From positions 124,001 to 188,000 of the IMG/VR virus record IMGVR_UViG_3300031787_007614: a stretch of 64,000 nucleotides of DNA; one strand, 5' to 3'. This stretch comes from a virus. A program made the position numbers and the translations under genes. Under the pieces are notes generated by a model, which did not search any database, was not told where the DNA came from, and worked only from the letters and a program-made list of their open reading frames with translations. How positions within the stretch are numbered: position 1 is the first letter of the stretch; every line of letters starts with the position of its first letter. Of this stretch, positions 1 through 64,000 are shown piece by piece.

Positions 1-218
1 ACAAGCCCCGTAAGTCCAATTGCTACACTTACAAGATTCACAAACATCTGTGGTTTATTTGCAACACGGATGCACCATATCAGAAACAGTATGGTTCCTA
101 TAAAAAATGTAAGGATATTGTAGGGATAGGCCGCGGGCCCGATAGCGTTGAGGCTGTGCCCTGCTACAATAAACACGGCACCTGCCCACTGCAAAATTTC
201 GTTAGTATCTAATTTCAT
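1..218 (-). CDS. Small membrane protein, 3' end cut by window edge
   Basis: An open frame starts at the ATG at 218 and runs off the left edge without a stop. The visible 72 residues are hydrophobic, with two probable membrane spans (about residues 9-25 and 34-50) joined by a short Gly/Pro/Tyr loop. The family is not recognised; small membrane proteins of this kind are common among early genes of T4-like phages. The A of the ATG falls exactly at the predicted +1 of the strong promoter at 225-253, so the mRNA should be leaderless. No good ribosome-binding site is spaced for this ATG, which agrees. Confidence 0.6.
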   Translation of the reverse strand, partial: MKLDTNEILQWAGAVFIVAGHSLNAIGPAAYPYNILTFFIGTILFLIWCIRVANKPQMFVNLVSVAIGLTGL

Positions 219-224
219 ACCTTA

Positions 225-253
225 ATTATAGCAGTTTGGGCATTATTGGTCAA
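225..253 (-). promoter_or_regulatory. Consensus sigma70-type promoter, leaderless gene
   Basis: On the minus strand: TTGACC, 17-bp spacer, TATAAT, with TG one base upstream of the -10 (extended -10). Predicted +1 is position 218, the A of the downstream ATG. Confidence 0.85.
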
Positions 254-255
254 CC

Positions 256-286
256 AAAAAGTAGTACTTTTGTAGTACTACTTTTT
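256..286. terminator. Terminator hairpin, both directions
   Basis: A perfect 12-bp inverted repeat (AAAAAGTAGTAC / GTACTACTTTTT, 7-base loop). The U-tract works on either strand. The stop codon of the gene at 278-484 lies inside the stem. Confidence 0.75.
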
Positions 287-484
287 GAGGATTTCGTAAA
301 ATTGCTGGTTGAGCGCATCCATTTCCGCCTGACTCACGTAGAAGTCAGTACGGGGGTCATAGTAGGCACCCTCTTTGTTGTCATAATACAACACTCTGCC
401 TGAGAAGTTGAACGGGCCTTCTAGCCCGGCACGAGCACTGTATTTTTCGCGCATGTTGTCAACTTCAAAGACTTTGTAACCCAT
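278..484 (-). CDS. Conserved small phage protein
   Basis: A 68-residue acidic, Tyr-rich protein of unknown function (MGYKVFEVDN start). An upstream in-frame ATG at 514 is rejected because it overlaps the -10 element of the promoter at 515-543, so it would not be transcribed. The ATG at 484 has AAGGAG 7 bases ahead. No signal peptide or membrane segment is visible. It ends directly in a terminator hairpin, so it is a single-gene early unit. Confidence 0.7.
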   Translation of the reverse strand: MGYKVFEVDNMREKYSARAGLEGPFNFSGRVLYYDNKEGAYYDPRTDFYVSQAEMDALNQQFYEILKK

Positions 485-514
485 TGCCAGCTCCTTTTGT
501 GTCTGTATGCCCAA

Positions 515-543
515 ATTATAGCAAATTGGGAATTATTGGTCAA
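515..543 (-). promoter_or_regulatory. Consensus sigma70-type promoter
   Basis: TTGACC, 17 bp, TATAAT on the minus strand, with TG before the -10. Predicted +1 at about 508 gives a 24-base leader with AAGGAG for the gene at 278-484. Confidence 0.85.
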
Positions 544-607
544 CCAGGCCGTTATATATTAGTAGAAACCATTAGTACTAGTGGTAAATACTGAGAAGGA
601 GAAAACC

Positions 608-775
608 ATGTCAGAACTAATGCAAAAATTAGTAGAACGCTTGGCCGAGATGTTTCCAGGCTCGGGCTACCAATCCCGATTGGAAGCATACATTGCCGGC
701 AGACGTCCATGTGACGTATTTGATGTTGAACGATTCCAAAAAGAGTTCAGCCAAGAATTTAAAGGATTTTTATGA
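608..775 (+). CDS. Small hypothetical phage protein
   Basis: 55 residues starting MSELMQKLVE, function unknown. The start at 608 is preferred over the upstream ATG at 581 because AAGGAG lies 7 bases before it. The N-terminal third looks helical and amphipathic. A late-type TAAATAC motif sits at 585-591. The stop overlaps the start of the next gene (ATGA at 772-775), so the two are translationally coupled. Confidence 0.6.
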   Translation: MSELMQKLVERLAEMFPGSGYQSRLEAYIAGRRPCDVFDVERFQKEFSQEFKGFL

Positions 776-876
776 TTGCTAAATTTTTTAATCGTGTGTT
801 TGAACTGTTGGTAGCCTGGGGCGACACTGTGCATGAGTACAGAATGAGCCGCGCCAGTCGTACCTGGTACTATTAA
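772..876 (+). CDS. 34-residue micro-protein
   Basis: A very short frame (starts [10 protein letters not shown], ends RTWYY) coupled by an ATGA overlap to the gene before it. It has an amphipathic N-terminal helix and an Arg/Tyr-rich end. It finishes 4 bases inside the 3' end of the convergent clpP gene. The AAAGGA upstream and the tight overlap support it. Function unknown. Confidence 0.5.
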
Positions 877-1460
877 TCTCGTTTGATTAATATTTTATCA
901 GCAAGGCCATATTCAACTGCTTCGCCAGCAGTCATGAAATTGTCACGTTCCATATCAGCTTTGAGTTGTTTGTGGGGTTTGCCAGTGTGTTTGACATAGA
1001 TATCAGTCAACACAGTTTTCCAACGCAATAGTTCTCGAGCTTGAATTTCCACGTCTGTGGCCTGACCCGATGCGCCGCCCAGGGGTTGATGGATCATGTG
1101 GCGTGCATTGGGCAGGATGTAGCGATTGCCCTTGTCGCCAGCAGCGGCCAACAACGAGCCCATGCTGGCAGCCTGCCCCATCACAATAGTGTGAATTTTG
1201 GGCTTGATAAAGTTCATGGTATCGTAAATGGCCATACCTGCTGTGACTGATCCGCCGGGTGAGTTGATGTACAAGCTGATGGCTTTGTCGGGGTTGTCAC
1301 TTTCCAAAAACAATAACTGCGCACAGATCAAGCTGGCTGTGTGTTGGGTGACTTCTCCGTCCAGCATGATCACACGATCTTTGAGCAAGCGGCTGTAAAG
1401 GTCGTAACTGCGTTCGCCTCGGGAAGTGTTTTCGATAACAATTGGCACTAGATTTGACAT
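873..1460 (-). CDS. clpP: ClpP ATP-dependent protease proteolytic subunit
   Basis: A 195-residue serine protease that forms the ClpP barrel and degrades proteins unfolded by ClpX or ClpA. The triad is complete: Ser99 in GQAASMGS, His124 in MIHQPLGG, Asp173 in ERDNFMT. Length matches the mature bacterial enzyme. The start at 1460 (MSNLV) has AGGAG ahead; the ATG at 1493 overlaps the -10 element and is rejected. The window also encodes a ClpX (23851-25056), a ClpS (22492-22803) and a second ClpP-type gene (3089-3664), so the phage may carry its own proteolytic machine. It could form mixed barrels with host ClpP. Confidence 0.95.
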
Positions 1461-1483
1461 GGGGTCTCCTGGTTGATTGCATA

Positions 1484-1512
1484 AGTATAGCATTATTCTC
1501 GGAAGAAAACAA
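1484..1512 (-). promoter_or_regulatory. Probable promoter of clpP
   Basis: TATACT on the minus strand at 1484-1489 with a weak TTGTTT 17 bp upstream. Predicted +1 at about 1477 leaves a short leader with AGGAG before the ATG at 1460. Confidence 0.5.
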
Positions 1513-3092
1513 TGCGTGATCTACTCAATTTACTCGACAACATACTGACTGAAGAAGTCAACGCTCAATTTGCCCCTGAACTTGAAGGCATGAAAGACGT
1601 GATTTCTAGAAGAATCAAGGATCTTCCAGACGACCCTGCTACTGCAAAAGCTCTTAAAGAAATTGAAGATCTGCTGTCGCATATTTCACATGGTGGAAGA
1701 ATGGGATCAATCAGTAAAGAAATTGAAGCTGTGCAAGATCAAGCTGTGCAAGATGCTAAAAAAGTTCTGGCAAGACTAGCAATGAACATCATGGAAGAAG
1801 TTGGTGCCACGCCGTTGCAACGTGCTGATTTTTTCAATACCTGGAAAAGCGATCGGTTGGTCAACACCCAGGCCCTGCTGAGCAATGAAAAAGTTGACTT
1901 TCCTGTGGTATTCACTGGTTATACTGAAAATCCAGTCACAAAAGAATTTGTTGACGAAGTTATGATGATCCAGGAATTAGGCATGGGACGAGGCGAATTT
2001 GGATTGAACGTACTGAGCAAAAGTATTACTGTGGCAGGCAAAAGTTCAAAACAAGACAATGACGAGGACAGCGGATCTAAAAAGGGTGACTTACAAATCA
2101 AGTCAGGTGGTAAAGTTTACCAAGTAGAATTAAAAACTGAAATGGGTGGTGCTGCCAGATTTGGAGATCAAGAAGTTAGGCCAGCAGAAGGATTTGAAGC
2201 ATCCGCAGTGACGTTGAATAATTTTGTGAAATCTCACAAGGCATACAAAAATCTCAAACGCAAATTGTCCGGCAGCGGCATGAATTTGAACCAGGCCATA
2301 GACTTTAACAAACTTCTTTCTCCAGCAGACAGTGATAAATTCCTGGCACTGACTCAACGGTGTATATCTCTCATATTTGGCAATATCAAAGGCAGTAGAA
2401 AAGAGTATGCCACAAGATTGAAAAAAAATATAAATGGCATTATGACAGCTATCGAAACTGGCGACAGCGGATCGGCTGCACAACAATGGAGTCAGGCCAG
2501 TTTCAATTATTACATGAGCAAAAAAGAAGACGACGGCGTGCTCTATCTTAACTTGAACAGCAAAGTATTCATATACTACAATGATGCAGAACAATTACTG
2601 GCACAAGGACTGAGATTCCACGCCAGTACTCCATACATTAGTGCCACAAAAGATCCTGTTAGATCAGTGTATCCACAGATTGGAGTTCAACAAACATCAT
2701 TTGGTGGTGACGCGGCTCGACAAGGATTGACACAGTTGTCCAAAGGAAAAAATCCTATGGCAGCTTCAACATTCAATTCTGCGTTGACTGATTGGGTCAT
2801 GACATTGGCAGGCAGACGTGGCATCAACAATCAAAAGTTAATAGCGCAAATTGCCAAGTCAACCTTGAACATGATAGCTAACAAAACACCAAAAGAGCAA
2901 ATTATTCCTGCACTAGAACGCCAATTTCCACAGTTGGTTCCAAGAGGGGCCGTGCAGCCAGTGGCACCTGCTGTGGCACCTGCTGTGGCGCCTGTTGGTA
3001 GACTCACAGGTCCGGGCGTGAAAACAGCTAGAAACCCAGCACAACCTCAGGTGACTGCTGAAGTGTTGGGCAGAGAACGCAGACGTAATTAA
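1512..3092 (+). CDS. Large phage protein with possible PD-(D/E)XK nuclease motif
   Basis: 526 residues, function not established. Around residues 191-210 there is a pattern like a PD-(D/E)XK nuclease core: Asp193 in KKGDLQI, then Glu206-Leu-Lys208 in YQVELKTE. The N-terminus (1-95) is helical and charged. The C-terminal 50 residues hold a Pro/Ala linker with three near-copies of VAPA. It is transcribed divergently from clpP and its end overlaps the convergent ClpP-like gene by 4 bases. It could be a virion-associated nuclease or a structural protein. Confidence 0.6.
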
Positions 3093-3664
3093 CGAGTCAC
3101 TTGGCTGATGTGATCACAGATACCCAGCCGCAGGGCATCATCCGCACCCAAATAAACGTCATGCGGTGGCAACAGATGTTGCTTGATTTGGTCTTCGCTT
3201 AGACCTGTACAATCTATATAATGCTGTACCATGCGTTTTTGTGTGAGCTCAAACTCTTTAATTGTGGCCAATAGTTCATGATGTTTGCCATCACTGCCCC
3301 AGGCATACTGGTGACTCATGATTGACGTATTAGGAGTGAGTGTTCTGCGTCCTGGTGTTCCTGCCAAAAAGATCAACAATCCGGCACTGGCAATTTGCCC
3401 CAGCCCCACAGCTTTGATTGGAATGACCGAACTGCGCATGACATCAATCAAGGCAAATGCTGAACTCATGTCTCCACCTTCTGAGCAAATCATTAGCAAG
3501 AGTTCTTTGCGTTTTTTCTTGGCCACAAAGTTCTCGTGCAGGATCCATTCAATTATGGGTTTGATGTTATCATCATCAACCTCGCCCATAAAAACATACA
3601 TTCCAGCGTCGGCCAAGGCTTGGGTGTGAGTCTGCTCAATTTGTAGGGAGTTATCTGTGGTCAT
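3089..3664 (-). CDS. Second ClpP-type serine protease
   Basis: 191 residues, clearly in the ClpP/crotonase fold but diverged from the clpP at 873-1460. The expected triad is present: Ser93 in GLGQIASAG, His118 in SIMSHQY, Asp169 in PPHDVYL followed by a helix like that of ClpP. The Gly-rich strand SEGGD replaces the usual NSPGG. It may form a heteromeric barrel with the first ClpP, as two-ClpP systems do in some bacteria, or act as a prohead-type protease. Its start at 3664 lies behind a perfect TATAAATA element, so it is probably expressed late, unlike the first clpP. Confidence 0.85.
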   Translation of the reverse strand: MTTDNSLQIEQTHTQALADAGMYVFMGEVDDDNIKPIIEWILHENFVAKKKRKELLLMICSEGGDMSSAFALIDVMRSSVIPIKAVGLGQIASAGLLIFLAGTPGRRTLTPNTSIMSHQYAWGSDGKHHELLATIKEFELTQKRMVQHYIDCTGLSEDQIKQHLLPPHDVYLGADDALRLGICDHISQVTR

Positions 3665-3680
3665 AATTTGAATGTAGGAA

Positions 3681-3708
3681 AAGGCAGCCGAAGCTGCCTT
3701 TATTTATA
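3681..3708 (-). promoter_or_regulatory. T4 late-type promoter overlapping a terminator hairpin
   Basis: TATAAATA on the minus strand at 3701-3708 is a perfect T4 late promoter sequence. Directly downstream lies the hairpin AAGGCAGC-cgaa-GCTGCCTT (3681-3700) with a U-tract. The hairpin can end transcripts from the lipoprotein operon, while late transcripts starting at about 3695 contain only half of the stem and escape. Confidence 0.7.
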
Positions 3709-3714
3709 CGCCGT

Positions 3715-4554
3715 TTATTGCAGGGTAATTTGTCCAACCACTGCATTAGGCTTGGCCAATGCTTCTGCTCGTTTGCGCTTGTATTCCTCATTGTCCACGT
3801 CCAGTAATTTTAGTTCACCTTGTGTGGTGCTTACTACACTAGGAGCCGGTTTTGGTTCCGTTTCCACTTTTACAGGTTCAATTCGACTTTGCGGAACCAA
3901 GCTACGTTCAAGATTGGCATCAGTATCTTGCTGAGTTTTGCGCTCAACTGCTTCGTTACGATCCATGTTTTGTTCAGCGGCCCGACTGCGGATTTCAAGT
4001 TCGCGTGTCAACTGAGTTTGTTCTCGTCGAGTTTGAATTGTGTTTGCGGCTCCAAGGGGCAGACGCAACAACACATAGACCTTGTAGTACTGCCCGTCAT
4101 GGGTGGCTTGACTGTCTACCCGTTGAGCTCCACTCAACTCACCATTGGCATTCTTGCGAGTGACCTGCTGGAAGTTTTCAACCAGAGCTTGGCCACGATC
4201 AGATCTAAAGTTATTGGTCTGTGTGGTAATACGAGCATACATCTGCTCAATCAACTTGCGTTCAGCTGCCATACGAGCTTTGTCGTAGGCCATTTGTTCG
4301 TCTGTGCTGACTGCTGTACCAGCCGCAAAGGTCATCTCTGCGGTATCTTCAGGCAGGCGTACAAACCATTCTGGCGCACGGGGTATCACACGCTGAGGCT
4401 GGGCTGGCATGGCATACGGATGTACCGGGGCTTGATACACTTGTGGTGCTGGTTGTGCTACCACCTGTGGCACGGGCACTTCGGCTTTTTGAGCACTGGC
4501 ACAAGCCACAAGACCGGCACTGATTGCCACAACAGAAAGTTTAACGAGTTTCAT
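3715..4554 (-). CDS. Lipoprotein with LPP20-like domain
   Basis: 279 residues with a lipoprotein signal peptide and lipobox (GLVAC). The start at 4554 is taken because the sequence before it (GAAAGGTGTGT) gives a ribosome site. After a Pro/Gln-rich linker, about residues 60-160 match the LPP20 type (FAAGTAVSTDEQMAYDKAR, a long helix, then YYKVYVLLRLPL). The remainder is charged coiled coil. It is probably anchored in the outer membrane facing the periplasm. It is the last of five minus-strand genes, mostly lipoproteins, and has its own promoter at 4587-4615. Confidence 0.7.
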   Translation of the reverse strand: MKLVKLSVVAISAGLVACASAQKAEVPVPQVVAQPAPQVYQAPVHPYAMPAQPQRVIPRAPEWFVRLPEDTAEMTFAAGTAVSTDEQMAYDKARMAAERKLIEQMYARITTQTNNFRSDRGQALVENFQQVTRKNANGELSGAQRVDSQATHDGQYYKVYVLLRLPLGAANTIQTRREQTQLTRELEIRSRAAEQNMDRNEAVERKTQQDTDANLERSLVPQSRIEPVKVETEPKPAPSVVSTTQGELKLLDVDNEEYKRKRAEALAKPNAVVGQITLQ

Positions 4555-4586
4555 ACACACCTTTCAGGTTAGTTAACGGATAAAGC

Positions 4587-4615
4587 ATTGTAGCAGATTG
4601 ATTAAAATTTGTCAA
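4587..4615 (-). promoter_or_regulatory. Sigma70-type promoter for the LPP20-like gene
   Basis: TTGACA, 17 bp, TACAAT on the minus strand with TG before the -10. It overlaps the 3' end of the preceding gene. Predicted +1 at about 4580. Confidence 0.75.
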
Positions 4616-5162
4616 CCACTATCCACTTTGCATCTTGCATTTGGCAAATGATTCCTTGTACCACAGCAATGTCTTGTGCTTGGAATTCAGTATCCAAAAA
4701 CCAACGGCACCGAGCGCCGTTGTGCCAAAACTCTCTATTGCGGTCTGGATGCGGTCTAAACTGGCTTACCAGGCCCACTGTGCCCACTGTGGTCTTTCGA
4801 ATTGTTTGGTGTTCGGGTCTATCCGAACACACCACAACGGATTCTGTAGCTACAGACGTTTGTCCGCTTCGACTTTGCACTTCTGCTTCTGCTCGAGTTA
4901 GTGCAATATTGCATGCTGACTGTTCGGATTGAGAAAGATCAAAAGACTGGTCACCGTGAGCAGTAAGCCACTGGTTTCCAATCCTTGCACGGAAACTCAC
5001 AATGCATCGTTTCTTTCCATTAATTTCTGGAGTTACAGTCTGTGTCAACGCAGATCTCTCAAGTATCTGCGCACGACCATTAGTGGCTGTTTTGCTTTGT
5101 AAAACGCATTCACCGGCTGCTACTGCCGCAGGTAACATGAGAGCAATGACTAGTTTTTTCAT
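4602..5162 (-). CDS. Secreted Cys-containing protein of the lipoprotein operon
   Basis: 186 residues starting MKKLVIALML with a cleavable signal peptide (AVAAG region). The mature part has about seven Cys, so disulphides in the periplasm are likely. Family unknown. The start at 5162 is chosen because it overlaps the stop of the upstream gene (ATGA) and begins a proper signal peptide; the ATG at 5192 would spoil it. It may act with the three neighbouring lipoproteins on the envelope. Confidence 0.65.
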   Translation of the reverse strand: MKKLVIALMLPAAVAAGECVLQSKTATNGRAQILERSALTQTVTPEINGKKRCIVSFRARIGNQWLTAHGDQSFDLSQSEQSACNIALTRAEAEVQSRSGQTSVATESVVVCSDRPEHQTIRKTTVGTVGLVSQFRPHPDRNREFWHNGARCRWFLDTEFQAQDIAVVQGIICQMQDAKWIVVDKF

Positions 5163-5515
5163 GAGCAGTGTTTTAAATGTTGCAGATTCCAATTTATCTG
5201 TTTGTTTATGGCACCAGATGCAATTTCTTGTCTGCGTTGATAGCCGTCTGGGTCAGTTATTTGTGTCCAAAAATTGCCAATGTTTCCTAGTCCAGCAAAC
5301 AGCATCTCATCTTCTGATTGCCTCATGCTTTGCAACATCGCAATCTGTTGTTCTTTGATACGACAGTTGGGCTGGAAAAAATTTAGATCACGCTCGGACA
5401 TGGGCATGCGACTGACATTGGTAACGGCGCACCCACTACACAGGCTGACAATTGTAACGCAGAGTCCAAAGACGGTGGCGAATTTGCGATCGCTGACGTG
5501 CATAATCTTGCTCAC
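5159..5515 (-). CDS. Small lipoprotein
   Basis: 118 residues with a lipoprotein signal and lipobox (SLCSGC). A second in-frame ATG (MHVSDRK, 5503) is an equally good start. The mature part is Gln/Asn-rich and helical. Overlaps of 80 bases with the gene before it and 4 bases with the one after show one operon. Function unknown. Confidence 0.6.
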   Translation of the reverse strand: MSKIMHVSDRKFATVFGLCVTIVSLCSGCAVTNVSRMPMSERDLNFFQPNCRIKEQQIAMLQSMRQSEDEMLFAGLGNIGNFWTQITDPDGYQRRQEIASGAINKQINWNLQHLKHCS

Positions 5516-5687
5516 TTTGAAATGATTGACGAGGAATTAAATCTTGACTTTCGATCCACCTGGCAATGGCAGACCTATTGGCACAGTCATCTGGCATGAT
5601 GGCCACATCTATTGGCATGGGTCTAGGTGCTGATGCACACCCTATCAATGTGATCAATAGCAAAGGTGCCAGATGTTTAGTGTTCAT
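5436..5687 (-). CDS. Small lipoprotein
   Basis: 83 residues with an N-terminal lipoprotein signal and clear lipobox (LIGC, Cys17). The mature part is short with two Cys and Arg/Gln-rich helices. The ATG at 5687 overlaps the end of the upstream 50-residue gene. Paired nested lipoproteins recall Rz/Rz1 spanins, but this gene lacks the Pro-rich Rz1 look and no inner-membrane Rz partner is evident, so that role is only a possibility. Confidence 0.6.
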   Translation of the reverse strand: MNTKHLAPLLLITLIGCASAPRPMPIDVAIMPDDCANRSAIARWIESQDLIPRQSFQSEQDYARQRSQIRHRLWTLRYNCQPV

Positions 5688-5829
5688 CGCGCTGACGGTG
5701 TTTGATTTTGCGAGTGTACGCCACCCGCAACCTTTCTACTTTGAGTCTGAAAGGGGTATCGCGTGAGTACAACTCCACCGCACGACGGCGCTGGCGAGGT
5801 ATTTCGAGCTTGAAACTTAGTGTCTTCAT
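5677..5829 (-). CDS. 50-residue basic protein, leaderless
   Basis: A short frame starting MKTLSFKLEI with many Arg/Lys residues (RQRRRA, RKIKHRQR). It looks like a small nucleic-acid-binding or host-takeover protein. Its ATG lies at the exact predicted +1 of the promoter at 5836-5864, and its stop overlaps the next start. It is the first gene of the lipoprotein operon. Confidence 0.6.
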   Translation of the reverse strand: MKTLSFKLEIPRQRRRAVELYSRDTPFRLKVERLRVAYTRKIKHRQRDEH

Positions 5830-5835
5830 GATGTA

Positions 5836-5864
5836 ATTATAGCAGATTGGCTTTTATTGGTCAA
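5836..5864 (-). promoter_or_regulatory. Consensus sigma70-type promoter, leaderless gene
   Basis: TTGACC, 17 bp, TATAAT on the minus strand with TG before the -10. Predicted +1 is 5829, the A of the ATG. It overlaps the stop codon of the gene at 5861-6187. Confidence 0.85.
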
Positions 5865-6187
5865 TCGGCACGTGAGCTCATGTATGCATTGATACCAAAA
5901 CTGCGCAGAACGTCAGCATAGGCTTGGGCGCCTGCTTCTTTGATGTCCATGCTCTGGGTGCCTGAACCACCGGGGTTCCACAGATCCAGGCCACCGTGGT
6001 AGCTCTTGCGGAAGCCCACACTTTTGAGCGCACGACCCAACTTGGTCGAAGCCTTTTCGCTCACATGCACCCAGGCAAAACCACAGTAACCAGGTTCACC
6101 GTGTTGGGCACGGAAGTCTGCTTCGGCACGTTCTGCGGCGGCGGTAGCAGTGTTATGGACAGATTCAATATTGTCTAGTGCAAGCAT
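5861..6187 (-). CDS. Conserved phage hypothetical protein
   Basis: 108 residues starting MLALDNIESV. The middle (CGFAWVHV, KLGRALKSVGFRKSY, DLWNPGG, DIKEAGAQAYADVLRSFG) looks like a family I associate with diverse phages, of unknown function. The start at 6187 follows AAAAGGAG; upstream ATGs at 6211 and 6217 fall at or before the predicted +1 and are rejected. No signal peptide or membrane span. Confidence 0.7.
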   Translation of the reverse strand: MLALDNIESVHNTATAAAERAEADFRAQHGEPGYCGFAWVHVSEKASTKLGRALKSVGFRKSYHGGLDLWNPGGSGTQSMDIKEAGAQAYADVLRSFGINAYMSSRAD

Positions 6188-6217
6188 TTTGGGCTCCTTT
6201 TGCGTTAACATGTCCAT

Positions 6218-6246
6218 AGTATAGCAGATCGAGAATTTCCGGTCAA
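6218..6246 (-). promoter_or_regulatory. Sigma70-type promoter
   Basis: TTGACC, 17 bp, TATACT with TG before the -10 on the minus strand. Predicted +1 at 6211. It starts directly behind the terminator of the phasin gene. Confidence 0.8.
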
Positions 6247-6248
6247 CC

Positions 6249-6277
6249 CAAAAAAAAGCCCTACATGCAGTAGGGCT
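6249..6277 (-). terminator. Rho-independent terminator of the phasin gene
   Basis: 8-bp stem AGCCCTAC / GTAGGGCT with a 5-base loop, followed on the minus strand by eight T. Confidence 0.9.
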
Positions 6278-6294
6278 ATTGTAATACTTGAGTA

Positions 6295-6567
6295 TTACTT
6301 TTTAGAAGTTGCTGTGTAAGCCTTCATGATGCCTTCGCCAAATTTCACATAGTCAAATTTGGTGGTTTCTTGCACGGCTTTGACAGTTTCGCTGGCAACA
6401 GTGGTTGCGGCGTCTGTGGTAGCTTTGAATGCTTTCTTGGTGTATTCGGCTTGATTGTCAATGAACTTGATCATTGCGTCTTTTACCAATTCGTTTGTGA
6501 CGAAAGTGTTAACCCAAGTTCTTTTCCCGGTTTGTACGGTGTCGATGAATGCGTCTGCTGTAAACAT
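6295..6567 (-). CDS. Phasin-like protein
   Basis: 90 residues resembling the phasin family, the amphipathic helical proteins that coat polyhydroxyalkanoate granules. The sequence is almost all helix-forming with a heptad-like Ala/Val/Thr pattern (about residues 40-75, ATTVASETVKAVQ) and no Cys. It is shorter than most bacterial phasins (about 110-190 residues). It stands alone with its own promoter (6629-6658), AAGGAG and a strong terminator, so it should be well expressed. It could redirect carbon storage or act as a small chaperone. A different four-helix protein cannot be excluded. Confidence 0.6.
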   Translation of the reverse strand: MFTADAFIDTVQTGKRTWVNTFVTNELVKDAMIKFIDNQAEYTKKAFKATTDAATTVASETVKAVQETTKFDYVKFGEGIMKAYTATSKK

Positions 6568-6628
6568 AGTGTTCTCCTTAATTAAGCAAGTTGCGATAGG
6601 ACCCGGCCTATCCAGCGTCCTATGTGCT

Positions 6629-6658
6629 ATTATATATGATAATTATGTTGCATTGCAA
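6629..6658 (-). promoter_or_regulatory. Promoter of the phasin-like gene
   Basis: TTGCAA, 18 bp, TATAAT on the minus strand. The roughly 55-base leader can fold a small hairpin (GATAGG / CCTATC, 6595-6611) before AAGGAG. Confidence 0.65.
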
Positions 6659-6708
6659 CAATTATTTCTAGTGGATGGTCACTAAAAACCAAATCCAAAA
6701 ACGGCATA

Positions 6709-6716
6709 CTAAATAC
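6709..6716 (+). promoter_or_regulatory. Late-type promoter motif
   Basis: CTAAATAC upstream of the gene at 6733, which has AGGAG before its ATG. Confidence 0.45.
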
Positions 6717-6732
6717 AACATAGGAGATTGAA

Positions 6733-7002
6733 ATGTTAAAAGCTATTTTTAATTGGTTTACCAGCAAGCCAGTTCCAGGCACAGAAGCACCTGTTGTAAA
6801 AGCTGAATCTGCACCTTACAAAGTTGAACCACCACCAGTTGTTAAAGTGAGTGAACCAGCACCTGTTGGTGACCATGTAAGGGTAGAAGCCACTGCACCA
6901 GTTGAGTCAGCACCAAAAGCCAAACGAGCTCCTGCTGTAAAGAAGGCTGTTGCACCCAAGGCACCTGCTAAACCTAGGGCAAAAAAAGCACCTAAACAAT
7001 AA
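6733..7002 (+). CDS. Basic Ala/Pro/Lys-rich protein
   Basis: 89 residues. The first 12 form a short hydrophobic helix (MLKAIFNWF). The rest is low-complexity Ala/Pro/Val/Lys, ending in a strongly basic tail with repeated PKA/KKA units (residues 63-89). The tail resembles histone H1-like or DNA-condensing proteins, while the N-terminus could touch a membrane. It precedes the curli-type operon and is separated from it by a hairpin. Function unknown. Confidence 0.6.
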   Translation: MLKAIFNWFTSKPVPGTEAPVVKAESAPYKVEPPPVVKVSEPAPVGDHVRVEATAPVESAPKAKRAPAVKKAVAPKAPAKPRAKKAPKQ

Positions 7003-7024
7003 ACTCGCGTTATATTATCATAGA

Positions 7025-7054
7025 AGCCCCGTGTAAATACTATATGGGGCTTTT
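7025..7054 (+). terminator. Terminator with a late-promoter motif inside its loop
   Basis: AGCCCC (7025-7030) pairs with GGGGCT (7046-7051), followed by a short T-tract. The loop contains TAAATAC (7034-7040), the late-promoter core, so the element can stop transcription from 6733-7002 and start the curli operon. Confidence 0.6.
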
Positions 7055-7056
7055 CT

Positions 7057-7497
7057 ATGAAAACAACAATAACAACATTAGCCTTGATGCTGGTTACAGC
7101 TGGAGCCACCGCCACTGAACTAGTACATCAATTTAATTCGCCGTCGTTCAGTGGTATCGGTTACAGTAGTCACGTCCTTACAATCGAACAACTAGAGGCA
7201 ACACGCCGTCAGAAACTACGAGAAGAAGAAGCAAGCAGGATAGCCAAAGCCGAGCTTGCTGCCAAACAAACCAATATAGCTAAATTTCTAGTCAACGTAG
7301 AAAGTCGCATCTACGCTCAGTTGAGCAAACAGTTGGCAGACTCGCTGTTCAGCGGTGGGGGCACCACAGGCAGCATGGATTTCCAAGGCACCAACATCAG
7401 TTGGGTCAAAACTTCTACTGATGTAACCATGACCATTCTAGAAAGCAATGGCAATCGCACAGAGATCACTGTGCCACTAGCGAGTTTTGCATTTTGA
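7057..7497 (+). CDS. csgF: CsgF-like curli assembly factor
   Basis: 146 residues. A signal peptide (residues 1-20) is followed by the family signature ATELVHQFNSPSFSG, which matches the start of mature CsgF, the part that inserts into the CsgG channel. A Gln/Arg/Glu-rich helix and a beta-rich C-terminus follow. Length is close to E. coli CsgF (138). In bacteria CsgF sits at the cell surface on the CsgG pore and couples curlin nucleation to secretion. It is the first gene of the operon csgF-csgG-curlin-FecR, with a TGATG overlap to csgG. Confidence 0.85.
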   Translation: MKTTITTLALMLVTAGATATELVHQFNSPSFSGIGYSSHVLTIEQLEATRRQKLREEEASRIAKAELAAKQTNIAKFLVNVESRIYAQLSKQLADSLFSGGGTTGSMDFQGTNISWVKTSTDVTMTILESNGNRTEITVPLASFAF

Positions 7498-8321
7498 TGA
7501 AAGCACTGTTTTTATCATTGCTGTTGGCTGTGTCTGGGTGTGCCAGTTTGGATCAAACTCAATTTGATGTACAGCCACCTCAATTGGTGCCACGACAAAA
7601 TTTGTTGGCTGTGTTGCCCGAGTTAGATGGTCCAAGAATACCTGTTGCTGTATATGGATTCATGGACAAGACTGGTCAGAAAAAAAACAACGACAAGCTG
7701 GCGTTATTTTCTACAGCGGTAACACAAGGTGCTGAAGTGTTTTTGATCAAGGCCTTGCAAGACACCCCAAACTGGTTCACAGTGGTTGAACGTGTAGGCC
7801 TGGACAACTTGATCAAAGAGCGTCAACTGATTCGCAATCAACGTGAAGTGTACGAAGGCAAAGATGCCAAGCCGCTCAAGCCTTTGTTGGTAGCTGGACT
7901 CATGATTGAAGGTGGCATCATTGGTTATGACACCAACATAACGTCTGGTGGTCGAGGAGCCAGAGTGCTAGGCATTGGTGCCAGTACTCAATATCGTGTG
8001 GACGAGATTGTGATATCCATGCGAGTGATTTCAGTCAACACTGGAGAAGTGTTGCTGAATACGGCTGTGAGCAAGACGGTGTTTAGCACAGCTCACAATC
8101 AAGGTGTTCTCAAATTTGTTGACCTTGGCACAACCAGTGTTGAACTTGAGAACGGGGCTGCTATTAACGAGCCCACCACATACGCTGTTCGAATAGCCAT
8201 CGAGCAAGCGGTGTACGAAATGATCCAAGAAGGAGCAAAACGGAAACTTTGGTCATACAAAAAGGGCACAAGCCCAAGGAGTGCGGATGAGGATAGTAAC
8301 TTGCCCACAAAACAAAAATGA
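7497..8321 (+). CDS. csgG: CsgG-like outer-membrane curli secretion channel
   Basis: 274 residues with a lipoprotein signal and lipobox (VSGC), then the CsgG fold: RIPVAVYGFMDKTGQ, NWFTVVERVGLDNLIKERQ and a C-terminal helix EQAVYEMIQEG. Length matches E. coli CsgG (277). CsgG forms a nine-fold outer-membrane pore. The two membrane-hairpin regions are present with Gly/Ser-rich sequence. The ATG at 7497 overlaps the csgF stop. Its stop overlaps the curlin start (ATGA). Confidence 0.93.
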   Translation: MKALFLSLLLAVSGCASLDQTQFDVQPPQLVPRQNLLAVLPELDGPRIPVAVYGFMDKTGQKKNNDKLALFSTAVTQGAEVFLIKALQDTPNWFTVVERVGLDNLIKERQLIRNQREVYEGKDAKPLKPLLVAGLMIEGGIIGYDTNITSGGRGARVLGIGASTQYRVDEIVISMRVISVNTGEVLLNTAVSKTVFSTAHNQGVLKFVDLGTTSVELENGAAINEPTTYAVRIAIEQAVYEMIQEGAKRKLWSYKKGTSPRSADEDSNLPTKQK

Positions 8322-8944
8322 AAATAACAAGATCTCTCAAAGGGACAATATTTGCATTGAGCATGATGGCTTTATCGCATGTTCAAGCTTCAAATGAAAT
8401 TTACATAGAGCAAGTTGGTGATAATGCCACAGTGACTTTAAAACAAGCAGGCAGCAACAATACCATTGGCTCTGCCCTAGCACCGGCCTTTATTGGTGGC
8501 GGCCAAAACGTAGTTTACGTTGAACAATCTGGCAGTAGCAATCAACTGGCCATGTTGGTCAACGGCGCTGGCACTAATGTGACGTTAACAATCACAGGCG
8601 ACAGCAACCAACAGACCATCACATGCGGAACCAGCATCAGCGCCAGCTGTAGCGGATCTGCAATCACGCATACCATAACAGGTGACAACAATGATGTGCA
8701 AAGTATCCTAGGTACCAATGGTGGAGCGCATACCAGTAACATCACAGTGCTAGGTGACTACAACCATGTGACTCATAGCAGTTCAGGATCAGGCGCCAAC
8801 TCAGCCACAATCAATGTTACTGGGTCAGGCTCAGGTGCTACCCCAAATGCAATCACTGTATCACAGAGTGGTATGAATACTCAAAGTGCAACCGTCAATG
8901 CTTCGGGCAATAACATTAATATCAGTATTATTCAGTCTGACTAA
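8318..8944 (+). CDS. Curlin-like repeat protein (CsgA/CsgB type)
   Basis: 208 residues with a signal peptide (to about residue 24). The mature part is made of irregular repeats of about 20-40 residues with the curlin pattern of Gln/Asn/Gly (IYIEQVGDNATVTLKQAG, VVYVEQSGSSNQLAM, ITGDSNQQTIT, ITVSQSGMNTQSATV), rich in Ser, Thr, Asn and Gly and low in charge. Two Cys (CGTSISASC) are unusual for curlin. It is a plausible substrate of the CsgG/CsgF pore and may form amyloid. It is longer than E. coli CsgA (151). Confidence 0.85.
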   Translation: MKITRSLKGTIFALSMMALSHVQASNEIYIEQVGDNATVTLKQAGSNNTIGSALAPAFIGGGQNVVYVEQSGSSNQLAMLVNGAGTNVTLTITGDSNQQTITCGTSISASCSGSAITHTITGDNNDVQSILGTNGGAHTSNITVLGDYNHVTHSSSGSGANSATINVTGSGSGATPNAITVSQSGMNTQSATVNASGNNINISIIQSD

Positions 8945-9974
8945 TACTTGGGCTGGAGTAGGCAAGGTCACTGAACAAACTGGCCCTACTGAAATAGTAC
9001 GGGCTCGAAAAAGCATATCCAGTGCTGTAAATACCGCAGTGGAAATGAATGACACCATTGTCACAGCCCGATCCCGAGCTGAACTTACATTTGATGATGC
9101 TACCAAAGTCAAAATTACTGAACAGTCAAAGCTGATAATTGATGACTTTGTGTATGACCCAAAGTCAGGCACAGGCAAGTTGGCCATGAAAGTGGCTCTG
9201 GGCACGGCTAGATATGCATCAGGACAGATTGCCAAGAACTCTCCACAACAGGTTGCAGTCAGCACACCCACAGCTTCTATTGCTGTGCGTGGCACAGACT
9301 TTTCAATGACCGTGGACGAGCTTGGGCGCAGTCTAATAATGCTGTTGCCCAGTTGTGATGACAAAACATGTGTAACAGGTGCTATTGAAGTATCCAATCA
9401 ATCTGGTAGCATACTAATGACACAGGCCTATCAAGCTACTTTAGTTTCCACAGTAGATACACCGCCAACCAGACCAGTTGTGTTGACCATTGATCAGGCC
9501 AACATCAACAACATGCTGATCATCAGCCGGCCCCGAGAAATTAGCGAAGAACATAGAGACAACAAAAAAGATGTTCGAACAGCGTTAGACGTTAACTTTC
9601 TTGATCGAGACTTTTTAAAACCTGCAGATTTAGACAATCGGTTGGATGCATTCAACCGACTGGATCGCAATGAACTAGAAGATGAGCTGTTGCCCAATGT
9701 GTTGGATGCCGTAAATGCAGCCTTGTCGGCCACGCAAGAAGCCATGTCAACTACACTGAGCATGCTGCCAGGCTATGACGCTGGCTCAGGATTAAAATGG
9801 CGGGTAGATGATCAAGAACAGCTGGGTTTAACCAGATACAGCACTCATATTTTTGAACTAACTGTTCCCAAAGAGCAAGGGGCAATACTGGATCTCCAAC
9901 AGGACGGCATTCCTGTATATCAAAAAATCAACACAGGTGGAACCACCACAATTACCATTGTCCAAAGTCAATAA
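8898..9974 (+). CDS. FecR-domain periplasmic protein
   Basis: 358 residues from the ATG at 8898 (a GTG at 8886 is possible). The signal peptide ends near TWA. Residues about 20-150 form a FecR domain: VGKVTEQTG, a short strand region, LTFDDATKVKITEQSKL, and the closing VSTPTASIAVRGTDF typical of the family. The C-terminal half is helical with Asp/Leu/Asn-rich repeats (LDNRLDAFNRLDR). FecR-domain proteins with curlin and CHASE2 cyclases occur together in bacteria. The start lies inside the curlin gene (46-base overlap), so translation is coupled. Confidence 0.85.
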   Translation: MLRAITLISVLFSLTNTWAGVGKVTEQTGPTEIVRARKSISSAVNTAVEMNDTIVTARSRAELTFDDATKVKITEQSKLIIDDFVYDPKSGTGKLAMKVALGTARYASGQIAKNSPQQVAVSTPTASIAVRGTDFSMTVDELGRSLIMLLPSCDDKTCVTGAIEVSNQSGSILMTQAYQATLVSTVDTPPTRPVVLTIDQANINNMLIISRPREISEEHRDNKKDVRTALDVNFLDRDFLKPADLDNRLDAFNRLDRNELEDELLPNVLDAVNAALSATQEAMSTTLSMLPGYDAGSGLKWRVDDQEQLGLTRYSTHIFELTVPKEQGAILDLQQDGIPVYQKINTGGTTTITIVQSQ

Positions 9975-9978
9975 ATAC
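9971..9978 (+). promoter_or_regulatory. Late-type promoter motif
   Basis: ATAAATAC ahead of the gene at 10002, overlapping the stop region of the FecR gene. AAGGAG follows before the ATG. Confidence 0.5.
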
Positions 9979-10001
9979 TACTATAAAAATAAGGAGCCAA
10001 C

Positions 10002-10283
10002 ATGGGGGACATCTTCAAGTTAATTGGTGATCTAGGATTTCCAATAGCAGTGGCATTAGCAGGTGGATACTTTGTTTATCTCACAATCAAACTGTTGTTA
10101 GCCGGTGTACTAAGTGCAATCAAAGGCATGGCTGGCATCATCACAGCACTCGACAATCGCGTAAAGACCATGAATCATGATGTGGTTCGCATTGATACCA
10201 TTGTGTCAAATGCGCTGGGCCTCAAACCCGATGTGGATCGTATTGCACGAGCAGATGGTAAGAATGATGCAAGGAGAGATTGA
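10002..10283 (+). CDS. Small membrane protein, holin-like topology
   Basis: 93 residues with one long hydrophobic segment (about residues 9-40, GFPIAVALAGGYFVYLTIKLL), a short helix, and a C-terminal helical region ending in a charged tail (DGKNDARRD). It is similar in layout to the gene at 10465-10806 (GFPIVMAVGMGYIIKY), so the two are probably paralogues. Holin or membrane-anchor roles are possible but unproven. Good AAGGAG at 9991-9996. Confidence 0.6.
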   Translation: MGDIFKLIGDLGFPIAVALAGGYFVYLTIKLLLAGVLSAIKGMAGIITALDNRVKTMNHDVVRIDTIVSNALGLKPDVDRIARADGKNDARRD

Positions 10284-10468
10284 TGTTACATCTTGATTAC
10301 AACTGGGACCTGGGCCCTGGATATATTGTGCCAGACAAAGAATTAGACACTGAAAGACTGGGCTGGAAGCCTGGACAGTTCTGGCAGATGATTGAAGTCA
10401 ATGGAAAAATAAGATTACACCAGGTGGATCCCATGGTCCAATTTGTATTGGAAGGATCTGTCAAATGA
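10283..10468 (+). CDS. Conserved small phage protein
   Basis: 61 residues (MLHLDYNWDLGPGYIVPDKE). It begins at the TGATG overlap with the upstream gene (ATG at 10283, AAGGAG ahead) and ends with a 4-base overlap into the next gene. Trp-rich, no signal or membrane span. It looks like a compact soluble fold placed between two related membrane genes. Function unknown. Confidence 0.6.
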   Translation: MLHLDYNWDLGPGYIVPDKELDTERLGWKPGQFWQMIEVNGKIRLHQVDPMVQFVLEGSVK

Positions 10469-10806
10469 GCGAAGTAGTTGAACTAGTAAACAAATATGGC
10501 TTTCCTATTGTGATGGCTGTGGGCATGGGCTACATCATCAAGTATGTTTGGGAATGGGCCACAAAAGAAGTCAAACCTGTTATCAATGATGCCAACACTG
10601 TGTTGATTGCTCTCATTGACCGCGTTAGAATGTTGGACAATGATCTTATTCGTTTGAATCAAAAGGTCAACACAGTGTTGCACCTACGTGGCAAGATGAT
10701 TGAAAGTGATCGTGTGATGGAAGCACACAAAGTAGATCATGAAGCTGAAAAAACGTTCAAGAGTGTAGTGCAAGATAAAACTACTACCAAGCCAGGCGGA
10801 AGTTAA
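10465..10806 (+). CDS. Small membrane protein, paralogue of 10002-10283
   Basis: 113 residues with a single N-terminal hydrophobic span (about residues 12-32), then a long helical, coiled-coil-like region (VLIALIDRVRMLDNDLIRLNQKVNTVL) and a charged tail. The shared N-terminus with 10002-10283 points to a duplication. One-span proteins with a cytoplasmic coil occur in phage lysis and membrane-stress cassettes. Function unknown. Confidence 0.6.
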   Translation: MSEVVELVNKYGFPIVMAVGMGYIIKYVWEWATKEVKPVINDANTVLIALIDRVRMLDNDLIRLNQKVNTVLHLRGKMIESDRVMEAHKVDHEAEKTFKSVVQDKTTTKPGGS

Positions 10807-10814
10807 GTACTTTA

Positions 10815-11519
10815 ATGACAGAACTAATAGCAACCCTGGTAATGACACACATTACCATAGTTTGCGTCACTTTGTATTTGCATCGTGGACAAGCTCATCG
10901 AAGTATAGAATTTCATCCCATACTCGAACACTTTATGCGAGCCTGGTTATGGCTCACAACAGGCATGGTTACCAAGCAATGGGTGGCTATACATCGCAAG
11001 CATCATAGGCACAGTGATCAACCAGGTGATCCACACAGCCCACATGTGTATGGCATCAAGAGAGTTTTCTTTAAAGGAGCAGGATTATATCATGAAGCAT
11101 CAAAAGATAAAATCATGGTTGACGCATACGGTGTTGGTACTCCTGCTGATTGGGTGGAGCTTCACTTATACACTCCTCACAGTAGACTTGGCATTGGCAT
11201 TCTCTTTGTGCTCAACACCTTGATATTTGGTTGGTGGGGCATCTTAATCTGGGGCATACAAATGATCTGGATTCCATTCTGGGCTGCAGGGGTAATCAAC
11301 GGTCTAGGTCACTGGTGGGGATATAGAAATGGTGAAACTAAAGATCACAGCAGAAACATTGTTCCTTGGGATATTATTGTTGGTGGGGAATGCCTGCATA
11401 ATAACCATCATCTGGATCCTGCTAACGCTCGACTGAGTCGTCGTTGGTTTGAGTTTGATGCAGGATGGATGTGGCTCACAGTGTTTAGAGCACTGTATCT
11501 TGCCAAATTAAGAACTTAA
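10815..11519 (+). CDS. Acyl-lipid / acyl-CoA desaturase family
   Basis: 234 residues, an integral-membrane di-iron desaturase. The three His boxes are present: HRGQAH (about 23-28), HRKHH (about 60-64) and HNNHH (about 195-199). Four hydrophobic spans lie in the usual places. Length is shorter than stearoyl-CoA desaturases (about 300), typical of phage and bacterial short forms. It should introduce double bonds into host acyl chains. A second member of the family is at 38000-38755, so the phage carries two. Confidence 0.88.
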   Translation: MTELIATLVMTHITIVCVTLYLHRGQAHRSIEFHPILEHFMRAWLWLTTGMVTKQWVAIHRKHHRHSDQPGDPHSPHVYGIKRVFFKGAGLYHEASKDKIMVDAYGVGTPADWVELHLYTPHSRLGIGILFVLNTLIFGWWGILIWGIQMIWIPFWAAGVINGLGHWWGYRNGETKDHSRNIVPWDIIVGGECLHNNHHLDPANARLSRRWFEFDAGWMWLTVFRALYLAKLRT

Positions 11520-11520
11520 A

Positions 11521-13569
11521 TTACTTTTCATGGGCAACAAACTCACCGTTCCAGTTGTCGCCTAGGTCCTGTTGCTTCATGAACGCACAACGTTCAATCC
11601 ACATTTTATAGTACTTGTCCATTTGCCCACCAAACTTGCCGTGCAATTCTTCACACAAGATAACAGCCGCATCAAACTGTTTTTCTTTGTATAAGGCATG
11701 CATTTTGTTGTGCGTAGCACGTTCTTTAGTATAATCCTCACCACGAGTGCGTAGCACGGTGTAGATCAAGTCTGCTACTGTTTTGCCTTTGGGTTGTAAG
11801 TTATCTAATAGCAAGTAGAAGAAGTCATCTCGAGTTCTGTTGTATGTCTCAGCACCAACAATGGCCAACACACCATAAGCCTTACAACGTGCTTCTAGTC
11901 GTGCGGCTGTTGACACCATGTCACCCAAGATGTCATAACTGTGTCGTTCTGTTGAACCCATCTCACCAATAAAGCCGACGCCTGTGTTACAGCCCCAACC
12001 CATTGCAGCTGGTGGTAAGCCCTGAGCTTCCATCTCTTTAGTGTAAGCATCTACAGCATCCAACATTTCTAATCCTACTTGAACAATAGTTCTAGCATGG
12101 TTAGGATCTTCAATTGGAGCACCGTGTATGTGCATACTCGCATCACCCACATACTTTATGACCATGCCTTTGTTGTCTAGTATAGGGCGGCTGATGCTGT
12201 CCATGTAGCCGTTCATGTACCGGCCAAGTCCAGCAACATCATCGCCGTAGTGTTCCCCAATTGGTGTAAAACCACGTAAGTCACTGAACATGACACTTAC
12301 GTCTTTACGCACGCCACGCTTGATCAAGTCTGGATCTTTTTGCAGTAGCTCTACAACTTCCTTGGAACAGTAGCCTGCAAATTGTTTTTTGATTGCTTGT
12401 TTTTGGAGGAACTCTGAGACAAACTTGACTCCGTAGGCGTGTAGCCCGACAAGGACAATGCCCGCGACTGGGAGGGTAACGTCAAATAACCAAAGGTAAT
12501 TGACAAAACTAAAGTAACTGCCATACGCAAGTACAGCGCATATTCCAACCAACGAGATAAGACCAACATACACCCACCTTGTAAGAATTAATAATAACAC
12601 GCCTGCTGCCAAGATAACAAGTATTTCAACTCCATCAGCGTAGTCTGGACGCACAATATTGGTGCCTGCTGCCACAGTTTCTAGTACACTGGCTTGCAAG
12701 TAGTGCGGATAGACTTCTCCTCTTGCAGTTGCGACGGGGTTGTTGAGCCCGCGAGCTGTGAGTCCGACAATGACAATTCCACCTTGGAAGTCCTCTGGCA
12801 AATCAGCCAGGGAGTATTCTTGCGGTTGGGATGACCAATCCACCCAAACTCTACCGTAACTGTCTGTTGGAATTTTTCCAAACTGTGGAATTCTAACTGC
12901 TTCAACGCTTCCGTCATTGACTCGGACCTGGAAGCTGGGATCTCCGGCAAGGACTCTAAGCGTTTCAAGACTGATGGAGGGATAGACTTGTTCTCCAACT
13001 GTGACGACTTGGGGGACTCGGCGTACAACGCCGTCGATTTCAGGCAAAGTGTTAACAATGCCAATGCCGCTTGCTGTTTCATTTAATGACCTCACGTTGG
13101 GTTGAATACTTTGATACGCTATGCCCGGCAAACCAGTGCCTATTACAGACACACCAGGTCTGTAAGGTGCGTACTTGGACACAGTGTTTTCGTTGGTGGC
13201 CATGTGTGGCAACACTACTAAACTCTCTTTGAGTTGCCGAGACAGTGCAGAGTCTTGCCCAAAACGATCCACATCGGGCATGAATATGTTAAACACAATC
13301 ACACCTGCATTGCGATCTTCTAACTGACGAATAATGTCAGCATACTGATTTCTGGGAAAAGGAAACTGCCCACGTTGAGCAATAGCACGGTCGTCAATGT
13401 TGACCACATGAATTTGCTCACTTGTTGTAACAGCACGATCAGTGATCAGCATGTCAAAGTAACGTAGTCTTATACTTTCTACAAAGCTAGGATCAGCAAT
13501 TCTTATACTTAAAATAAGTGCCAATGTAATTAGAGCAGTCCATGGACTTAGTAGAATTTTTTTCAACAT
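11521..13569 (-). CDS. CHASE2-domain membrane adenylate cyclase
   Basis: 682 residues. One N-terminal membrane span (about 11-22), a periplasmic CHASE2 sensor (about 35-305, with VHVVNIDDRAIAQRGQFPFPR-type start and the DGVVRRVPQV strand), three spans (about 312-385) and a class III cyclase domain (about 422-615). Metal Asp430 (FSDLRGFT) and Asp476 (KYVGDAS) are present. Lys472 and Asp546 (SYDILGD) are the pair that selects ATP, and Arg557 is kept. The catalytic Asn of the V-N-x-A-x-R motif is Ser553, so activity may be weak. Start ATG at 13569. It lies convergent to the curli-FecR cluster and is the likely signalling partner. Confidence 0.9.
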   Translation of the reverse strand: MLKKILLSPWTALITLALILSIRIADPSFVESIRLRYFDMLITDRAVTTSEQIHVVNIDDRAIAQRGQFPFPRNQYADIIRQLEDRNAGVIVFNIFMPDVDRFGQDSALSRQLKESLVVLPHMATNENTVSKYAPYRPGVSVIGTGLPGIAYQSIQPNVRSLNETASGIGIVNTLPEIDGVVRRVPQVVTVGEQVYPSISLETLRVLAGDPSFQVRVNDGSVEAVRIPQFGKIPTDSYGRVWVDWSSQPQEYSLADLPEDFQGGIVIVGLTARGLNNPVATARGEVYPHYLQASVLETVAAGTNIVRPDYADGVEILVILAAGVLLLILTRWVYVGLISLVGICAVLAYGSYFSFVNYLWLFDVTLPVAGIVLVGLHAYGVKFVSEFLQKQAIKKQFAGYCSKEVVELLQKDPDLIKRGVRKDVSVMFSDLRGFTPIGEHYGDDVAGLGRYMNGYMDSISRPILDNKGMVIKYVGDASMHIHGAPIEDPNHARTIVQVGLEMLDAVDAYTKEMEAQGLPPAAMGWGCNTGVGFIGEMGSTERHSYDILGDMVSTAARLEARCKAYGVLAIVGAETYNRTRDDFFYLLLDNLQPKGKTVADLIYTVLRTRGEDYTKERATHNKMHALYKEKQFDAAVILCEELHGKFGGQMDKYYKMWIERCAFMKQQDLGDNWNGEFVAHEK

Positions 13570-13572
13570 CAA

Positions 13573-13707
13573 TTATTTATTGGGGGGGTTTGGAGCAGAT
13601 TCTTTGGCTTTTTGTTTAGCTTTTTCTGAAGCCGGGCTTGATCTGTGCGGAGTAGTGGGGCGGGGGGTCGAAGGATATCGGGGCGGTTTGTGCTTGAACC
13701 AACTCAT
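13573..13707 (-). CDS. 44-residue Pro/Lys-rich micro-protein
   Basis: Short frame MSWFKHKPPR... ending PPNK. It is Pro-, Ser- and Lys-rich, probably disordered. AAAAGGA lies before the ATG, and the stop is 3 bases upstream of the cyclase start, so it leads the cyclase gene. A late-type TAAATA motif (13574-13580) overlaps its end. Function unknown. Confidence 0.45.
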   Translation of the reverse strand: MSWFKHKPPRYPSTPRPTTPHRSSPASEKAKQKAKESAPNPPNK

Positions 13708-13762
13708 AGGCTGTGTCCTTTTGAAGTATTTAATTGAGCTCAAACATGATAAAGTTAATTGT

Positions 13763-13993
13763 TTATTTTTTGTTATAGTTCCAGACCAGTCTGCGCTGTT
13801 CTTTGCGCACCCAATGCATACAATCTTCTTTCAGTGACAGATTTTTGATTTTATCACAGTGATGAATACTTACTGTTGCTTGAGCCATGCACATGGCATT
13901 TTGCTCAGGATCTTTGATCTTGGTGCAATCATTTAGGTTTACGGCCCATGATTGCATGGGCGCAAACACAAGCATAAACATTGTGGGCCACAT
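13763..13993 (-). CDS. Small secreted Cys-containing protein
   Basis: 76 residues. An N-terminal hydrophobic signal (MFMLVFAPMQSWA) is followed by a mature part of about 58 residues with four Cys (NDCTK, AMCMA, HHCDK, EDCMH), which probably form two disulphides in the periplasm. The C-terminus is basic. Family unknown. The start could be the ATG 4 or 6 codons in. Confidence 0.6.
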   Translation of the reverse strand: MWPTMFMLVFAPMQSWAVNLNDCTKIKDPEQNAMCMAQATVSIHHCDKIKNLSLKEDCMHWVRKEQRRLVWNYNKK

Positions 13994-14006
13994 GCCTTAT
14001 TTACAG

Positions 14007-14038
14007 CCAAAATAATAGGACTGTGTAGTCCTATTATG
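14007..14038 (-). terminator. Terminator of pstS
   Basis: Stem AATAATAGGACT / AGTCCTATTAT with a 4-base loop, followed by TTTT on the minus strand. Two further small hairpins (14039-14055, 14058-14074) lie between it and the pstS stop. Confidence 0.75.
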
Positions 14039-14083
14039 CTGGTTACGAGTTCCAGCACCTCTCAATCGTTGAGGTCGGTTTGT

Positions 14084-15088
14084 TTACTTAATCTGACTCC
14101 ACACACGCTCGCGAATTTGCTTGGTCAACACATCAGGCAAACTCACATAGTCCAGTTCTTCAGCCATCTTCTTGCCATTCTTGAATGACCAGTTAAAGAA
14201 CTTTAGTACTTCAGCCGATGCTTTTTTATCAGCTGGGTCCTTGTACATGATAATAAAACTAGCAGTGGTCACAGGCCACACTGTGTCGCCCTTTTGGTCC
14301 ACAATACTAATGCCCATACCTGGCACTGAGAACCAGTCAGCGCCTGCAGCCGCGGCAGCAAAAGTCAAGTCATCTGGACTGACAAATTTGCCTGACTTGT
14401 TTTGCAACTGCATGAATGTCATGTTGTTCTTTTTAACATAAGCATACTCAACATATCCAATGGCACCTTTCACACGATTCACATTGGCTGCAACACCTTC
14501 GTTGCCTTTGCCGCCCACTGATGATGCAGCCGGCCATTTTACTGCGGCACCACGGCCCACTCGGCTGGCCCATTCAGGACTGACAGTTGTGAGATAGTCT
14601 GTCCAGTTAAATGTTGTGCCTGATCCATCTGCACGATGCACTACAGTGATGTTGGCATCAGGTAACTTTTTGCCGGGATTCAACGCCGCTAATTTTGGGT
14701 CGTTCCACTTCACAATGTTGCCCATAAACACTTCTGCCATCACTGCACCTGTGATTTGCAATTCACCGGGGCGGAATCCTTCCAAGTTGATCACCGGCAC
14801 TGTGCCACCAATAACAGCAGGAAATTGCACTTGTCCTAGTCGATCCAAATCTTCACCTTTTACTGGTGCATCAGTTGCACCAAAGGCCACTGTTTTGTTG
14901 TTGATCTGGCGAATGCCGCCTGATGAACCAATTGATTGATAATTAAGTCCCACGCCAGTTTCTTTCTTGTAGGCTTCAGCCCATTTAGCGTAGATAGGAT
15001 AAGGGAAAGTTGCACCTGCCCCTGTGATGTCGGCTGCTTGTGCTGTAACCGTGAAAGCGGTCAGTAGTGTCAGTAAGTGTTTGAACAT
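14084..15088 (-). CDS. pstS: PstS phosphate-binding protein
   Basis: 334 residues, the periplasmic phosphate-binding subunit of the Pst ABC transporter. A signal peptide (to AQAAD) is followed by the family signature ITGAGATFPYPIYAKWAEAY, the phosphate loop IGSSGGIRQI, FGATDAPV and HRADGSGTTFNWTDYL. The start at 15088 has AAAGGAG ahead; the ATG at 15109 is rejected. No pstCAB genes are visible, so it should feed the host transporter. Carriage of pstS is known in marine T4-like phages. Control is probably by phosphate (Pho-box-like repeat at 15130-15147) and by a late-type CTAAATA at 15113-15119. Confidence 0.95.
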   Translation of the reverse strand: MFKHLLTLLTAFTVTAQAADITGAGATFPYPIYAKWAEAYKKETGVGLNYQSIGSSGGIRQINNKTVAFGATDAPVKGEDLDRLGQVQFPAVIGGTVPVINLEGFRPGELQITGAVMAEVFMGNIVKWNDPKLAALNPGKKLPDANITVVHRADGSGTTFNWTDYLTTVSPEWASRVGRGAAVKWPAASSVGGKGNEGVAANVNRVKGAIGYVEYAYVKKNNMTFMQLQNKSGKFVSPDDLTFAAAAAGADWFSVPGMGISIVDQKGDTVWPVTTASFIIMYKDPADKKASAEVLKFFNWSFKNGKKMAEELDYVSLPDVLTKQIRERVWSQIK

Positions 15089-15112
15089 GATTTCTCCTTT
15101 GTAGTTCACAAC

Positions 15113-15153
15113 TATTTAGGCCGAATCACATTACAATTTTGTTACAATGTCAA
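15113..15153 (-). promoter_or_regulatory. pstS promoter region with Pho-box-like repeat
   Basis: On the minus strand: TTGACA (15148-15153), then TTGTAAC-AAAA-TTGTAAT (15130-15147), two 7-base repeats spaced by AAAA as in a Pho box, then CTAAATA (15113-15119), which could serve as the -10 or as a late promoter core. Confidence 0.55.
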
Positions 15154-15432
15154 CATTCGGATCAACGCAATGGTGTCAATAGTCGTGAGCAACACATAGT
15201 TAGCCAACATCCCAAAACTTCTGCGAGTCCAAGCAGCCCAGGCATAGATAGCACAACCAGTGATCCACACAGGGTAAAGAGCCAGTAAGGGTGGAGTTGG
15301 TACAGTGGCTGCCATTGCAACACTGCAACCAATGCTGATAGCCCAAGCCAATACTTCCATGACAAACCTAAAAGGGTGGGTCTTGTAATCACTTTTGATC
15401 CATTCAAAGATGCCAGTTAAAATGTTGTTCAT
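15142..15432 (-). CDS. Small membrane protein
   Basis: 96 residues starting MNNILTGIFEW at 15432, where ATGA overlaps the stop of the UV endonuclease gene; upstream starts lie in that gene and are rejected. Two to three hydrophobic spans (about residues 28-45, 48-67, 75-93) and an aromatic N-terminus. It resembles the small PnuC-like or permease-fragment membrane proteins often seen in T4-like phages, but no family motif decides it. Confidence 0.6.
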   Translation of the reverse strand: MNNILTGIFEWIKSDYKTHPFRFVMEVLAWAISIGCSVAMAATVPTPPLLALYPVWITGCAIYAWAAWTRRSFGMLANYVLLTTIDTIALIRMLTL

Positions 15433-16466
15433 CGAGTGGCCAGCCATTGCTGGTACAATTGATCTCGGGCCAAGTTCTTGCCTTTGGCCTCGCACTGAAT
15501 GTTGAATTGATCAGCAAATGTCAAGGCCCAGTCATTCACTGCTTCGTTCCAATAAAAGTCACTATGGGCTCGCAGTTTTTGCTTTTTGTAGCCCTGTGCC
15601 AACAGCGCACTCAAGTCAGGCTTTACTGTGCGAGAGTGGTCAACAAGGCAGTCTTCACGACTAACTGAGTAGTGTAGTGTAGGACGCACACCACGCCAAG
15701 ACTCACGAACCCGTTGCGCACGTGGGTCCGTAGGTTGGATGTATTCGCCGGTGTTGATCCAGTGGTGATGGATATCCAGCACAAGAGCCACATGATCAGC
15801 CACGGCAAGAGTAACGTCAAGTCCATTTGTAAGTTCGTCATTTTCTATAGTTATGAGATTGCGAGCCTCTGGAGACAATCTGCCCAAGGTTCGAAGAAAC
15901 TTTGCAGGGCCGCCCTTGCCCGAGAGATGTACGTTGATCTTGAATCCGTGATCATGATACGTGTTTCCATACCCCATCCACCGGGCCATATCTGCATGAT
16001 ACTCGAATTCCAGAATGGATCGTTCAACGATTTCATCCGATTCGCTTGCCAGCACACAAAATTGTCCTGGATGAAAGGAAAGCCGAACACCCAGACGCCG
16101 AGCAGCGTTGCCAACCGGCGCAAATATGCGTTCGCAATGATCTTGAATTTCACGTCGTTGCCACCAATTGATCCAAGAGGGTTCTGTATAGCCCTGTAAC
16201 ATTTCTGATCCCAAACGAACCATTCTGCGCTCGGGTTCCATTGCGCCCACACGCTCAATCATTTTTAACGCCGCGGCAGCGTTATGGTTCATGATGTCCC
16301 ACTGACGCTGGTCAGCTTCGGCGGCATGCTCACGGAGCCAGCGCATGGTGGTTGATCTTCCGTTTATATCACGGTCCACAGCATTGACTTTCATGCCCCC
16401 AGTTTCCTCGGGGTCATTGAGCCATTTGCAACAAAAGCCAAAACGCGAATGTGTAAGTGTAGTCAT
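15429..16466 (-). CDS. uvsE: UV-damage endonuclease (UvsE/UvdE family)
   Basis: 345 residues. A TIM-barrel nuclease that nicks DNA 5' of UV photoproducts. The family pattern is clear: FGFCCKWL start, MRLGSEM-like MVRLGSEM, RLSFHPGQFCVLAS with the metal-binding His, EFEYHADMARWMG, KINVHLSGKGG, ITIENDE, VLDIHHHW, and RAHSDFYWN. Length matches bacterial UvdE. The ATG at 16466 is the predicted +1 of the promoter at 16473-16501, so the gene is leaderless and early. It probably protects DNA in sunlit water. Confidence 0.93.
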   Translation of the reverse strand: MTTLTHSRFGFCCKWLNDPEETGGMKVNAVDRDINGRSTTMRWLREHAAEADQRQWDIMNHNAAAALKMIERVGAMEPERRMVRLGSEMLQGYTEPSWINWWQRREIQDHCERIFAPVGNAARRLGVRLSFHPGQFCVLASESDEIVERSILEFEYHADMARWMGYGNTYHDHGFKINVHLSGKGGPAKFLRTLGRLSPEARNLITIENDELTNGLDVTLAVADHVALVLDIHHHWINTGEYIQPTDPRAQRVRESWRGVRPTLHYSVSREDCLVDHSRTVKPDLSALLAQGYKKQKLRAHSDFYWNEAVNDWALTFADQFNIQCEAKGKNLARDQLYQQWLATR

Positions 16467-16472
16467 ACATGT

Positions 16473-16501
16473 ATTATACGACTACTTTATTAAAAAGTCA
16501 A
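16473..16501 (-). promoter_or_regulatory. Consensus sigma70-type promoter, leaderless gene
   Basis: TTGACT, 17 bp, TATAAT on the minus strand. Predicted +1 at 16466 equals the A of the uvsE ATG. It overlaps the 3' end of the amidinotransferase gene. Confidence 0.85.
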
Positions 16502-17415
16502 TTGGTTTGACGATTTAGATCCAATGTTACACAATGAAACCCACCACCCAATGTTCGGCTGTGGCGCAGTTCCAACGGTATCACTTCAAATCGGTAACTC
16601 TTTAGTGTTTTGATCAATTCGGTTTGGTGTCGGTCCACAATCACAGTGTTTGGATCCACAGTGAGCATGTTCATTGCTATCCATTTTGAAGCATAAGGAT
16701 ATTGGTAAAAGTCCTGTGGCACCACTTCGTTTACCCAAATTTTCTGCCAGCCATCAAACACTCGGGGCACTGTATCAAACCCAACTCTGCTACCGTTTAA
16801 CATGACCAAACCTTCGCGCAAGGCCACAATGGTTGAGTCAATGTGTACGCCAGCATAAAAATTACACAGTTCTATTTCAACATCAGGGAATTGATCACAC
16901 AGCCAATTGTAGGCAGCTCGATTCCCTGATGCTGATTCCAAAAATAGCATTTTGTCGTTGAGTCTTAGTACATTGGCAGCGTCCAGTGTCATGCCTTCAT
17001 TACGTGGCATAAACAAATATTGGTCAGCAGAATCCACAATGTCGTGATAGCATTGCAGTTCCATGTCTCTGCAGGGATACATCATGGCAGGATCCACAAC
17101 AGTTGATCCGTACACAAGGAACCGATCACGCGGGCAGTAATTGTACATGCCATCATGTGCTTGGAAGTTGAGTGGATCTGGGCGCACAACTTCTACACCA
17201 AGGCTGATTAGAGTAGTTGCTAACGTATCTAAGTCTTCATTGGCTTCGTCAATTATGCGTTGTGGCACAGGTCCACGCGGAACGGGTGTTTCTTTCCAGG
17301 TGGTCTTTTCACTCTCCTGAGAGAATACAGGATCGTTTACAGGCCAGTTAGCATTGGTGGCCGAACCTACTACTATACGTTTTAGTGGACTCCACTCGTT
17401 GTAACTTGATATCAT
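16498..17415 (-). CDS. Glycine amidinotransferase-like enzyme
   Basis: 305 residues of the amidinotransferase (pentein) fold. Start motif YNEWSPLKRIVVG, catalytic triad Asp145 (TLDAANV), His191 (AGVHIDST) and Cys295 (GGGFHCVTLDLNR). These enzymes move an amidino group from arginine to an amine such as glycine or an amino-sugar. It overlaps the next gene by 4 bases and belongs to an operon with a UDP-sugar dehydrogenase and a 2OG oxygenase, so the acceptor may be a sugar or a small osmolyte. Homologues occur in other aquatic T4-like phages. Confidence 0.88.
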   Translation of the reverse strand: MISSYNEWSPLKRIVVGSATNANWPVNDPVFSQESEKTTWKETPVPRGPVPQRIIDEANEDLDTLATTLISLGVEVVRPDPLNFQAHDGMYNYCPRDRFLVYGSTVVDPAMMYPCRDMELQCYHDIVDSADQYLFMPRNEGMTLDAANVLRLNDKMLFLESASGNRAAYNWLCDQFPDVEIELCNFYAGVHIDSTIVALREGLVMLNGSRVGFDTVPRVFDGWQKIWVNEVVPQDFYQYPYASKWIAMNMLTVDPNTVIVDRHQTELIKTLKSYRFEVIPLELRHSRTLGGGFHCVTLDLNRQTN

Positions 17416-18329
17416 AATGTTGTCTCTATTTGTTGCAAAAGTGGTTCAATAATTTGTTGCTTGATACAACTCTGTACATATGCTTGATCAAAAAATCTAT
17501 CATGATTATGCTGTAATTTTTCCAACGTAATACGATCATATGGCACCTGTTTAAAGTTGCCAACATTGCTAACCATTGCTTTTAATCGATCAACCGAGTT
17601 AGATATAGCGTCATATGATTCATCAAATAAATTATTAAAAGTTTCAAATCCCAAATTTTTTAAATGTTGCAATGATCCCAATTCTCCCCAAATCAAGAAT
17701 GGATGATAAAACGCCAGGGCCTTGAATGTTTTTTCACTAATCAATAAAGGTGTATTCACTACTGTCATAACTCTAGTTTCTGCAACTATGCTAAAATATG
17801 TATCATCGTACCATCGTGCTTCAAAATGTCGTTGCCCTGGCCAATCTACTACAGGAACATCGAACGGCAATTGTCGACCCATGCCTACATAACTCCAATA
17901 ACACTTGTCAAGGTATGGGGCCATGCGTTCCAATAATTGTGTTCGGTGGTGTTTATGCAAATTCATAGGCATAAGTGCAAGTTTTTTATAAGTTTTCTGT
18001 GGTTGATAAGTGTGATAGTTGTGAGCAATCATTTGCAGACTGTCGTGATACCACATGTAGTCCTGATGGTGCAACACATATCCGTTGCTTGTGGTGAATT
18101 TAATACCGGGTTCGTGTAACCCATCATATACGATTTGAAATCCACGTTCTAAAAACTCATCATGCACACTGGTTTTTTTCAATGCATCAGTATAGTATAA
18201 TGTGGTTTTGGGATCGTAGTTTTTGTCAACCTGATATTGTTCAACGTTAAAATATTCCTGATATAACGGAAGTTCCAAATTAGAATGTATAGTTCCAAGA
18301 TGATCATATATCAAGGTGAATTTTTTCAT
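17412..18329 (-). CDS. Glycosyltransferase-like phage protein
   Basis: 305 residues. Not a textbook family, but the C-terminal third (ISEKTFKALAFYHPFLIWG, then LGFETFNNLFDESYD) matches a pattern found in phage proteins annotated as glycosyltransferase-like. The same pattern recurs in the divergent gene at 20062-21399 (LTEKALRPIACGQPFILAA, YGFKTFDSVFDESYD), so they are paralogues. It sits between amidinotransferase and oxygenase genes with 4-base overlaps. Confidence 0.6.
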   Translation of the reverse strand: MKKFTLIYDHLGTIHSNLELPLYQEYFNVEQYQVDKNYDPKTTLYYTDALKKTSVHDEFLERGFQIVYDGLHEPGIKFTTSNGYVLHHQDYMWYHDSLQMIAHNYHTYQPQKTYKKLALMPMNLHKHHRTQLLERMAPYLDKCYWSYVGMGRQLPFDVPVVDWPGQRHFEARWYDDTYFSIVAETRVMTVVNTPLLISEKTFKALAFYHPFLIWGELGSLQHLKNLGFETFNNLFDESYDAISNSVDRLKAMVSNVGNFKQVPYDRITLEKLQHNHDRFFDQAYVQSCIKQQIIEPLLQQIETTL

Positions 18330-18829
18330 AAGTGTCCTGTAATTTGTAATGTGTATCTTGGTTCAAACCCACAGTTGGCAGCCATGTGTGGCGTGTCGTA
18401 CCGCCACTCCACTGTGTCTCCTGCTCGCCAGTTTGTCATTGGTTGATCTTCATATTCGCCGTAGTGTCCAGGTTTCCAGTCTTCAAGGAATACTACTGCT
18501 CGTCTGATATGTTGTTCCTGGCCTTGCAATTTAAACAATTCAATATATTTGACATAGAGATCTTGATGAGTAGGAAGGATTGTGCCTGAACTCATTCTGT
18601 AATAGCTGGTGCCCACATCCTTCCAGCCCATTTCTTCGTAAATTTTTACAAATTGTTTGTTCCAACTGGGTTGCACTGATCGCATGTCGCACATGTCGCC
18701 AGTGAATTTATTGGCAAAGCCTTGCCCTTGCCAGAGTTCTAGATTTTTTGAATCATTGAATGTTTCATTGATATACAATAGCTGTTTAAACTCGTTATCC
18801 CAAAATTTTGGAATGTGGTATTTAAGCAT
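18326..18829 (-). CDS. 2-oxoglutarate/Fe(II)-dependent oxygenase-like protein
   Basis: 167 residues starting MLKYHIPKFW (18829). The double-stranded beta-helix pattern is visible: THQD gives the HxD iron ligands, TPHMAANCG the distal His, and EPRYTLQITG the Arg that binds 2-oxoglutarate. It is most like small aspartyl/prolyl hydroxylase-type oxygenases. Substrate unknown. The start overlaps the stop of the sugar dehydrogenase gene by 8 bases. The upstream in-frame ATG (18898) lies inside that gene and is rejected. Confidence 0.7.
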   Translation of the reverse strand: MLKYHIPKFWDNEFKQLLYINETFNDSKNLELWQGQGFANKFTGDMCDMRSVQPSWNKQFVKIYEEMGWKDVGTSYYRMSSGTILPTHQDLYVKYIELFKLQGQEQHIRRAVVFLEDWKPGHYGEYEDQPMTNWRAGDTVEWRYDTPHMAANCGFEPRYTLQITGHL

Positions 18830-20063
18830 GTCTAGTGTTACCGTAATGCACCACTTCAACGTTGTCTGTAGATTCCAACTTGCGCCATGGGTCAACAATT
18901 ATACTGCCAGGCAAAATGTCACAGTAGGGTTTGGTGTCAGCTTGATCGCCGGTGTACTCATATGTGATCTTGCGATTGTGTGCCCACAAAAAGATTGCAG
19001 GTGTATCAACACCATCTACCACTTTGTCTTTGTTGTCAGCAAGTGGATCAACATACACAACTGATTTACCTTCCATCTCAACGTAGTGCCCAACCAAGGT
19101 TGAGTATGAACCAATACAGTATTCTACGTCAGGCTTGTAGGCCTTGCCGTGAATCACAATGGGCATGTTGTCATTCATCACACTTAAATCAACCAAGAAC
19201 ATGGCCAAGTTCTTAGCTTGAATTTCTCTAGCATGCATCACAGTATCAAACAAGTCATACCCAATGTTGTATTCTTTGGCCAACCAACGCAGTGCAATGT
19301 TATCACGTGGATGGCAAGCACCGGCATCTCCCATGCCTGCTGTCATGTACTTGGGTCCCATGATACGCATGGTTGAACGTGCAAGAGCATTTGTGACAAC
19401 GTCTACATTGATATTGCCAATTCGCATGGCAAAGTCTTGGACCATGTTTACAAGGCCCACTTTGGCCGAAATAAATGTGTTGTAAAAAATCTTAATGGCT
19501 TCGCATTCGTCCCAGGTACCAATTTCGTAGCGTGGGTCATTTTGCATCACTGTGTCATACAAATCACGAAGTTCACCGGCCAAGGCATTGGGGTTGCCAT
19601 CTTCAGTACCAATCATGATCATTTCAGGGTTCACCATGTCCCACTTTACCGAGCCCATGGCAATCAGGTAAGGATTGTACAAGAACTGATGCTTGGCATC
19701 CAACAACGGAACAAAGTGCTTGCGAGTAGTGCCAGGTAGCACTGTAGAGATCAACACAACCTTCTTGGAGCCAGTCGCGTATTTGTTAACATTTTTAATA
19801 GCATCAATCACAGCCGCATGCCCAAAATCTCGAGGTTCCATGTGTGAGCTTGGCACTGATCCATCATAGCCTTCAGCATGTGGTGTAGGCACAGCAATAA
19901 AAATCCATTCGCTTTCGTTTACTAGTTCTTCAATGTCGCAGACTTTTACTGAGTCACTGACTCTTGGGTAAATATCGTAACCGCGCACTTCGTGCTTTTC
20001 TGCCATGACTTCTGCGCAGTCAAGTCCTAGTTTCCCAATACCAATAAAACCAATTTTCTTCAT
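18822..20063 (-). CDS. UDP-glucose / nucleotide-sugar 6-dehydrogenase
   Basis: 413 residues. It oxidises a nucleotide-sugar C6 alcohol to an acid with two NAD. N-terminal Rossmann motif GFIGIGKLG (5-13), conserved PTP (59-61), and the catalytic Cys250 in GDAGACHPRDNIAL. The C-terminal domain carries a second Rossmann-like region (IVIHGKAYKPDVE). Start at 20063 with AAAGGAACACTC ahead. It heads a four-gene operon and has its own promoter at 20082-20111. It could supply uronic acids for host-surface or virion glycans. Confidence 0.88.
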   Translation of the reverse strand: MKKIGFIGIGKLGLDCAEVMAEKHEVRGYDIYPRVSDSVKVCDIEELVNESEWIFIAVPTPHAEGYDGSVPSSHMEPRDFGHAAVIDAIKNVNKYATGSKKVVLISTVLPGTTRKHFVPLLDAKHQFLYNPYLIAMGSVKWDMVNPEMIMIGTEDGNPNALAGELRDLYDTVMQNDPRYEIGTWDECEAIKIFYNTFISAKVGLVNMVQDFAMRIGNINVDVVTNALARSTMRIMGPKYMTAGMGDAGACHPRDNIALRWLAKEYNIGYDLFDTVMHAREIQAKNLAMFLVDLSVMNDNMPIVIHGKAYKPDVEYCIGSYSTLVGHYVEMEGKSVVYVDPLADNKDKVVDGVDTPAIFLWAHNRKITYEYTGDQADTKPYCDILPGSIIVDPWRKLESTDNVEVVHYGNTRHA

Positions 20064-21399
20064 GAGTGTTCCTTTAGATAGATTATACAATTTTTTGCAA
20101 AGCCTTTGCAACCGAGATATCATAATTTATCGCTGGACGCCACATGGCTCAAGAAATTTAGGCGATCTGACGCCAATAAAAACTATACAATATCAGACAG
20201 ATGTATTATTAACTATCCCCCCAATAATCTGTCATGATCAAGAGCCGTTAAATTACAACTATTGGACTCAACATGATTTTGTACAAAATTCAACATTGAT
20301 TCTTGAAGAGTCAACTATTGTTGCTAACCAGTTTGCCCACTGGCATTTACGTTCAGCTTTACGCCGAAGACACAAAGCACATGTTTTTAAAAATACCTTA
20401 TTATGTCATTCAGAACTTAACAGCAAAGAACTAGACAAATACACACAAAATAACTTCACCGGAGTTTACTACTGGGCACATGGATTGATTGCTAGAGATT
20501 GGTTTAGATTTGCGCAACTAGATCATAGTCTAAAACAAAAAAATATTCAGTCTGATTTTTTGATTTACAACAGAGCATGGTGCGGCACTAGAGAGTATCG
20601 GTTAAAGTTTGCAGAACTTTTGGTAAAAAACAATTTACATCATCACTGTCAGATGGGATTCAATGACACTGATAGCATTCACTACAGTAACCACAAGTTT
20701 AACAATCCTGCCATGCAAATTTCTAGCACAGATCTTGACCAAAACTTCAAAAAAAATAATTCATTGCCAACAGCCAGTGCAGATTATTGCACTCAGGATT
20801 ATCAGCAAACAGCAATTGAAGTTGTGTTAGAAACGCTGTTTGACGACAGTAGATTGCATCTCACTGAGAAGGCTCTACGTCCAATTGCTTGTGGGCAACC
20901 TTTTATATTGGCAGCAACTGCCGGTAGCCTTGGATATCTTAGAAGCTACGGGTTCAAAACATTTGACTCAGTGTTTGACGAATCGTATGATACCATCAGC
21001 GATCCAGTAGAGCGGCTTCATGCTATAGTCGATCTTATGAACAATATCAAAAACAATCCAAGACGTTTGGAAATATATCAACAGTTACAAGATATCGCCG
21101 ACTTCAATCAACAACGATTCTTTAGTGATGAGTTTCATCAACAAATCGTAGACGAATTTAAACAAAATTTTTCTAATGCGTATGTAGAAGTGTTAAACAG
21201 TTGTACTGGAGAATACATGGAACAATACTTAAATGCCGTACAACAAACTCAAGAATATTATACTGCACCAGTATCAAACAATCATCTTCAAAATCTTAGA
21301 AACTGGACAAAATACGTCTATGATTTTATAGATCGGACAACGAGCGAGTCAAACATCCGTTCCAATCTTCCGGCGGCGGAGTGTGTTCATAATCAGTGA
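20062..21399 (+). CDS. Glycosyltransferase-like phage protein, divergent paralogue
   Basis: 445 residues if it starts at the ATG at 20062; the real start is uncertain, because no ribosome site precedes that ATG and it overlaps the divergent gene's start. A TTG at 20095 is another option. The C-terminal part repeats the pattern of 17412-18329 (TEKALRPIACGQPF, GFKTFDSVFDESYDTISDPVERL). The N-terminus (IIIYRWTPHGSRNLGDL) also has a nucleotide-sugar-enzyme look. Its last 74 bases overlap the convergent gene at 21326-21685. Confidence 0.6.
   Translation: MSVPLDRLYNFLQSLCNRDIIIYRWTPHGSRNLGDLTPIKTIQYQTDVLLTIPPIICHDQEPLNYNYWTQHDFVQNSTLILEESTIVANQFAHWHLRSALRRRHKAHVFKNTLLCHSELNSKELDKYTQNNFTGVYYWAHGLIARDWFRFAQLDHSLKQKNIQSDFLIYNRAWCGTREYRLKFAELLVKNNLHHHCQMGFNDTDSIHYSNHKFNNPAMQISSTDLDQNFKKNNSLPTASADYCTQDYQQTAIEVVLETLFDDSRLHLTEKALRPIACGQPFILAATAGSLGYLRSYGFKTFDSVFDESYDTISDPVERLHAIVDLMNNIKNNPRRLEIYQQLQDIADFNQQRFFSDEFHQQIVDEFKQNFSNAYVEVLNSCTGEYMEQYLNAVQQTQEYYTAPVSNNHLQNLRNWTKYVYDFIDRTTSESNIRSNLPAAECVHNQ
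20082..20111 (-). promoter_or_regulatory. Promoter of the sugar dehydrogenase operon
   Basis: TTGCAA, 18 bp, TATAAT on the minus strand. Predicted +1 at about 20075, just before AAAGGA. Confidence 0.65.
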
Positions 21400-21685
21400 C
21401 TCTGGCCTGCAGATTGTCGTAGAAACTGTCTAATTCTCCATTCCATCGACCGCGCAGGCCTTTGATTGCACTGTTACAATATTCCCAATTGCGGCCTCGA
21501 TAGGCCTGCATCAAGTCACTGTGTACTTTTTTGTAGGCGTCTAGGGTTGGAAAATCTCCCAAGGGAATATTTTCTACCACACACCAAGCAGTTTCTTGCT
21601 TGTTGCCATCTTCAAATGTATCTAGTTCTAGTATGGTAAACTTTTCGGGAATTAGATGAAGTGAGTCTCCAAATATAATGTGCAT
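21326..21685 (-). CDS. Conserved phage hypothetical protein
   Basis: 119 residues (MHIIFGDSLH start), acidic, soluble, Trp/Tyr-rich in the second half (YRGRNWEYCNSAIKGLRGRWNGELDSFYDNL). Not recognised. Its 3' end overlaps the convergent gene by 74 bases; both frames look genuine because each continues well beyond the overlap. AAAAGGAT precedes the ATG. Confidence 0.6.
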   Translation of the reverse strand: MHIIFGDSLHLIPEKFTILELDTFEDGNKQETAWCVVENIPLGDFPTLDAYKKVHSDLMQAYRGRNWEYCNSAIKGLRGRWNGELDSFYDNLQARVTDYEHTPPPEDWNGCLTRSLSDL

Positions 21686-21697
21686 GTTAAATCCTTT

Positions 21698-21704
21698 TAA
21701 ATAT
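21698..21704 (+). promoter_or_regulatory. Late-type promoter motif close to the start codon
   Basis: TAAATAT 5 bases before the ATG at 21710; transcripts from it would be leaderless or nearly so. Confidence 0.35.
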
Positions 21705-21709
21705 GTATC

Positions 21710-22498
21710 ATGAAAGTTGCTTTTGACCTAATTTCTGATCTCCACATTGACACCTGGAACGAACCCTTTGACTGGACTGATCGAGCCACCAGTCCATACG
21801 CTATTGTTGCCGGTGACATTGCTGAAGATAGAAAATTGTTATCTGACGCATTGACCAATCTAAGTCGCTGTTATCAAGCTGTGTTTTTTATAGACGGCAA
21901 TGACGAGCATGCTAGATATTATCACAGTCTTAGCGACAGCTACAAAGACCTAACCAAACGCATTGCCAAAATATCTAATGTGGTTTATCTCCAGGACAAT
22001 GTGGTGGTAGTTGATGGTATTGGCATATTGGGCACCAATGGATGGTGGGGATTTGATTTTGAACTCAGCATTGATCCTACTCAAAGTTCTTTGTGGTGGC
22101 AAGAAAAAGAAAATCTCACCAGTGACATTGCTAAAAAGATATCCAGGATGGCTACCAATGATGCGGCGTACATGATAAACTCTGTGAAACGCTTGCAATC
22201 ACACAAGGATGTCAAACACATACTCATGGTCACACATACTGTGCCCTGTCAGCAGTTGATTGAGCATGACATAGATCTTGAAGGCAGCATGCGATTCAAC
22301 ATGATGGGCAACAGAGACATGATGCAGGCTATGGCAGCAGACGACGGGAAAAAGATTCATACCTGGTGTTTTGGACACTATCATGGATCAGTAGACCAAA
22401 TACGCCACGACGTGAGGTTTGTAAACAACTGTCGTGGGCGCAGTGGTTCGCCATGGTCACATCATGTGTACCATCCTCGCAGAATTGAAATTCAGTGA
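21710..22498 (+). CDS. Calcineurin-like metallophosphoesterase
   Basis: 262 residues. The di-metal motifs appear in order: ISDLHID (8-14), VAGDIAED (33-40), IDGNDEH (about 62-68; usual GNHD/E changed to GNDEH), VTHTVP (about 175-180) and CFGHYHG (about 223-229). Length fits bacterial and phage phosphodiesterases. Substrate cannot be read from sequence; nucleotides, cyclic nucleotides or phosphoproteins are all possible. If it acts on cAMP it would oppose the cyclase at 11521-13569, but that is speculation. It ends with an overlap into the convergent clpS. Confidence 0.85.
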   Translation: MKVAFDLISDLHIDTWNEPFDWTDRATSPYAIVAGDIAEDRKLLSDALTNLSRCYQAVFFIDGNDEHARYYHSLSDSYKDLTKRIAKISNVVYLQDNVVVVDGIGILGTNGWWGFDFELSIDPTQSSLWWQEKENLTSDIAKKISRMATNDAAYMINSVKRLQSHKDVKHILMVTHTVPCQQLIEHDIDLEGSMRFNMMGNRDMMQAMAADDGKKIHTWCFGHYHGSVDQIRHDVRFVNNCRGRSGSPWSHHVYHPRRIEIQ

Positions 22499-22803
22499 AC
22501 TTCTTCTGGTTCTAATTTGATTTGTAACGGATAACTTTGTGAACGAGCTTGCAAGGTAACTTCGATGCCTTTTTGTTCGGCAATCTCATAAGGTAGCACA
22601 GCAACCACAGCACTTCCAGCTTCGTGAATGTCAACTGTGATTTGTTCAGCAGATTCTGCGGTGTAATCAAAATACTCAACCAAACTACTGACCACAAATT
22701 CCATAGAGGTCTGATTGTCATTGATATAAATCACGCGAAACAACGACGGTGGTCGCACTGCTTCTTGTGTGCGAGTTCGTGATTTCGTTTCAGTTTGAGC
22801 CAT
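22492..22803 (-). CDS. clpS: ClpS adaptor protein
   Basis: 103 residues. ClpS delivers N-degron substrates to a Clp unfoldase. The core IYINDNQTSMEFVV matches E. coli VILVNDDYTPMEFVI, with Asn-Asp-Asn where bacteria have Asn-Asp-Asp; Thr, Met and the later His (DIHEAG) are kept. It lies next to hsp20, bS21 and clpX. Bacterial ClpS normally works with ClpA, and no clpA is present, so it may retarget host ClpA or serve the phage ClpX. AAGGAT precedes the start. Confidence 0.9.
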   Translation of the reverse strand: MAQTETKSRTRTQEAVRPPSLFRVIYINDNQTSMEFVVSSLVEYFDYTAESAEQITVDIHEAGSAVVAVLPYEIAEQKGIEVTLQARSQSYPLQIKLEPEEVH

Positions 22804-22820
22804 TTTTTATCCTTGTTAGC

Positions 22821-22851
22821 AGTGGCAGCACTGTGCTGCCACTGTATTTAC
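22821..22851 (-). promoter_or_regulatory. Late-type motif next to a strong hairpin, clpS leader
   Basis: TAAATAC (minus strand, 22845-22851) directly followed by the perfect hairpin AGTGGCAGCA-CAG-TGCTGCCACT (22821-22843). No T-tract follows, so this is not a simple terminator. Confidence 0.5.
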
Positions 22852-22860
22852 ACAATTATA

Positions 22861-23319
22861 TTAGTTTGTGTAGGTGATCGCAATAGTCTTTGGCTTGGCA
22901 TCTTCGGGCACTTCACGTTTCAAGTGAACGCTTAGAATACCAAGTTCAAGGTGTGCATTACTGATCTCCACATGATCAGCCAACTGAAATTCCCTACGGA
23001 AACTTCTTTCGCTGATGCCTTTGTGCAAATATTTTGTTGTAGTATCCTCATTCTCCACAGTCTCACGACTGTGCTTACCTTCAACAATCAAGAATTTTTT
23101 GTCCTTGGTTACTGTGAGGTTATCATGCCCAAAGCCAGCCACGGCCATGCTGATCATGTACTCATCTTCATTGATTTGTACAATGTCATAGGGTGGGTAG
23201 TTGGTAGAGGATTGTTGAGCACTCACACGCATGAGTTCATCAAACATGCTATCGAAACCGATACCAAATTTGGTGAGTGTGGGAATGTCGAAACTACGAA
23301 GGGTGAGAGTTTTTGTCAT
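22861..23319 (-). CDS. Small heat-shock protein, Hsp20/IbpA family
   Basis: 152 residues with an alpha-crystallin domain (about 40-135): YDIVQINEDEYMISMAVAGF, LTVTKDKKFLIVEGKH, the SFRREFQLADHVEI strand and LGILSVHLKREVPE, followed by a short C-terminal tail with the IAI anchoring motif. An ATP-independent holdase. Related small heat-shock proteins are common in aquatic T4-like phages, where they probably assist particle assembly. Good AAGGAG before the start and a hairpin leader at 23356-23379. Confidence 0.93.
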   Translation of the reverse strand: MTKTLTLRSFDIPTLTKFGIGFDSMFDELMRVSAQQSSTNYPPYDIVQINEDEYMISMAVAGFGHDNLTVTKDKKFLIVEGKHSRETVENEDTTTKYLHKGISERSFRREFQLADHVEISNAHLELGILSVHLKREVPEDAKPKTIAITYTN

Positions 23320-23355
23320 TTGTTTTCTCCTTTATATAAGCAAGATGACTTGTAA

Positions 23356-23379
23356 TGTAGCCCCACTATGGGCACTACA
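23356..23379 (-). promoter_or_regulatory. Leader hairpin of hsp20
   Basis: TGTAG/CTACA and CCC/GGG pair around an AT-rich loop, 36 bases ahead of the ATG. It does not cover the AAGGAG, so a thermometer role is not evident. Confidence 0.35.
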
Positions 23380-23406
23380 ACATTATTTATTATACACGAA
23401 GAAAAA

Positions 23407-23634
23407 CTATATTTTATTATTTAGGTCAGTTATCAAGCGGTAACTTGTCCATTCTGGATGTTCTGGATGTGGCACCCAGGTCATTGCAAACAGTGTGTAA
23501 GATTCGTCTGAATCAAATGTAACCCGCAAGGTGTATTTGAATACTTTAGTACGGTATTTGATATTGTATTTTGCTGCCCATGCACTCAGTTTGTTTCGAA
23601 CAAAGTCTGAGGACAACCGAAACTCAATGTACAT
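23407..23634 (-). CDS. Small hypothetical protein
   Basis: 75 residues (MYIEFRLSSD start), beta-rich with many aromatic residues (FKYTLRVTFD, YTLFAMTWVP). It follows the bS21 gene with a one-base stop-start overlap. Not recognised. It may be a co-translated partner of bS21. Confidence 0.55.
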   Translation of the reverse strand: MYIEFRLSSDFVRNKLSAWAAKYNIKYRTKVFKYTLRVTFDSDESYTLFAMTWVPHPEHPEWTSYRLITDLNNKI

Positions 23635-23858
23635 CAGTACAGTTTTTTAGGTAGTGCTTGCTCGGCTAGTTGTTTGCGCCAGCGATTTTTGGCAGCACTG
23701 CGTTTGAGTTTGCGAGCAGTAGTGGGCTTGATGTAGTGCTCTTTTTCACGGAGATCATTGAGTATGTTTGACGCTTGAATTTTTTTCTTGAGTTTTCTCA
23801 GCGCACGTTCAATATTGTTGTCCTGAACCAACACTGATCTACCATGTAATTTACCCAT
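23634..23858 (-). CDS. rpsU: Ribosomal protein bS21 homologue
   Basis: 74 residues, very basic. The bS21 pattern is present: V-x-x-x-N-IERALRKLKKKI (near 14-27), then LREKEHYIKPTTARKLKRSAAKNRWRKQ. bS21 sits at the 30S platform beside the anti-Shine-Dalgarno and mRNA start. Length and spacing match bacteria (about 70). Phage-encoded bS21 is known; it may exchange into host ribosomes and favour phage mRNAs, here including leaderless ones. Overlaps clpX by 8 bases. Confidence 0.93.
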   Translation of the reverse strand: MGKLHGRSVLVQDNNIERALRKLKKKIQASNILNDLREKEHYIKPTTARKLKRSAAKNRWRKQLAEQALPKKLY

Positions 23859-25056
23859 TGACTTTCTTTAACTCCTCGGGAGTATTTACCATGTTTTCGT
23901 CAATTTCTACATGGGCGATGTTTTGTTTAGTATACTCGCCTAGCTTGTACATGTGTGGCAGTAGCACACGTTCCAGTTCACTGTGTAGTCCACGAGCACC
24001 AGTTTTGTTCTTGATGGTATTGTCGGCAATTTTGACCAGGGCCTCTGGGGTAAAATCCAACACAATCTTGTCTTGGTCAAACAGCCATTTGTACTGTTCT
24101 ATATAACTGTGTTTGATATCAATCAATATCCTAATGAGATCATCTCTAGTTAAATCTTGCAATGCTACCCAGGTTGGGAAACGACCAACAAATTCTGGAA
24201 TCATACCAAAGCGAATCAAATCGTCAGGTGTGACTTGGTCTAGGTGCGTGGTGGTATCCGAGTTTACTTTGGCACCAAACCCTATGCTGGTTCCACGCAC
24301 TCGACTTTTTACAATGTTATCCAGGCCCACAAATGCGCCGCCTGCAATGAACAGGATATTGGTGGTGTCAATTTCAACTGTTTCACCTGATGGATGTTTG
24401 CGCCCACCTTGTGGAACAATTCTACACTTGGTTCCTTCGACTAGCTTGAGCAGAGCCTGTTGTACACCTTCACCTGATACATCTCTTGTGATGGATGCTG
24501 ATTCCGAACGACGAGAAATTTTATCAACTTCATCTAAAAACACAATGCCACGTTGGCATCGATCAACGTCATTACCAGCAGCCGCAAACAGTCTACTAAT
24601 CAAACTTTCCACATCATCGCCAACATAGCCTGCTTCAGTAAGACTGGTGGCGTCAGCAATCACAAACGGCACGTCAAGATATCGTGCTACCGATCTTGCC
24701 AACAGAGTTTTTCCCGAACCAGTGGGCCCAAGCATGAGAATGTTGACTTTTTCAATTTCGGTATGTTTGTCATGATTGTTGATGCGTTTGTAATGATTGG
24801 CAATTGCCACGCTCAACACAATCTTGGCTTGATCCTGACCAATTACGTATTGATCAAGATGTGTTTTGATCTCAATTGGATTCAATGTAGGGGATGTTTT
24901 TGTTTCTTTAACTATTAGTTCTTCTTTGAGAAGAGTTTCACATAAATCCACACATTCATTGCAAATTGCAACACCTTCGCCCACAATTAGTTTGGCCACT
25001 GCGTCTTTATGTTTGTTACAAAAACTGCAGGTGTCAATGGTTTCAGTCTGTTTCAT
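23851..25056 (-). CDS. clpX: ClpX ATP-dependent unfoldase
   Basis: 401 residues. N-terminal zinc-binding domain with Cys10, Cys13, Cys32 and Cys35; AAA+ core with Walker A GPTGSGKT (110-117), pore loop GYVG (143-146), Walker B FLDE (173-176), sensor and arginine-finger regions (EFVGRFP, GARGLHSELE). The IGF loop that docks on ClpP is intact (TSIGFGAKVN), so it can bind ClpP. Slightly shorter than E. coli ClpX (424). It is encoded with bS21 and behind a coiled-coil membrane protein (25053-26558) with a 4-base overlap. Confidence 0.97.
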   Translation of the reverse strand: MKQTETIDTCSFCNKHKDAVAKLIVGEGVAICNECVDLCETLLKEELIVKETKTSPTLNPIEIKTHLDQYVIGQDQAKIVLSVAIANHYKRINNHDKHTEIEKVNILMLGPTGSGKTLLARSVARYLDVPFVIADATSLTEAGYVGDDVESLISRLFAAAGNDVDRCQRGIVFLDEVDKISRRSESASITRDVSGEGVQQALLKLVEGTKCRIVPQGGRKHPSGETVEIDTTNILFIAGGAFVGLDNIVKSRVRGTSIGFGAKVNSDTTTHLDQVTPDDLIRFGMIPEFVGRFPTWVALQDLTRDDLIRILIDIKHSYIEQYKWLFDQDKIVLDFTPEALVKIADNTIKNKTGARGLHSELERVLLPHMYKLGEYTKQNIAHVEIDENMVNTPEELKKVNG

Positions 25057-26558
25057 AAGTTATTGGTTTGTTTAAGACGTTCTGCAACTTGTTCACGTTC
25101 AATGTCACTCAACAAGTCCGGATCATACTCACCGGTTGCAATTTTGTCAATGAGGTGATCAATGTATGCTGTATCGTAAGTATAGTTATCTGTAGAATTT
25201 TTGTCAATAATAATCCACTCGTTGCCATTGAATTTGTAAACCTTGCTGGGCAATTGATCTACTCTAACAAAAGTATCGCCTTTTGAAGGACTGTCAGGGA
25301 ATCGTATTCCAAAGCTGGAGTTTGATTGTCTAGGTTGGTCATTGTCAGGCACCAACTTCATCCAAGGTAATTCGTCAATTTCTCCACGATATAATTTACG
25401 TCTTTCTTCCTTGAGTGTTCGATCAGGGTTTGCAGTTTTCCATGCTTTGACTGCTGCCTTGACATTTGCAGGCTCATCTTCTTCTTGATCAAAGTTAGGC
25501 ATGTCCACAAACACTGGCGAGCTTGGTGTTTCAGGTTGTGTAAAACTAATCGTGGCACCAGAAGTAGAGTCAAACACATCGCACTGTTTGTTTGGACAGA
25601 AAAGACCTATACCAGGAGCATCTACTAGTTCCGTGCCACACTTGTAGCAATTGATTGGGTCTGGCTTGTCAAACATCCACCCCGGCGGATGTGGATCTTT
25701 CGGCAATTCCACACTGGCTTGTATTTGTTCTATTTGGTCATCGGTGAGTGGCCCATCGTCGGGCTCATATTTAGGTTCGTCATGTATGAATCCACCTGTG
25801 CCTTGCCGTGCCCATTCAAACTGTTTGTTGGCGGCTAGGATAAGTGTGAGAGCAAGAGGATCAAACACCAGCACAATCATTATGATCATCCAACGCACTG
25901 CCCGTTCCAACAGATTGGCATCAGGATTGTCTCCGTACAACAGGGCCGCAATGTATTTTATCGGTCCGACTTCTGCGTCAACTTTGCGTACTTCGGCGGC
26001 AATAGGCGCACGGGCATCATTAAGTTCTGCGATAGACTTTTGCGACTGTGATATTTCAGCTTGAAGGCGAGTACGCTCTTTCTGCTGGGCTCTTCGCATA
26101 GCCACAGCTTTTTCGGCACCCGTTTCTGTTGTTGAGCGGCCCAGTACTTGGTCCACTCCCTCATCCATCTGTTTAAGTGCCTTACGGTTTGCTTCAATAT
26201 TCTCTTTTTCGGTCTTGATCTTTTCATCATATATTGCAATCTTGCTAACAACGTCGCCGGACACAAGATTTTGATCAGAGTGTGCCTTTGACAAATAACC
26301 AAAGATACCCATACTGGTCAGTATCATTAGGAATGCTATGGCTGGTACCAGGTACAGTTTGAACACAATACCGGCACGTTTCCAGTTGTTGTGCAACCAC
26401 ACAGTGGCCACAATCTTGCCCAGTTCTAGTGAACCACCCATGATGATCACAGGCACCACAGCCGCTGAAAATATAGCAGTAAGGCCGGCCACTGAGTACC
26501 AGGCAGCCACGGCGCTTAGGAGTAATGCGGTGGCGAGAATTCCAAATCCAAATATCAT
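25053..26558 (-). CDS. Membrane protein with coiled coil and zinc-ribbon motif
   Basis: 501 residues. Three N-terminal hydrophobic spans (about 5-24, 28-45, 68-88), a long periplasmic or cytoplasmic coiled coil (about 105-205, KIKTEKENIEANRKALKQMDE), a fourth span (about 220-245, IMIVLVFDPLALTLILAAN) and a C-terminal soluble region with a zinc ribbon-like pair (CYKCGTE and FCPNKQC, about 305-330). Repeated as a gene in other aquatic T4-like phages without known function. It overlaps clpX by 4 bases, so it may be a partner or target of the Clp machine. A TAAATA motif is 7 bases before its start. Confidence 0.65.
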   Translation of the reverse strand: MIFGFGILATALLLSAVAAWYSVAGLTAIFSAAVVPVIIMGGSLELGKIVATVWLHNNWKRAGIVFKLYLVPAIAFLMILTSMGIFGYLSKAHSDQNLVSGDVVSKIAIYDEKIKTEKENIEANRKALKQMDEGVDQVLGRSTTETGAEKAVAMRRAQQKERTRLQAEISQSQKSIAELNDARAPIAAEVRKVDAEVGPIKYIAALLYGDNPDANLLERAVRWMIIMIVLVFDPLALTLILAANKQFEWARQGTGGFIHDEPKYEPDDGPLTDDQIEQIQASVELPKDPHPPGWMFDKPDPINCYKCGTELVDAPGIGLFCPNKQCDVFDSTSGATISFTQPETPSSPVFVDMPNFDQEEDEPANVKAAVKAWKTANPDRTLKEERRKLYRGEIDELPWMKLVPDNDQPRQSNSSFGIRFPDSPSKGDTFVRVDQLPSKVYKFNGNEWIIIDKNSTDNYTYDTAYIDHLIDKIATGEYDPDLLSDIEREQVAERLKQTNNL

Positions 26559-26563
26559 AAAAA

Positions 26564-26887
26564 TTATTTACCGGGTAGCGGCAAAGAGATCACCGCATGC
26601 TTTACTGCCACCCATGTAGCAAAGGTCTGATCTGGCACTTCAAACCATACAGGCACTGTTTGAGCGGGACTTAGCCCCCAGAGATTATTGTGCTCTAGTC
26701 TGCGTTTTACCCGGCTTTGAGTGCGCCAGTTTTTACCAAACATAACACGAGCCTCGTTCATAACTGCATACCATTCTTTAGTAGAATGCAATTGGAACCA
26801 AATACGGTGCATGACCAAAGGCGTTATTTCAAGCGAGTCAAGTGACTCAGGGATACTCAACGCAGAGCCCTCAATTTTGACAGTCAT
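26564..26887 (-). CDS. Small hypothetical protein
   Basis: 107 residues (MTVKIEGSAL start), mixed alpha/beta, with a Trp-rich middle (HRIWFQLHSTKEWYAVMNEAR). It follows the structured intergenic region. AAAGGT precedes the ATG. Not recognised. Confidence 0.55.
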   Translation of the reverse strand: MTVKIEGSALSIPESLDSLEITPLVMHRIWFQLHSTKEWYAVMNEARVMFGKNWRTQSRVKRRLEHNNLWGLSPAQTVPVWFEVPDQTFATWVAVKHAVISLPLPGK

Positions 26888-27070
26888 TTCTAACCTTTCC
26901 AGATTTATCCTCTCGGCATACTCCCAGGGTACCAGCCCAGGTTTTGATCTTACAATCGAGGTCCTTGTCGCAACCTACAGGATTTACGTCCACTTGCCAC
27001 GGTCTGAGCAGGCCTAGGTTATCGATTCACCCCGCCCTACCATTAGACTACCCAATCTCTTTGATCATGC
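26888..27070 (-). ncRNA. Strongly transcribed tRNA-like or structured element with a possible mini-ORF
   Basis: The consensus promoter at 27077-27105 starts a transcript at about 27070. Its first 40 bases look like the 5' half of a tRNA: an acceptor-like AGATTGG, then the D-arm TAGTCTAATGGTAGGGC (27030-27048). The expected anticodon arm (GGGT / ACCT) has a 9-base loop with a mismatch and lacks U33, and no normal T-arm (GGTTC) follows. The last part contains an open frame of 41 codons from a GTG at 27005 (DVNPVGCDKD..., with 4 Cys) that overlaps the next ATG. It could be a degraded tRNA, a small RNA, or the leader of 26564-26887. Confidence 0.3.
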
Positions 27071-27076
27071 ACAGTA

Positions 27077-27105
27077 ATTATAACTGTGTATGTTGAGATT
27101 GTCAA
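27077..27105 (-). promoter_or_regulatory. Consensus sigma70-type promoter
   Basis: TTGACA, 17 bp, TATAAT, perfect hexamers on the minus strand. It drives the tRNA-like region, not a well-spaced ATG. Confidence 0.85.
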
Positions 27106-27563
27106 GTGTTTTGTTTTTGTTTGACAAGATTGCACACAGTTTGAAACTGCTCGTATGCATCACGCACAGCCGGATGACTCATCAGTTTGTCTGCTTCGGC
27201 AATCATGGCGTTGACACCTGCTTCGGCATGATCTCGAGCACTGCCCATGGTCAGTGCGGCCAGACCATCACCAAACTCTTTTGCCAATTTTTCCCAGGCT
27301 TTCTTTTGTCCAGGAGTAATAGGTGTACGCTGTGGCCGCATCTCGCTAGATTTTCTAAGAGCATCACAGATGGCATCTTCCGCTACACGGCCTGCGGCAA
27401 TCATCGGAGCATAAGCGGGATCAATATTATAGTAGCGAGACCTGCCTCCGGGGTATACTGACACCAGGTGATTGCCTTTTGTAAAGCTATCCAAAAAGTC
27501 GCTGTCGTATTCTGTCACAGGCACATACCGACGTCCAATTTTTTCATAGTAAATTTTCTTCAT
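27102..27563 (-). CDS. Conserved phage hypothetical protein
   Basis: 153 residues (MKKIYYEKIGRR start). The C-terminal half is helical (HAEAGVNAMIAEADKLMSHPAVRDAYEQF). The same last module, xHPAVxDAxxxFQxV, recurs in the gene at 27790-28215 (SRPAVKDAWDKFQMVAGL), so the two share a domain. ATGA overlap with the next upstream gene. Function unknown. Confidence 0.65.
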   Translation of the reverse strand: MKKIYYEKIGRRYVPVTEYDSDFLDSFTKGNHLVSVYPGGRSRYYNIDPAYAPMIAAGRVAEDAICDALRKSSEMRPQRTPITPGQKKAWEKLAKEFGDGLAALTMGSARDHAEAGVNAMIAEADKLMSHPAVRDAYEQFQTVCNLVKQKQNT

Positions 27564-27790
27564 TTGCCAAAATACTTAATAACTGTGTTCAGTGCTTCCA
27601 CCAAACGAGTGTTACCTGCTACATCTTCGGGGTGCAACCAATATCCGTCTGGATTGGTTTCTGACCGAGGATTCTTTTTCCAATCACTGAGTTCTTTCTT
27701 GAGATAGGCTCTCTGCTCCTTGAGAGTTAGTACAGTGATGCAATCAGCGGCTTCGCCGTCCAGGGTAATAGGTCCAACTCTTTTGTTCAT
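27560..27790 (-). CDS. Conserved small phage protein
   Basis: 76 residues (MNKRVGPITLDGEA start). A helical LKEQRAYLKKELSDWKK segment is followed by a Trp/His region. It lies between two related genes with one-base and 4-base overlaps. Not recognised. Confidence 0.6.
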   Translation of the reverse strand: MNKRVGPITLDGEAADCITVLTLKEQRAYLKKELSDWKKNPRSETNPDGYWLHPEDVAGNTRLVEALNTVIKYFGK

Positions 27791-28215
27791 TAGCGATACT
27801 CCCGATCTAGTTTAACACTGGTCAATCCAGCAACCATTTGAAATTTGTCCCAGGCATCTTTCACTGCCGGGCGAGATTCAAGTTCACTGTCCGGCAATAC
27901 TGTTTCCAACCAGTATTCTGATCGGCGGCTTGGATGTGTGCCAAACTTGCGTGGCTGGTGTAGTCGACCAGTTTCCCAAAGTTCAATGCTAACACTGCGG
28001 AACTTGTCTTCATCTTCTTTACTGTTGAAATCATAGGCACTCCATTCTGCTCGGCTGCCGCCACCATAGCAGTATCCCGCCCAGATGCCTGCCCACTGTT
28101 CGTCATCTCTGGGATCAAAATCTGTACGAGTAATCAGCACCAACACATCGTCCATGTTCACACTACCTTCCACAATGTCTCGAACGCAACGGCTGTAACT
28201 GAGTCCAATTTTCAT
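27790..28215 (-). CDS. Conserved phage hypothetical protein
   Basis: 141 residues (MKIGLSYSRCVRDIVEGSV start). The first part (DDVLVLITRTDFDPRDDEQW, IWAGYCYGGGSRAEW) looks like a family seen in aquatic T4-like phages. It ends with a helix shared with 27102-27563. ATGA overlap with the ligase gene upstream. Function unknown. Confidence 0.65.
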   Translation of the reverse strand: MKIGLSYSRCVRDIVEGSVNMDDVLVLITRTDFDPRDDEQWAGIWAGYCYGGGSRAEWSAYDFNSKEDEDKFRSVSIELWETGRLHQPRKFGTHPSRRSEYWLETVLPDSELESRPAVKDAWDKFQMVAGLTSVKLDREYR

Positions 28216-29585
28216 ACTTTTTCACCTGCTTCAAAGTCACGGAATCTCAAGAACCGGGGGAATCGGAGACTGTATGTTCCGTCTTGGTTTTGGGTGACTG
28301 CGTCCGCTTGGACTTCAACCAAGTGACCAAGTAGCTGATCCCTACTGGCCCAATACTCATCGCGAAGAGTATCACTAAACCCACTACCAACATTAACATG
28401 AATTCTACGGTCATTATCATCTCCTTCACAGATTATAGCACCCAACCGGTTTTCGTTCCTACCAGTTCCTTCTTCAAAACCCACAATGTTCAAATCAACT
28501 GTGATGGTGGGTTTCCATTTCATCCACGAGTCCGAACGTTTGCATTGGTATGGTGCGTCCAGGCTCTTGATCATGATGCCTTCAAAGCCACCTTCCACAG
28601 CAGCTTCCGCATAACGTTGCATGATGTCATGTCCTTCGGCTGTGTCCAGGTTCACATCCAAGCCTGGCATGATGCGCAGACACGTAGTCTCTTCCAATCC
28701 AGCGCGGGCTGACTCTAGCCATTCCAGACGTTTGTACTGCCCTGCATTCCAGTGCCCTTCTTGAAAAGCTTCAAGTGGGATGATATCAAAGATGTGATAC
28801 ACCATGCCGGTGGTTTCGGCGTTTGATTTGCGATGTGCTTGGCGCATGAGTTGCTGGAAACTTTCGCCCACAATCTCACCATCCAACACATAATGGCCAC
28901 CGGTACCACGTCCATATTGGAAGTGCTTGCGAGCATCTTCAATGGCATCGGCAACCTGCGGAAAGTTTTCAAATTCTTTGCCATTGCGACTGTATAGTGT
29001 GACTGTGGATCCACTAACCACTGCCAACACACGCACACCATCCAGTTTGCATTCCAGGCGCTTGATGCCTTTCATTTTCTTGGGATGATCTGTTGAGTCT
29101 TGTGCCAGCTGGCACGAGAAAATTGGTATCTTGTATTCGGTCTTGCCCACAACCTTGTTGATGGTCTTTTCTGAAATGCCGCATCGAAGGTCTTTGATCA
29201 ACACACGGCGGGCTAACATGTTCCATTCTTCCGAGTCAAACTGCTGGCTCATTTGTTCAACTGCTTCTCTAGCACGATTGCCTGTGATGTACCTAGTGCG
29301 TAGAGCTTCTAGCATGGCCCAGAACTGTGTCCAAGGATTGGCACGACCAGTCAGTCCCTCAGTCTCAGGCACCTGGCGGATGCCAAACACATAGAACGGA
29401 TTGTAGGCTTGGTAGCAATTGAACAAAAAACACTGTGCATCGGCACTGCCAAGCCGAGCAGCCATGAGAGCCTTTTCAATCACTTTTTCTTTGTGAATGC
29501 GACTGTCAGAGCTTTCTAGGTCTCGGATCCATCCTGCGGCCATTATGGCATCAAACCTTGAGTAGCTGTAATCGGTTTCATTCAT
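28212..29585 (-). CDS. ATP-dependent DNA ligase
   Basis: 457 residues, close to T4 gp30 (487). It seals nicks with ATP. The N-terminal helical domain is followed by motif I ECKLDGVRV (Lys180 is the AMP acceptor), motif III GRGTGGHYVLDGEIVG, motif IV EGIMIKS and motif V WMKWKPT. The C-terminal OB part ends with the conserved VEVQADAVT and FLRFRD. Start ATG at 29585. It heads four small genes with 4-base overlaps. Confidence 0.95.
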   Translation of the reverse strand: MNETDYSYSRFDAIMAAGWIRDLESSDSRIHKEKVIEKALMAARLGSADAQCFLFNCYQAYNPFYVFGIRQVPETEGLTGRANPWTQFWAMLEALRTRYITGNRAREAVEQMSQQFDSEEWNMLARRVLIKDLRCGISEKTINKVVGKTEYKIPIFSCQLAQDSTDHPKKMKGIKRLECKLDGVRVLAVVSGSTVTLYSRNGKEFENFPQVADAIEDARKHFQYGRGTGGHYVLDGEIVGESFQQLMRQAHRKSNAETTGMVYHIFDIIPLEAFQEGHWNAGQYKRLEWLESARAGLEETTCLRIMPGLDVNLDTAEGHDIMQRYAEAAVEGGFEGIMIKSLDAPYQCKRSDSWMKWKPTITVDLNIVGFEEGTGRNENRLGAIICEGDDNDRRIHVNVGSGFSDTLRDEYWASRDQLLGHLVEVQADAVTQNQDGTYSLRFPRFLRFRDFEAGEKV

Positions 29586-29597
29586 ATACTTAACGCC

Positions 29598-30011
29598 TTA
29601 CCATGATGAGTTATAAAACACTTTCAAACCCATGAACATCTCTGTTCTAGCGGCTTTGATAAAGGCCAGGTCACTGTCATAGTAGTGCTGGTCTGAATTG
29701 TTGCCAAAGAAGAATCCCGATGTGGCTGGCAGTTGACGCTTTTTAACATCGCGTTCAAGGGCATCCAAGTCCTCAGCAGTGAGTTCCATTTCCACGCCGT
29801 TGAAAGAATCATATTTCAACTTCTTTTGCTCGGCTAATGTTTCCATCCATCCATGCAGGTTAGGATGCTTGCGCCAGTAGGCAATCTCACGCGGCTTGTT
29901 TACCTTTGTGTTCACATAATCTTTGGCGTCGTCGTTCCATTCGGAACCTTCGTAGTAGTCGCGGTGCTGGCCTTCACGGGTGGCCACATAAGCATACATA
30001 TCAAGACCCAT
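29598..30011 (-). CDS. Conserved phage protein of the MGLDMY type
   Basis: 137 residues starting MGLDMYAYV at 30011; AAGGAG precedes, and the upstream ATG (30068) is rejected. The pattern MGLDMY, then REIAYWRKHPNLHGWM, is one I associate with a phage and bacterial family of unknown function. The C-terminus has FFFGNNSDQHYYDSDLAFI. No signal or membrane segment. Confidence 0.65.
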   Translation of the reverse strand: MGLDMYAYVATREGQHRDYYEGSEWNDDAKDYVNTKVNKPREIAYWRKHPNLHGWMETLAEQKKLKYDSFNGVEMELTAEDLDALERDVKKRQLPATSGFFFGNNSDQHYYDSDLAFIKAARTEMFMGLKVFYNSSW

Positions 30012-30168
30012 TTGGTACTCCTTGTTGATGACGGTATTCGCGTTTGAGCCAATATTTGTATTTGGCAAAATAATCTGACATTGGATAAGTTGGCATGCGG
30101 CCAGTCCATTCTTCTATTTCAAGGCAGTGAGCATACCACTGCTGTTGCAACCAGCGTCGAAATGTCAT
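30001..30168 (-). CDS. 55-residue small protein
   Basis: Starts MTFRRWLQQQWYAHCLE at 30168. The start is set by the ATGA overlap with the stop of the 39-residue gene upstream; longer frames reaching 30234 overlap that gene. Trp/Tyr/Arg-rich, probably helical. Function unknown. Confidence 0.5.
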   Translation of the reverse strand: MTFRRWLQQQWYAHCLEIEEWTGRMPTYPMSDYFAKYKYWLKREYRHQQGVPNGS

Positions 30169-30284
30169 GTCATTACCCATGTAATTGCTCGGGGATTCAT
30201 TGCTTGACGAGCTTGCCAGTAAGGCAGAGCCCAAGCCACATTGGTTTCTACCACAATCAGTCGTTTGTTGAAATAGACTTTCAT
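30165..30284 (-). CDS. 39-residue micro-protein
   Basis: Short frame MKVYFNKRLIVVET... with GGAGG six bases ahead, coupled on both sides: ATGA at 30284 with the gene before it and ATGA at 30168 with the gene after it. The double coupling is the support. Function unknown. Confidence 0.5.
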   Translation of the reverse strand: MKVYFNKRLIVVETNVAWALPYWQARQAMNPRAITWVMT

Positions 30285-30565
30285 GCTGCCTCCAACATGT
30301 TAGCAGGCACTTTCCACAAGCCTTGCTGGGTGCTCACTGTCACATACTTGATAGCAATCTTGCTCACAGTACCTTGCATGGTCATGCCACGTTTGGTGCT
30401 GTGAAACTTCACTGTGTCACCTTTGGCAAATTGTCGGATATTGTGTTTACGCAGATTTGCCTTGGCAAATTGCACTGCACTGATGATGCTGTCAAGCTCA
30501 GTGTTTGAAAACTCACCAAACATGATTGCAGAGTTGACTTGCTGGATCTTGGACATCTGGGTCAT
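30281..30565 (-). CDS. Small phage protein with SH3-like C-terminus
   Basis: 94 residues. The C-terminal half (FAKGDTVKFHSTKRGMTMQG, VSKIAIKYVTV, GLWKVPANMLE) has the strand pattern of a small SH3-like or KOW-like barrel, found in many phage early proteins. The N-terminal half is a helix. It has its own strong promoter (30597-30625) and AAGGAG. It leads an operon of three small genes. Confidence 0.65.
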   Translation of the reverse strand: MTQMSKIQQVNSAIMFGEFSNTELDSIISAVQFAKANLRKHNIRQFAKGDTVKFHSTKRGMTMQGTVSKIAIKYVTVSTQQGLWKVPANMLEAA

Positions 30566-30596
30566 TTGGGGCTCCTTTGTTGCTTACTATGCCTAA

Positions 30597-30625
30597 ATTA
30601 TAACAGATTGGGAATTATTGGTCAA
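30597..30625 (-). promoter_or_regulatory. Consensus sigma70-type promoter
   Basis: TTGACC, 17 bp, TATAAT on the minus strand with TG before the -10. The leader from +1 to AAGGAG is identical to the one downstream of the promoter at 30970-30998. Confidence 0.85.
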
Positions 30626-30939
30626 GCCAATTCTAGTTCTTTGGCAGGAAAACGGATCTGGCCTTCGTAGTCCAGTTGGCTTTGTTCAAACTCTGTGAGG
30701 TAGTCATCGGCCTCTACTGACCAGTCAATGATGTGCTCACGGAAGTACTCTGAGTCTGACTCAACTTTGGGACGAATCAAGTCCACAATCACGCCAGGGG
30801 CATAACGCAAGGGATCAAAATCACGGATCACATAGTCAGAACCGCCCTTGGCTTTCCAGTAAGAAGGGCACTCACCTGCACCGTCCCAATCGTGGGCACC
30901 GTAGTTTTCATAAACTTGGGTGGTGATCAGCAGTTTCAT
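30622..30939 (-). CDS. Conserved small phage protein
   Basis: 105 residues (MKLLITTQVYENYGAHDW start). Trp/Tyr/Asp-rich soluble protein, the first 35 residues resembling a phage family of unknown function. It has its own promoter (30970-30998) and a leader repeated ahead of the neighbouring gene. Its stop overlaps the -35 of the next promoter. Confidence 0.65.
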   Translation of the reverse strand: MKLLITTQVYENYGAHDWDGAGECPSYWKAKGGSDYVIRDFDPLRYAPGVIVDLIRPKVESDSEYFREHIIDWSVEADDYLTEFEQSQLDYEGQIRFPAKELELA

Positions 30940-30965
30940 TGTGGCTCCTTTGTTGCTTACTATGC

Positions 30966-31112
30966 CTAAATTATAGCAAAAACGGCTTTTCTAGTCAACC
31001 AAAATAATAACCCTACAATCACTAGGAGTTCTACTACCGTAAAATTAGTACGATAGTAGTACTGTAATACTTTCTGTTTAAGTACTACCAGTTGGGTTTT
31101 TAGTGGTTTCAT
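30966..31112 (-). CDS. 48-residue membrane micro-protein, leaderless
   Basis: Starts MKPLKTQLVV. One hydrophobic span (about residues 26-40, VVELLVIVGLLFWL), basic ends, N-terminus likely inside. The ATG at 31112 is the predicted +1 of the promoter at 31119-31147, so the mRNA is leaderless. Its stop lies in the next promoter's -10. It fits a small early inhibitor or membrane modulator. Confidence 0.5.
   Translation of the reverse strand: MKPLKTQLVVLKQKVLQYYYRTNFTVVELLVIVGLLFWLTRKAVFAII
30970..30998 (-). promoter_or_regulatory. Sigma70-type promoter
   Basis: TTGACT, 17 bp, TATAAT on the minus strand with TG before the -10. It lies inside the 3' end of the leaderless micro-gene. Confidence 0.85.
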
Positions 31113-31118
31113 GCCCTG

Positions 31119-31147
31119 ATTATAGCAGTTTGGGCATTATTTGTCAA
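31119..31147 (-). promoter_or_regulatory. Perfect sigma70 promoter, leaderless gene
   Basis: TTGACA, 17 bp, TATAAT with TG before the -10 on the minus strand. Predicted +1 at 31112 is the A of an ATG. Confidence 0.88.
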
Positions 31148-31155
31148 TGTATACT

Positions 31156-33273
31156 TTAGTTTGCAATTTCTACGCCGCATGCTGGCGGCACAGGCGGTGC
31201 TGGATCTGGTTTTATGTCTGCGCCACTGAGCTTGTTTTCAGCCAGTTTCATTTGGTTCTCGCCTTCGCGTAAACTGCCAATCATGGCTTGACCGGCTAAT
31301 GTTGTGGTGTCAGCTATGTTTTGTAAGAAATCATATGGACCGCAAGTTTGGCATTCTCTGCCGTACTGTGACAGCATTTGAGAAAACGCCACAATTGAAT
31401 TTTGCTCACCTGACACCAAAGCAAAATAGTCAATACCAGCTTTGACTTGATAGGTTTTCTCTTTGTTGAGATATGTGGCAATGGCAATCCATGCAGTGTT
31501 CAATGTGCCGACTGTGGCAGTGTATGTGGGATTGGCATACAGTGTTGCTATGGCCGAGTTGGCATTGGTAATTTGTGTTAGCACCGCGGCATCGTTAGCT
31601 GCAACCAAAATATTAGTATAGGCGGTATTCAATGTGGCCAACGCTCCGGCAGTTTGTAGTGTTTGAACTGCTGCCGACGCTATGTCAAATTGCGCTGCCA
31701 GATTGTTGTAATCAATTGCTGTGCCCAACACATCACACATGGTAATATTGCCGTCTGTGCCTGATCCAGTGGCCACAGAATTATTGATGTAATTAGTAGT
31801 TGCGGCGGCAACAGGATTGGTCAATGCTTCAATTTGGTCCAGACCAGTCATGGTGTTTAGTCCACCAAGTGTGATTGGTTCCCAGTAGGTTGTGTTGTTG
31901 ATATTGGTACCAGCCGGAACATCATCTATGGCCTGATAAAACACAGTAGCGGGACTTAACACTGCCAGTGGAGGCTGCAATGTGCTGTTAGGATTGACTG
32001 GAGCAGCCGCCACAATGTCGTTGGCCAAGTAGTCACTGTTCACGTCCCAGGGATTGCGATCAAAGCCTTGTATGGTTTGTGCCAGTTCTGGCCAAGTGGC
32101 TAATGGAATATTTGTAATCTGTTGCACAGCCGCTTGTGTGGACTTGTTGGCCACAGCTTGATCTGGGGGAATAATTTTTGCCAACTCATCACACCCAGAT
32201 GGAGCAGGTAAAAATGCACCCACGGTCTCGGCTAGGTTCATGTTGACTGCACCATTGGTCTGGTAAATTGGCACAGGACCTGCTGGTGACGGTGTTAGTA
32301 AATTGGTATAACTGTTTGGAAACATCACAGCTGGATTTAACAAATCTGCCATGGTTGAAACATTAGGTGTGGTCACTCCCAGTATGTCTAATACATCTTG
32401 TAAGGCAGCGTCTGTGATACTGACCAATGCTGGGTATGCTTTTTTCTGTAGTTTATCAAATTCGTTTGGGGTGAGACCACTGGGATTGAACAATGACACT
32501 TTGTTGATGTTCACTAGGTTTGATATGTCTTGTAATGTCAGTCCTTGGTCCTGTAATGCATCACGAACAGCAGGCAACGTACCATTGATGGTGTTGCTTA
32601 CCTTTGACAACTGCGCCAGCAATGCAGCCGGTGTGCCGTATTCATTTAGTGTTTGTGTATTTGTTAACAATCCTTGATTGGCAATATCAGTGGCCAGTCT
32701 GCCCAATGCGCCGGGGCTATCATCCACTAGGCTTGCAATGTTATTGCTTACCAAGTTGCTCATGTTTGTAAATGTAGGGCCCAAATACGTTGCGGCGTTG
32801 CGTGTGCTGTTGATCAACGAATTGGTGGTGGTGATGTACCCTTGCATTGCCATGAATCCTTGACAAAATTTTCCAAGGTCTCTAGTGTCATTGTAGATGC
32901 CTAGATATGCATTACCAGTTTGTTGTACCAAGTCAGCAAATCCGTATGGATCCAATGTGGAAGCATCGCTTTGAGTAGGCAGGTATTCTTGAGTCAAGTA
33001 AGGAAAATTTGCCAATGGCAGTGCAGGAATGGCATCGCCTAGTGCTGGAATTGTGCTGGCACCAATACTCAACAACAAATCTAGTGTGCTTTGAGTTTTG
33101 AATGTCTGAGCTTGGTAATAGTTTACTGCGGCCAACCAATTCACTATCACTGTTTTACCATTGAATGTAGCAATTGCTGTGGTCAGTGCTGTTGGTAAAC
33201 TTTTGACGCCTTGATTGTTCATCAATCCGGCAGCAGCGTTTATTTCTAATGGAGTTAATACACCATTGGCCAT
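31156..33273 (-). CDS. Large tail- or baseplate-associated structural protein
   Basis: 705 residues starting MANGVLTPLEIN at 33273 (TAATG overlap with the PAAR gene); the longer frame to 33435 is out of family and lies inside the PAAR gene. Low charge, Ala/Asn/Thr-rich, typical of virion proteins. About residues 437-495 include a module NSDYLANDIV...VFYQAIDDVPAGTNINNTTYWEP resembling chitin- or carbohydrate-binding repeats of phage fibres. The C-terminus has CQTCGPYDF. Next to a PAAR tip, it may be a baseplate hub or spike accessory protein. Confidence 0.65.
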   Translation of the reverse strand: MANGVLTPLEINAAAGLMNNQGVKSLPTALTTAIATFNGKTVIVNWLAAVNYYQAQTFKTQSTLDLLLSIGASTIPALGDAIPALPLANFPYLTQEYLPTQSDASTLDPYGFADLVQQTGNAYLGIYNDTRDLGKFCQGFMAMQGYITTTNSLINSTRNAATYLGPTFTNMSNLVSNNIASLVDDSPGALGRLATDIANQGLLTNTQTLNEYGTPAALLAQLSKVSNTINGTLPAVRDALQDQGLTLQDISNLVNINKVSLFNPSGLTPNEFDKLQKKAYPALVSITDAALQDVLDILGVTTPNVSTMADLLNPAVMFPNSYTNLLTPSPAGPVPIYQTNGAVNMNLAETVGAFLPAPSGCDELAKIIPPDQAVANKSTQAAVQQITNIPLATWPELAQTIQGFDRNPWDVNSDYLANDIVAAAPVNPNSTLQPPLAVLSPATVFYQAIDDVPAGTNINNTTYWEPITLGGLNTMTGLDQIEALTNPVAAATTNYINNSVATGSGTDGNITMCDVLGTAIDYNNLAAQFDIASAAVQTLQTAGALATLNTAYTNILVAANDAAVLTQITNANSAIATLYANPTYTATVGTLNTAWIAIATYLNKEKTYQVKAGIDYFALVSGEQNSIVAFSQMLSQYGRECQTCGPYDFLQNIADTTTLAGQAMIGSLREGENQMKLAENKLSGADIKPDPAPPVPPACGVEIAN

Positions 33274-33560
33274 TATCCTGCCCTTACATCGCCACTGCCA
33301 CCGGCTCGAGCATGACCACAAGTGTCTGCATCTCCAGTTAGGCTTACTGCTATTCCACCAGCTCGTACTGTGCCCGAACCGCCTGCGGTTGAGGGTCCGC
33401 AATGTATGCCAGGACATCCTCTTCGTCCACAACAAGGATGGGCGCTGACACCTTGCCCAGTTGTGGCAATTGGTCTTCCGTTTATGCGTACCGAACCAAT
33501 ACCCGATGTAATCACACCGCCTGCTCCGTTTGCATCACCCACTCGTTGTATTCCTGGCAT
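33273..33560 (-). CDS. PAAR-repeat spike-tip protein
   Basis: 95 residues, Gly-rich (GDANGAGGVITSGIGSVRIN, PCCGRRGCPGIHCGPSTAGG, SLTGDADTCGHARAGG). The repeated short strands with Cys/His match PAAR proteins, which cap the central spike and bind a metal at the tip. In T4 the equivalent is gp5.4. TAATG overlap with the structural gene downstream. Confidence 0.85.
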   Translation of the reverse strand: MPGIQRVGDANGAGGVITSGIGSVRINGRPIATTGQGVSAHPCCGRRGCPGIHCGPSTAGGSGTVRAGGIAVSLTGDADTCGHARAGGSGDVRAG

Positions 33561-33561
33561 G

Positions 33562-33855
33562 TTATCCTACTAAGATTTTCTTTTCTGGCACCTTTATGCC
33601 TGTAGTTGCTTCGATGTATTTCATACGCACATTTTCATCCGTCAATGAATGAATAGCAACACAGCTCATATTTAGCCGGGGATTTTTGTCAGGATCTGCG
33701 GTAAACATACTCGGCACAAGTCCCATGCCTTGTGGACCTGGGGCCACGCTTACAGGATCCTGTAAGATAGCATAGCCCGACTCCATGTCCACAAGTTTGG
33801 CAATCATTTCTTCGCCAGAGTTCAGTTTGAATGTGTAAACTTTTCCAATTTCCAT
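33562..33855 (-). CDS. Small beta-rich phage protein
   Basis: 97 residues (MEIGKVYTFKLNSGEEMIAKLV start). The first half has the strand pattern of a small Sm-like or SH3-like barrel (IGKVYTFKLNSGEEMIAKLVDMESGYAIL, ILQDPVSV). It overlaps the glutaredoxin stop by one base. Function unknown; virion or RNA-binding roles are both possible. Confidence 0.6.
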   Translation of the reverse strand: MEIGKVYTFKLNSGEEMIAKLVDMESGYAILQDPVSVAPGPQGMGLVPSMFTADPDKNPRLNMSCVAIHSLTDENVRMKYIEATTGIKVPEKKILVG

Positions 33856-34085
33856 TATTTGCTTTCTGTTAGTTTTGTTCTGAGTTCGGTGAACCCGCCT
33901 ACCAGTTGATCATCTAAAAAGATCTGTGGTACTGTACGAGCATTTGGTACTGCTTCTAGTAGTTGTTCTCGTGTCCAACCATGCATAATATTGCGTTCTT
34001 CAAATTCAATGTTACGTGATTTCAACAACGCCTTGGCTTGGTCGCAGTAGGGGCATTGGTCTTTTGACCATACAATTGCTTTCAT
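33855..34085 (-). CDS. Glutaredoxin
   Basis: 76 residues starting MKAIVWSKDQ at 34085; AAGGAAA precedes, and the ATG at 34124 is rejected. CPYC active site (residues 11-14), TVPQIFLDD cis-Pro loop and GGFTEL glutathione site. It reduces ribonucleotide reductase, whose genes lie close by (34494-35594, 38764-41076), as in T4 nrdC. Confidence 0.93.
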   Translation of the reverse strand: MKAIVWSKDQCPYCDQAKALLKSRNIEFEERNIMHGWTREQLLEAVPNARTVPQIFLDDQLVGGFTELRTKLTESK

Positions 34086-34086
34086 T

Positions 34087-34497
34087 TTATTTTCCTTCTT
34101 TTGATTTGTCGTAAGTCTTGGCAAAGATATCTGTTTTTACAACACCGTAGTCACCAGGACCATGTCGAACAATGTAGTCATTGCCACGAGTGTATTCTAA
34201 GTTGCCCCATGATGCTCGAACAACACCGTCATGGTCAGCAAGACGAGCAACCTTCATGATCTTCTTGGGCGTAGCAGTGCCATCTTGATTATCATCGTAG
34301 TAGGCAGCAAACTTGATAGGACTCACAGGATACCGTTCGCCCTTGGGTCCTGTAATAATCTTAAAACCAACTGTGTAGGCAACAGGACCTTCGAGGGTTT
34401 CTATAGTTCCGTTGTCTGTGGCAGTTTCATACTTGATAGGTGTTGGATGCTTGTAGGTTTCAAATCCACCTTGTTGGAACCATTCGTCGTTGATCAT
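34087..34497 (-). CDS. PGDYG-motif phage protein
   Basis: 136 residues. The C-terminal sequence GPGDYGVVKTDIFAKTYD matches the PGDYG family of short proteins, function unknown. A Gly-rich beta segment (YTVGFKIITGPKGERYPVSP) precedes it. It lies between glutaredoxin and nrdB with a 4-base overlap, suggesting a link with deoxynucleotide synthesis. Confidence 0.7.
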   Translation of the reverse strand: MINDEWFQQGGFETYKHPTPIKYETATDNGTIETLEGPVAYTVGFKIITGPKGERYPVSPIKFAAYYDDNQDGTATPKKIMKVARLADHDGVVRASWGNLEYTRGNDYIVRHGPGDYGVVKTDIFAKTYDKSKEGK

Positions 34498-35594
34498 AGG
34501 TTTGGTAACTCGTCGTAGTCAATGGCATCGCCCATCACGCCAATAACATAATTGGTTGATTCATTTTCCTGCAAGGCAGTTTGCTTCTTGCTGGTGTCCA
34601 CATGCTTGTTGAACCATGGAATGGGTGTGGAGCGTGGTGCTGGTTCTAGATACTTGATGCCAATTTCTTTCAAGGCATTGGCTGCTGTGTAATCTACAAA
34701 GTCTTTTAAGATTTGTGCGTTAAGGCCAATCACTGGTCCCTTGTTGAACAAGTAATCAGCCCACTCTTTTTCTTCACGGATCACATCCAGGTACAGTTGA
34801 TACACTTCTGCTTCACATTCTTGTTTGGCTTGAGCAAAGCGAGGGTCTTCTTTCACCACTTGATTGATGATCCACCCTGTCCATTCCTTGTGCAGGATTT
34901 CATCTTGCAGGATCAACTGAATGATGTTGCCATTGCCAATGAAGATGCGATTTTCTACCATGGCCAAACTGGTAGCAAAGCTAACCATAAAGCGGAATGC
35001 CTCCAATGCGTAACTGGCATTGAGAGCCAACCAAATTGCTTTAACGTGGCCGTGATCTTTGACAGGAACTTCTAGTTCTTTTTCGCAGTTGACCATGTGC
35101 AAGTGATCGTAATACTTGCCCACGCTTGACGCCATGTCCACAATCTCTTTGGTGTCGTGGATGGTGTTGAACACATCCTTGGGCACATTGTAGATGTTGC
35201 GAATGATGTGACTGTAACTGCGTGAATGAATATTGGTTTCAAAGAAACTCCAGTTGTACATCAATGCTTCTAATTCTGGAATACTAATTACAGGAGTAAA
35301 CACCTGTGCTGGACCACGGCCTTGCAATGAGTCTAGTGCTGTTTGGCGCAATAAATTTGCAGTAAAGATATGCTTGACTGTGTCTGACGCTTCTTTGAAG
35401 TCATTGGCATCTTTGCTTAGACTAATCTCTTCTGGAACCCAAAAGAAACCGCGAGCTTCTTGTTCGTACTTGGCCAGTTTGTTGTATTTGACTTCTTCAA
35501 ATCGCTGAATGGTTACAGGACCTGCAGGATCCAGAAACATCTTGCGATGCAGGTAATCTGTTTTGGTTGATAAGTTGTATTGTGCTTGACTCAT
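34494..35594 (-). CDS. nrdB: Ribonucleotide reductase class I beta subunit
   Basis: 366 residues, carrying the di-iron tyrosyl-radical site. The usual ligands are visible: Asp88 (TALDSLQ), Glu119 and His123 (FFETNIHSRSY), radical Tyr127 in the same stretch, then EAFRF and DEILHKE for the other Glu/His ligands. E. coli has E-T-I-H, here E-T-N-I-H, one residue longer. C-terminal tail (IDYDELPNL) is the NrdA-binding end. Partner nrdA is at 38764-41076, five genes upstream on the same strand. Confidence 0.95.
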   Translation of the reverse strand: MSQAQYNLSTKTDYLHRKMFLDPAGPVTIQRFEEVKYNKLAKYEQEARGFFWVPEEISLSKDANDFKEASDTVKHIFTANLLRQTALDSLQGRGPAQVFTPVISIPELEALMYNWSFFETNIHSRSYSHIIRNIYNVPKDVFNTIHDTKEIVDMASSVGKYYDHLHMVNCEKELEVPVKDHGHVKAIWLALNASYALEAFRFMVSFATSLAMVENRIFIGNGNIIQLILQDEILHKEWTGWIINQVVKEDPRFAQAKQECEAEVYQLYLDVIREEKEWADYLFNKGPVIGLNAQILKDFVDYTAANALKEIGIKYLEPAPRSTPIPWFNKHVDTSKKQTALQENESTNYVIGVMGDAIDYDELPNL

Positions 35595-35609
35595 TTTGTT
35601 ATTTTCCTG

Positions 35610-36245
35610 TTATTCATTTTTTTCTTCTATGGTATAAAACCAATCATCTCCAGCTGACCACTTGCGTGTGCCATCCACTGTAAAAATAGTCTGTGCAGCC
35701 TTAAAGTCTGGAAACTTAACATTACCTGAAATTAAACTTTGGTCGTACCACAAACATCGGTTGTTGGGTTGGCAAGCAAACTGACCGTTTTCCAATCTAA
35801 TAAAGTTGAAACTTTTGTGCTCTTCGGCAACCTCAGTAAAGCCTGTGTCCACGTCCATACCATCTGCACAAAAGTCCACAGTGAACAAATAAGTTCCGTG
35901 GTGCCATTCCTTGTCTTTACCCAGAAACTTTACACCTAGATTACGCAGGCCTATTTTTTCAATGATAGTAAAACGATAGCCCATACAGTCCCAAAGTTGC
36001 AAGGTGTCTATAGGCAGCTGGCCTGTGTGATTTTCTTGCCACACATAAGCATGGATGGGCAGTTTGTCATACAGTGCTCCGTAGTTGGGCAACAAGGACT
36101 CGATACGAAACACCTGCCCACGTAGTGCTTTAAGGCTAACCCATATTGCGGGTTCTAATTCTCCGTGACCTTTTTCAAAGTTGTAGAGAAATTCTCTTTT
36201 GACAAAGCATTTGATCGGTGGAAGAGATCCTACAATGTAGCTCAT
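35610..36245 (-). CDS. Conserved phage hypothetical protein near nrd genes
   Basis: 211 residues (MSYIVGSLPPIKCFVKREFLYN start). It resembles a family found beside ribonucleotide reductase genes in aquatic T4-like phages, with WVSLKALRGQVFRIESLLPNYGALYDKLP and a Trp-rich C-terminus (RKWSAGDDWFYTIEE). No signal. Function unknown. Confidence 0.65.
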   Translation of the reverse strand: MSYIVGSLPPIKCFVKREFLYNFEKGHGELEPAIWVSLKALRGQVFRIESLLPNYGALYDKLPIHAYVWQENHTGQLPIDTLQLWDCMGYRFTIIEKIGLRNLGVKFLGKDKEWHHGTYLFTVDFCADGMDVDTGFTEVAEEHKSFNFIRLENGQFACQPNNRCLWYDQSLISGNVKFPDFKAAQTIFTVDGTRKWSAGDDWFYTIEEKNE

Positions 36246-36896
36246 TTAGTATTTTCCCGATGCAAGAACTATCTTACAAATGTGTTCTAATCTTTCAATG
36301 TGCTCATAAGCACGCCATGGAGTGACATCAATGGCCACAACTCCGTGACCTTTGATTCCCACAATATCAAATTTGATATTGCCTGCTGAATCCAATCCTA
36401 AATTACGGTGACATGCATCAGCAAGTTCTTGGCTGATAGGTGCTACATCTCCCACATTGGGTGCTACTTTAGTGTATCGATTGAGTTCTGGAAATGAATC
36501 ACTAATAGTGCTCAGATCAATACCGGCATGCATGGCCGCAATACAATAGGTTGGATGAACATGAACAACAACTCTAACATCATTGCTGTGTTGACCCATT
36601 TCCATTTGTAGGCCAAAGTGCAGGGGAATTTCACCGCTGGGCTTGAGGTTGGCACTGATGTCAGTATAGTGATCTTCTTGCCAGAATTTTGTTAAAAACG
36701 GAGGAATTGGATTGATATGATCAACTAATTTAATTTTTTTAAACTGATCAGGTTGTAGCGTTTGCTTGCGCACACCTGATGGTGTGATATAAAAGTGATC
36801 ACGGTCGTGATGACGAATAGAGATGTTGCCATCTCTACTGGTTATCCAATTGCGTTTGTACGCATCTACTAATATATCACAACAGGTTTCTAGCAT
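36246..36896 (-). CDS. Class II aldolase/adducin-family protein
   Basis: 216 residues. Motifs of the L-fuculose-phosphate aldolase type: N-terminal WITSRDGNISIRH, the zinc pair VVHVHPTY, the Glu of PSGEIPLHFG and IKGHGVVAI, plus EHIERLEHICKI. Such enzymes split sugar phosphates reversibly. It follows the PRMT-like gene with a short overlap. Substrate cannot be read from sequence. Confidence 0.8.
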   Translation of the reverse strand: MLETCCDILVDAYKRNWITSRDGNISIRHHDRDHFYITPSGVRKQTLQPDQFKKIKLVDHINPIPPFLTKFWQEDHYTDISANLKPSGEIPLHFGLQMEMGQHSNDVRVVVHVHPTYCIAAMHAGIDLSTISDSFPELNRYTKVAPNVGDVAPISQELADACHRNLGLDSAGNIKFDIVGIKGHGVVAIDVTPWRAYEHIERLEHICKIVLASGKY

Positions 36897-37837
36897 TTTA
36901 ATTGTTCCAGTGAGTATGTAATTAGCCCAGTTTTTACACTGTGCTCAACAACTAAATTTGTTTGTGGGTTTGATAAAATTATAGGGTTTTCTCCTGGCCC
37001 CCAATGTCCGGTATCCAAATACAATCGATCATTGTCTTGTGCCATACCCATGCGCGGCACGATCAACACAGTTTTGTCACGCCAGTGTTCAGTAGGCACC
37101 GTTAACACAAAATGTTCACGATCATCACGGCACTGTGTAACATAACTAGCAACCACAGAACCAGCTTGAACTGCTCGCATGTATGGTATCCAGTTCCACA
37201 CTGTGCTAACTTGTCGATCAAACTGCATGATGCCCGGGGTCAGATGTAGCAACGGCATAGGATCATATGTACAATCAGCAGTTTCACAAATAAGTTCATT
37301 TACAGTTTGAACAAATTTATGATCCACATCTACTCCCGGGGCAAAAACTCTATTGGTTTGTTCTTGTACTCCAATGCCTTGCGCAAATGTGTCAGGAATA
37401 ACCAGTGCCCACAGCTCTAAAAAATATTCTCCAGGTAAGAAAATAGATTTGTTGTCTTGAGGCAAGCTATTCCACAAACCTTCCCACCATAAATTACCAT
37501 TCACAGTTTCTGTAAATGTAACTGGTGTGGGTCGATAACTGTTGTCATAACGCTCATTGATAAGTTCTATCTTGTTGTCTAAACCAAGGCGTTGTATGAT
37601 TTCACGTCCCAGCAGATATCTATCATGATCAATTTCAAATGCCCTAACATGATCTGCACCATGCTTTAATGCCAACATTGACAACAGGCCTGTGCCAAAT
37701 CCAATGTCAGTGCAACGTTGGTTGGCAACATAACGAGCAAGAATTCTGTCGTAGAATTGGTTACGCATGAAGTCGTTGATCATGCCTAGATTCACACCAT
37801 CATGGTTGAACCAATCAATCCTACTCAAAAAACTCAT
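36890..37837 (-). CDS. PRMT-like SAM methyltransferase
   Basis: 315 residues starting MSFLSRIDWF at 37837. SAM motif I TDIGFGTGLLSML and post-I DHVRAFEID match protein arginine methyltransferases. The segment ETVNGNLWWEG is in the position of the double-E loop, though with an altered spacing. The C-terminal beta-barrel part is plausible. The start overlaps the previous stop (TAATG). Protein arginine methylation in a phage would be unusual; small-molecule methylation is the alternative. Confidence 0.7.
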   Translation of the reverse strand: MSFLSRIDWFNHDGVNLGMINDFMRNQFYDRILARYVANQRCTDIGFGTGLLSMLALKHGADHVRAFEIDHDRYLLGREIIQRLGLDNKIELINERYDNSYRPTPVTFTETVNGNLWWEGLWNSLPQDNKSIFLPGEYFLELWALVIPDTFAQGIGVQEQTNRVFAPGVDVDHKFVQTVNELICETADCTYDPMPLLHLTPGIMQFDRQVSTVWNWIPYMRAVQAGSVVASYVTQCRDDREHFVLTVPTEHWRDKTVLIVPRMGMAQDNDRLYLDTGHWGPGENPIILSNPQTNLVVEHSVKTGLITYSLEQLKC

Positions 37838-38028
37838 TACCAGTGCCTTATTGTATTTGCTATGATGAACCCACAGGTCACAACATGTATTATAACCCAA
37901 AAGGTCTTGAAGAACAAGGCCAATCGGGCTTCTCGCAAGGTTAAAATGGGCACATCAGGACGGTCATCGTCTGTGTGCCCCATTAGGTGGCCTGTGGCTC
38001 TAGCCCAAACTTTTTCTAGGCTGTTCAT
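37837..38028 (-). CDS. Small membrane protein
   Basis: 63 residues (MNSLEKVWARATGHLMGHTDDD start). Two short hydrophobic stretches with a charged linker; the C-terminal half (FFKTFWVIIHVVTCGFIIANT) is a membrane span. It overlaps the desaturase gene by 29 bases. Function unknown. Confidence 0.55.
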   Translation of the reverse strand: MNSLEKVWARATGHLMGHTDDDRPDVPILTLREARLALFFKTFWVIIHVVTCGFIIANTIRHW

Positions 38029-38755
38029 TCTTTTCCTCTGAAATTGTTAATAAACCAAGCATTGAAAATATTTTAGCGTAAACATATCCAATATCAACTT
38101 CAAACCACCTATGTCTATAATTAGGTCTATATGGCATATTATGGTGATTGTTGTGAAGCTCTTCGCCGCCTAGTAGGATTCCAATTGGAAACAAATTCTT
38201 TGATTTGTCATTTAAATTTTTATGTCCAGCATAGTCAAACCCAAATTTATGAAAAGCATAGTTGCCAATGAATACACCTAGCCAATTTTTAGTTAATAAA
38301 TGTAATACCAATGATAATACTGCTCCAAGATATCCAAACAAAATGCCTGCAACTAGATGTTGCACCCAGGGACCTGCAAACCTATATTTTTCATGCAATG
38401 TTTTTTGCATCCAGTCATCTGGTGTTTGAATGTCAGGACAATACTTTTTAACTTCATCCTGGTCAGCCTTCCACGGTTGACACATTTGTTTAAGTGTTAG
38501 ATGATGTGGGCTCTGATCGTCATTTTTTGTATCGCTGGTTGCATGATGTTTACGATGTCTACTGGTGTAAGTCTCTGCCCAATTTGGCCCCAACGTGCCA
38601 GAAATCCATAACACAATTCTAAAAAAATATCCCAATGGGTTAGATATTAAAAAATGTCTGTGTGCAACAGATCTATGAACATAGATAGAAAAACACGTGG
38701 TAAAAATATGCAGTTGTACCAGCCAAAAAATCCAAAAATATTGCAACTCAAACAT
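38000..38755 (-). CDS. Second acyl-lipid / acyl-CoA desaturase
   Basis: 251 residues. The three His boxes are HRSVAH (about 27-32), HRKHH (about 67-71) and HNNHH (about 203-207), with four hydrophobic spans. It is a relative of the gene at 10815-11519 but diverged. Two phage desaturases suggest that membrane fluidity or fatty-acid chemistry matters in infection. The start at 38755 is 9 bases after the nrdA stop, so the two are likely co-transcribed. Confidence 0.9.
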   Translation of the reverse strand: MFELQYFWIFWLVQLHIFTTCFSIYVHRSVAHRHFLISNPLGYFFRIVLWISGTLGPNWAETYTSRHRKHHATSDTKNDDQSPHHLTLKQMCQPWKADQDEVKKYCPDIQTPDDWMQKTLHEKYRFAGPWVQHLVAGILFGYLGAVLSLVLHLLTKNWLGVFIGNYAFHKFGFDYAGHKNLNDKSKNLFPIGILLGGEELHNNHHNMPYRPNYRHRWFEVDIGYVYAKIFSMLGLLTISEEKNEQPRKSLG

Positions 38756-38763
38756 TTGATAAC

Positions 38764-41076
38764 TTAAAGTTTACACGCTTCACAATCTTCTTCAAGATCA
38801 AAATCAATAATCTCAAGAGGTTCTTCCACTTTCATTTTGCTACCAGCTTTGTTGATAAGACTGTAGTAGAATGTTTTGATACCCCAATGATGTGCTTGCA
38901 TTAGATTGCGAGCAATCAGTGTGGTAGGTACTTTTCTATCAGGCCAGTGTGCTGGGTTATAAAACGTATTGGTCGAAATTGACTGGTCAATATAAGCAGC
39001 CAAAACCGCTGCTGTTTTTAGATATCCGTCACAGTCTTTTTGTGCCCACATCAGTTGATATTTGTTTTTCAACTTGTGATACTCGGGTACAACTTGTGTC
39101 AATGATCCAGCCTTGCTTTCTTTAACTGAGATCAGGCTCATGGGCATTTCAATGCCGTTGGTTGAGTTAATTACAACTGAACTTGATTCCACAGGCGCCA
39201 CTGCCATAAGTGTGGCATTGCGTACCCCGTGAGCTTTCATCTGTTCACGCAAGGGTTCCCAGTCTAGTTCTGGTGCAAAATTCGCAAGTTCGTTAACTCC
39301 GTTAGCTCGTCGTTCCCACGGAAACACACCACGACCATACCAGGTGCGGTCCGAATCTTTGCAACGGCCACGTTCTTTAGCAAGCTCAACTGTGGCTTCT
39401 GTGAGATAATAGGCTTGGTGCTCCATCCAAGATTTGACTTCGGCCAAAGCATCTGTATCACCGTATAGGAGGCCGCGCTTGGCATGCCAGTAAGCCAAGT
39501 TAGTAATACCGATGCCAAGCGGCTGGATTTCGTCATTTGATAATTTTGATTGGATCGATAGGAAGTCTTGGTAGTCAAGGATATTACACAAGGATCTCTG
39601 CAGAATTCTACAAGCTCTGCGCATGTCTTCAGGATTCCGGAATGCACCCCAGTTAATACTTCCAAGCGTACAGAGCGCGATTCGCCCATCAGCGTCATCC
39701 AGGCGCTTAAACGGTTTAGTTGGTAAGAGAATTTCACAGCAAAGGTTACTCTGATAAATGGTATGATACTCAGGATCAAATGGTCCTTGGTTCATCACAT
39801 TGTCAATAAACACTAGATAGATACGACCAGTGTCTGTTCGTTCTTTAAGTATGCCTGATTTGAACACCTCTTCAGCAGACATAGTTTTTGTCCGGAGGTC
39901 AGATCTAGCTTCATATTTGACATAAAGATCTTCAAAAAGGTTAATGTCTTTGTAGAATGCCTCGTAAAGTTCCGGTACTTCGTTAGGGTCAAAAAACGTG
40001 ATGTTTTGTTTGTGTTTAAATCTACGCCAGAAAAAAGCAGAAAGCACCACCCCGTAGTCCATGTGTCGGACACGGGTTTCTTCGGTTCCTTGATTGTTCT
40101 TGAGCACAATAAGATCATCGAATTGATGATGCCAGATGGGATAAAAAACAGTGGCACTTGCATTTCGAATACCTCCTTGTGAACATGACCGTAAATCACC
40201 AAACCATTTTTTCAGGAATGGTATCATGCCTGTGTGCATGATCTCACCACCACGAATGGGTGAGCCCAATGGACGTAGACGTCCTATCTCCAGGCCAATA
40301 CCAGCACGTTTGCTGGCATACTTGGCCATCATTTCTCCTGAAGCAAAGATGCTATCAAGATCATCATCTGAACGAATAAGCACACAACTACTAAATTGCT
40401 TAGTTGGAGTACCAAGGCCGGCCAGAACAGGAGTTGCAAGAGTAAAGAGCCCATCGCTAGCCGCGTTGTAGTATTCTTTAATATAACGCATCCTAGCTGT
40501 GTTAGGTTCTTCTTTGTGAAACACTGTGGCAGCGGCCACCATGTATCTAACTTGCGGAGTTTCATAAATTTCCTTTGTGGAGCGATTGCGTACCAAATAT
40601 TTTTCAATCAATTGCTCAATGGCTGCATATGAATATTGTTCATCCTTAGCATGATCAATTATGTCGTTCATGCGGTTCCAGTCATCCTCTGAGTACCATT
40701 CCAACAGTTCAGGAGTGTACAAGCCGGTGGCTACATTGCGTTTCACAATCTCATACAAGTGTGGAGGCTGATAAGAACCATAGACATCTTTGCGCAACAT
40801 AGAGAGCCGTTGTTTGCCTGCCACATGTTGATAGTTGGTATGGCCCACATCAGGGTTTTGCTCTACATCAATGAGATCTACTATGGCTCGCAGTGTAATG
40901 CCATCAATTTCTTTGGTAGTAATACCATCATAAAAGTGTAGCTGTGTGCGTATCTCTATCATGCTTTGACTTACGTCTGCTATGCCTGCGCATACTTTGG
41001 CAATTTGCGTTTGCCACTTTTCCAAAGCCAATGGCTCTCGGGTGCCATCTCTTTTAAGAACTGTAATTATTTTCAT
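38764..41076 (-). CDS. nrdA: Ribonucleotide reductase class I alpha subunit
   Basis: 770 residues. It converts NDPs to dNDPs. The N-terminal ATP-cone is recognisable (VLKRDGTREPL). Redox Cys are in QFSSCVLI and NLCCEILLP, the catalytic Asn/Cys/Glu loop in SNLCCEILLP, and the C-terminal Cys pair in CEACKL. Length matches E. coli NrdA (761). nrdB and glutaredoxin follow at 34494-35594 and 33855-34085. Confidence 0.96.
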   Translation of the reverse strand: MKIITVLKRDGTREPLALEKWQTQIAKVCAGIADVSQSMIEIRTQLHFYDGITTKEIDGITLRAIVDLIDVEQNPDVGHTNYQHVAGKQRLSMLRKDVYGSYQPPHLYEIVKRNVATGLYTPELLEWYSEDDWNRMNDIIDHAKDEQYSYAAIEQLIEKYLVRNRSTKEIYETPQVRYMVAAATVFHKEEPNTARMRYIKEYYNAASDGLFTLATPVLAGLGTPTKQFSSCVLIRSDDDLDSIFASGEMMAKYASKRAGIGLEIGRLRPLGSPIRGGEIMHTGMIPFLKKWFGDLRSCSQGGIRNASATVFYPIWHHQFDDLIVLKNNQGTEETRVRHMDYGVVLSAFFWRRFKHKQNITFFDPNEVPELYEAFYKDINLFEDLYVKYEARSDLRTKTMSAEEVFKSGILKERTDTGRIYLVFIDNVMNQGPFDPEYHTIYQSNLCCEILLPTKPFKRLDDADGRIALCTLGSINWGAFRNPEDMRRACRILQRSLCNILDYQDFLSIQSKLSNDEIQPLGIGITNLAYWHAKRGLLYGDTDALAEVKSWMEHQAYYLTEATVELAKERGRCKDSDRTWYGRGVFPWERRANGVNELANFAPELDWEPLREQMKAHGVRNATLMAVAPVESSSVVINSTNGIEMPMSLISVKESKAGSLTQVVPEYHKLKNKYQLMWAQKDCDGYLKTAAVLAAYIDQSISTNTFYNPAHWPDRKVPTTLIARNLMQAHHWGIKTFYYSLINKAGSKMKVEEPLEIIDFDLEEDCEACKL

Positions 41077-41079
41077 TTT

Positions 41080-41508
41080 TTAACCAATTTTTTGTTGTAT
41101 TTGTTGCTGACTAACACGGTGCCGAGGGTTTTCTGGTCCTGGAGTGATATTTACGATTGTGTCCTTGTCCCAATTCAGTATATATTTCTTTTGAGGCGCA
41201 TGGACTAAATTGTCACTACCATGATCGGCTAACCAGCATTTTTGCAAGTCTTCACGATCAATTATTGTTATAGTATACAGGATTCCTAGCCCACGAGCAA
41301 GCCCACAGAACAAATTGTCATCTAATAGTTGCCAGGGATCAGGCCAATTGTCACGATCGTCCCAGTGTAAATGATAAGGAATCCAAGGAGTAGAAAACCA
41401 CCATTGATTAATGGTGGTCAAGGCTGATTCAACATCAGCAGTGGCAGCTTGATTTCTCAGTGCGTTCCAAGACTCAAGCCTATCAGCAAAAGTTCTAGGC
41501 CACATCAA
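41080..41508 (-). CDS. Conserved phage hypothetical protein
   Basis: 142 residues, Trp-rich (MMWPRTFADRLESW, WWFSTPWIPYHLHWDDRDNWPDPWQLL). It resembles a family located next to tail-fibre genes in aquatic T4-like phages. Its start overlaps the tail-fibre stop by 4 bases, so the two are coupled; a chaperone or assembly role is an inference. Confidence 0.65.
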   Translation of the reverse strand: MMWPRTFADRLESWNALRNQAATADVESALTTINQWWFSTPWIPYHLHWDDRDNWPDPWQLLDDNLFCGLARGLGILYTITIIDREDLQKCWLADHGSDNLVHAPQKKYILNWDKDTIVNITPGPENPRHRVSQQQIQQKIG

Positions 41509-43277
41509 ATGCCAAAGTTTGCTACAGAATACCTAATTGAAGCATTTGCACCAGTACTGGTACAAGTGTAACCCACTGAAAGTTCGGTGCCGCTGTCTGC
41601 TGGTGTAAGTGTTACACCAGTTGAGCCATTTTCTGTAAAGTTGTCAACATAACTGAAACCAGTGGTGGTAGCAGCTTGACCACCTGTTACTGTGATTGTG
41701 CCTCTGCGTCTGGTGTCAGATCTAGTGATCACATAATCAAAACTAAATGAAGTGATAGCAGTTTTATCAATCACCACAAGATTGCCGCTGCCATTGTCTA
41801 CCAGTGTGTCTGATATTCCTGCTGATCGTTTCAGCGTTCCAAGATCCAGGCTCATTCCAACGTTAGTGGTGGTTGCTTGCGATTGATAAAACACCATGTC
41901 TCGAGTGTTCTGACTCATTGCAATGGAGTTTGTGGTAGCAAGACTGATTCTAGGATAGGTGCCGCTTTGACTGTCATTGCGCTGAAACAAGTCGCCAACA
42001 GAAATATTGTTGTTGGCATCAATGCTGATGATAGGCGCTGCTGGTAGTGAAGCGCCATTGAAGTGATTGGCCACATCATAAAACACATTGTAACCAGTAG
42101 CATTCAAACTGCATTCTTGAATGATGATACCTTCGCCGTAGATATTATCAAACACATTATGCAACACCTTGAATCCGCTTGGCCCACCATCTACTGGTGT
42201 GGCACTGCCCAACACCACACCCTGATATAGCACATCAAACCATCCGTTGCTGACAGTTACTCCGGCAGTTTGATGGTCAGTGTTAATACCATAAGTCATG
42301 CCAGTGAATTTACATTTGTCCATGGTAATTTCTGTGCAAGGCAATGCAGTAGTTGAACTGAACAAAACACCGCTTACGTCTTCCACAGCATCTTGCAACT
42401 GCACTGTGGTAAGATTGCTGGCAAAGGTCACATTGTCCATACTGACTTTTTGAGCCTTTTCAATCAAACACACATTATGACTGCCTGACTCGGTGGTCTG
42501 GAATGACATGCTGGACACTTCAATGTTTTGTGGAGGGCTTGCGCCACCCACTCCAATGTTGACTCCAGTTTGTTGTTGACTATCGGCAGTTCTAACAACC
42601 AGTTCTGGCAGTGTGGTAGATTCCCAGTAACTTGCGTTGGATAACAAAATACCAGTGGCAGGCACTGCGGCAATACTACGGTAGTAACTGCCTGAACTTT
42701 TGACCAACACACCATCGGCATAGGCAGTGTTGGCAGCCCAAGTTTGCACAGTAAAATAAATAATACTGGAATCAGCGCCTTCGCCGTACAGTTTGGCCCA
42801 GGGCGGAATCAGTATGGTGTCTGTGACAATGTACGTGCCAGCTGGGAAAAACAAACTTCGGCGTATTTGTGTGTTGTTTTGCACACAGAACAATTGGAAC
42901 AGTGCTCGGTTGATAGCATCAGTGTCATCAGTGCTGCCGTCGCCTGTGGCGCCAAAGTCCGTGACAACAGCGTAACTGTCCAGTCTGCTTTGTATGCTTT
43001 GGCTGACAGGATCGCCAGACGTAGCGCCTGTTTGCACTGTATAGCCAGCGGCTGCGCCTTGATAGGTATACGCAGTGGTAAAACTGAGAATGTCTGAGAA
43101 CTCTGTAAGAACTTCGGTATTTCCCACTATTGGAGCACCGTCAGCAATTGAGCCGTTACCAATGTAGAGTTTGCGCTGATCAATTGCCCAGCCAAATTCG
43201 GCTCCAGCTAAGGGTTGAGGCAGGTCTGTCTCGAGTCCGGTTCGTTGGGTTATTCTAGATACTTGTACTATTGCCAC
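41505..43277 (-). CDS. Tail fibre/spike with right-handed beta-helix
   Basis: 590 residues. The N-terminal 60 residues resemble the attachment part of T4-like fibres (ITQRTGLETDLPQPLAGAEFGWA, IDQRKLYIGNG). Residues 100-175 hold the pectate-lyase-like start TDFGATGDGSTDDTDAI with FPAGTYIVTDT, and the middle is a parallel beta-helix. One CBM-like module (TWAANTAYADGVLVKSSGSY) is inserted at about 183. The final 60 residues form another beta domain. A receptor-binding or depolymerase role is likely. Confidence 0.85.
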   Translation of the reverse strand: MAIVQVSRITQRTGLETDLPQPLAGAEFGWAIDQRKLYIGNGSIADGAPIVGNTEVLTEFSDILSFTTAYTYQGAAAGYTVQTGATSGDPVSQSIQSRLDSYAVVTDFGATGDGSTDDTDAINRALFQLFCVQNNTQIRRSLFFPAGTYIVTDTILIPPWAKLYGEGADSSIIYFTVQTWAANTAYADGVLVKSSGSYYRSIAAVPATGILLSNASYWESTTLPELVVRTADSQQQTGVNIGVGGASPPQNIEVSSMSFQTTESGSHNVCLIEKAQKVSMDNVTFASNLTTVQLQDAVEDVSGVLFSSTTALPCTEITMDKCKFTGMTYGINTDHQTAGVTVSNGWFDVLYQGVVLGSATPVDGGPSGFKVLHNVFDNIYGEGIIIQECSLNATGYNVFYDVANHFNGASLPAAPIISIDANNNISVGDLFQRNDSQSGTYPRISLATTNSIAMSQNTRDMVFYQSQATTTNVGMSLDLGTLKRSAGISDTLVDNGSGNLVVIDKTAITSFSFDYVITRSDTRRRGTITVTGGQAATTTGFSYVDNFTENGSTGVTLTPADSGTELSVGYTCTSTGANASIRYSVANFGI

Positions 43278-43296
43278 AGTGTGATTCCTTGAGGTA

Positions 43297-44013
43297 TCAC
43301 ATATTTAGCATGTAGTACTGTTCGACCTTTTTCCACCAGATGGTGCGATATTTTTCAAATTCCGCACCTTCCAGCACAAATTCCTGATATTTGGGCTGTC
43401 CTACAATATTGTGTTGCTCATCTAGATCAGGCTTAACACACATCAAAACTACGCCTTTTCGGATACGTGTGCCATGTATTTCGTTATGAGCTTCTGCGTA
43501 TGCGCACAACTGAACAAAGTAATCGTCAATCCATTCACGCTTTTTGGGCTTGTTAGTTTGCTTGTAGTCTAGGATGGATTCTTCATTTAAATGAATACCT
43601 GCACCGTCTGTTGTGCCTGCATACACGCCGGGAAAGTACAAGGGTACTTCAATACCCCAAAATTCCGTAACATTGACCAGGCCTTTATTGACAACTTCTT
43701 CTGCCATAATATGGCTAGGCCAACTGAATGGATTTGATCCACGAGCAGGTATAGCACCTTCTCGAATGTACTTTTCAAGATAGGTATGCATTCTAGTGCC
43801 GCGATTGGCAGCTTCAGTAGTAATAGCTTGTGCTCGTTCTGCGCCTACTGCACGCCGCCAGTTGTGCAAGGCAGCCTTGCTTTCTTCACTTTTGGTTCGG
43901 TCTAATATGGTAGTTACGCTAGGTAATTTGTTGCCATCTGGCGTGGCGTAAAATCGTTTGCCGTCTACAGTAACTCTGGGTATAGGTTGATAGTTAAATT
44001 TTGGATTGTACAT
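43297..44013 (-). CDS. PD-(D/E)XK exonuclease-like protein
   Basis: 238 residues starting MYNPKFNYQP at 44013 (TAATG overlap; the longer frame to 44058 is rejected). RecB/Cas4-type nuclease motifs: GTRMHTYLEKYI, GTTDGAG (metal Asp) and SILDYKQTNKPKK (D-x-K catalytic pair), then the YFVQLCAYAEA helix. Possibly degrades host DNA or processes recombination ends. Confidence 0.75.
   Translation of the reverse strand: MYNPKFNYQPIPRVTVDGKRFYATPDGNKLPSVTTILDRTKSEESKAALHNWRRAVGAERAQAITTEAANRGTRMHTYLEKYIREGAIPARGSNPFSWPSHIMAEEVVNKGLVNVTEFWGIEVPLYFPGVYAGTTDGAGIHLNEESILDYKQTNKPKKREWIDDYFVQLCAYAEAHNEIHGTRIRKGVVLMCVKPDLDEQHNIVGQPKYQEFVLEGAEFEKYRTIWWKKVEQYYMLNM
43302..43308 (-). promoter_or_regulatory. Late-type promoter motif for the tail fibre gene
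   Basis: CTAAATA on the minus strand, 24 bases before the ATG at 43277. It lies within the 3' end of the nuclease gene. Confidence 0.55.
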
Positions 44014-44837
44014 TATGATAAACAACTTGCAATGTGTTGATACAGTGATGTTGGCCACTTTGCAAACAATGACACTCGCGGATTGTGTTCAGTAAGGCTG
44101 TTTTCAGCGTATCCTACACCATGTAATTTGTTTATGTTCAACAAAGTTGGATGTGGATAGATTTCAACTTGATCAACATAAGAAAATGTATCTGGCGGTG
44201 GCGTGGCATTAACACCTTTTTTAAATCTATCAGCATGTGCTGGCTGTATTCTAGTTATTGAAAAAAAATTCACCGTGCTGTGACTGGCTGCTAATTCTGC
44301 CTGACAATATTCAGGTAGATTCACAATACTTGCCGGAGTCTCGCATGGTGGCCAAGATGGATCTTTGATATTGGCATAGTGTTCTTGCCAAAGTTTTATG
44401 TCTTCTGAAAATTCGTAGAACTGAGTAAAACAGTTCTTGTGATTGTCTACTGGAAAAATCAAACTGGTTGTTTTTGTTATATCCACATGCACAGGAATCA
44501 TACTACCGCCACAAACAATCTGAAGCCTAATTATCGGTTGATCGTCAAACTCTGTTAAAAATGTCCATTGAGATCGAATTTCTTGTTCAATCTCAGCAGG
44601 TAACTCAAAGTTAAACATAGTTCCTATTAACTCATTTTTAGGTCCATAAAACGATTGATACTGGGATCGTAAATCTTCTGGAACTCCCATACTTGTATTA
44701 TACTCTAAATCATGCCAATTTAAATTTTCATAAATGTCTTTTTTAGCCATGCGTTGCCAAGGAAGGTTTTTTACCGCGGCCACAATGTCATTTGACAAAC
44801 TGATGTTTGGCAATGTTTGATAGTAAAAAGATCTCAT
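44013..44837 (-). CDS. 2-oxoglutarate oxygenase-like protein
   Basis: 274 residues. MIPVHVDIT provides an HxD pair, NKLHGVGYAENSL a distal His, and HNPRVSLFAKW the Arg of a double-stranded beta-helix. The fold is inferred only from this spacing. A short neighbouring gene at 18326-18829 is of the same type, so the phage may carry two. ATGA overlap with the iscA start region (44834-44837). Confidence 0.55.
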   Translation of the reverse strand: MRSFYYQTLPNISLSNDIVAAVKNLPWQRMAKKDIYENLNWHDLEYNTSMGVPEDLRSQYQSFYGPKNELIGTMFNFELPAEIEQEIRSQWTFLTEFDDQPIIRLQIVCGGSMIPVHVDITKTTSLIFPVDNHKNCFTQFYEFSEDIKLWQEHYANIKDPSWPPCETPASIVNLPEYCQAELAASHSTVNFFSITRIQPAHADRFKKGVNATPPPDTFSYVDQVEIYPHPTLLNINKLHGVGYAENSLTEHNPRVSLFAKWPTSLYQHIASCLS

Positions 44838-45157
44838 ACTCTAAAACTTTCTCCGCAGCCGCAGCGATCGCGTTCATTGGGATTGAGGAATTCAAAACCT
44901 TCATTAAGGCCCTGTCGCACATAGTCTACAGTGACGCCTCTAAGATACACTTCATTTTTCTTATCAACCAATACCACAAAATCTGCTTGGGCATAGTTGA
45001 TGTCTGATTCTGAAGGCGTATACTCTTGCACGTATTCTAACACATACGCTAGGCCTGAGCAACCTGTAGTTTTTACCCCAAGACGAATGCCAGCATAGTT
45101 TTTGGCTTGCAGTAGTCTCTTTACTTTGGTATAGGCCTGATCAGTTATGGAGATCAT
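44834..45157 (-). CDS. iscA: IscA/ErpA-type Fe-S carrier
   Basis: 107 residues. The three conserved Cys of A-type carriers are present: Cys33 (KTTGCSGLAYVLEY) and the pair Cys99/Cys101 (RCGCGESF). Length equals E. coli IscA (107). It binds or passes on [2Fe-2S]/[4Fe-4S] clusters. The start overlaps the iscU gene by 17 bases. Confidence 0.95.
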   Translation of the reverse strand: MISITDQAYTKVKRLLQAKNYAGIRLGVKTTGCSGLAYVLEYVQEYTPSESDINYAQADFVVLVDKKNEVYLRGVTVDYVRQGLNEGFEFLNPNERDRCGCGESFRV

Positions 45158-45527
45158 GCTTTTTGCGATAATCTTCTACAGCAGCCTTTATAGCATCTTC
45201 AGCAAGAATAGAACAATGAATCTTGACTGGTGGCAGCGCGAGTTCTTCAGCAATCTCTGAATTTTTAAGAGCTGCCGCTTGGTCAAGCGTTCGTCCTTTA
45301 ACCCACTCGGTAACAAGAGAGGATGAGGCAATCGCACTGCCGCATCCGTATGTTTTAAACCTTGCGTCTGTGATGATGCCATCTTGTACCTTGATTTGCA
45401 ATTTCATTACGTCGCCGCAAGCAGGTGCGCCAACCATGCCAGTACCAATATCAGTATCACTCTTGTCAAAAGAGCCGACATTCCGGGGATTTTCATAATG
45501 ATCAATAACTTTGTCTGAGTATGCCAT
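45141..45527 (-). CDS. iscU: IscU Fe-S scaffold protein
   Basis: 128 residues, same length as E. coli IscU. The cluster ligands Cys37, Asp39, Cys62, His104 and Cys105 are all there. The LPPVK motif (98-102) that HscA recognises is intact, so the phage protein should still work with the host chaperones HscA/HscB and desulfurase IscS, which the window lacks. It lies upstream of iscA in the same operon. Confidence 0.96.
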   Translation of the reverse strand: MAYSDKVIDHYENPRNVGSFDKSDTDIGTGMVGAPACGDVMKLQIKVQDGIITDARFKTYGCGSAIASSSLVTEWVKGRTLDQAAALKNSEIAEELALPPVKIHCSILAEDAIKAAVEDYRKKHDLHN

Positions 45528-45528
45528 G

Positions 45529-45831
45529 TTACATTCTTACCAATACTTCTTGATAGTATCCGTTGTGCAACACCAACTGCTTGCGATAAGGCACGCCGTC
45601 GATATAAACAACATCACTAGGGCTCTGAGACATCACTGGTGGTTGTTGCACTACCAGGGGTCTGGTGATAGCATAAACCACAACGCCTCCAACCACAGCA
45701 GGGGCCACCCATCCCCAACCTCCGCCATGATGGCGATGATGTGGTGTGTGTAATGCAGATCCGTGATATCCGTTAGGTCCAGCAAATGCGCTGGAGGTAA
45801 CAAAAGTTAAAATGGTTAGAAGTCGTTTCAT
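45529..45831 (-). CDS. Small secreted Gly/His-rich protein
   Basis: 100 residues. Signal peptide (1-17), then a His/Gly stretch (HTPHHRHHGGGWGWVAP), one hydrophobic Gly-zipper-like span (VVGGVVVYAITRPL) and a polar C-terminus. Similar small envelope proteins occur in proteobacteria, function uncertain; metal binding by the His stretch is possible. Strong promoter at 45852-45880 and AAGGAGG. Stop one base from the iscU start. Confidence 0.65.
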   Translation of the reverse strand: MKRLLTILTFVTSSAFAGPNGYHGSALHTPHHRHHGGGWGWVAPAVVGGVVVYAITRPLVVQQPPVMSQSPSDVVYIDGVPYRKQLVLHNGYYQEVLVRM

Positions 45832-45851
45832 AGCAGCCTCCTTATGTAAGC

Positions 45852-45880
45852 AGTATACTGTATTTAACGCCTTGTGTCAA
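45852..45880 (-). promoter_or_regulatory. Sigma70-type promoter
   Basis: TTGACA, 17 bp, TATACT on the minus strand. Predicted +1 at 45845 gives a short leader with AAGGAGG. It could drive 45529-45831, iscU and iscA together. Confidence 0.85.
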
Positions 45881-45894
45881 CCAATGGTTGACTG

Positions 45895-46254
45895 TTACAT
45901 TGGACGTTTCATGGCCGATTTGGCCATTTTGTCTACCACTTGTTGTGCTTGAGGAACTGACATTTTGGGTTGTACCGTTTGTTCAGCACCGCCTTTGAAC
46001 ACAATGGGATCAGTTGAGCCGGGTTGGATGGGTTCTAACACATTGCTCAGTGGAGGCTGTCCAACTAGATCCATAATGTTTCTTTGATTGACAGGTACGT
46101 CAAGACTTTGTGCAATAGAGATAAAAGCATCTTGACTGATTTGTTTTTGACTGTTGGTGTCGTCTGCACGACCATTAAGAAAATCTACTAGGCCCAGAAG
46201 TTTGTCTGGGTCAGGTGTTGCACCAGCAAAGGTATCAACTTCAAAGATTTTCAT
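45895..46254 (-). CDS. Virion- or assembly-related protein
   Basis: 119 residues (MKIFEVDTFAGATPDPDK start). Low-charge, Gln/Pro-rich, in a run of structural genes. The one-base overlap with 46254-47159 suggests they are made together. Not recognised. Confidence 0.55.
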   Translation of the reverse strand: MKIFEVDTFAGATPDPDKLLGLVDFLNGRADDTNSQKQISQDAFISIAQSLDVPVNQRNIMDLVGQPPLSNVLEPIQPGSTDPIVFKGGAEQTVQPKMSVPQAQQVVDKMAKSAMKRPM

Positions 46255-47159
46255 TATCTACGGCCACGACCCAGTGCGCCTGCTGTGCCCACCGGCTCTT
46301 CAGCAGGAGCGGCCATGTCAGCACCTGCATCGGTAGCAGCAGCATCAAGATCAGCACCTACATCGGCACCCATGTCAGCGCCAGCGGCCATGTCAGCACC
46401 CATGTCAGCGCCAAGTTCGGCACCTAAGTCTGCACCAGCTGTGCTGGGTGCGGCTTGGCCAGTTACCACGCCAAGTGCTTGATCAAGTTGTTGTTTGGCA
46501 CCTTGTAGATTTTGCACTAGGCCAGTGAGTGCGGCTGTGGCGTCTGCGTTGAATTGCGAAGCTTGGTCAATGCCTACTTGATTCTTGATTGAATCAACTA
46601 GAGCAGGCAGTTCTTTAAATTGCATTTCGCTGGCATCTTCCAACATTGATTGCATTTTGTCAACCATGTCTTGTGCAGCCAACACCACTTGAGCTTGTTG
46701 CACTTCAGATTCTTTCAACATGCGATAAGCATTGCGCAAGCGGCTTTCGGCTTTCATCAATGCTGCACCTGCAACAAGTTTTTGTTCATCGGGATTCAAT
46801 GTTTGACCTGCGGCACTCTTTTTAAGAGCAGCAGCCAACTTAGGATCTTTTACTTGTGCGGCTGGTTGAACAGCGCCAGCAGTTGGTTGAGCACCAGGCA
46901 CTGGAACATCCATCTCTTTAAGACGTGTGGCCAAGGCCTGTTCCATCATCATGAGTTTGAGATAAGTTGGATTGCGTTCGCTGGTGTGGCGTGCCATTGA
47001 GCCTTTGTGCTCACCAAGCAGGCCTTGCACCTTGCGAAGCATTTGACGAGTTTGACCAGCGTTGAGACGTTCAACGCTGATGCGTGAGCCAAAATAACTT
47101 TCAAACGTCTTGGTAATCAGACGAGTTTTTTTAGGTGTGGCTAGTTCTTGCAGTTTCAT
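46254..47159 (-). CDS. Structural/prohead-core-type protein with Ala/Asp repeats
   Basis: 301 residues starting MKLQELATPK at 47159; the longer frame (47210) is rejected because a late motif lies at 47183-47189. The helical N-terminal part (ISVERLNAGQTRQMLRKVQGLL, ERNPTYLKLMMMEQAL) and middle (DMVDKMQSMLEDASEMQFKEL, an even helical repeat) resemble core/scaffold or virion proteins of aquatic T4-like phages. The C-terminus is a low-complexity ADLGAELGADMGADM repeat. Confidence 0.6.
   Translation of the reverse strand: MKLQELATPKKTRLITKTFESYFGSRISVERLNAGQTRQMLRKVQGLLGEHKGSMARHTSERNPTYLKLMMMEQALATRLKEMDVPVPGAQPTAGAVQPAAQVKDPKLAAALKKSAAGQTLNPDEQKLVAGAALMKAESRLRNAYRMLKESEVQQAQVVLAAQDMVDKMQSMLEDASEMQFKELPALVDSIKNQVGIDQASQFNADATAALTGLVQNLQGAKQQLDQALGVVTGQAAPSTAGADLGAELGADMGADMAAGADMGADVGADLDAAATDAGADMAAPAEEPVGTAGALGRGRR
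46290..46440 (-). repeat. Low-complexity Gly-Ala-Asp coding repeat
   Basis: About 12 near-copies of GCxGACxTxGGC-type codons (GAD/GADM units) in the C-terminus of the gene at 46254-47159. Likely flexible and prone to length variation. Confidence 0.7.
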
Positions 47160-47607
47160 TTGAGAATCCTCTAAGTTGTATATATTTAGCCGAAGATATA
47201 CATTTTTCAAGTTCGGCTGTGACAGCAGAATTTAGAGAAACTTTGGGTTCAAGTTTGGTTTTCACCATTTCTCTAAATTCTGCAGATCTACTGAGTTTGC
47301 CTAGACCACTGCGACAAGCAATGTCATTGTCTAAGAATTGTTTTTTAAAGTCCAACACTTTGATCTGTTGCGATAATGAAGCTTGGTTGTTTTTATCGGC
47401 AATGCACCAAGAAATTGCTGATCGTTTGCTGCCAAAGGATCCCACAAAGTTTGCATAATGCCAAACATTAAACACTTGCTGCTCTGGTGTGATGTGATAT
47501 TTTCCAAACACCACCCATCCACCTGAGTTGTCATCCAAAATCATTTTGTCAATGCTGTGGCGCAGTTCACGCTCGGCCCAGCGTTCAAGTTTTTGTTCTC
47601 GAGTCAT
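47131..47607 (-). CDS. Conserved phage hypothetical protein
   Basis: 158 residues (MTREQKLERWAERELRHSID start). Alpha/beta soluble protein. Its C-terminal 29 bases overlap the start region of the next gene, and its start overlaps 47604-47867 by 4 bases (ATGA). Function unknown; within virion genes. Confidence 0.6.
   Translation of the reverse strand: MTREQKLERWAERELRHSIDKMILDDNSGGWVVFGKYHITPEQQVFNVWHYANFVGSFGSKRSAISWCIADKNNQASLSQQIKVLDFKKQFLDNDIACRSGLGKLSRSAEFREMVKTKLEPKVSLNSAVTAELEKCISSAKYIQLRGFSNETARTSHT
47183..47189 (-). promoter_or_regulatory. Late-type promoter motif
   Basis: CTAAATA on the minus strand, 23 bases before the start at 47159. Confidence 0.55.
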
Positions 47608-47867
47608 TTGAGTACGTAGTGCGAGACCAGCCAGCCAACTGTGCCGGCTAAAAATGTTATGATTCCCACGCCCCAGGAAATCAATTGATTGTTGCGTTTT
47701 TCAGACATGGCATGCACAATTTCATGCACTTCTTTGACCACTGCCTTGACATCGTCGATGTCTTTTTGCACTGAACTGATTTGCAGTTCCAGTGCTTTGT
47801 ATCGCTCGGCACACAGTTCAACGTGGGCTTCGAGACTTTTCTTTTCAATATCAGTGGTGTCTGCCAT
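47604..47867 (-). CDS. Coiled-coil protein with C-terminal membrane anchor
   Basis: 87 residues. A long helix (8-55, LEAHVELCAERYKALELQ, DIDDVKAVVKEVHEIVH) is followed by one membrane span (about 64-84). This layout matches XhlA/hemolysin-type proteins, which help phage lysis, but could also be a membrane tether. Late motif TAAATA at 47875-47881. Confidence 0.6.
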   Translation of the reverse strand: MADTTDIEKKSLEAHVELCAERYKALELQISSVQKDIDDVKAVVKEVHEIVHAMSEKRNNQLISWGVGIITFLAGTVGWLVSHYVLK

Positions 47868-47869
47868 AA

Positions 47870-48283
47870 TCAGTTATTTACCGTTTCAAACCAAATGTTC
47901 TGGTCAGGGCGCAGTACTGTTTCTACAACTTCCTGCTCGTCTAGCCCAGTTAGCATGGGCACTCCATTGCAGTCTTGGTGCAGTGCCGCAAAAGGATCAT
48001 GATTTCCCGAAATACCAAATGTGCTTTCTGCTTCAACTTCAAAGCTAAAACTCCACACACCTTTGTCACAGCGCGGGGCCTGAATGCGCTCTGGTTGGCT
48101 GCGCAGACTGATTATTTGAATCAATGTTTCAAAGTTTCGCTGTTGATTTCTTGCTCTGTTCCAGTCATTGATGCTGTTGATTGCTTGACCAACTTGATCT
48201 TCAAAGGGAATTTGACCTATGCGAAAATGCCCAGTAATTCCAGTAGGCGAGCAGTCAAAGAGGGTTTTGCACATATACTTCAT
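47870..48283 (-). CDS. Conserved phage hypothetical protein
   Basis: 137 residues (MKYMCKTLFDCSPTGITGHFRIGQ start). Resembles a family seen near virion genes of aquatic T4-like phages. Polar, Gln/Asn/Arg-rich. It lies behind a terminator and a late motif, so it is the first gene of a late transcript. Confidence 0.6.
   Translation of the reverse strand: MKYMCKTLFDCSPTGITGHFRIGQIPFEDQVGQAINSINDWNRARNQQRNFETLIQIISLRSQPERIQAPRCDKGVWSFSFEVEAESTFGISGNHDPFAALHQDCNGVPMLTGLDEQEVVETVLRPDQNIWFETVNN
47875..47881 (-). promoter_or_regulatory. Late-type promoter motif
   Basis: GTAAATA on the minus strand just ahead of the start at 47867. Confidence 0.45.
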
Positions 48284-48290
48284 CGTGTGA

Positions 48291-48336
48291 TATTTACGGC
48301 AAAAAAATACCCCGGAGTTTTTAATCCCGGGGTGGT
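48291..48336 (-). terminator. Terminator followed by a late-type promoter
   Basis: CCCCGGGA / TCCGGGG stem (48309-48333) with seven T on the minus strand ends the unit 48355-48744. TAAATA at 48291-48297 directly follows and can start the next late unit. Confidence 0.8.
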
Positions 48337-48354
48337 TTAGAACAAGTCTAAAAA

Positions 48355-48744
48355 TTAAGCAGACAGTTTGAAGCCGTTAGCTGTTGCGCTGTCCAACTGA
48401 TAACCAGTGAAGGTAATGTTGGCAGCAGCCAATGCTGTAGCAGCGTTGGCAAAAGCGCCAGTTGGGTAGTAAGCAATTGACAAAGCAGTTGTGTCAACTT
48501 GATACATAGCTACTGTGCAAGTTTGTTGCAGAGCTTGAATAACGTTAGCAACGTATTCTTGCACGCCTGACTGTGTAGCCATGCTGTTGTTGGCAACAAA
48601 GCGAACAAAGTCCAGTTTAGGACCAGCTGGTTGAACTGTAGCAGTAGCGCCAGTAGTGCTTGTAGAAGCAGCGATAGGACCGTTTTGTACGTCTAGTGCA
48701 AATACAGGTTGTGCATCACCATTTACGGGGGTAAGATAAGCCAT
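48355..48744 (-). CDS. Small structural-type protein
   Basis: 129 residues, low charge, rich in Ala/Thr/Gln (IAASTSTTGATATVQPAG). No signal or membrane segment. It is a single-gene late unit between a TAAATA motif (48787-48793) and a strong terminator, consistent with a highly expressed virion protein. Not recognised. Confidence 0.6.
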   Translation of the reverse strand: MAYLTPVNGDAQPVFALDVQNGPIAASTSTTGATATVQPAGPKLDFVRFVANNSMATQSGVQEYVANVIQALQQTCTVAMYQVDTTALSIAYYPTGAFANAATALAAANITFTGYQLDSATANGFKLSA

Positions 48745-48786
48745 GATAAATTTCCTTTAAGTTAGTGGTCCTGGTGGACCTGCTTT

Positions 48787-48793
48787 TATTTAG
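48787..48793 (-). promoter_or_regulatory. Late-type promoter motif
   Basis: CTAAATA on the minus strand, 42 bases before the start at 48744, with AAAGGA near the ATG. Confidence 0.55.
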
Positions 48794-48807
48794 TCTTTTG
48801 GCAAAAA

Positions 48808-50742
48808 TTATGCCTGTTGCGGATTGTTTTGGGCACGATTTCTAGCAGTAAAATCAAAGCGATTGACTGCTTTGGCATAGCCTGCAGGCGTGGCCATTAC
48901 CCAACCTTCGTGTCCAGGATCTTTCAAATCCAAATTACGTAGTATGTCTAGCTTTAGATCGTGTAACAGAATAAACAGGGTAAATGCAGCAGCCAGACCT
49001 TCTGTGTTTGATGCAGGGCTTTTTAGATATTCAATGATGTTGGCAAATTTTCTTGGGGTGACTTCGGATTGCAACCATTCACCAAACCCTGCCAACAAGT
49101 TGTCAAAGTTGCCTGATCCAATTCTAAAATTAATGTAGTCCACACACAGTTTGGCCAAGTCTGTGATTTGCATGGCTCGCAGTTCGCCAGGATTAAACAA
49201 GGTATCGATGGCAGCACCTTTACTGCGGCGTATTTGTTTGATTTGTTTGATCAAGGCAGTTTGTCCCTTAGATTGTGCAGCGTCTTGAGGTGTAATACCT
49301 TTGCCATAAATTGGCTCAATCAAAAACAATCCTGGTACTTCATTAAATGACACTCTGCTGAGTGGCTGCTTGGGTTCACCTTGATCAGCATACATTGTGT
49401 GCATGGCAATACCTGTGGTGCTGTTGCGAATTCTTTGTCCCAGGGCGCTCTTGGCGGGTATGCGATATTGCACTGTGTTGGGCTTGAACACAAGATTACC
49501 AGCTTCTTCTGTCCATGGCTGTTCGGGGTAGTACAACAAGTCGCCTTTGACATAGCCACGGAAGTTTGTGGGCACAGCCGCTTCTAACTGTGGCCAAAGG
49601 TCAGCATACAATTGTATCAACTTCGCACGTTCACCTTTGCGTGTGCTTTGTATCTGTGCCATCATTCGGGGACTAGTAGCAAGTCCATCGTAGCCTTTGG
49701 CGTCAAACCCTGACCCATCTGTAAGCACAAACTCACCTGTGGCAGGCTTGCGGCCAAATATCACAGCAGGCTTGCCGTCCCACTTCACACTGGTGGTCTT
49801 TTGTGGTGCATCTGCGGCATGCTGGATAATGGCCAGTGCTTCATCCACGCCGCGTGAACCTTTGCGAAACACAAGATCTTCCAGGTGTTCGATGCCTTTG
49901 GCCCGGCCACCCACGCCTGGTTCTTCAGCTTCATAAATTTGATATGGGTTGGCTGTTTCTGTTTCAATCAATGGTGTCATGCCTTGATTTACAATTCTGT
50001 CGCGCAACTTGGCTAGAAAATTCACTTCAGTGTTTTCATTCACAGCACCTGGCTCTTGTAGGCCTTCACGGCCCAGGTATTCACGGAAGTCTGCCAGCTT
50101 GGCATCTCGGTTTTTGTCTCCGGCCAGAGCAGCATAAATGCTTTCCACGTTCTTGAGATTTGCTCTAGTGGCCTTGGGTCCTAGCAGTGTTTTGGCCACG
50201 TAGTCAGGATCCATGCCACCATCTACCAGTTGGTTTGTGGTGCGACTGAACATGCCATTAGCACCCACTTTGAGTCCCTGTTGTTTGGCAATTGAACTCA
50301 TCAACACATTGCGATTCATGCCTTTGTAGGCCGAATCATCTGCACCACCATAGTAAAACTGTCCCCAGTCCAGATTGGGAAAGAACATGAAGTCTGTTTG
50401 CACATAACCATTTTCTGGACGACCATTAATAGGTGTACGTAAGTGTACTTCGCCGCTTTTCTTTACCCAGGCTTTAGGGTCTTCACCGTGACTGGTTGCC
50501 CATTGTGTTAGTTTTGCTGCCAATTGTTCTTTGGATATTTCGCTGGCATCCACTGCCATGTCCATGTCGCCTGATGTAGGTTTACGTCCGGTTGATCCCA
50601 GCCAACGCTCGCGTGGGAATTCTAATCCTGTGAGTGTTTCTAGCCATTGTACTGTGGCTGCTACATCGCTTTGGTTGATACGCCCAGTAAGTGGTTTACC
50701 ATCAGCATCTTTGAATACATTGCCGCCTTCTAATAGTCTCAT
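48808..50742 (-). CDS. Nucleotidyltransferase-like plus ligase-like fusion (DUF6267 type)
   Basis: 644 residues. The N-terminal part has the pol-beta nucleotidyltransferase signature GSTGRKPTSGDMDMAVD (about 49-65). The central part has motifs like a DNA/RNA ligase: VKWDGKPAVIFG (K-x-D-G; about 317-328), TDGSGFDAKGYDG, YVKGDLLYY and FLIEPIYGKG. The C-terminal 150 residues are helical. A similar uncharacterised protein is conserved in aquatic T4-like phages. Whether either domain is active is unknown. Overlaps the next gene by 4 bases. Confidence 0.6.
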   Translation of the reverse strand: MRLLEGGNVFKDADGKPLTGRINQSDVAATVQWLETLTGLEFPRERWLGSTGRKPTSGDMDMAVDASEISKEQLAAKLTQWATSHGEDPKAWVKKSGEVHLRTPINGRPENGYVQTDFMFFPNLDWGQFYYGGADDSAYKGMNRNVLMSSIAKQQGLKVGANGMFSRTTNQLVDGGMDPDYVAKTLLGPKATRANLKNVESIYAALAGDKNRDAKLADFREYLGREGLQEPGAVNENTEVNFLAKLRDRIVNQGMTPLIETETANPYQIYEAEEPGVGGRAKGIEHLEDLVFRKGSRGVDEALAIIQHAADAPQKTTSVKWDGKPAVIFGRKPATGEFVLTDGSGFDAKGYDGLATSPRMMAQIQSTRKGERAKLIQLYADLWPQLEAAVPTNFRGYVKGDLLYYPEQPWTEEAGNLVFKPNTVQYRIPAKSALGQRIRNSTTGIAMHTMYADQGEPKQPLSRVSFNEVPGLFLIEPIYGKGITPQDAAQSKGQTALIKQIKQIRRSKGAAIDTLFNPGELRAMQITDLAKLCVDYINFRIGSGNFDNLLAGFGEWLQSEVTPRKFANIIEYLKSPASNTEGLAAAFTLFILLHDLKLDILRNLDLKDPGHEGWVMATPAGYAKAVNRFDFTARNRAQNNPQQA

Positions 50743-51572
50743 TTTTTTGCCTCGGCCACGGCCATTTGTTGTTGTTGTGGGGCACCTTGCAACAGGCCCA
50801 TACTGGCCAGCACCTTGTTTAGTGCTGGATCACGTTGCTGTGGAACCTTGGCAGTAATTCCTAGTTGTTGCGCTGTGAGGCCAGCTCGTTGCGCTGCCTG
50901 TGCCAACTGCGGTTCAGCTGCATTTTTATTTGTGCTGGCTGCGCCAGATACTGGATTGAATTCAACTTCGTTGGCAATGCCATAGCTCATTTTAGCAATG
51001 GAATTCCACAAGTCAGCCAATTTTTTTGCATTGACTCTAGTGGGTTCAGTTATCAACAGTGCGTCAATGGCTTTGTCAATGGTGGCACTCATGTCTCCGA
51101 CCATGTTTCGCAACTGACCTTGATTGGCATCTTTGTCCACCAAACTGGCAGCATTTTTATAGTCGCTGACTGAACGACCGCTCATTCTTTGAAGATTACC
51201 GTTTACCAAACTGATTAATGCTCGTTGCATTTCAATTGGCTGAATGTCCTTGATGCTTTGAACTCCAGCTCGACCAGTTATGGGATTTTTGGCCTGTTGC
51301 ATCATTTGTGTCACTGTGTCTGACCATTGTGCCTGCAGAGTTTTGGCTAGCGCAGCCACAGCAGGTGCCGAAGCAGCCGCGGCTGCGCCGCTTGCTTGTC
51401 CTGGAACAACGCTGGCGCCAGGCGCGGCGTCTGTATTACCACCTGCAGGGATCATGGCTTTGGCTAGATTTTGCCCCACGCCTCCCAAGAATGAACCTGC
51501 CTGTGAACCGGCGCCGCCAGGAGCAAAAACTTCTTGCATGCGGCGGCCATTGGTAATTTCATATATCTGCAT
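50739..51572 (-). CDS. Structural-type protein
   Basis: 277 residues. An N-terminal Gly/Ala/Pro-rich region with low charge, then helices (LQAQWSDTVTQMMQQAKNPI, NLQRMSGRSVSDYKNAASLV) and a Gln-rich C-terminus (QQQQMAVAEAKK). Probably a virion protein or assembly factor. It is coupled to genes on both sides. Confidence 0.55.
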   Translation of the reverse strand: MQIYEITNGRRMQEVFAPGGAGSQAGSFLGGVGQNLAKAMIPAGGNTDAAPGASVVPGQASGAAAAASAPAVAALAKTLQAQWSDTVTQMMQQAKNPITGRAGVQSIKDIQPIEMQRALISLVNGNLQRMSGRSVSDYKNAASLVDKDANQGQLRNMVGDMSATIDKAIDALLITEPTRVNAKKLADLWNSIAKMSYGIANEVEFNPVSGAASTNKNAAEPQLAQAAQRAGLTAQQLGITAKVPQQRDPALNKVLASMGLLQGAPQQQQMAVAEAKK

Positions 51573-51807
51573 GAGTTCTCCTTACAGATCTAGCAAACTT
51601 TGTGGAATCTTTAAGACGTATGGCATTGAGCAATTTTCTAGTGAGATTTTCAGCCTGATCAGCAGTGTATTCTGTTTCAATTTGCTCTAGCAAACGAATA
51701 GCAGATTCTATCACATTGTTGGCTCTATTTTCAATTATTAGACGACGATCGCGTTCCACATACATGGAATCCAATTCTTCTAACAAGCTACGAGTTTTCT
51801 TTTGCAT
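51559..51807 (-). CDS. Small helical protein
   Basis: 82 residues, almost all helix (LLEELDSMYVERDRRLIIENRANNVIESAIRLLEQIETEY). AAAGGT before the start; late motif CTAAATA at 51828-51834. Likely an oligomeric assembly factor or prohead-core component. Confidence 0.55.
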   Translation of the reverse strand: MQKKTRSLLEELDSMYVERDRRLIIENRANNVIESAIRLLEQIETEYTADQAENLTRKLLNAIRLKDSTKFARSVRRTHADI

Positions 51808-51827
51808 TTGCTCGGGGACCTTTGGAT

Positions 51828-51834
51828 TATTTAG
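51828..51834 (-). promoter_or_regulatory. Late-type promoter motif
   Basis: CTAAATA on the minus strand, 21 bases before the start at 51807. Confidence 0.55.
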
Positions 51835-51850
51835 CGAAATCTGGTTAGCA

Positions 51851-51858
51851 ATAAATAT
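51851..51858 (+). promoter_or_regulatory. Late-type promoter motif
   Basis: ATAAATAT on the plus strand, 22 bases before the start at 51881. It is back to back with the minus-strand motif at 51828, making a divergent late promoter pair. Confidence 0.55.
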
Positions 51859-51880
51859 CTATAACAATCAAGGATTCGCA

Positions 51881-52810
51881 ATGACCAGTCAAATCAACCC
51901 TAACAACATCGACGGAAACTATCCAGTAGCCGGCGTTCCCAACAACACACAAGGGTTTCGGGACAATTTCACAAACACTAGCACTAATTTTCAATATGCA
52001 GCAGACGAAATAACTGCACTGCAAACCAACGCAGTTTTTAAATCTGCACTAACTGGTGCTACACTTGACAACAACATGAATGACAATCTCATTTATGCTG
52101 TAAAATTGCAAGATGTCAGCTATACCTATGTGCCAATTACCACAACTTCTGGCTCAGTCAGCGTGGACTATTCTGCAGGACAATATCAATACGTCAGCAC
52201 AACTGGCAGTATCAGTTTAAACTTTAGCAATTTTCCCACCAGCGGCAGTGCTGGTATAGTACAGCTGGCCATCAACATCACCAATACAGCTTACACTGTT
52301 ACATTGCCGGCTGCTGTGACTTTGGGCATTGTAGGCATTCAAGGCATTAGTTCAAATGTGATCACATTTGCCGCCACAGGAACTTATCAGTTTCAATTTA
52401 CCACTACAGACGGCGGCACCACCGTAACTGTTTACGATCTAAATCGCCCATTGCTGGGCAGCGCAGAATCTGCTGTGGGATACAGCACCGGTACTGGCGG
52501 CACTGTCACACAGGCCACCAGTAAATCAACTGGTGTAACACTCAACAAACGCTGTGGACAAATCACCATGAACAATGCTGCGTTGTCGGCAGCGGCTGAA
52601 GTGAGTTTTACTTTTACCAACAGCACTATTGCAGCCACTGATGTGGTTGTTACTGCTATCAGTTCAGGTGCCACAGCTGGCGCCTACAACACTCACGTTG
52701 ATGCAATTGCCGCAGGCAGTTGTAGAATTAGTATAACCAATTTTTCAGCTGGTCCCCTGTCTGAAGCCATAGTACTAAACTTTGTTGTGATCAAAGCGGT
52801 AAACGCTTAA
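51881..52810 (+). CDS. Fibre/structural protein
   Basis: 309 residues starting MTSQINPNNIDGNYPVAG at 51881, with AAGGA ahead; the longer frame to 51665 is rejected. The first 60 residues (INPNNIDGNYPVAGVPNNTQGFRDNF, then an ALQTNA helix) resemble a structural family in aquatic T4-like phages. The rest is beta-rich Thr/Ser/Val repeats typical of fibres. Convergent with the helicase gene, 4-base overlap. Confidence 0.7.
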   Translation: MTSQINPNNIDGNYPVAGVPNNTQGFRDNFTNTSTNFQYAADEITALQTNAVFKSALTGATLDNNMNDNLIYAVKLQDVSYTYVPITTTSGSVSVDYSAGQYQYVSTTGSISLNFSNFPTSGSAGIVQLAINITNTAYTVTLPAAVTLGIVGIQGISSNVITFAATGTYQFQFTTTDGGTTVTVYDLNRPLLGSAESAVGYSTGTGGTVTQATSKSTGVTLNKRCGQITMNNAALSAAAEVSFTFTNSTIAATDVVVTAISSGATAGAYNTHVDAIAAGSCRISITNFSAGPLSEAIVLNFVVIKAVNA

Positions 52811-54249
52811 TTACTTTTGATCTGTCCCAGCAGTTGTTTTAGTTTTGAACTTTGAACATCTGCTGTTACTTTAGGCCCCTGCTCCCATGCAGGGGTTCCT
52901 GTGGGTCGGTCCCATTTTGATGGCGAGCTTTCTTCTGGGGCGTCAGCAGCCTTGACCTGGCTGCGGGCCTTGATTGAATCCATAATGGAACTTTGTGGTT
53001 TGTTGTATCCTGTTCCCTCGTCTCCACCTTCATCAGTAATGCGCATGGTTTCAATGTTGTACTCCAAATCAATCTTTTGACCAACGCCGGTCGAGCTTCG
53101 AGACTTCATACACTGGATTTGATACTTGCCACGTTCTTTCATTGCACGACTTGTAAAGATACCAAACACATTATCTGCTGTGTTAATTTTAGAGATACCA
53201 CCTGATATGTGTGAGTGATCAAATTCAATTTCTTCCACAGCTGATCTATTCAACTGCGACGCTGTGACCATCAAGATGCCTAGCTCTTTGGCCAAGTTGC
53301 GCAGTTCTTCTGAAACATACTTGTCTTTCACAAACAAGTCATTGGGGCTGACCTTTGCACTCACAGGCATCAGCAAGTCTAAATAGTCAATCATCACAAA
53401 GTCTACCCGCTTGCCTGTTTGAATTTGATACTCTTTCAAATAAGCACGGATGTCGTTGATATTGCTTTGTGCTGGCAAGCCTTTCACTTGATAGTTGCCT
53501 GACTTCTTGGATACCAGCTTGACCTTAAGTTCAGTGGTGTCTATGTCCTTGCGGATATCTTTTGTTGACATATTGGTCAACATAGCATCAGTACGCAATG
53601 ACGTAAGTTCTTCTGAAAGTTCTAGTGTAATATACACACCACTAAGTCCTTGCTGTAGCCAGTTTAGAGCAATGTTCATCATCACAAGTGATTTGCCTGA
53701 TCCGGATCCACCTGCAAAGATGTTGAGTTCGCCTCTTGAGAATCCACCATACAACAATCTATCCAGTTGTGGCCAACCTGTGCTTACTTGTCCACCCGAG
53801 TTGAAGTACTTCTCAATACGACTCTTAGGATCAGCAAAGTAGTCTGTGCCCATGTCCTTGGTAAGTGATATCTGTACTGCATCTTTGATGAGTTTTTCAA
53901 CTGGATCATACTCGCCTTTTTCCAGTAAGTCTGCGGCTTTTAAGATAGCACGTTCTAGTTCTTGACGTCGAGTAAATGCTTCAAACTCGCCCATGAACCA
54001 ATCAAAGTGCCCTTCGTTTAAATCCGGCACGGCTGCTAATTTAACGCCAGTGGTTGCAGAAATCTGTGTACGTTCCGGCAGGGTCTTGTGTTTGTCTGAG
54101 TGTTCTTTAATAAACTCAGCCGCAGGTCTCAAACTCTTGTCAAAGTTCTGCGGGTTGTAGATGTTTTGAACACGCACATAACTCTGTGCGTCCTCCAACA
54201 TCATTTCTAGAAATAGTCGTTGGACATCAAGTCCGTATTCTTTTAACAA
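52807..54249 (-). CDS. Replicative DNA helicase, gp41/DnaB family
   Basis: 480 residues. The C-terminal RecA-like domain has Walker A FAGGSGSGKSLV (about 181-192), Walker B FVMIDYLDLLMP, and the DnaB-type motifs ITLELSEELTSLR and ASQLNRSAVE. Length is like T4 gp41 (475). The start is a TTG at 54249 that overlaps the stop of the SGNH gene; the next ATG (LFLEMM) is 14 codons in. The primase is encoded just upstream. Confidence 0.93.
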   Translation of the reverse strand: MLKEYGLDVQRLFLEMMLEDAQSYVRVQNIYNPQNFDKSLRPAAEFIKEHSDKHKTLPERTQISATTGVKLAAVPDLNEGHFDWFMGEFEAFTRRQELERAILKAADLLEKGEYDPVEKLIKDAVQISLTKDMGTDYFADPKSRIEKYFNSGGQVSTGWPQLDRLLYGGFSRGELNIFAGGSGSGKSLVMMNIALNWLQQGLSGVYITLELSEELTSLRTDAMLTNMSTKDIRKDIDTTELKVKLVSKKSGNYQVKGLPAQSNINDIRAYLKEYQIQTGKRVDFVMIDYLDLLMPVSAKVSPNDLFVKDKYVSEELRNLAKELGILMVTASQLNRSAVEEIEFDHSHISGGISKINTADNVFGIFTSRAMKERGKYQIQCMKSRSSTGVGQKIDLEYNIETMRITDEGGDEGTGYNKPQSSIMDSIKARSQVKAADAPEESSPSKWDRPTGTPAWEQGPKVTADVQSSKLKQLLGQIKSN

Positions 54250-54956
54250 AGTTTGTCCTTTACGCTTGTTTCAAAAAAATGTCGGTTGCCAGCAGGTCCG
54301 TGGTGCCCGTGCCAACCAAAATTGTCATAGTCTGCCGGCCGATTGATATTTAAGTTGACATCATACATGGAGCCATCAAACAATTTACATCTGTTGTGAT
54401 TTACACAATAATCTAGTATGTATTGGCTTGGTCCCCAGTGATTGTTTGGATCTAAATTTTTACTGAGATTTACAATAATGTAGTTAGCGTCGCAAGAATC
54501 CAACCACTGAGTTATTAAAAATATTTGTCGTAGCACCTGAGTTTCAATCCAACTACGATCACTGATCAACACCGACAATCGATCAAGTTCCTTGTACTGC
54601 AAATTTACCAATCCATGATGACTTGCAACATTACTGGGTTGTGCCTGCCAGGTTTTTGTATCAAATACGGAACTTACCAACGCTGTGTCTTTGTAATCGT
54701 CAAATATAGTAATTCTTTCTAATGGTGGCAGACCAATGACAAAAAAGTCTTGCTCAAAGTTGTATCTTTGCTGTTCACCTATTAGCATTTGACACACACT
54801 GTCAAAACTTATTTTAGATCTGCTACAGTTAATCACAGTACCAACACCCAACTCAGAAGCAGTTAGCCCCCAAAAACTTTCTTGTGGGGAAACACAAACA
54901 TCTGGTGTGCTATAACTGTCGCCAAACACCCAAAGCCTATTGTATTTTTTTAACAA
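54243..54956 (-). CDS. SGNH/GDSL hydrolase-like protein
   Basis: 237 residues. The GDS block WVFGDSYSTP holds the nucleophile Ser. GWHGHHGPAGN near the end fits the His block, with DYDNFGWHGH giving the Asp-His pair. A typical small esterase or deacetylase fold. Two more such genes lie at 59767-60489 and 62444-63145. It overlaps primase and helicase genes. Confidence 0.7.
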   Translation of the reverse strand: MLKKYNRLWVFGDSYSTPDVCVSPQESFWGLTASELGVGTVINCSRSKISFDSVCQMLIGEQQRYNFEQDFFVIGLPPLERITIFDDYKDTALVSSVFDTKTWQAQPSNVASHHGLVNLQYKELDRLSVLISDRSWIETQVLRQIFLITQWLDSCDANYIIVNLSKNLDPNNHWGPSQYILDYCVNHNRCKLFDGSMYDVNLNINRPADYDNFGWHGHHGPAGNRHFFETSVKDKLC

Positions 54957-55920
54957 GTTGTCGTTTCCTTATCTCTATTTTGATTTTACTAGTTTCTCTG
55001 GCTGCCATTATAGTTAGCAAGGTGCCCACACGCCCCATGGCAATCACAGCATTATTGACATCTTTGCAGCCTTTGGGCCAGTCGGGTATACTTACCGCCC
55101 ATCCCAGTTCCACAGCACGATCTACCAGTTCTACACCTGCTAGGTCTTGATCAGGCACCACAGTTATGTCTCGACCCAGATTGCGTATCAGTCGGGCCTG
55201 TGCATCACTCACTGTGTTGTGCATCACAGCCACACCACCAATACTCAATGCATCAAATATGCCTTCTGTCACTATCACATTGGTCCAGTCTTTGTGCTGT
55301 AAATCTGTGCCAAACACATAACCTGGTTGGCTGTCTGAAATAAACTTGGGTTGACGGTTGTCTAAAAATCTACAAGTGTATCCTACAATTTTATTTTCGT
55401 ATGTAAACGGAATCACCACATGTGGGCGTGTCCAATGAATACCATCATTCTCTATCTGTACCATAGCAGGAAAATCTTCAGGCACATGTCTACCACGCAC
55501 ATAATCCCAATATGGCCCATGTTCGGGCATCAACAACTCAGCATGTGGTGGCAGGTCTCGTTCTTCAAATGTGAAGCCAGCTAGTTGATTCCAGGCCTGT
55601 TGTCTATCTTCTAGTATGCCATGTATGCTACGATGCCGCAGACTTTCCAAATTGAGCATTTCAATTTCGTTGTCTGGCACACCCATCCATCCTAGTAGTC
55701 TGCGAGCTTTAACACTTAGGGTCCGACCCATAATAAAACTGGCTGTATAGGCGCAATTGAAACAGTGATAACTCCATCCTGCTTCAATAGCTTTGAGCCC
55801 AGCCCGACCTCTTGTGTCTCTGGTGCTGCCATTGTGCTGACAGCAAACCGCATTGAAACTCAACCAACCAGATGGTGTGGGTTTTCTTTTTGCAGGTAGA
55901 TACGCAAGGATGTCAAGCAT
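54937..55920 (-). CDS. DNA primase, gp61-like
   Basis: 327 residues. The N-terminal zinc-binding part (CCQHNG, CFNCAYTASF) and a TOPRIM-like core (VIVTEGIFDALSIGG with Glu, then VVPDQDLAG with Asp) are clear. Length matches T4 gp61 (342). It makes RNA primers for the gp41 helicase, encoded next but one downstream. The ATG at 55920 equals the +1 of the promoter at 55927-55955, so the gene is leaderless. Confidence 0.92.
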   Translation of the reverse strand: MLDILAYLPAKRKPTPSGWLSFNAVCCQHNGSTRDTRGRAGLKAIEAGWSYHCFNCAYTASFIMGRTLSVKARRLLGWMGVPDNEIEMLNLESLRHRSIHGILEDRQQAWNQLAGFTFEERDLPPHAELLMPEHGPYWDYVRGRHVPEDFPAMVQIENDGIHWTRPHVVIPFTYENKIVGYTCRFLDNRQPKFISDSQPGYVFGTDLQHKDWTNVIVTEGIFDALSIGGVAVMHNTVSDAQARLIRNLGRDITVVPDQDLAGVELVDRAVELGWAVSIPDWPKGCKDVNNAVIAMGRVGTLLTIMAARETSKIKIEIRKRQLVKKIQ

Positions 55921-55926
55921 CTATAC

Positions 55927-55955
55927 AGTATAGCAGATCAGCCGGGCTAAATCAA
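55927..55955 (-). promoter_or_regulatory. Sigma70-type promoter, leaderless primase gene
   Basis: TTGATT, 17 bp, TATACT with TG before the -10 on the minus strand. Predicted +1 at 55920 is the ATG's A. It overlaps the 3' end of the structural gene upstream. Confidence 0.78.
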
Positions 55956-57025
55956 CGATATTGGAGATTGTCAATATATCCAGTGGTAATCATTACCGTG
56001 GCCTGTTGTGTGCCTTGGTATTGAATTGGCAAGTAACCTGAACCGCCATTGGTCACTACAATGGTTGCAATTTGGCCGTCGGCCCCAATGGTGGCTATAG
56101 CTTCTGCGCCAGATCCATTTCCCAAGATTTGAACTTTGGGTGCAGCCACATAATTCTTGCCAGCATTGCTCAAGCTGATTCCTGTGACCACACCCTCAGG
56201 TGAAACCTGTGCTGTTGCTTGCCCGCCAAATCCTTGACTGTTGTTAAAAGCTGCTCGAATCAAGGGATAAAATCCTACCACGTTGAAATACTGTGTGGAA
56301 GTTTCATCAAAAAAGCTATAACTGTCAGTTACATTGTACCAGATAGATTCGTAATCTTGTGCGGCCTGAAATTTCACAGTGCCTGTAAAGTGATCCAGAT
56401 CCATCTTGACTGTTGTCAAACTCTGATGAGATGTGTCAATAAAACTGCTGTAGAATTCAGTAAGTTGCGTGGTATTTACTGGAGGAGGTGTTAGCGCCCA
56501 GTCGGGATAGTTGGTCGGTCCGGGTGTTAGTTGTTGTGCTTTGCCATAAATTGTGGGAATAGTGAGTTCATGACTGGGCACAAACTGCGGTAGCACAGAA
56601 TCCACAATGTTACAGTCACCACGTGCTTGGCTGTTGGCGTCCACATACACTGCTTGTATGTAATCACCAGAAGTGCGCTGTATTGAATAACTAGCTGGTT
56701 GTGCAACTAGATTAATGGTGTCTTCGATGTCCAGCACCACTTTTACTCGTCCTAGTGAATTGCTAAGACTTGTCATGTCTTTTTCCACCAGTACTCTGTC
56801 TCCGTTTTGGCTCATCAAACGAAACACAAATGCAGAGCCAGTGATGTTTACCGGTTTCTGTTCTTGATTGATAAATTCAAAGAGTAGAACATTATCTACA
56901 CCTTTGTTTACAGTTAATTGTTTTGCATACACTGGGTCGTACCTCGCTGTGAAATATCCACCACTGGTGTCAACTAACAAGACTTTGGTAATTTGCTGGT
57001 ATAAGTAAACGGTGGTTGAATACAT
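55952..57025 (-). CDS. Tail/baseplate-type structural protein
   Basis: 357 residues starting MYSTTVYLYQQITKVLLVDTS at 57025 (AGGAT ahead). The first 80 residues (YLYQQ, TARYDPVYAKQLTVNKGVDNVLLFEF, VNITGSAFVFRL) match a structural protein found in many aquatic T4-like phages. The C-terminus is a beta-rich domain of Gly-spaced strands with a repeat-like IVVTNGGSGY. Late motif at 57041-57047. Confidence 0.75.
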   Translation of the reverse strand: MYSTTVYLYQQITKVLLVDTSGGYFTARYDPVYAKQLTVNKGVDNVLLFEFINQEQKPVNITGSAFVFRLMSQNGDRVLVEKDMTSLSNSLGRVKVVLDIEDTINLVAQPASYSIQRTSGDYIQAVYVDANSQARGDCNIVDSVLPQFVPSHELTIPTIYGKAQQLTPGPTNYPDWALTPPPVNTTQLTEFYSSFIDTSHQSLTTVKMDLDHFTGTVKFQAAQDYESIWYNVTDSYSFFDETSTQYFNVVGFYPLIRAAFNNSQGFGGQATAQVSPEGVVTGISLSNAGKNYVAAPKVQILGNGSGAEAIATIGADGQIATIVVTNGGSGYLPIQYQGTQQATVMITTGYIDNLQYR

Positions 57026-57040
57026 AGGATCCTCGAACAA

Positions 57041-57047
57041 TATTTAT
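57041..57047 (-). promoter_or_regulatory. Late-type promoter motif
   Basis: ATAAATA on the minus strand, 15 bases before the start at 57025. Confidence 0.5.
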
Positions 57048-57423
57048 GGGCAATACAATCTTCGATAAGCTGGCAGAAAAATACCCGTTTATTACTCTTT
57101 GCAGTTATGCAAACGCAGAATACGTGGGCATTATACAAAACAGAGATGACAGCGTGACTACCATCTACGACTTTGGATCTGTAGTTGACCAACAAGACAA
57201 AATGTTGTTTTTAGAACTGGCCAATCAGTGGTGGTGGGAAAGCAATAGATCCATCCCCATCAACATATTCCTTCGCCAAGATTGGGACAAATTTAGATTT
57301 ACGTTGCGCACATTTTCCAACAAAGATCTTGAAGTTTTACACGGTCCAGTGTGCAGTTTGATGGACATTGCTCGCAAGAAAAGCAAGCGAAAATCAATCA
57401 CACTTGTGCGGCGTCTTGATTGA
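57046..57423 (+). CDS. Conserved phage hypothetical protein
   Basis: 125 residues (MGNTIFDKLAEKYPFITLCSYANAEYVGI start). Looks like a family of aquatic T4-like phages: LANQWWWESNRSIPINIFL and RFTLRTFSNKDLEVLHGP. It is transcribed divergently from the structural gene and overlaps the convergent gene at its 3' end (57398). Function unknown. Confidence 0.65.
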   Translation: MGNTIFDKLAEKYPFITLCSYANAEYVGIIQNRDDSVTTIYDFGSVVDQQDKMLFLELANQWWWESNRSIPINIFLRQDWDKFRFTLRTFSNKDLEVLHGPVCSLMDIARKKSKRKSITLVRRLD

Positions 57424-57976
57424 GTAGATTCATGTGTAGTGCGACCAAAGCCGCGTAACTTATACTGTGCGACTTTTTGAATGTGTAACCTTTAGAATCA
57501 TCTCCGTTCCACACTTCGGCAAACACTTCTGTCCACGGGCGATTTTGTAAGTGTGCTTTGCCCGGGCGAATAACTGAGATAAACGCTGCCATTCTGGGTA
57601 TTGAATCTGGCCGCATTGACAGCATCAAGTCTGTGTAATTGCCCACATGAACCAACTGACTAGCCCAAGCAGTATCAGTCCACAGTCTCTGCCATGGTGG
57701 CACGGCTGCCAACATTTCAGCATAGTGTGCAGGGTCACGAATCAACTGATACACACTCATGTTCAACAGATCTATCTTGAAGTATCCACGCTGTTCTGCT
57801 GACTCATAGTCTATGGCTGCACAGCCATTGGGTATGTCTCTAGGAATGTCTGTGACATAGATGCCTGAATTGTGTTTACGCACTTGACCTTGATGCAGTT
57901 GCCGTGCGGCAGTGTGCTGGATTAATTTCAGCACAGCCGTTCTATCCGGCACATCAATGTCAATGTCTGCGCTCAT
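57398..57976 (-). CDS. Mini-protein resembling the DnaE (Pol III alpha) active site
   Basis: 192 residues starting MSADIDIDVPDR. The pattern DIDIDVPDR (Asp6, Asp8), then RKHNSGIYV, then GYFKIDLLNM (Asp69) recalls the DnaE palm, where PDxDxDF, KHxSG and KFDFLGL carry the catalytic Asp residues. The real enzyme has more than 1000 residues, so this is at most the core, perhaps a repurposed or regulatory fragment. It ends with a helix KGYTFKKSHSISYAALVAL also like DnaE. Its start overlaps the endonuclease gene by 17 bases. Confidence 0.55.
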   Translation of the reverse strand: MSADIDIDVPDRTAVLKLIQHTAARQLHQGQVRKHNSGIYVTDIPRDIPNGCAAIDYESAEQRGYFKIDLLNMSVYQLIRDPAHYAEMLAAVPPWQRLWTDTAWASQLVHVGNYTDLMLSMRPDSIPRMAAFISVIRPGKAHLQNRPWTEVFAEVWNGDDSKGYTFKKSHSISYAALVALHMNLLNQDAAQV

Positions 57977-58376
57977 AAGTTTCCAAGTATTGTACAGCAG
58001 ATTGCAGTCTTTGTAAATTGTCAGCGAAGTTTCCTAGCCCTAAATTGCATTTATGACACAACCAATTTCTAAATTCGCCAGTAATATGATCATGGTCTGC
58101 ACACCATACTGTTTTCTTTTTTACACTGTATCCGTGTGCTTCTTCTTCATTGCGATTGCATATAGGACATCGATAATTTAATGGCACTGCCGGAGCTGTT
58201 TTTTTTAATTTTGCAACCAATTTACTTTGAGCTCTTGCGCATTCTTTGCATTCATATCTTCTATATTTGGCACCGCCATCAAATCCAAAACATCCAATAG
58301 GTTTTTCGTTACGGCACATCCCACAAATTTTTGTTTGTGTGTTAGCACCTTCAAATAACTTTTGAAAATTATTCAC
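57960..58376 (-). CDS. Endonuclease VII-like HNH nuclease
   Basis: 138 residues. Cys pairs at 18/21, 43/46, 70/73 and 107/110 form zinc sites. WCADHDHITGEFRNWLCHKCN carries the DHDH metal/active-site cluster (94-97) and Asn111, as in T4 gp49 (157 residues), the Holliday-junction resolvase needed for packaging. The N-terminal zinc region with KECARAQ also resembles phage HNH homing nucleases, so gp49 function is likely but not certain. Confidence 0.8.
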   Translation of the reverse strand: MNNFQKLFEGANTQTKICGMCRNEKPIGCFGFDGGAKYRRYECKECARAQSKLVAKLKKTAPAVPLNYRCPICNRNEEEAHGYSVKKKTVWCADHDHITGEFRNWLCHKCNLGLGNFADNLQRLQSAVQYLETYERRH

Positions 58377-58732
58377 TTGCTGTCAGTATCGCAAAGTGCA
58401 GTCACCACCTGCAGTTTTTCTTTGGCCAGTTGCACTGCTGCCAATGCATCTGCCACTGTGGGATGTTGTGCTGCCAGGTGCGCAATGCGCCATTCTTCAT
58501 CACGCTTGGCTCGTGCCCAATCTAACAGGGTTTCAGCGTCTGTTGTGAGAGTGATCATAGGATGTGCCGAGTGAATCTGCTGCCACGAATTGCCATCGTT
58601 TACCTCCATACAGTTCATGCCGGAGTTCCATCTCAACATGCCTGCGCCGCTTGCACCTGGACTGATGTATGGATTGGTGAACGTGCCGCCCGACACTTGA
58701 ATGTATTTGCTGCCGCTAATAGATCTAATCAT
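58373..58732 (-). CDS. Virion-like N-terminus protein, leaderless
   Basis: 119 residues. The first 55 residues (SGSKYIQVSGG, PYISPGASGAGMLRWNSGMNCMEVNDGNSWQQI) form a beta repeat that appears in fibre-like proteins, while the C-terminal half is helical. The ATG at 58732 is the +1 of the promoter at 58739-58767. ATGA overlap with the endonuclease gene downstream. Function unknown. Confidence 0.6.
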   Translation of the reverse strand: MIRSISGSKYIQVSGGTFTNPYISPGASGAGMLRWNSGMNCMEVNDGNSWQQIHSAHPMITLTTDAETLLDWARAKRDEEWRIAHLAAQHPTVADALAAVQLAKEKLQVVTALCDTDSK

Positions 58733-59097
58733 AATGCAATTATAGCCACAAGGCCAATGTAAGTCAACTGATGTGCCATCTGATCCAGGCCCAAGTGTGC
58801 CCAGAAGCTGGGATTTTGAAGGTCTCTATTGCCCCAGTTCATTTTGGCCCAGTCAATGTGATAGTGAACCACAGCATCTATCACGCCCATCATGATGCTG
58901 GCGGCCCAGTACACAGGACCTAGCACACATCCAACACACAAGGCTGTGCCAATGCCGTGTTTGAGACTGTGCCGCATGCCCAACCAATGTCCGTATTGGC
59001 CTTTGTGGTTGACTTCCGCCATGCTTTGATCCACAAAGTCAATGTACCAGTGTTTGATCTGTAAAAGTATTAGGGTTAAAAATATCACCGTTTCCAT
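58729..59097 (-). CDS. DUF3307-like membrane protein
   Basis: 122 residues, three hydrophobic spans. The pattern HWYIDFVDQS, MRHSLKHGIGTALC, GVIDAVVHYHIDW and GLDQMAHQLTYI (His-rich membrane helices) matches DUF3307. Function unknown; a metal-dependent membrane enzyme is possible. It precedes the leaderless gene at 58373. Confidence 0.7.
   Translation of the reverse strand: METVIFLTLILLQIKHWYIDFVDQSMAEVNHKGQYGHWLGMRHSLKHGIGTALCVGCVLGPVYWAASIMMGVIDAVVHYHIDWAKMNWGNRDLQNPSFWAHLGLDQMAHQLTYIGLVAIIAL
58739..58767 (-). promoter_or_regulatory. Sigma70-type promoter, leaderless gene
   Basis: TTGACT, 17 bp, TATAAT on the minus strand. Predicted +1 at 58732 is the A of the ATG. It lies inside the coding end of the DUF3307-like gene. 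Confidence 0.8.
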
Positions 59098-59098
59098 G

Positions 59099-59770
59099 TC
59101 ACCAACCTGCCTTGCTTAATATATCTTTTGCGTATTCTTGATCAGCTGGATAGTTGTGAAACTTTTTTTGCCACACATCTGAGTCAATGTAGGGCCATAC
59201 CATGCTGATTTGATCAGGAGAGAGTTCACCCAAGAACTGTTGTCCTGACTCTGAATTGTAAATTACCCAAGGTGATATCCTACCTGTTGTGACTGCATAG
59301 CACATGGCCGGTGTGCTGCCATATCGCAAACAGTCCTGTGGCTGTGCTGAATTTTTCTCTGCCCAGTCCATGCCAAACTCTACAGCTCGTGCTAGAGCAT
59401 CTGCCACATTCTCTAATGGCAAGTATTGTATGAGATATTCTGTGTACAGTTGATCACTTGCCCAACGATCGATCTTTTTGTTGTTTTTCAACAGCCACTC
59501 AAGAAACTGTTTGGGATTGATAGTTCTTGTGCTCACACAATAGCGTCCAAACTTCACAAACGCACGATAGTAAGGCGAGTCAGCAAAGTCGTCAAATGTC
59601 TTGAGCCGAGCCGAACCTTGGCTCATTTCATAAAAGCGTATGTAGGCTTGAAAACCCAGTTCCACACCACGCTCCGCTCGTTCCTGTCTGCGCCGTTTGG
59701 GTTCACACACATGCACTGCCAAAGAAGTTTCTTTGATAAAATCTTTCTTGCAGTACTGACACTGGGTCAT
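59099..59770 (-). CDS. Zinc-finger-like protein of replication cluster
   Basis: 223 residues starting MTQCQYCKKDFIKETSLAVHVC at 59770, set by the ATGA overlap with the upstream SGNH gene. The first 22 residues carry a C2H2/C3H-like finger (CQYCKKD, HVC). The rest is helical with many Trp/Tyr (FKFGRYCVSTRTINPKQFLEWLL). It resembles a family conserved in aquatic T4-like phages between replication genes; a late-transcription or replisome factor is an inference. Confidence 0.6.
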   Translation of the reverse strand: MTQCQYCKKDFIKETSLAVHVCEPKRRRQERAERGVELGFQAYIRFYEMSQGSARLKTFDDFADSPYYRAFVKFGRYCVSTRTINPKQFLEWLLKNNKKIDRWASDQLYTEYLIQYLPLENVADALARAVEFGMDWAEKNSAQPQDCLRYGSTPAMCYAVTTGRISPWVIYNSESGQQFLGELSPDQISMVWPYIDSDVWQKKFHNYPADQEYAKDILSKAGW

Positions 59771-60489
59771 TTTAGTAGATTGTTGTTGTTGATCCATGCA
59801 GTCAAAAACATGTTTAGTTCTTGATGAAATCCTGGTTGCCGATGTGCTATTTCTGGAGGCACATACTGAAGAGCTCCTGGACCATAATCTGTTGCTGGAA
59901 CTCCTCGTTCATGTTGCCATGGTATGGCACGCCACTTGTATCCTTCAACTATTTCAGGTTCACTGTGAAACAATTTTAGTCTTGGTGAATCTAAATAAGA
60001 TTCATATAAATTATCAGCCTGCTGGAAAACTATCACAGCATGGCCTCTAGATTTTAAACTGTGTATCATAGCAAGTATACGATACATGAGATCTTCTGCA
60101 CGATCCAGTATGCTATTCAATTCCCATTTGAGTTTGAGTTCAATCATTGCATCAGTATCTGCTTGTGTCCAGGGAGCATCCCATCGCGAACTCCAGCTTT
60201 GATTTTGAAAATTAGTCCATCGACCTTCAAAATCACTGCTGGCTTGCAAAATTGGCAATTCTTCTCTGCTGACAAATGTCATTCCCAACACATACAACGT
60301 GGGCTGTAGCGTGATGTAACTGTGCTTGAGCGTGGTTCGAATAATACGCGAATTGGCGCTGCCCCCAATGGCCAAACTTATGGCCTGGGGAATTGACAAT
60401 CGTTCTGCTAATTCTTGATGGCCAAATCCGCTGGCATAGCTCTCCATGTAACTACACCCATTAACCACCAGCTGTTGATATTTCATCAT
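59767..60489 (-). CDS. SGNH-like protein
   Basis: 240 residues. NGCSYMESYASGFG is a GxS-type block with Ser nucleophile; IGGSANSRII and VLGMTF correspond to the Gly and Asn blocks. The C-terminal Asp/His block is not evident, so catalysis is uncertain. Second of three similar genes in this cluster. Confidence 0.6.
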   Translation of the reverse strand: MMKYQQLVVNGCSYMESYASGFGHQELAERLSIPQAISLAIGGSANSRIIRTTLKHSYITLQPTLYVLGMTFVSREELPILQASSDFEGRWTNFQNQSWSSRWDAPWTQADTDAMIELKLKWELNSILDRAEDLMYRILAMIHSLKSRGHAVIVFQQADNLYESYLDSPRLKLFHSEPEIVEGYKWRAIPWQHERGVPATDYGPGALQYVPPEIAHRQPGFHQELNMFLTAWINNNNLLK

Positions 60490-60935
60490 GATCCTTCACC
60501 AAATTTTTTGAGATACTCGTTTATTTCTTTTTGTGATGTGATTCCGGCCAGCACACTAATTTCATCATCTTTGAGATGTGGGTAAATTTCTGCCAGTTGT
60601 TTTCGCTTGCCGGTAAGTGTGGCATCTTTTTTCTTGGGAGCAATCCAGTTGTGTCGTTGAGCACCCAGGCCAGGACTCACAGTAGTGGCCAGTAACCATT
60701 GAAGTTTTTTGTGTTTGGTCGTGCTGATGTTAAAAAAATGTTTGTTCAATCGTTCGTTGGTGGCAATCACATAAAACTCTTGAAGCTCTCGAGATCCTTC
60801 CACCGCAGAACCCCAACGTATCATCAAAAAAGGGCTAAACTTTTTGCGTTCTTCATCAGACAATTGATCATAGAACGCTCTGTTCTTGCGATCAAATTGT
60901 TGCATCTCGTTGCCGATGGACAGGTTATCATTCAT
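60486..60935 (-). CDS. Possible clamp-loader small subunit (gp62-like)
   Basis: 149 residues (MNDNLSIGNEMQQFDRKNRAFYDQLS start). The pattern EERKKFSPFLMIRWGSAV, YVIATNERLNKHFFN and HKKLQWLLATTVSPGLG resembles a protein annotated as clamp-loader small subunit in some T4-like phages; I cannot confirm it against T4 gp62 itself. It lies among replication genes with 4-base overlaps on both sides. Confidence 0.4.
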   Translation of the reverse strand: MNDNLSIGNEMQQFDRKNRAFYDQLSDEERKKFSPFLMIRWGSAVEGSRELQEFYVIATNERLNKHFFNISTTKHKKLQWLLATTVSPGLGAQRHNWIAPKKKDATLTGKRKQLAEIYPHLKDDEISVLAGITSQKEINEYLKKFGEGS

Positions 60936-61228
60936 TCGGTTTTGGTTAGTTTATAAATCATTATAGCACGTTCTAGTGCGTCTTGTAAAGTGGGATTGGT
61001 ACGAGCTTCTCGCCGAATTTCGCCCCACATCTTGTCTTCCATTAGGTGATCAAACAATGGTCGGCCGTCGCTGGTTCGTTTATCGTAGGATATTTGATGT
61101 CCAGTCATAGGATCATATCCATATCCAACCAGCACACGAGTAGAAGGATCAGCACCTGACTCACGAGCATACACCTCATTACCGTTGCGCTCGTAGATGT
61201 ATGTGGCACCTGGTTTAAGGGTTCCCAT
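60932..61228 (-). CDS. Conserved phage hypothetical protein
   Basis: 98 residues (MGTLKPGATYIYERNGNEVYAR start). Small beta-rich N-terminus and a helical C-terminus (LMEDKMWGEIRREARTNPTLQDALERAIMIYKL). Seen next to replication genes in aquatic T4-like phages. Overlaps the gene upstream by 14 bases. Confidence 0.65.
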   Translation of the reverse strand: MGTLKPGATYIYERNGNEVYARESGADPSTRVLVGYGYDPMTGHQISYDKRTSDGRPLFDHLMEDKMWGEIRREARTNPTLQDALERAIMIYKLTKTE

Positions 61229-61361
61229 ATTGATAACCGTATTGTAAATGTGCCCAACGCAGGAAACGTTCTAAGCCTTCACGGTCGTCGGGGTAACTTT
61301 CCAGATACACTCTGGCCAAGCGATTGATAATTTCAAATATTTCTGGTTCAGTATAGGGCAT
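61215..61361 (-). CDS. 48-residue micro-protein
   Basis: Short frame MPYTEPEIFEIINRLARVYLES..., mostly one amphipathic helix with an aromatic tail (HLQYGYQYGNP). It starts with a TAATG overlap with the stop of 61361-61861, which supports it. Function unknown. Confidence 0.55.
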   Translation of the reverse strand: MPYTEPEIFEIINRLARVYLESYPDDREGLERFLRWAHLQYGYQYGNP

Positions 61362-61861
61362 TACCAGGCCTTGTTGTAGTCTACAATTTCACAATTGCGA
61401 CTGATGTCCTTTACAAAGTACACACAGTCAGGTTCCGGATCATTATTCAAAGGCACAGCCAACATTTGCCCATTTTTGAGTTTGGGTGCAAACCAGCTGA
61501 CTTCATGATAGACATCTAGTATTTCAATGTCAGGAAAACTAGGCCTATAACTGGTCAGTGGGTTGAATTGAAACACTCTAAAGCCTCGATCATTGATTGA
61601 TGTCAAGGGCAACACTTCCAAGTCACCAATGTCAGGTTCACCTATTAGGATTTGCCAGTCCATGGGCATTTTGAGTGTGATATCACCTATGCGTAAAACC
61701 AAAGCAGGAGCGTTAAAACTCTCCAAGAAGATCAATGGAATAAAGTGATAGTCTGGGTCTGCAGGATTGGAGTTATCTAAAATTGCAAATCTCAAGTCAT
61801 CAATTTCTTCTGGCAAGTGATCCAAGTCGTAGTAAGTGTTATCTAAAGTTAGTATTCTCAT
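61361..61861 (-). CDS. Conserved phage hypothetical protein, near-leaderless
   Basis: 166 residues (MRILTLDNTYYDLDHLPEE start), Asp/Leu/Pro-rich, mixed alpha/beta. Looks like a family in aquatic T4-like phages. Its ATG is two bases from the predicted +1 of the promoter at 61870-61898. It leads a chain of coupled genes through to the replication cluster. Confidence 0.65.
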   Translation of the reverse strand: MRILTLDNTYYDLDHLPEEIDDLRFAILDNSNPADPDYHFIPLIFLESFNAPALVLRIGDITLKMPMDWQILIGEPDIGDLEVLPLTSINDRGFRVFQFNPLTSYRPSFPDIEILDVYHEVSWFAPKLKNGQMLAVPLNNDPEPDCVYFVKDISRNCEIVDYNKAW

Positions 61862-61869
61862 ATGTTATC

Positions 61870-61898
61870 AGTATACAGAATTTAATTGACGTTGTCAA
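61870..61898 (-). promoter_or_regulatory. Sigma70-type promoter, 2-base leader
   Basis: TTGACA, 17 bp, TATACT with TG before the -10 on the minus strand. Predicted +1 at 61863; ATG at 61861. Confidence 0.8.
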
Positions 61899-62472
61899 GT
61901 TTTTTCATGATCACACCACAATCTAAAGTTTGGTGTACCACAGTCCATCCCAGCGACTGCAAATAAACCACTGCTGGACCGCACTTGCCAATCCAACAGT
62001 CGTTTACGCAATAGGTATCGTCAAATGCTACCACAGCATCGGGACTCAACAAGGGTGTTAATGCAACCATTTGCCGCATGTGCTCAATTTGACAATGTTG
62101 ATTGCTCATTACAATTCCTTGTCCAGCATAGTCATGCATTTGTTGGCGGATGGCTGCACTCACACTATCAATATCCCAGATGTAATCAAAGTTATCCAAA
62201 TATAACACAGCAATGTCGGTGTGGGTATTAGCAAATTCTCTAGCCCAGACAGATCCAGATGCCACAACAAAGTCAGTGTTTGATAACGTGTGAGACAATC
62301 TACTCTGCGCTTTGCTGGAAATGTCCACAGTGATCAAACGAGTGTTGTGTTGTTGAGCCACTTCAGCCAGAGTTTGAGTACTCCCTTCTCCACGGTCGCT
62401 GCCAATTTCCACAAACACTCCACGTGGAGTTTGCGGCAGAAAGTTATTGATGTCTTTGTATATTTTGCCCAT
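61882..62472 (-). CDS. Class I SAM-dependent methyltransferase-like protein
   Basis: 196 residues. Motif I FVEIGSDRGEGSTQTL and motif II RLITVDISSKA fit small Rossmann methyltransferases of the CmcI/sugar type. LYLDNFDYIW and VVAFDDTY follow in the expected order. Target unknown. It overlaps the SGNH gene by 29 bases. Confidence 0.7.
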   Translation of the reverse strand: MGKIYKDINNFLPQTPRGVFVEIGSDRGEGSTQTLAEVAQQHNTRLITVDISSKAQSRLSHTLSNTDFVVASGSVWAREFANTHTDIAVLYLDNFDYIWDIDSVSAAIRQQMHDYAGQGIVMSNQHCQIEHMRQMVALTPLLSPDAVVAFDDTYCVNDCWIGKCGPAVVYLQSLGWTVVHQTLDCGVIMKKLDNVN

Positions 62473-63145
62473 GTATTATTTGGTGTATGTTGTTGGCAAC
62501 TGTTTGCTGAGTTGCACGATCCGTGTGAAACGGTGTGTCGACGTTGGGATTGTTGCCACTGAAATCATAAGCGACTTTTCCCACATTATCATTGTTGAAA
62601 AAAACAGGCAGTACACCTGCATCCAAGATCTTGTTGTGCCAAAATTCAAACAACCATCCATCAATGGTGTCTTGAAAATTGTAGTTCATAAAATACTTCA
62701 TGTACAGGTCAACAGCAACAAGTTGTTCTTTGGTAAAATCAAAAAATGGACTGTTTTCTAAATTCTGCCACACAGTGGAAAAAATTGCAGCCTTGCTATC
62801 GCCCACATGCGGCGAACCAGTGCTGGGCATGTGCGGATTAGAATAGATAAAATTCTTTAGGCCTTGAGACGGCTCAAAGTTGTCATGCATGGACAAGTTT
62901 ATTCTGCTGGCCCATGTGCGATTGTAGACCACAACATCAGCTCCAAGCTCAAGGGCTTTTTGCATTTGAAAAAATATTCCAGCATTGCTAAATCCGCCAT
63001 GCGCTAGATGGATAACTTGATAGCCATATTGGTCTTCAAGCATCTGACTAAAATGCGCTCGCAGTCCCACCTCTTTGAGATCAACAGTTGATGCAGTACA
63101 AAAACTGTCTCCGCACACTGCAACAGTTATTTTATTTTCATCCAT
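62444..63145 (-). CDS. SGNH/GDSL hydrolase-like protein
   Basis: 233 residues. VAVCGDSFCTA is the GDS block with Ser. HGGFSNAGIFFQ contains Gly and Asn in block II/III positions, and FHTDRATQQ near the end is a candidate His block. Third member of the family in this window; its start lies inside the UvsW gene's 3' end. Confidence 0.65.
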   Translation of the reverse strand: MDENKITVAVCGDSFCTASTVDLKEVGLRAHFSQMLEDQYGYQVIHLAHGGFSNAGIFFQMQKALELGADVVVYNRTWASRINLSMHDNFEPSQGLKNFIYSNPHMPSTGSPHVGDSKAAIFSTVWQNLENSPFFDFTKEQLVAVDLYMKYFMNYNFQDTIDGWLFEFWHNKILDAGVLPVFFNNDNVGKVAYDFSGNNPNVDTPFHTDRATQQTVANNIHQIIHGQNIQRHQ

Positions 63146-64000
63146 TCTAATTTTTCCTGAGTAAAGGGATAGTTAGCTTCTTTATAAAATTGCTTGCGTT
63201 TGGTCAAGTGTCGTTTTGCAAATTTGCATGTTGAAGTTATGTCCCAGATTTGAACATGCTCTTTGTCTTCGGCTTTTCTTATGCCGCGTCCAATGCTTTG
63301 GATAACGCGGACAAAACTTTTCCCGGGTTCCACAAGAACCAAATTAAAAATCCTAGGGATATTAATACCCACAGCGGCAACACCATAGGTAGCCACAATA
63401 ATCTTATCAGTGCTGTCCGCCACTTCGTCATATTCGTCTTGTCTATCTTTTGCTTTGGTTGCACCTGACACAAACACCGCACGTTCGCCCAGTCGTTCTA
63501 CCAATTGTCTACCACATTCGGTGCGATCAACCAGTACCAGAGTGTTGCCTGTTTCATTTACATGGCGTATGAGTTCGGCCATGGCATCCAGTCTGCCTGA
63601 CTCTTCCAACAAGTATTTAAGCTCGCTTTGGTAGTTGGCGTACTCCACATGGTCCTGCAACTGCACAATGTTCACATGGCACTGCGCCAGCACCCCTTGT
63701 TGTTGTAGTTCATTGGCACTGAGCTTGCTGATCACTGGACCCAGGCTTACCAATAGGGCTTGGCTTTCAAACTTCTCTTTGGGCACAGTACCGGTCAATC
63801 CCCAGCGAATTGGCACTCTAGCCATTACGCTGGTCAGCAGAGTTTTGAGTGCGTCTGCCTTGGCCATGTGTACTTCGTCTACCATTACACATACCACATC
63901 CTCAATAAAGTCCTGTATGGTCACTTCACCAACACCTGCCTTGGTATTCTTCAGCAGTACATTTAAACTCTGCCAAGTGCAGATGGTATGTGTGCGTCCG
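63127..64000 (-). CDS. uvsW: UvsW-like superfamily II helicase, 5' part beyond window
   Basis: A frame open to the right edge (first residues visible RTHTICTWQSL, in the ATPase domain). The Walker B box VMVDEVHMAKA (DEVH) is present, then helicase motifs III to VI: GLTGT, LVLVDRT, VATYGVAAVGINIPR, and QSIGRGIRKAEDK. T4 UvsW unwinds recombination and R-loop structures and switches off origin replication. The N-terminal domain and Walker A lie outside. An internal ATG (63924) is not the true start. Confidence 0.9.
   Translation of the reverse strand, partial: GRTHTICTWQSLNVLLKNTKAGVGEVTIQDFIEDVVCVMVDEVHMAKADALKTLLTSVMARVPIRWGLTGTVPKEKFESQALLVSLGPVISKLSANELQQQGVLAQCHVNIVQLQDHVEYANYQSELKYLLEESGRLDAMAELIRHVNETGNTLVLVDRTECGRQLVERLGERAVFVSGATKAKDRQDEYDEVADSTDKIIVATYGVAAVGINIPRIFNLVLVEPGKSFVRVIQSIGRGIRKAEDKEHVQIWDITSTCKFAKRHLTKRKQFYKEANYPFTQEKLEWMKIK

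Follow-up and report, generated by a model that had tools for sequence, protein, structure and literature searches.

Is a 90-residue reading frame in a large uncultured phage the gene of a phasin, and if so, what would govern its expression? Phasins are the coats of granules, and some of them have chaperone activity; the bacterial repressor PhaR, which senses polyhydroxybutyrate (PHB) granules, controls phasin genes. The initial annotation of the 64,000-nucleotide stretch of DNA analyzed here (the window), which belongs to a virus record of 364,404 bases, had proposed such a gene with its own promoter and terminator. The reading that we consider probable, albeit well short of certain, is that this is the gene of a minimal phasin-like protein, placed under the host's PhaR at its promoter and with a leader that carries a ROSE-type RNA thermometer. 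The features concerned are collected in Table 1.

Table 1. Coordinates of the phasin-like locus and of associated features in the window
Feature	Position	Strand	Basis or remark
Intrinsic terminator of the phasin-like gene	6257..6277	(-)	8-bp stem and T run directly after the stop codon
Phasin-like CDS	6295..6567	(-)	ORF, ATG start, 90 aa; helices 4-22, 26-69 and 73-88 in the model
5' leader with ROSE-type RNA thermometer structure (candidate)	6568..6624	(-)	ROSE_3 alignment, covariation, model R1
Leader hairpin 2, CUUGCUU...AAGGAG (Shine-Dalgarno against UUGCU, one G unpaired)	6574..6590	(-)	Pairing, folding
Leader hairpin 1, ATAGGAC-G-CTGG...CCGG-GTCCTAT	6596..6623	(-)	Covariation
-10 box TATAAT of the phasin-like promoter	6629..6634	(-)	Kept in relatives
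PhaR-box-like palindrome TGTTGCAATGCAACA in the -35 region	6646..6660	(-)	Fit to published PhaR motifs
Second palindrome TAGTGGATGGTCACTA, candidate operator	6669..6684	.	TAGTG-N5-8-CACTA, upstream of the phasin-like promoter
Divergent gene with Lys/Ala/Pro-rich tail, same intergenic region	6733..7002	(+)	ORF
Phage Hsp20, 152 aa	22861..23319	(-)	PF00011, E 1.5e-16
ROSE-type leader of phage hsp20	23320..23388	(-)	R1 27.4 bits, E 0.001; sole other R1 match in the window
TTGACC-17-TATANT promoter copies	225-253, 515-543, 5836-5864, 6218-6246, 30597-30625	all (-)	

The reading frame is as the initial annotation gave it, and it is coding, as judged from the existence of intact full-length relatives (80 contigs among the matches listed, 89 confirmed) and from residues that never vary: the C-terminal motif KFDYxKFGEGIMKAY is invariant in a 50-member alignment, as are YTK and other residues. 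The bias of substitutions toward third codon positions also counts, since most differences from close relatives fall there (e.g. 20/29 for relative L003). The proposed terminator was borne out, and comparable elements lie downstream of many relatives. The promoter was likewise found, with its TATAAT box and a weak -35-like TTGCAA (promoter match 10/12). Note that the stronger consensus promoter at 6246-6218 is that of the next gene and is one of five copies in the window of a repeated phage promoter, TTGACC-17-TATANT, of which 0.13 would be expected and whose spacer is conserved. Absent from the initial annotation were the leader structure at 6568-6624 and the two palindromes at 6646-6660 and 6669-6684.

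A profile search places relatives of the phasin-like protein, full-length, on at least 222 IMG/VR contigs, many of them longer than 200 kb. The initial annotation had remarked that phasins are rare in phages; among the large uncultured phages of this lineage the protein is not rare. INPHARED phages yielded no homologue. No family member was found in GTDB genomes with the patterns used, and we found no report of a phage-encoded phasin in the open-access literature. An apparent second copy of the family in L099, L100 and L126, a short neighboring ORF, proved spurious, the leader region having been read as an ORF.

The evidence that the protein is a phasin is mixed. The window protein has no match in Pfam or NCBIfam at E≤10 and none in PHROGs, and the Phasin_2 (PF09361) and Phasin (PF05597) models match nowhere in the 364-kb genome; the initial annotation had itself named a missing phasin match by profile search as a result that would refute its proposal. 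The structure prediction that it had called for lends weak support, the AlphaFold2 model (pLDDT 88, pTM 0.53) being all-helical, with three helices and no strands. Among 50 relatives, Phasin_2 appears below threshold in nine (best E 0.0026) and TIGR01985 in three (best E 0.0015), beside other, unrelated helical families. Profile-profile comparison with ten PhaP-type phasins from plasmids gave no support (hhalign probability 0.3%); hhalign on a larger phage set gave 2%. A profile built from five small phasins of four alphaproteobacterial genomes gave a clearer signal, if still a weak one: the median score was 7.9 bits for 80 distinct phage proteins, 1.6 for 800 shuffles and -1.6 for the 1,385 unrelated ORFs. 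The phage family ranked above these ORFs and above almost all composition shuffles (AUC 0.99 against shuffles), although relatedness among the phage sequences inflates the p-values of this ranking. The best phage protein reached E 1e-4, with a collinear alignment over residues 8 to 58; the reverse search, with the phage-family profile against bacterial phasins, was weak (best E 0.004). The mean hydrophobic moment of the phasin-like protein (0.30, compared with 0.20 for shuffles and 0.29-0.35 for bacterial small phasins) indicates an amphipathic character. The nearest viral model goes by the name 'Phasin [uncultured Caudovirales phage]' (35% identity, E 4e-3), which may have been assigned automatically. 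PDB sequence and fold searches returned helical matches at chance level only and were set aside. Altogether, the phasin identity is not backed by the curated models, which are silent on the window protein, but it is favored by a weak, consistent profile ranking, by the helical model and by the PhaR-type operator described below. We conclude that the protein is probably a phasin relative, if a remote one: phasin ancestry is plausible but remote because the small-phasin profile ranks the phage family high and the curated models give no match.

It is very improbable, in our estimation, that the protein is instead a virion, nucleoid-like or DNA-packaging protein with no link to storage granules. 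What could be cited for this is that 18 of the 50 relatives match HU-type models (best E 0.003, weak and chance-level), but these matches are at the noise level, like those of many families in the same list, and the gene is solitary, with its own terminator and predicted thermometer control, and lacks a structural-operon setting.

The second part of the question concerns the 5' leader. Once aligned, the upstream regions of 81 distinct relatives display strong conservation. The best Rfam match of the window leader is ROSE_3 (RF02523), aligned over all 69 positions with 24.1 bits; leaders in related records G005, G007, G010 and G018 score 30-36 bits (E 5e-6 to 2e-7). The ROSE_3 matches fall on phasin-like or hsp20 leaders, the leading ones having E-values of 2e-7 (36.5 bits), 1.4e-6 and 4e-6. 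The RF02523 gathering score, 43 bits, is reached by none of the leaders tested (24.1 for the window, up to 36.5 for relatives).

The two-hairpin structure is supported by covariation. Across 71 leaders, 88.4% of cells are paired, double changes number 96 against 34 in shuffles, and the covariation score is 0.339 versus 0.232 in shuffles (0/500), with partners slid out of register giving at most 0.134. In hairpin 1, 91% of cells are paired and seven of the ten main pairs have changed on both sides yet still pair; in hairpin 2, the corresponding figures are 88% and two pairs. RNAalifold alone finds hairpin 1 only; hairpin 2, which contains the Shine-Dalgarno, is short and its sequence is conserved. 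This terminal hairpin, CUUGCUUAAUUAAGGAG in the window, follows in the window and in relatives the rule that defines ROSE elements (PMC11182007), namely that the Shine-Dalgarno is paired with U(U/C)GCU while one G is left bulged. By eye, one class of leaders, UUUUGUCU...AGGAAAA (e.g. L011 and L036), has both arms changed and the unpaired G kept.

On average, energy folding favors sequestration of the Shine-Dalgarno. For the 71 leaders with their start codon at 20 C, pairing of the Shine-Dalgarno with the upstream arm is 0.65 versus 0.17 in shuffles; adding coding sequence lowers Shine-Dalgarno pairing across relatives. The window's own hairpin 2 closes weakly, with the Shine-Dalgarno unpaired at 55% at 10 C and 81% at 55 C, in calculations whose nearest-neighbor energies leave the non-canonical pairs of ROSE elements unscored.

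We used a covariance model, R1, derived from the phasin-like leaders alone. R1 gives 80.9 bits to the window leader, which is among its training sequences, and finds the phasin-like leader in 20/20 records, many of these leaders being in its training alignment. Outside the phasin-like genes, R1 points to hsp20: in the 20 records searched, the element lies directly upstream of Hsp20 in 16/16 Hsp20-bearing records, two of these leaders being weak under R1 (E 0.2-0.3) and the two-hairpin layout being readable in all 16. Related record G003 has a third ROSE-type element (L264:470-541; G003:C1:120769-120840; E 2e-5) before a GroES-like gene, whose product was identified by reading its sequence. A weak R1 match in G012 at 125257 was treated as chance, as it lies on a strand without a gene there. 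When applied to 42 bacterial hsp20 loci, R1 gave matches at E<1 in seven (best E 2e-4), all on the gene strand and either spanning the hsp20 start or lying a short way upstream of it; the loci belong to Alphaproteobacteria and to one Sphingobacteriales assembly. Because R1 finds bacterial hsp20 leaders, the phage element appears to be of the same kind as the cellular hsp20 thermometers. Note that we rejected an assignment of the host via Hsp20, since the best cellular match of the phage protein is just 46%.

The leader could also be a structured control of translation during phage infection that answers to a protein, a small RNA or the availability of ribosomes, and not to temperature, its likeness to ROSE being superficial. 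The ROSE_3 scores below the Rfam cut-off and the weak predicted melting of the window sequence would suit this explanation. We nevertheless judge it improbable, given the full-length ROSE_3 alignment with U(U/C)GCU and bulged G, the element's presence before hsp20 in 16/16 records and the fact that the phage model picks up hsp20 leaders of bacteria.

The third line of evidence, concerning transcription, comes from the promoter. A palindrome of TGCRNYGCA type lies near the -35/-10 region of the phasin-like promoter, and this sequence, TGTTGCAATGCAACA, of which the genome has one perfect copy, agrees with published PhaR motifs from Sinorhizobium meliloti (PMC12542648), Ralstonia eutropha (PMC12849132) and Bradyrhizobium diazoefficiens (PMC6201568), species whose phasin promoters have PhaR sites that overlap the -35 or flank it. 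The S. meliloti motif is present exactly in 35/81 phage promoters versus 0.4% of random stretches from the same contigs, and with one mismatch in 55/81 versus 1.5% of random stretches; between roughly a fifth and a third of these promoters have no clear box. One B. diazoefficiens site, TGCATTGCAACA (PMC6201568), is identical to the site in several phage relatives, e.g. L037. As a positive control, upstream regions of alpha- and betaproteobacterial phasin genes carry the same core (e.g. ATATTGCAGTGCAACAT in L348). The second palindrome is of a type, TAGTG-N5-8-CACTA, found in the promoters of 42/81 distinct relatives as against 0.8% of random stretches. Further TTGCANTGCAAGA palindromes exist in the same genome (G000:C1 226794, 230297 and 301260); they were discarded as PhaR-linked sites, with no obvious PHB-related gene or common function nearby. 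The PhaR-type palindrome is found in 0/16 phage hsp20 promoters. As no PhaR gene was found in the 20 phage records and no PhaC (PHA synthase) gene in this phage by Pfam, the sensor would be the host's.

These results bear on the main alternative: instead of a phasin, the gene would encode a small phage chaperone or stress protein with a helical fold of its own, which would join Hsp20 in a phage heat-shock group, and the palindrome would be the operator of another regulator. The initial annotation had offered a chaperone role as an option, one now favored by the predicted RNA thermometer shared with phage hsp20. The same direction is indicated by the lack of matches to curated phasin models, by the occurrence of the thermometer before both hsp20 and groES, by the presence in the phage of genes for ClpX, ClpS and two ClpP-family proteins and by the invariant KFDYxKFGEGIMKAY, which was not noticed in aligned bacterial small phasins. 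However, the palindrome fits the PhaR sites of three species and bacterial phasin promoters, the hsp20 promoters are devoid of it, and the likeness of the protein to small phasins is collinear. We therefore regard this alternative as rather unlikely, while giving it serious weight.

A phasin-like protein under dual control might work as follows. The short amphipathic helices probably attach to hydrophobic surfaces, be they those of PHB granules in the host or of unfolded protein. Host PhaR, when bound to the -35 palindrome, probably blocks transcription, and PHB granules would titrate PhaR so that the phasin-like gene is transcribed. The last ROSE hairpin would hide the Shine-Dalgarno and keep translation low until warming or stress opens it. 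Since the same thermometer would control hsp20, the two genes could form a small phage heat-shock group. Transcription under PhaR and translation under temperature control would make sense for a protein whose role is to cover hydrophobic surfaces. The sequences themselves show the covarying leader, its occurrence before hsp20 as well, the match to the operator and the protein family; from these patterns we infer the response to temperature, the binding of PhaR, the binding of granules or client proteins and a host that stores PHB. We put forward more tentatively a broader proposal, which we find quite possible but would not bet on: this huge-phage lineage would read both PHB storage, through host PhaR, and temperature, through ROSE, would deploy the phasin only when granules coincide with heat or stress, and would govern hsp20, and in one relative groES, by the same RNA switch as a phage heat-shock regulon.

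Thermometers, phasins and PhaR sites are already known, each separately. Like the small alphaproteobacterial phasins of the Phasin_2 type (PF09361, TIGR01841/TIGR01985), the phage protein is small, all-helical, amphipathic and weakly collinear with them around xYTKKxF, with a PhaR-type box at the promoter; unlike them (about 110-190 aa), it has 90 aa, no curated match and its own KFDYxKFGEGIMKAY, is phage-borne and is preceded by a predicted RNA thermometer. The leader resembles ROSE_3 (RF02523) in having two hairpins, the first GAUGCCG/CGGGUC-like, in presenting U(U/C)GCU with an unpaired G to the Shine-Dalgarno and in preceding hsp20. It differs from known ROSE elements, which a 2014 review linked in every case to small heat-shock genes of bacteria (PMC4166951), in being phage-borne, in standing before a phasin-like gene as well as hsp20 and in scoring below the gathering threshold, and is known here from sequence. 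Likewise, the promoter has the TGC-centered palindrome with single-base spacer in the -35 region that characterizes PhaR-controlled promoters (S. meliloti phaP1/phaP2, B. diazoefficiens phaP1/phaP4, R. eutropha phaP1), but lies in a phage genome with no detectable phaR, its box being recognized by sequence match. Only a handful of phage RNA thermometers were listed in a 2024 paper (lambda cIII, SP-beta blyA and gut phage sigma70; PMC11182007). As in these cases, including the sigma70 elements of gut Caudoviricetes (PMC11182007, PMC4166951), a phage gene has a temperature-related leader structure; in contrast to the two-conformation switch of lambda cIII and to fourU elements, the structure predicted here is of ROSE type, precedes at least two genes of one phage and is conserved lineage-wide. 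What is new is thus the predicted occurrence of a ROSE-type thermometer in phages, for at least two genes of one lineage, together with a candidate PhaR-type operator on a phage gene; in the open-access literature we found no report of a phage ROSE-type thermometer or of its pairing with such an operator on a phage gene. If the conserved ROSE-type element acts as predicted on at least two genes of one lineage, phages run a heat-shock regulon. If the PhaR operator is genuine, the phage taps the host's carbon-storage sensor, and the operator offers a direct test of phage management of PHB granules. Both claims can be tested without isolating the phage.

Several neighboring genes deserve mention in their own right. 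A divergent ORF of the kind found in the window lies within 1.3 kb upstream in 42/76 loci, compared with 9% of random 1.3-kb stretches; the N-terminus of its product is amphipathic, membrane-spanning in some relatives, and its basic tail recalls those of PhaF and PhaM. Beyond it, a curli-like secretion set occupies 7057-9974(+); it comprises CsgF, CsgG and a FecR-domain protein, besides a protein whose curlin repeats score below threshold. Hsp20 itself belongs to a protein-quality module at 22492-25056(-), where ClpS, Hsp20, a ribosomal S21-like protein and ClpX adjoin each other, and two ClpP-family proteins are encoded elsewhere in the window, at 873-1493(-) and 3089-3664(-).

Follow-up and report, generated by a model that had tools for sequence, protein, structure and literature searches.

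The genes of the curli module

The window analysed here is a stretch of 64,000 nucleotides, bases 124001-188000 of the IMG/VR virus record IMGVR_UViG_3300031787_007614. The whole record is 364,404 bases long and contains a gene for Gp23, the T4-type major capsid protein (E=7.2e-98), which together suggest that it is a T4-like jumbo phage, either entire or a large part of one. Within the window, csgF, csgG, a curlin-repeat gene and the gene of a FecR-domain protein form a single run on the plus strand (7057-9974), with overlaps of 4 to 59 bases, and a gene for a CHASE2 adenylate cyclase lies on the minus strand (11521-13572). An initial sequence-only reading of this DNA had named these five genes and described an overlapping plus-strand operon; all five were recovered in the same places, and the operon was borne out. 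On the same strand, the operon extends past FecR through the small membrane protein gene sm1 (10002-10283), a short ORF (sm2, 10280-10468) and a second small membrane protein gene, sm3 (10465-10806), to a fatty acid desaturase gene (10815-11519). Both sm1 and sm3, as well as a curlin-like tail on the FecR protein, had been missed.

The csgF gene (7057-7497) encodes an outer-membrane curli accessory protein (PF10614, E=1.1e-14), and csgG (7494-8321, probable start ATG 7497) encodes an outer-membrane lipoprotein pore (PF03783, E=4.5e-52) with the lipobox LAVSGC. Residues 3-256 of CsgG align with the solved E. coli CsgG, 3x2r (E=5e-48), including the region of the pore hairpins, on which the sequence-only reading had made its case depend. 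The positions aligned to E. coli Y51 and N55 are Asn and Leu here, with residue numbering counted by hand. CsgF aligns weakly to the N-terminus of the solved CsgF 6l7a_J (whole-search E=0.53) and keeps the N-terminal plug motif QFxSPxFxG, in which F26, P29, F31 and G33 are invariant across 19 phage sequences. Because this is the motif that enters the CsgG barrel, its invariance counts against a lost CsgF-CsgG pairing in the phages. No CsgE adaptor was found among the neighbours of the module.

The curlin gene (8318-8944) is the weakest assignment of the set, since its Curlin_rpt match (E=0.0067, 16.8 bits) falls under the curated Pfam cut-off of 20.7. The protein also matches the CsgB model (E=0.0029), and its QxGxxN-type repeat positions are invariant among relatives. 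A predicted beta-solenoid, likewise held essential by the sequence-only reading, was obtained with AlphaFold as a regular beta-repeat fold (mean pLDDT 87.7), which was built on 18 sequences of a repeat protein and should not be over-read. Searched against the PDB, this model had no significant match (best E=0.05); the weak ones included the E. coli CsgA fibril and further beta-helical proteins. No second curlin was found in the whole 364-kb record. Taken from these sequence features, the curlin is the probable amyloid subunit of a phage export system.

The FecR-domain protein (8886-9974, probable start ATG 8898; PF04773, E=1.8e-10) is an exported protein. According to the alignment and the model, it opens with a signal-like segment; the FecR domain comes next, then a linker of low confidence, and the C-terminal part is rich in beta structure. 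Its C-terminal 50 columns can be aligned with the final 50 of the curlin profile, and both end in an ITIxQ-type strand. This match scored 29.0, a value reached in 0 of 60 column shuffles (all at or below 20.8), and the remaining parts of the protein did not match the curlin profile. The curlin-like tail suggests a role at the fibre or the pore rather than in iron regulation. Regulation of the latter kind, through FecR acting as an anti-sigma type factor, is ruled out by the architecture, in which the signal-like segment comes before the FecR domain, and no FecI sigma gene occurs among the annotated neighbours. The low overall quality of the FecR model (pLDDT 63) makes any contact of the protein with curlin or with CHASE2 a guess. 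A structural match to the 'cell surface anchoring domain' 5ix9 (TM 0.82 by target, E=0.0019), which is local and does not show what portion of the FecR query is matched, was set aside for lack of support from sequence searches.

The cyclase (probable start ATG 13569) combines a CHASE2 sensor (PF05226, E=1.6e-37) with a class III catalytic domain (PF00211, Guanylate_cyc, E=8.1e-15). It keeps both metal-binding Asp residues and the adenine-type Lys (VSVMFSDLRGF, IKYVGDASM), as do 59 of 59 aligned phage cyclases, and the adenine-type Asp is also kept. The transition-state Asn is replaced by Ser in the window (SYDILGDMVSTAARLE) and in Melnitz; about half of the 59 phage cyclases keep the Asn, and about half have Ser. 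This replacement may lower cyclase activity and does not exclude it. Compared with the window, the cyclase of the sister contig L013 is 75% identical in CHASE2 and 44% in the catalytic domain, whereas that of L044 is 54% and 93% identical, respectively, and these identities indicate that sensor and catalytic domains are swapped between phages. That the swaps retain the metal-binding and adenine-type residues suggests selection for cyclase activity. Because no cNMP-binding domain was found across the phage record, we propose that phage cAMP would act through the host's own receptors.

The small membrane proteins sm1 and sm3 are paralogues, both matching phrog_18771 (E=5.5e-29 and E=6.2e-29) and hitting each other in phmmer. 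Each consists of a single hydrophobic segment and a charged tail, which is helical in sm1. When the pair was searched in Pfam for a kinase or dimerisation domain, no kinase family appeared at E values up to 5. At the N-terminal segment, sm3 and its Melnitz homologue weakly match a holin PHROG (E ~1e-4); of the two window proteins, only sm3 matches phrog_4898 (holin), over 23 residues (E=0.00012). For sm2, no family match rose above chance level. The desaturase (PF00487, E=7.3e-14) is an optional neighbour rather than a constant member, being present in 12 of 35 well-flanked csgG loci, and a second, similar desaturase-like ORF lies at 38000-38755 on the minus strand.

Several other genes of the window deserve mention. 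An envelope cluster on the minus strand (3715-5687) comprises an LPP20-like, a 17-kDa antigen-like and two small lipoprotein-like ORFs; it appears fast-changing, because it is 30-53% identical in the related contig L008 compared with 91-98% for its neighbours, and its members are possible surface or exclusion genes. Directly beyond the cyclase, a PstS-like phosphate-binding protein is encoded at 14084-15109 (minus strand). By eye, a small phasin-like protein, which is odd for a phage, was recognized at 6295-6567 (minus strand), two ClpP-like proteases at 873-1493 and 3089-3664 (minus strand) on either side of a 526-aa protein, and ClpS-, Hsp20- and ClpX-like ORFs at 22492-25056.

Spread, linkage and promoter motifs

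Scans of IMG/VR gave 80 loci for the window's CsgG and a further 80 for sm1, many of the module loci lying in contigs of 200-372 kb; Gp23 was present in 11 of the 17 module contigs tested. We defined a well-flanked locus as a csgG with at least 9 kb on either side. CsgF, the curlin, the FecR protein and the CHASE2 cyclase each occurred in 35 of 35 such loci, a count that, like the others given for loci, includes some near-identical contigs. The cyclase, which the sequence-only reading had required to travel with the curli genes, is therefore linked to them throughout this set. At the same 35 loci, sm3 was found in 30 and sm1 in 26, several of the absences falling near the locus end. Seen from the 46 sm1 loci, sm3 was found in all 46 and the cyclase in 45, and sm1 can be regarded as a constant module member; sm2 belongs to part of the lineage only (30 of 46). 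Of 10 contigs checked, most of them with no csgG in the local stretch, 8 carry the gene elsewhere.

Three gene orders recur among the loci: (i) sm1-sm3-csgF-G-curlin-FecR-cyclase, (ii) csgF-G-curlin-FecR-cyclase facing sm3-sm1, and (iii) that of the window, csgF-G-curlin-FecR-sm1-sm3 facing the cyclase. The last two differ in the orientation of the cyclase/sm block, which is inverted in one relative to the other. When the window is compared with its sister L013, dS is 0.56-0.75 in the csgF-FecR block and 1.6-3.0 in sm1, sm3, the desaturase and the cyclase, which implies that the blocks recombine separately yet stay together. The dN/dS values point to purifying selection (0.06-0.12 for csgF, csgG, the curlin and FecR, 0.07-0.22 for the cyclase, and ~0.015 for sm1 in two of the comparisons). 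Chance association or decaying cargo was rejected because it conflicts with the linkage in 35 of 35 loci and with the low dN/dS.

In a CsgG tree of 139 sequences, the phage copies form a single branch (SH-aLRT 96) apart from the bacterial copies, with CsgG of HTVC008M and Melnitz nested inside this phage-only branch; it is a quick tree in which some long branches are unsure. A search for the gene order in other phages, as the sequence-only reading had advised, found it again in HTVC008M, in Melnitz-type phages and in the IMG/VR loci. Among 50,697 annotated phage records, the module is present only in the first two of these groups, and sm1/sm3 are confined to the six records with the module. 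A seventh CsgG match, in a 1.5-kb unverified 'Salmonella phage' contig (OR851715.1, L004), is very unlike the phage copies and possibly comes from host DNA. Short contigs assigned to bacterial MAGs (L085-L089 and L146) carry part or the whole of the phage curli module; they are probably mis-binned phage, because these short MAG pieces fall on the phage side of the CsgG tree.

The T4-type late-promoter core TAAATA lies within 70 bases 5′ of csgF in 48 of 61 non-redundant loci (1.5 expected), 5′ of sm1 in 27 of 34 relatives (0.8 expected) and 5′ of the cyclase in 21 of 47 relatives (1.2 expected), and is mostly lacking before internal genes (csgG 1/60, curlin 0/60, FecR 2/56, sm3 3/44). In the window, 15 of 85 ORFs have the core on their 5′ side (1.9 expected), including those at 7034-7039 (plus strand, csgF), 9972-9977 (plus strand, the sm1/sm3 pair) and 13574-13579 (minus strand, the cyclase). 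The full T4 late consensus octamer TATAAATA is not enriched in the window (1 found, 1.66 expected); in HTVC008M, a full TATAAATA stands immediately 5′ of csgF. Cores before csgF, the sm1/sm3 pair and the cyclase, and not before internal genes, indicate that the module probably comprises three late transcription units. The word late is here taken from the motif itself, because the phage's own capsid gene, used as a positive control, has no TAAATA directly 5′ of it; a same-direction gene closely precedes the capsid gene, so this control is uninformative. The timing at infection assumed by the sequence-only reading is doubtful, since the cores of the three units point to late expression. At csgF, the core occupies the loop of a strong inverted repeat (about 7018-7059, fold z-score -5.6); several relatives have other arms around the same loop, and others have no such repeat.

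Relation to published phage modules and bacterial systems

Csg genes in phages were reported earlier (PMC7029224), and a csg pore has been described in the methylophage Melnitz (PMC9004378). For pelagiphages of two families, the order csgF-csgG-curlin-FecR-(curlin)-adenylate cyclase has been published (PMC9599517), so the linkage of curli, FecR and cyclase genes is not a discovery of the present analysis. The statement in the sequence-only reading that curli genes occur in some marine T4-like phages was right. The pelagiphage type VIII system (HTVC008M and uncultivated podo- and myoviruses) has the same core order as the window, and its CsgG lies on the same phage-only branch. In contrast, the window belongs to a 364-kb jumbo record, has no second curlin, and has its sm1/sm3 pair moved behind FecR and its cyclase turned round. 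According to PMC9599517, histidine kinase genes always precede csgF in pelagiphages. In HTVC008M, the two genes that precede csgF encode small transmembrane proteins, homologues of sm1/sm3 without a kinase match, and the published 'histidine kinase' label may refer to genes of this type.

All seven families are present in Melnitz (PMC9004378), with identities of 58% for sm1, 48% for sm3, 47% for CsgG and 47% for the cyclase. Unlike the window, Melnitz has its cyclase on the same strand, a second curlin and a 141-kb genome. Its record (L002) annotates two curlin-repeat proteins (8845-9564 and 10623-11639), whereas PMC9004378 says that the fibre genes are missing.

Bacterial curli operons (csgBAC-csgDEFG and alphaproteobacterial variants) share CsgF, CsgG and curlins with the window. 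Around ~74 bacterial csgG loci, which mostly carry csgF and curlins, no phage-type FecR, sm1 or sm3 was found within 10 kb of csgG. Capture of a whole bacterial operon is consequently unsupported, as the FecR/sm part is in none of these bacterial csgG loci and the apparent exceptions are probably mis-binned phage. FecR-domain relatives occur in 96 of 289 alphaproteobacterial genomes, and in 7 of 20 alphaproteobacterial FecR loci a CHASE2 cyclase gene lies beside the FecR gene; none of these 20 loci had curli genes beside such a pair. Clusters of CHASE2 cyclases with FecR outer-membrane proteins have also been described in Campylobacterota (PMC9239204), and the co-occurrence of FecR and CHASE2 in bacteria, asserted by the sequence-only reading, therefore holds in both groups. 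These bacterial pairs resemble the window in that an envelope FecR-domain protein adjoins a CHASE2 class III cyclase. However, the FecR proteins of bacteria are for the most part long, RTX repeats occur in some of them, and none matched the curlin profile. As judged from sequence comparison, the phage module looks like a combination of bacterial curli genes, a bacterial FecR/CHASE2 pair and a phage-specific membrane pair.

Proposed working of the module and rival explanations

We consider it an even prospect that these genes constitute a late-expressed envelope module, in which a type VIII (curli) pore and its amyloid substrate would be coupled to a sensor linking the envelope to cAMP. The 'secretion and sensing module' of the sequence-only reading agrees with the constant linkage, the purifying selection in the tested genes and the bacterial FecR-CHASE2 pairing. 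Late in infection, CsgG, with the N-terminal plug of CsgF in its barrel, would form an outer-membrane pore, and this pore would export the curlin, which may then form amyloid on the infected cell. The exported FecR protein would hold its FecR domain on the envelope side, its curlin-like tail either capping or nucleating the fibre or reading whether the pore is busy, and it may be the extracytoplasmic partner of the cyclase's CHASE2 sensor, as in the bacterial pairs. The cyclase would convert the state of the envelope to cAMP, to be received by the host's own cAMP receptors, and sm1 and sm3 would reside in the inner membrane as required components that perhaps link the system together or set its timing. 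The sequences themselves show the gene content, the constant linkage, the purifying selection, the pattern of promoter cores, the curlin-like tail and the kept metal residues of the cyclase; amyloid formation, the FecR-CHASE2 contact, cAMP production and a benefit to the phage are what we infer here. In PMC9004378, clumping of Melnitz-infected cells was not seen, which counts against the amyloid-export reading.

The main rival to late amyloid export is lysis control, itself unlikely, in which CsgG, perhaps with holin-like sm1/sm3, produces pores in the envelope that determine or aid lysis, the curlin and cAMP being side elements. Late-type promoters would fit the timing of lysis, sm3 and its Melnitz homologue show the weak N-terminal holin match, and a pinholin-like role has been proposed for Melnitz (PMC9004378). 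However, the pore formed by CsgG lies in the outer membrane, both the CsgF plug motif and the curlin show conservation and selection, the holin match spans only ~23 residues, and HTVC008M has separately annotated endolysins. With pore, accessory protein and substrate all present and expressed late, the cell would be coated shortly before the progeny leave it, and the amyloid could then hold neighbouring cells near the lysing cell, as in an aggregation of cells or lysate termed 'sibling capture' (PMC7029224). This is quite unlikely, given that no clumping was observed for Melnitz in culture (PMC9004378) and that aggregation alone does not explain the constant cyclase and sm1/sm3.

The pore and amyloid could also mask or alter receptors on the infected cell, and the surface location of CsgG, CsgF and the curlin, as well as the envelope lipoproteins near by (3715-5687), would agree with such superinfection exclusion. 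Exclusion systems usually act early, whereas the promoters of the module are late-type, and we regard this explanation as improbable. Catabolic genes are commonly under the control of cAMP, a PstS gene lies near by (14084-15109), and the changed CsgG loop residues (Asn and Leu at E. coli Y51 and N55) may alter opening of the pore. These points would favour uptake of nutrients or macromolecules through CsgG (PMC7029224), with cAMP shifting host catabolism, but the conserved curlin, CsgF plug and FecR tail are left unexplained and pstS is near the module in few relatives, making uptake highly improbable.

Beyond the late envelope module itself, a tentative and unlikely elaboration is a secretion-gated second-messenger circuit, in which the curlin-tailed FecR protein would engage either the CsgG/CsgF pore or the amyloid as it grows and signal the state of export to the CHASE2 cyclase, and phage cAMP would steer the host as infection nears its end.

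New in comparison with published work on phage curli genes, in which we found no description of the module boundaries, the late units, the constant membrane pair or the FecR tail, are the spread of the module in jumbo contigs of up to 372 kb, the constant sm1/sm3, the probable late units and the curlin-like FecR tail; no previous account of the module from jumbo phages came up in the open-access literature. The curli genes of marine phages had no assigned use in published work, and they can now be treated as a testable system with respect to timing, export, amyloid and cAMP. If the secretion-gated circuit were true, an amyloid-coupled cAMP switch would be known from phages only, put together from two bacterial parts of separate origin and a phage-specific membrane pair.
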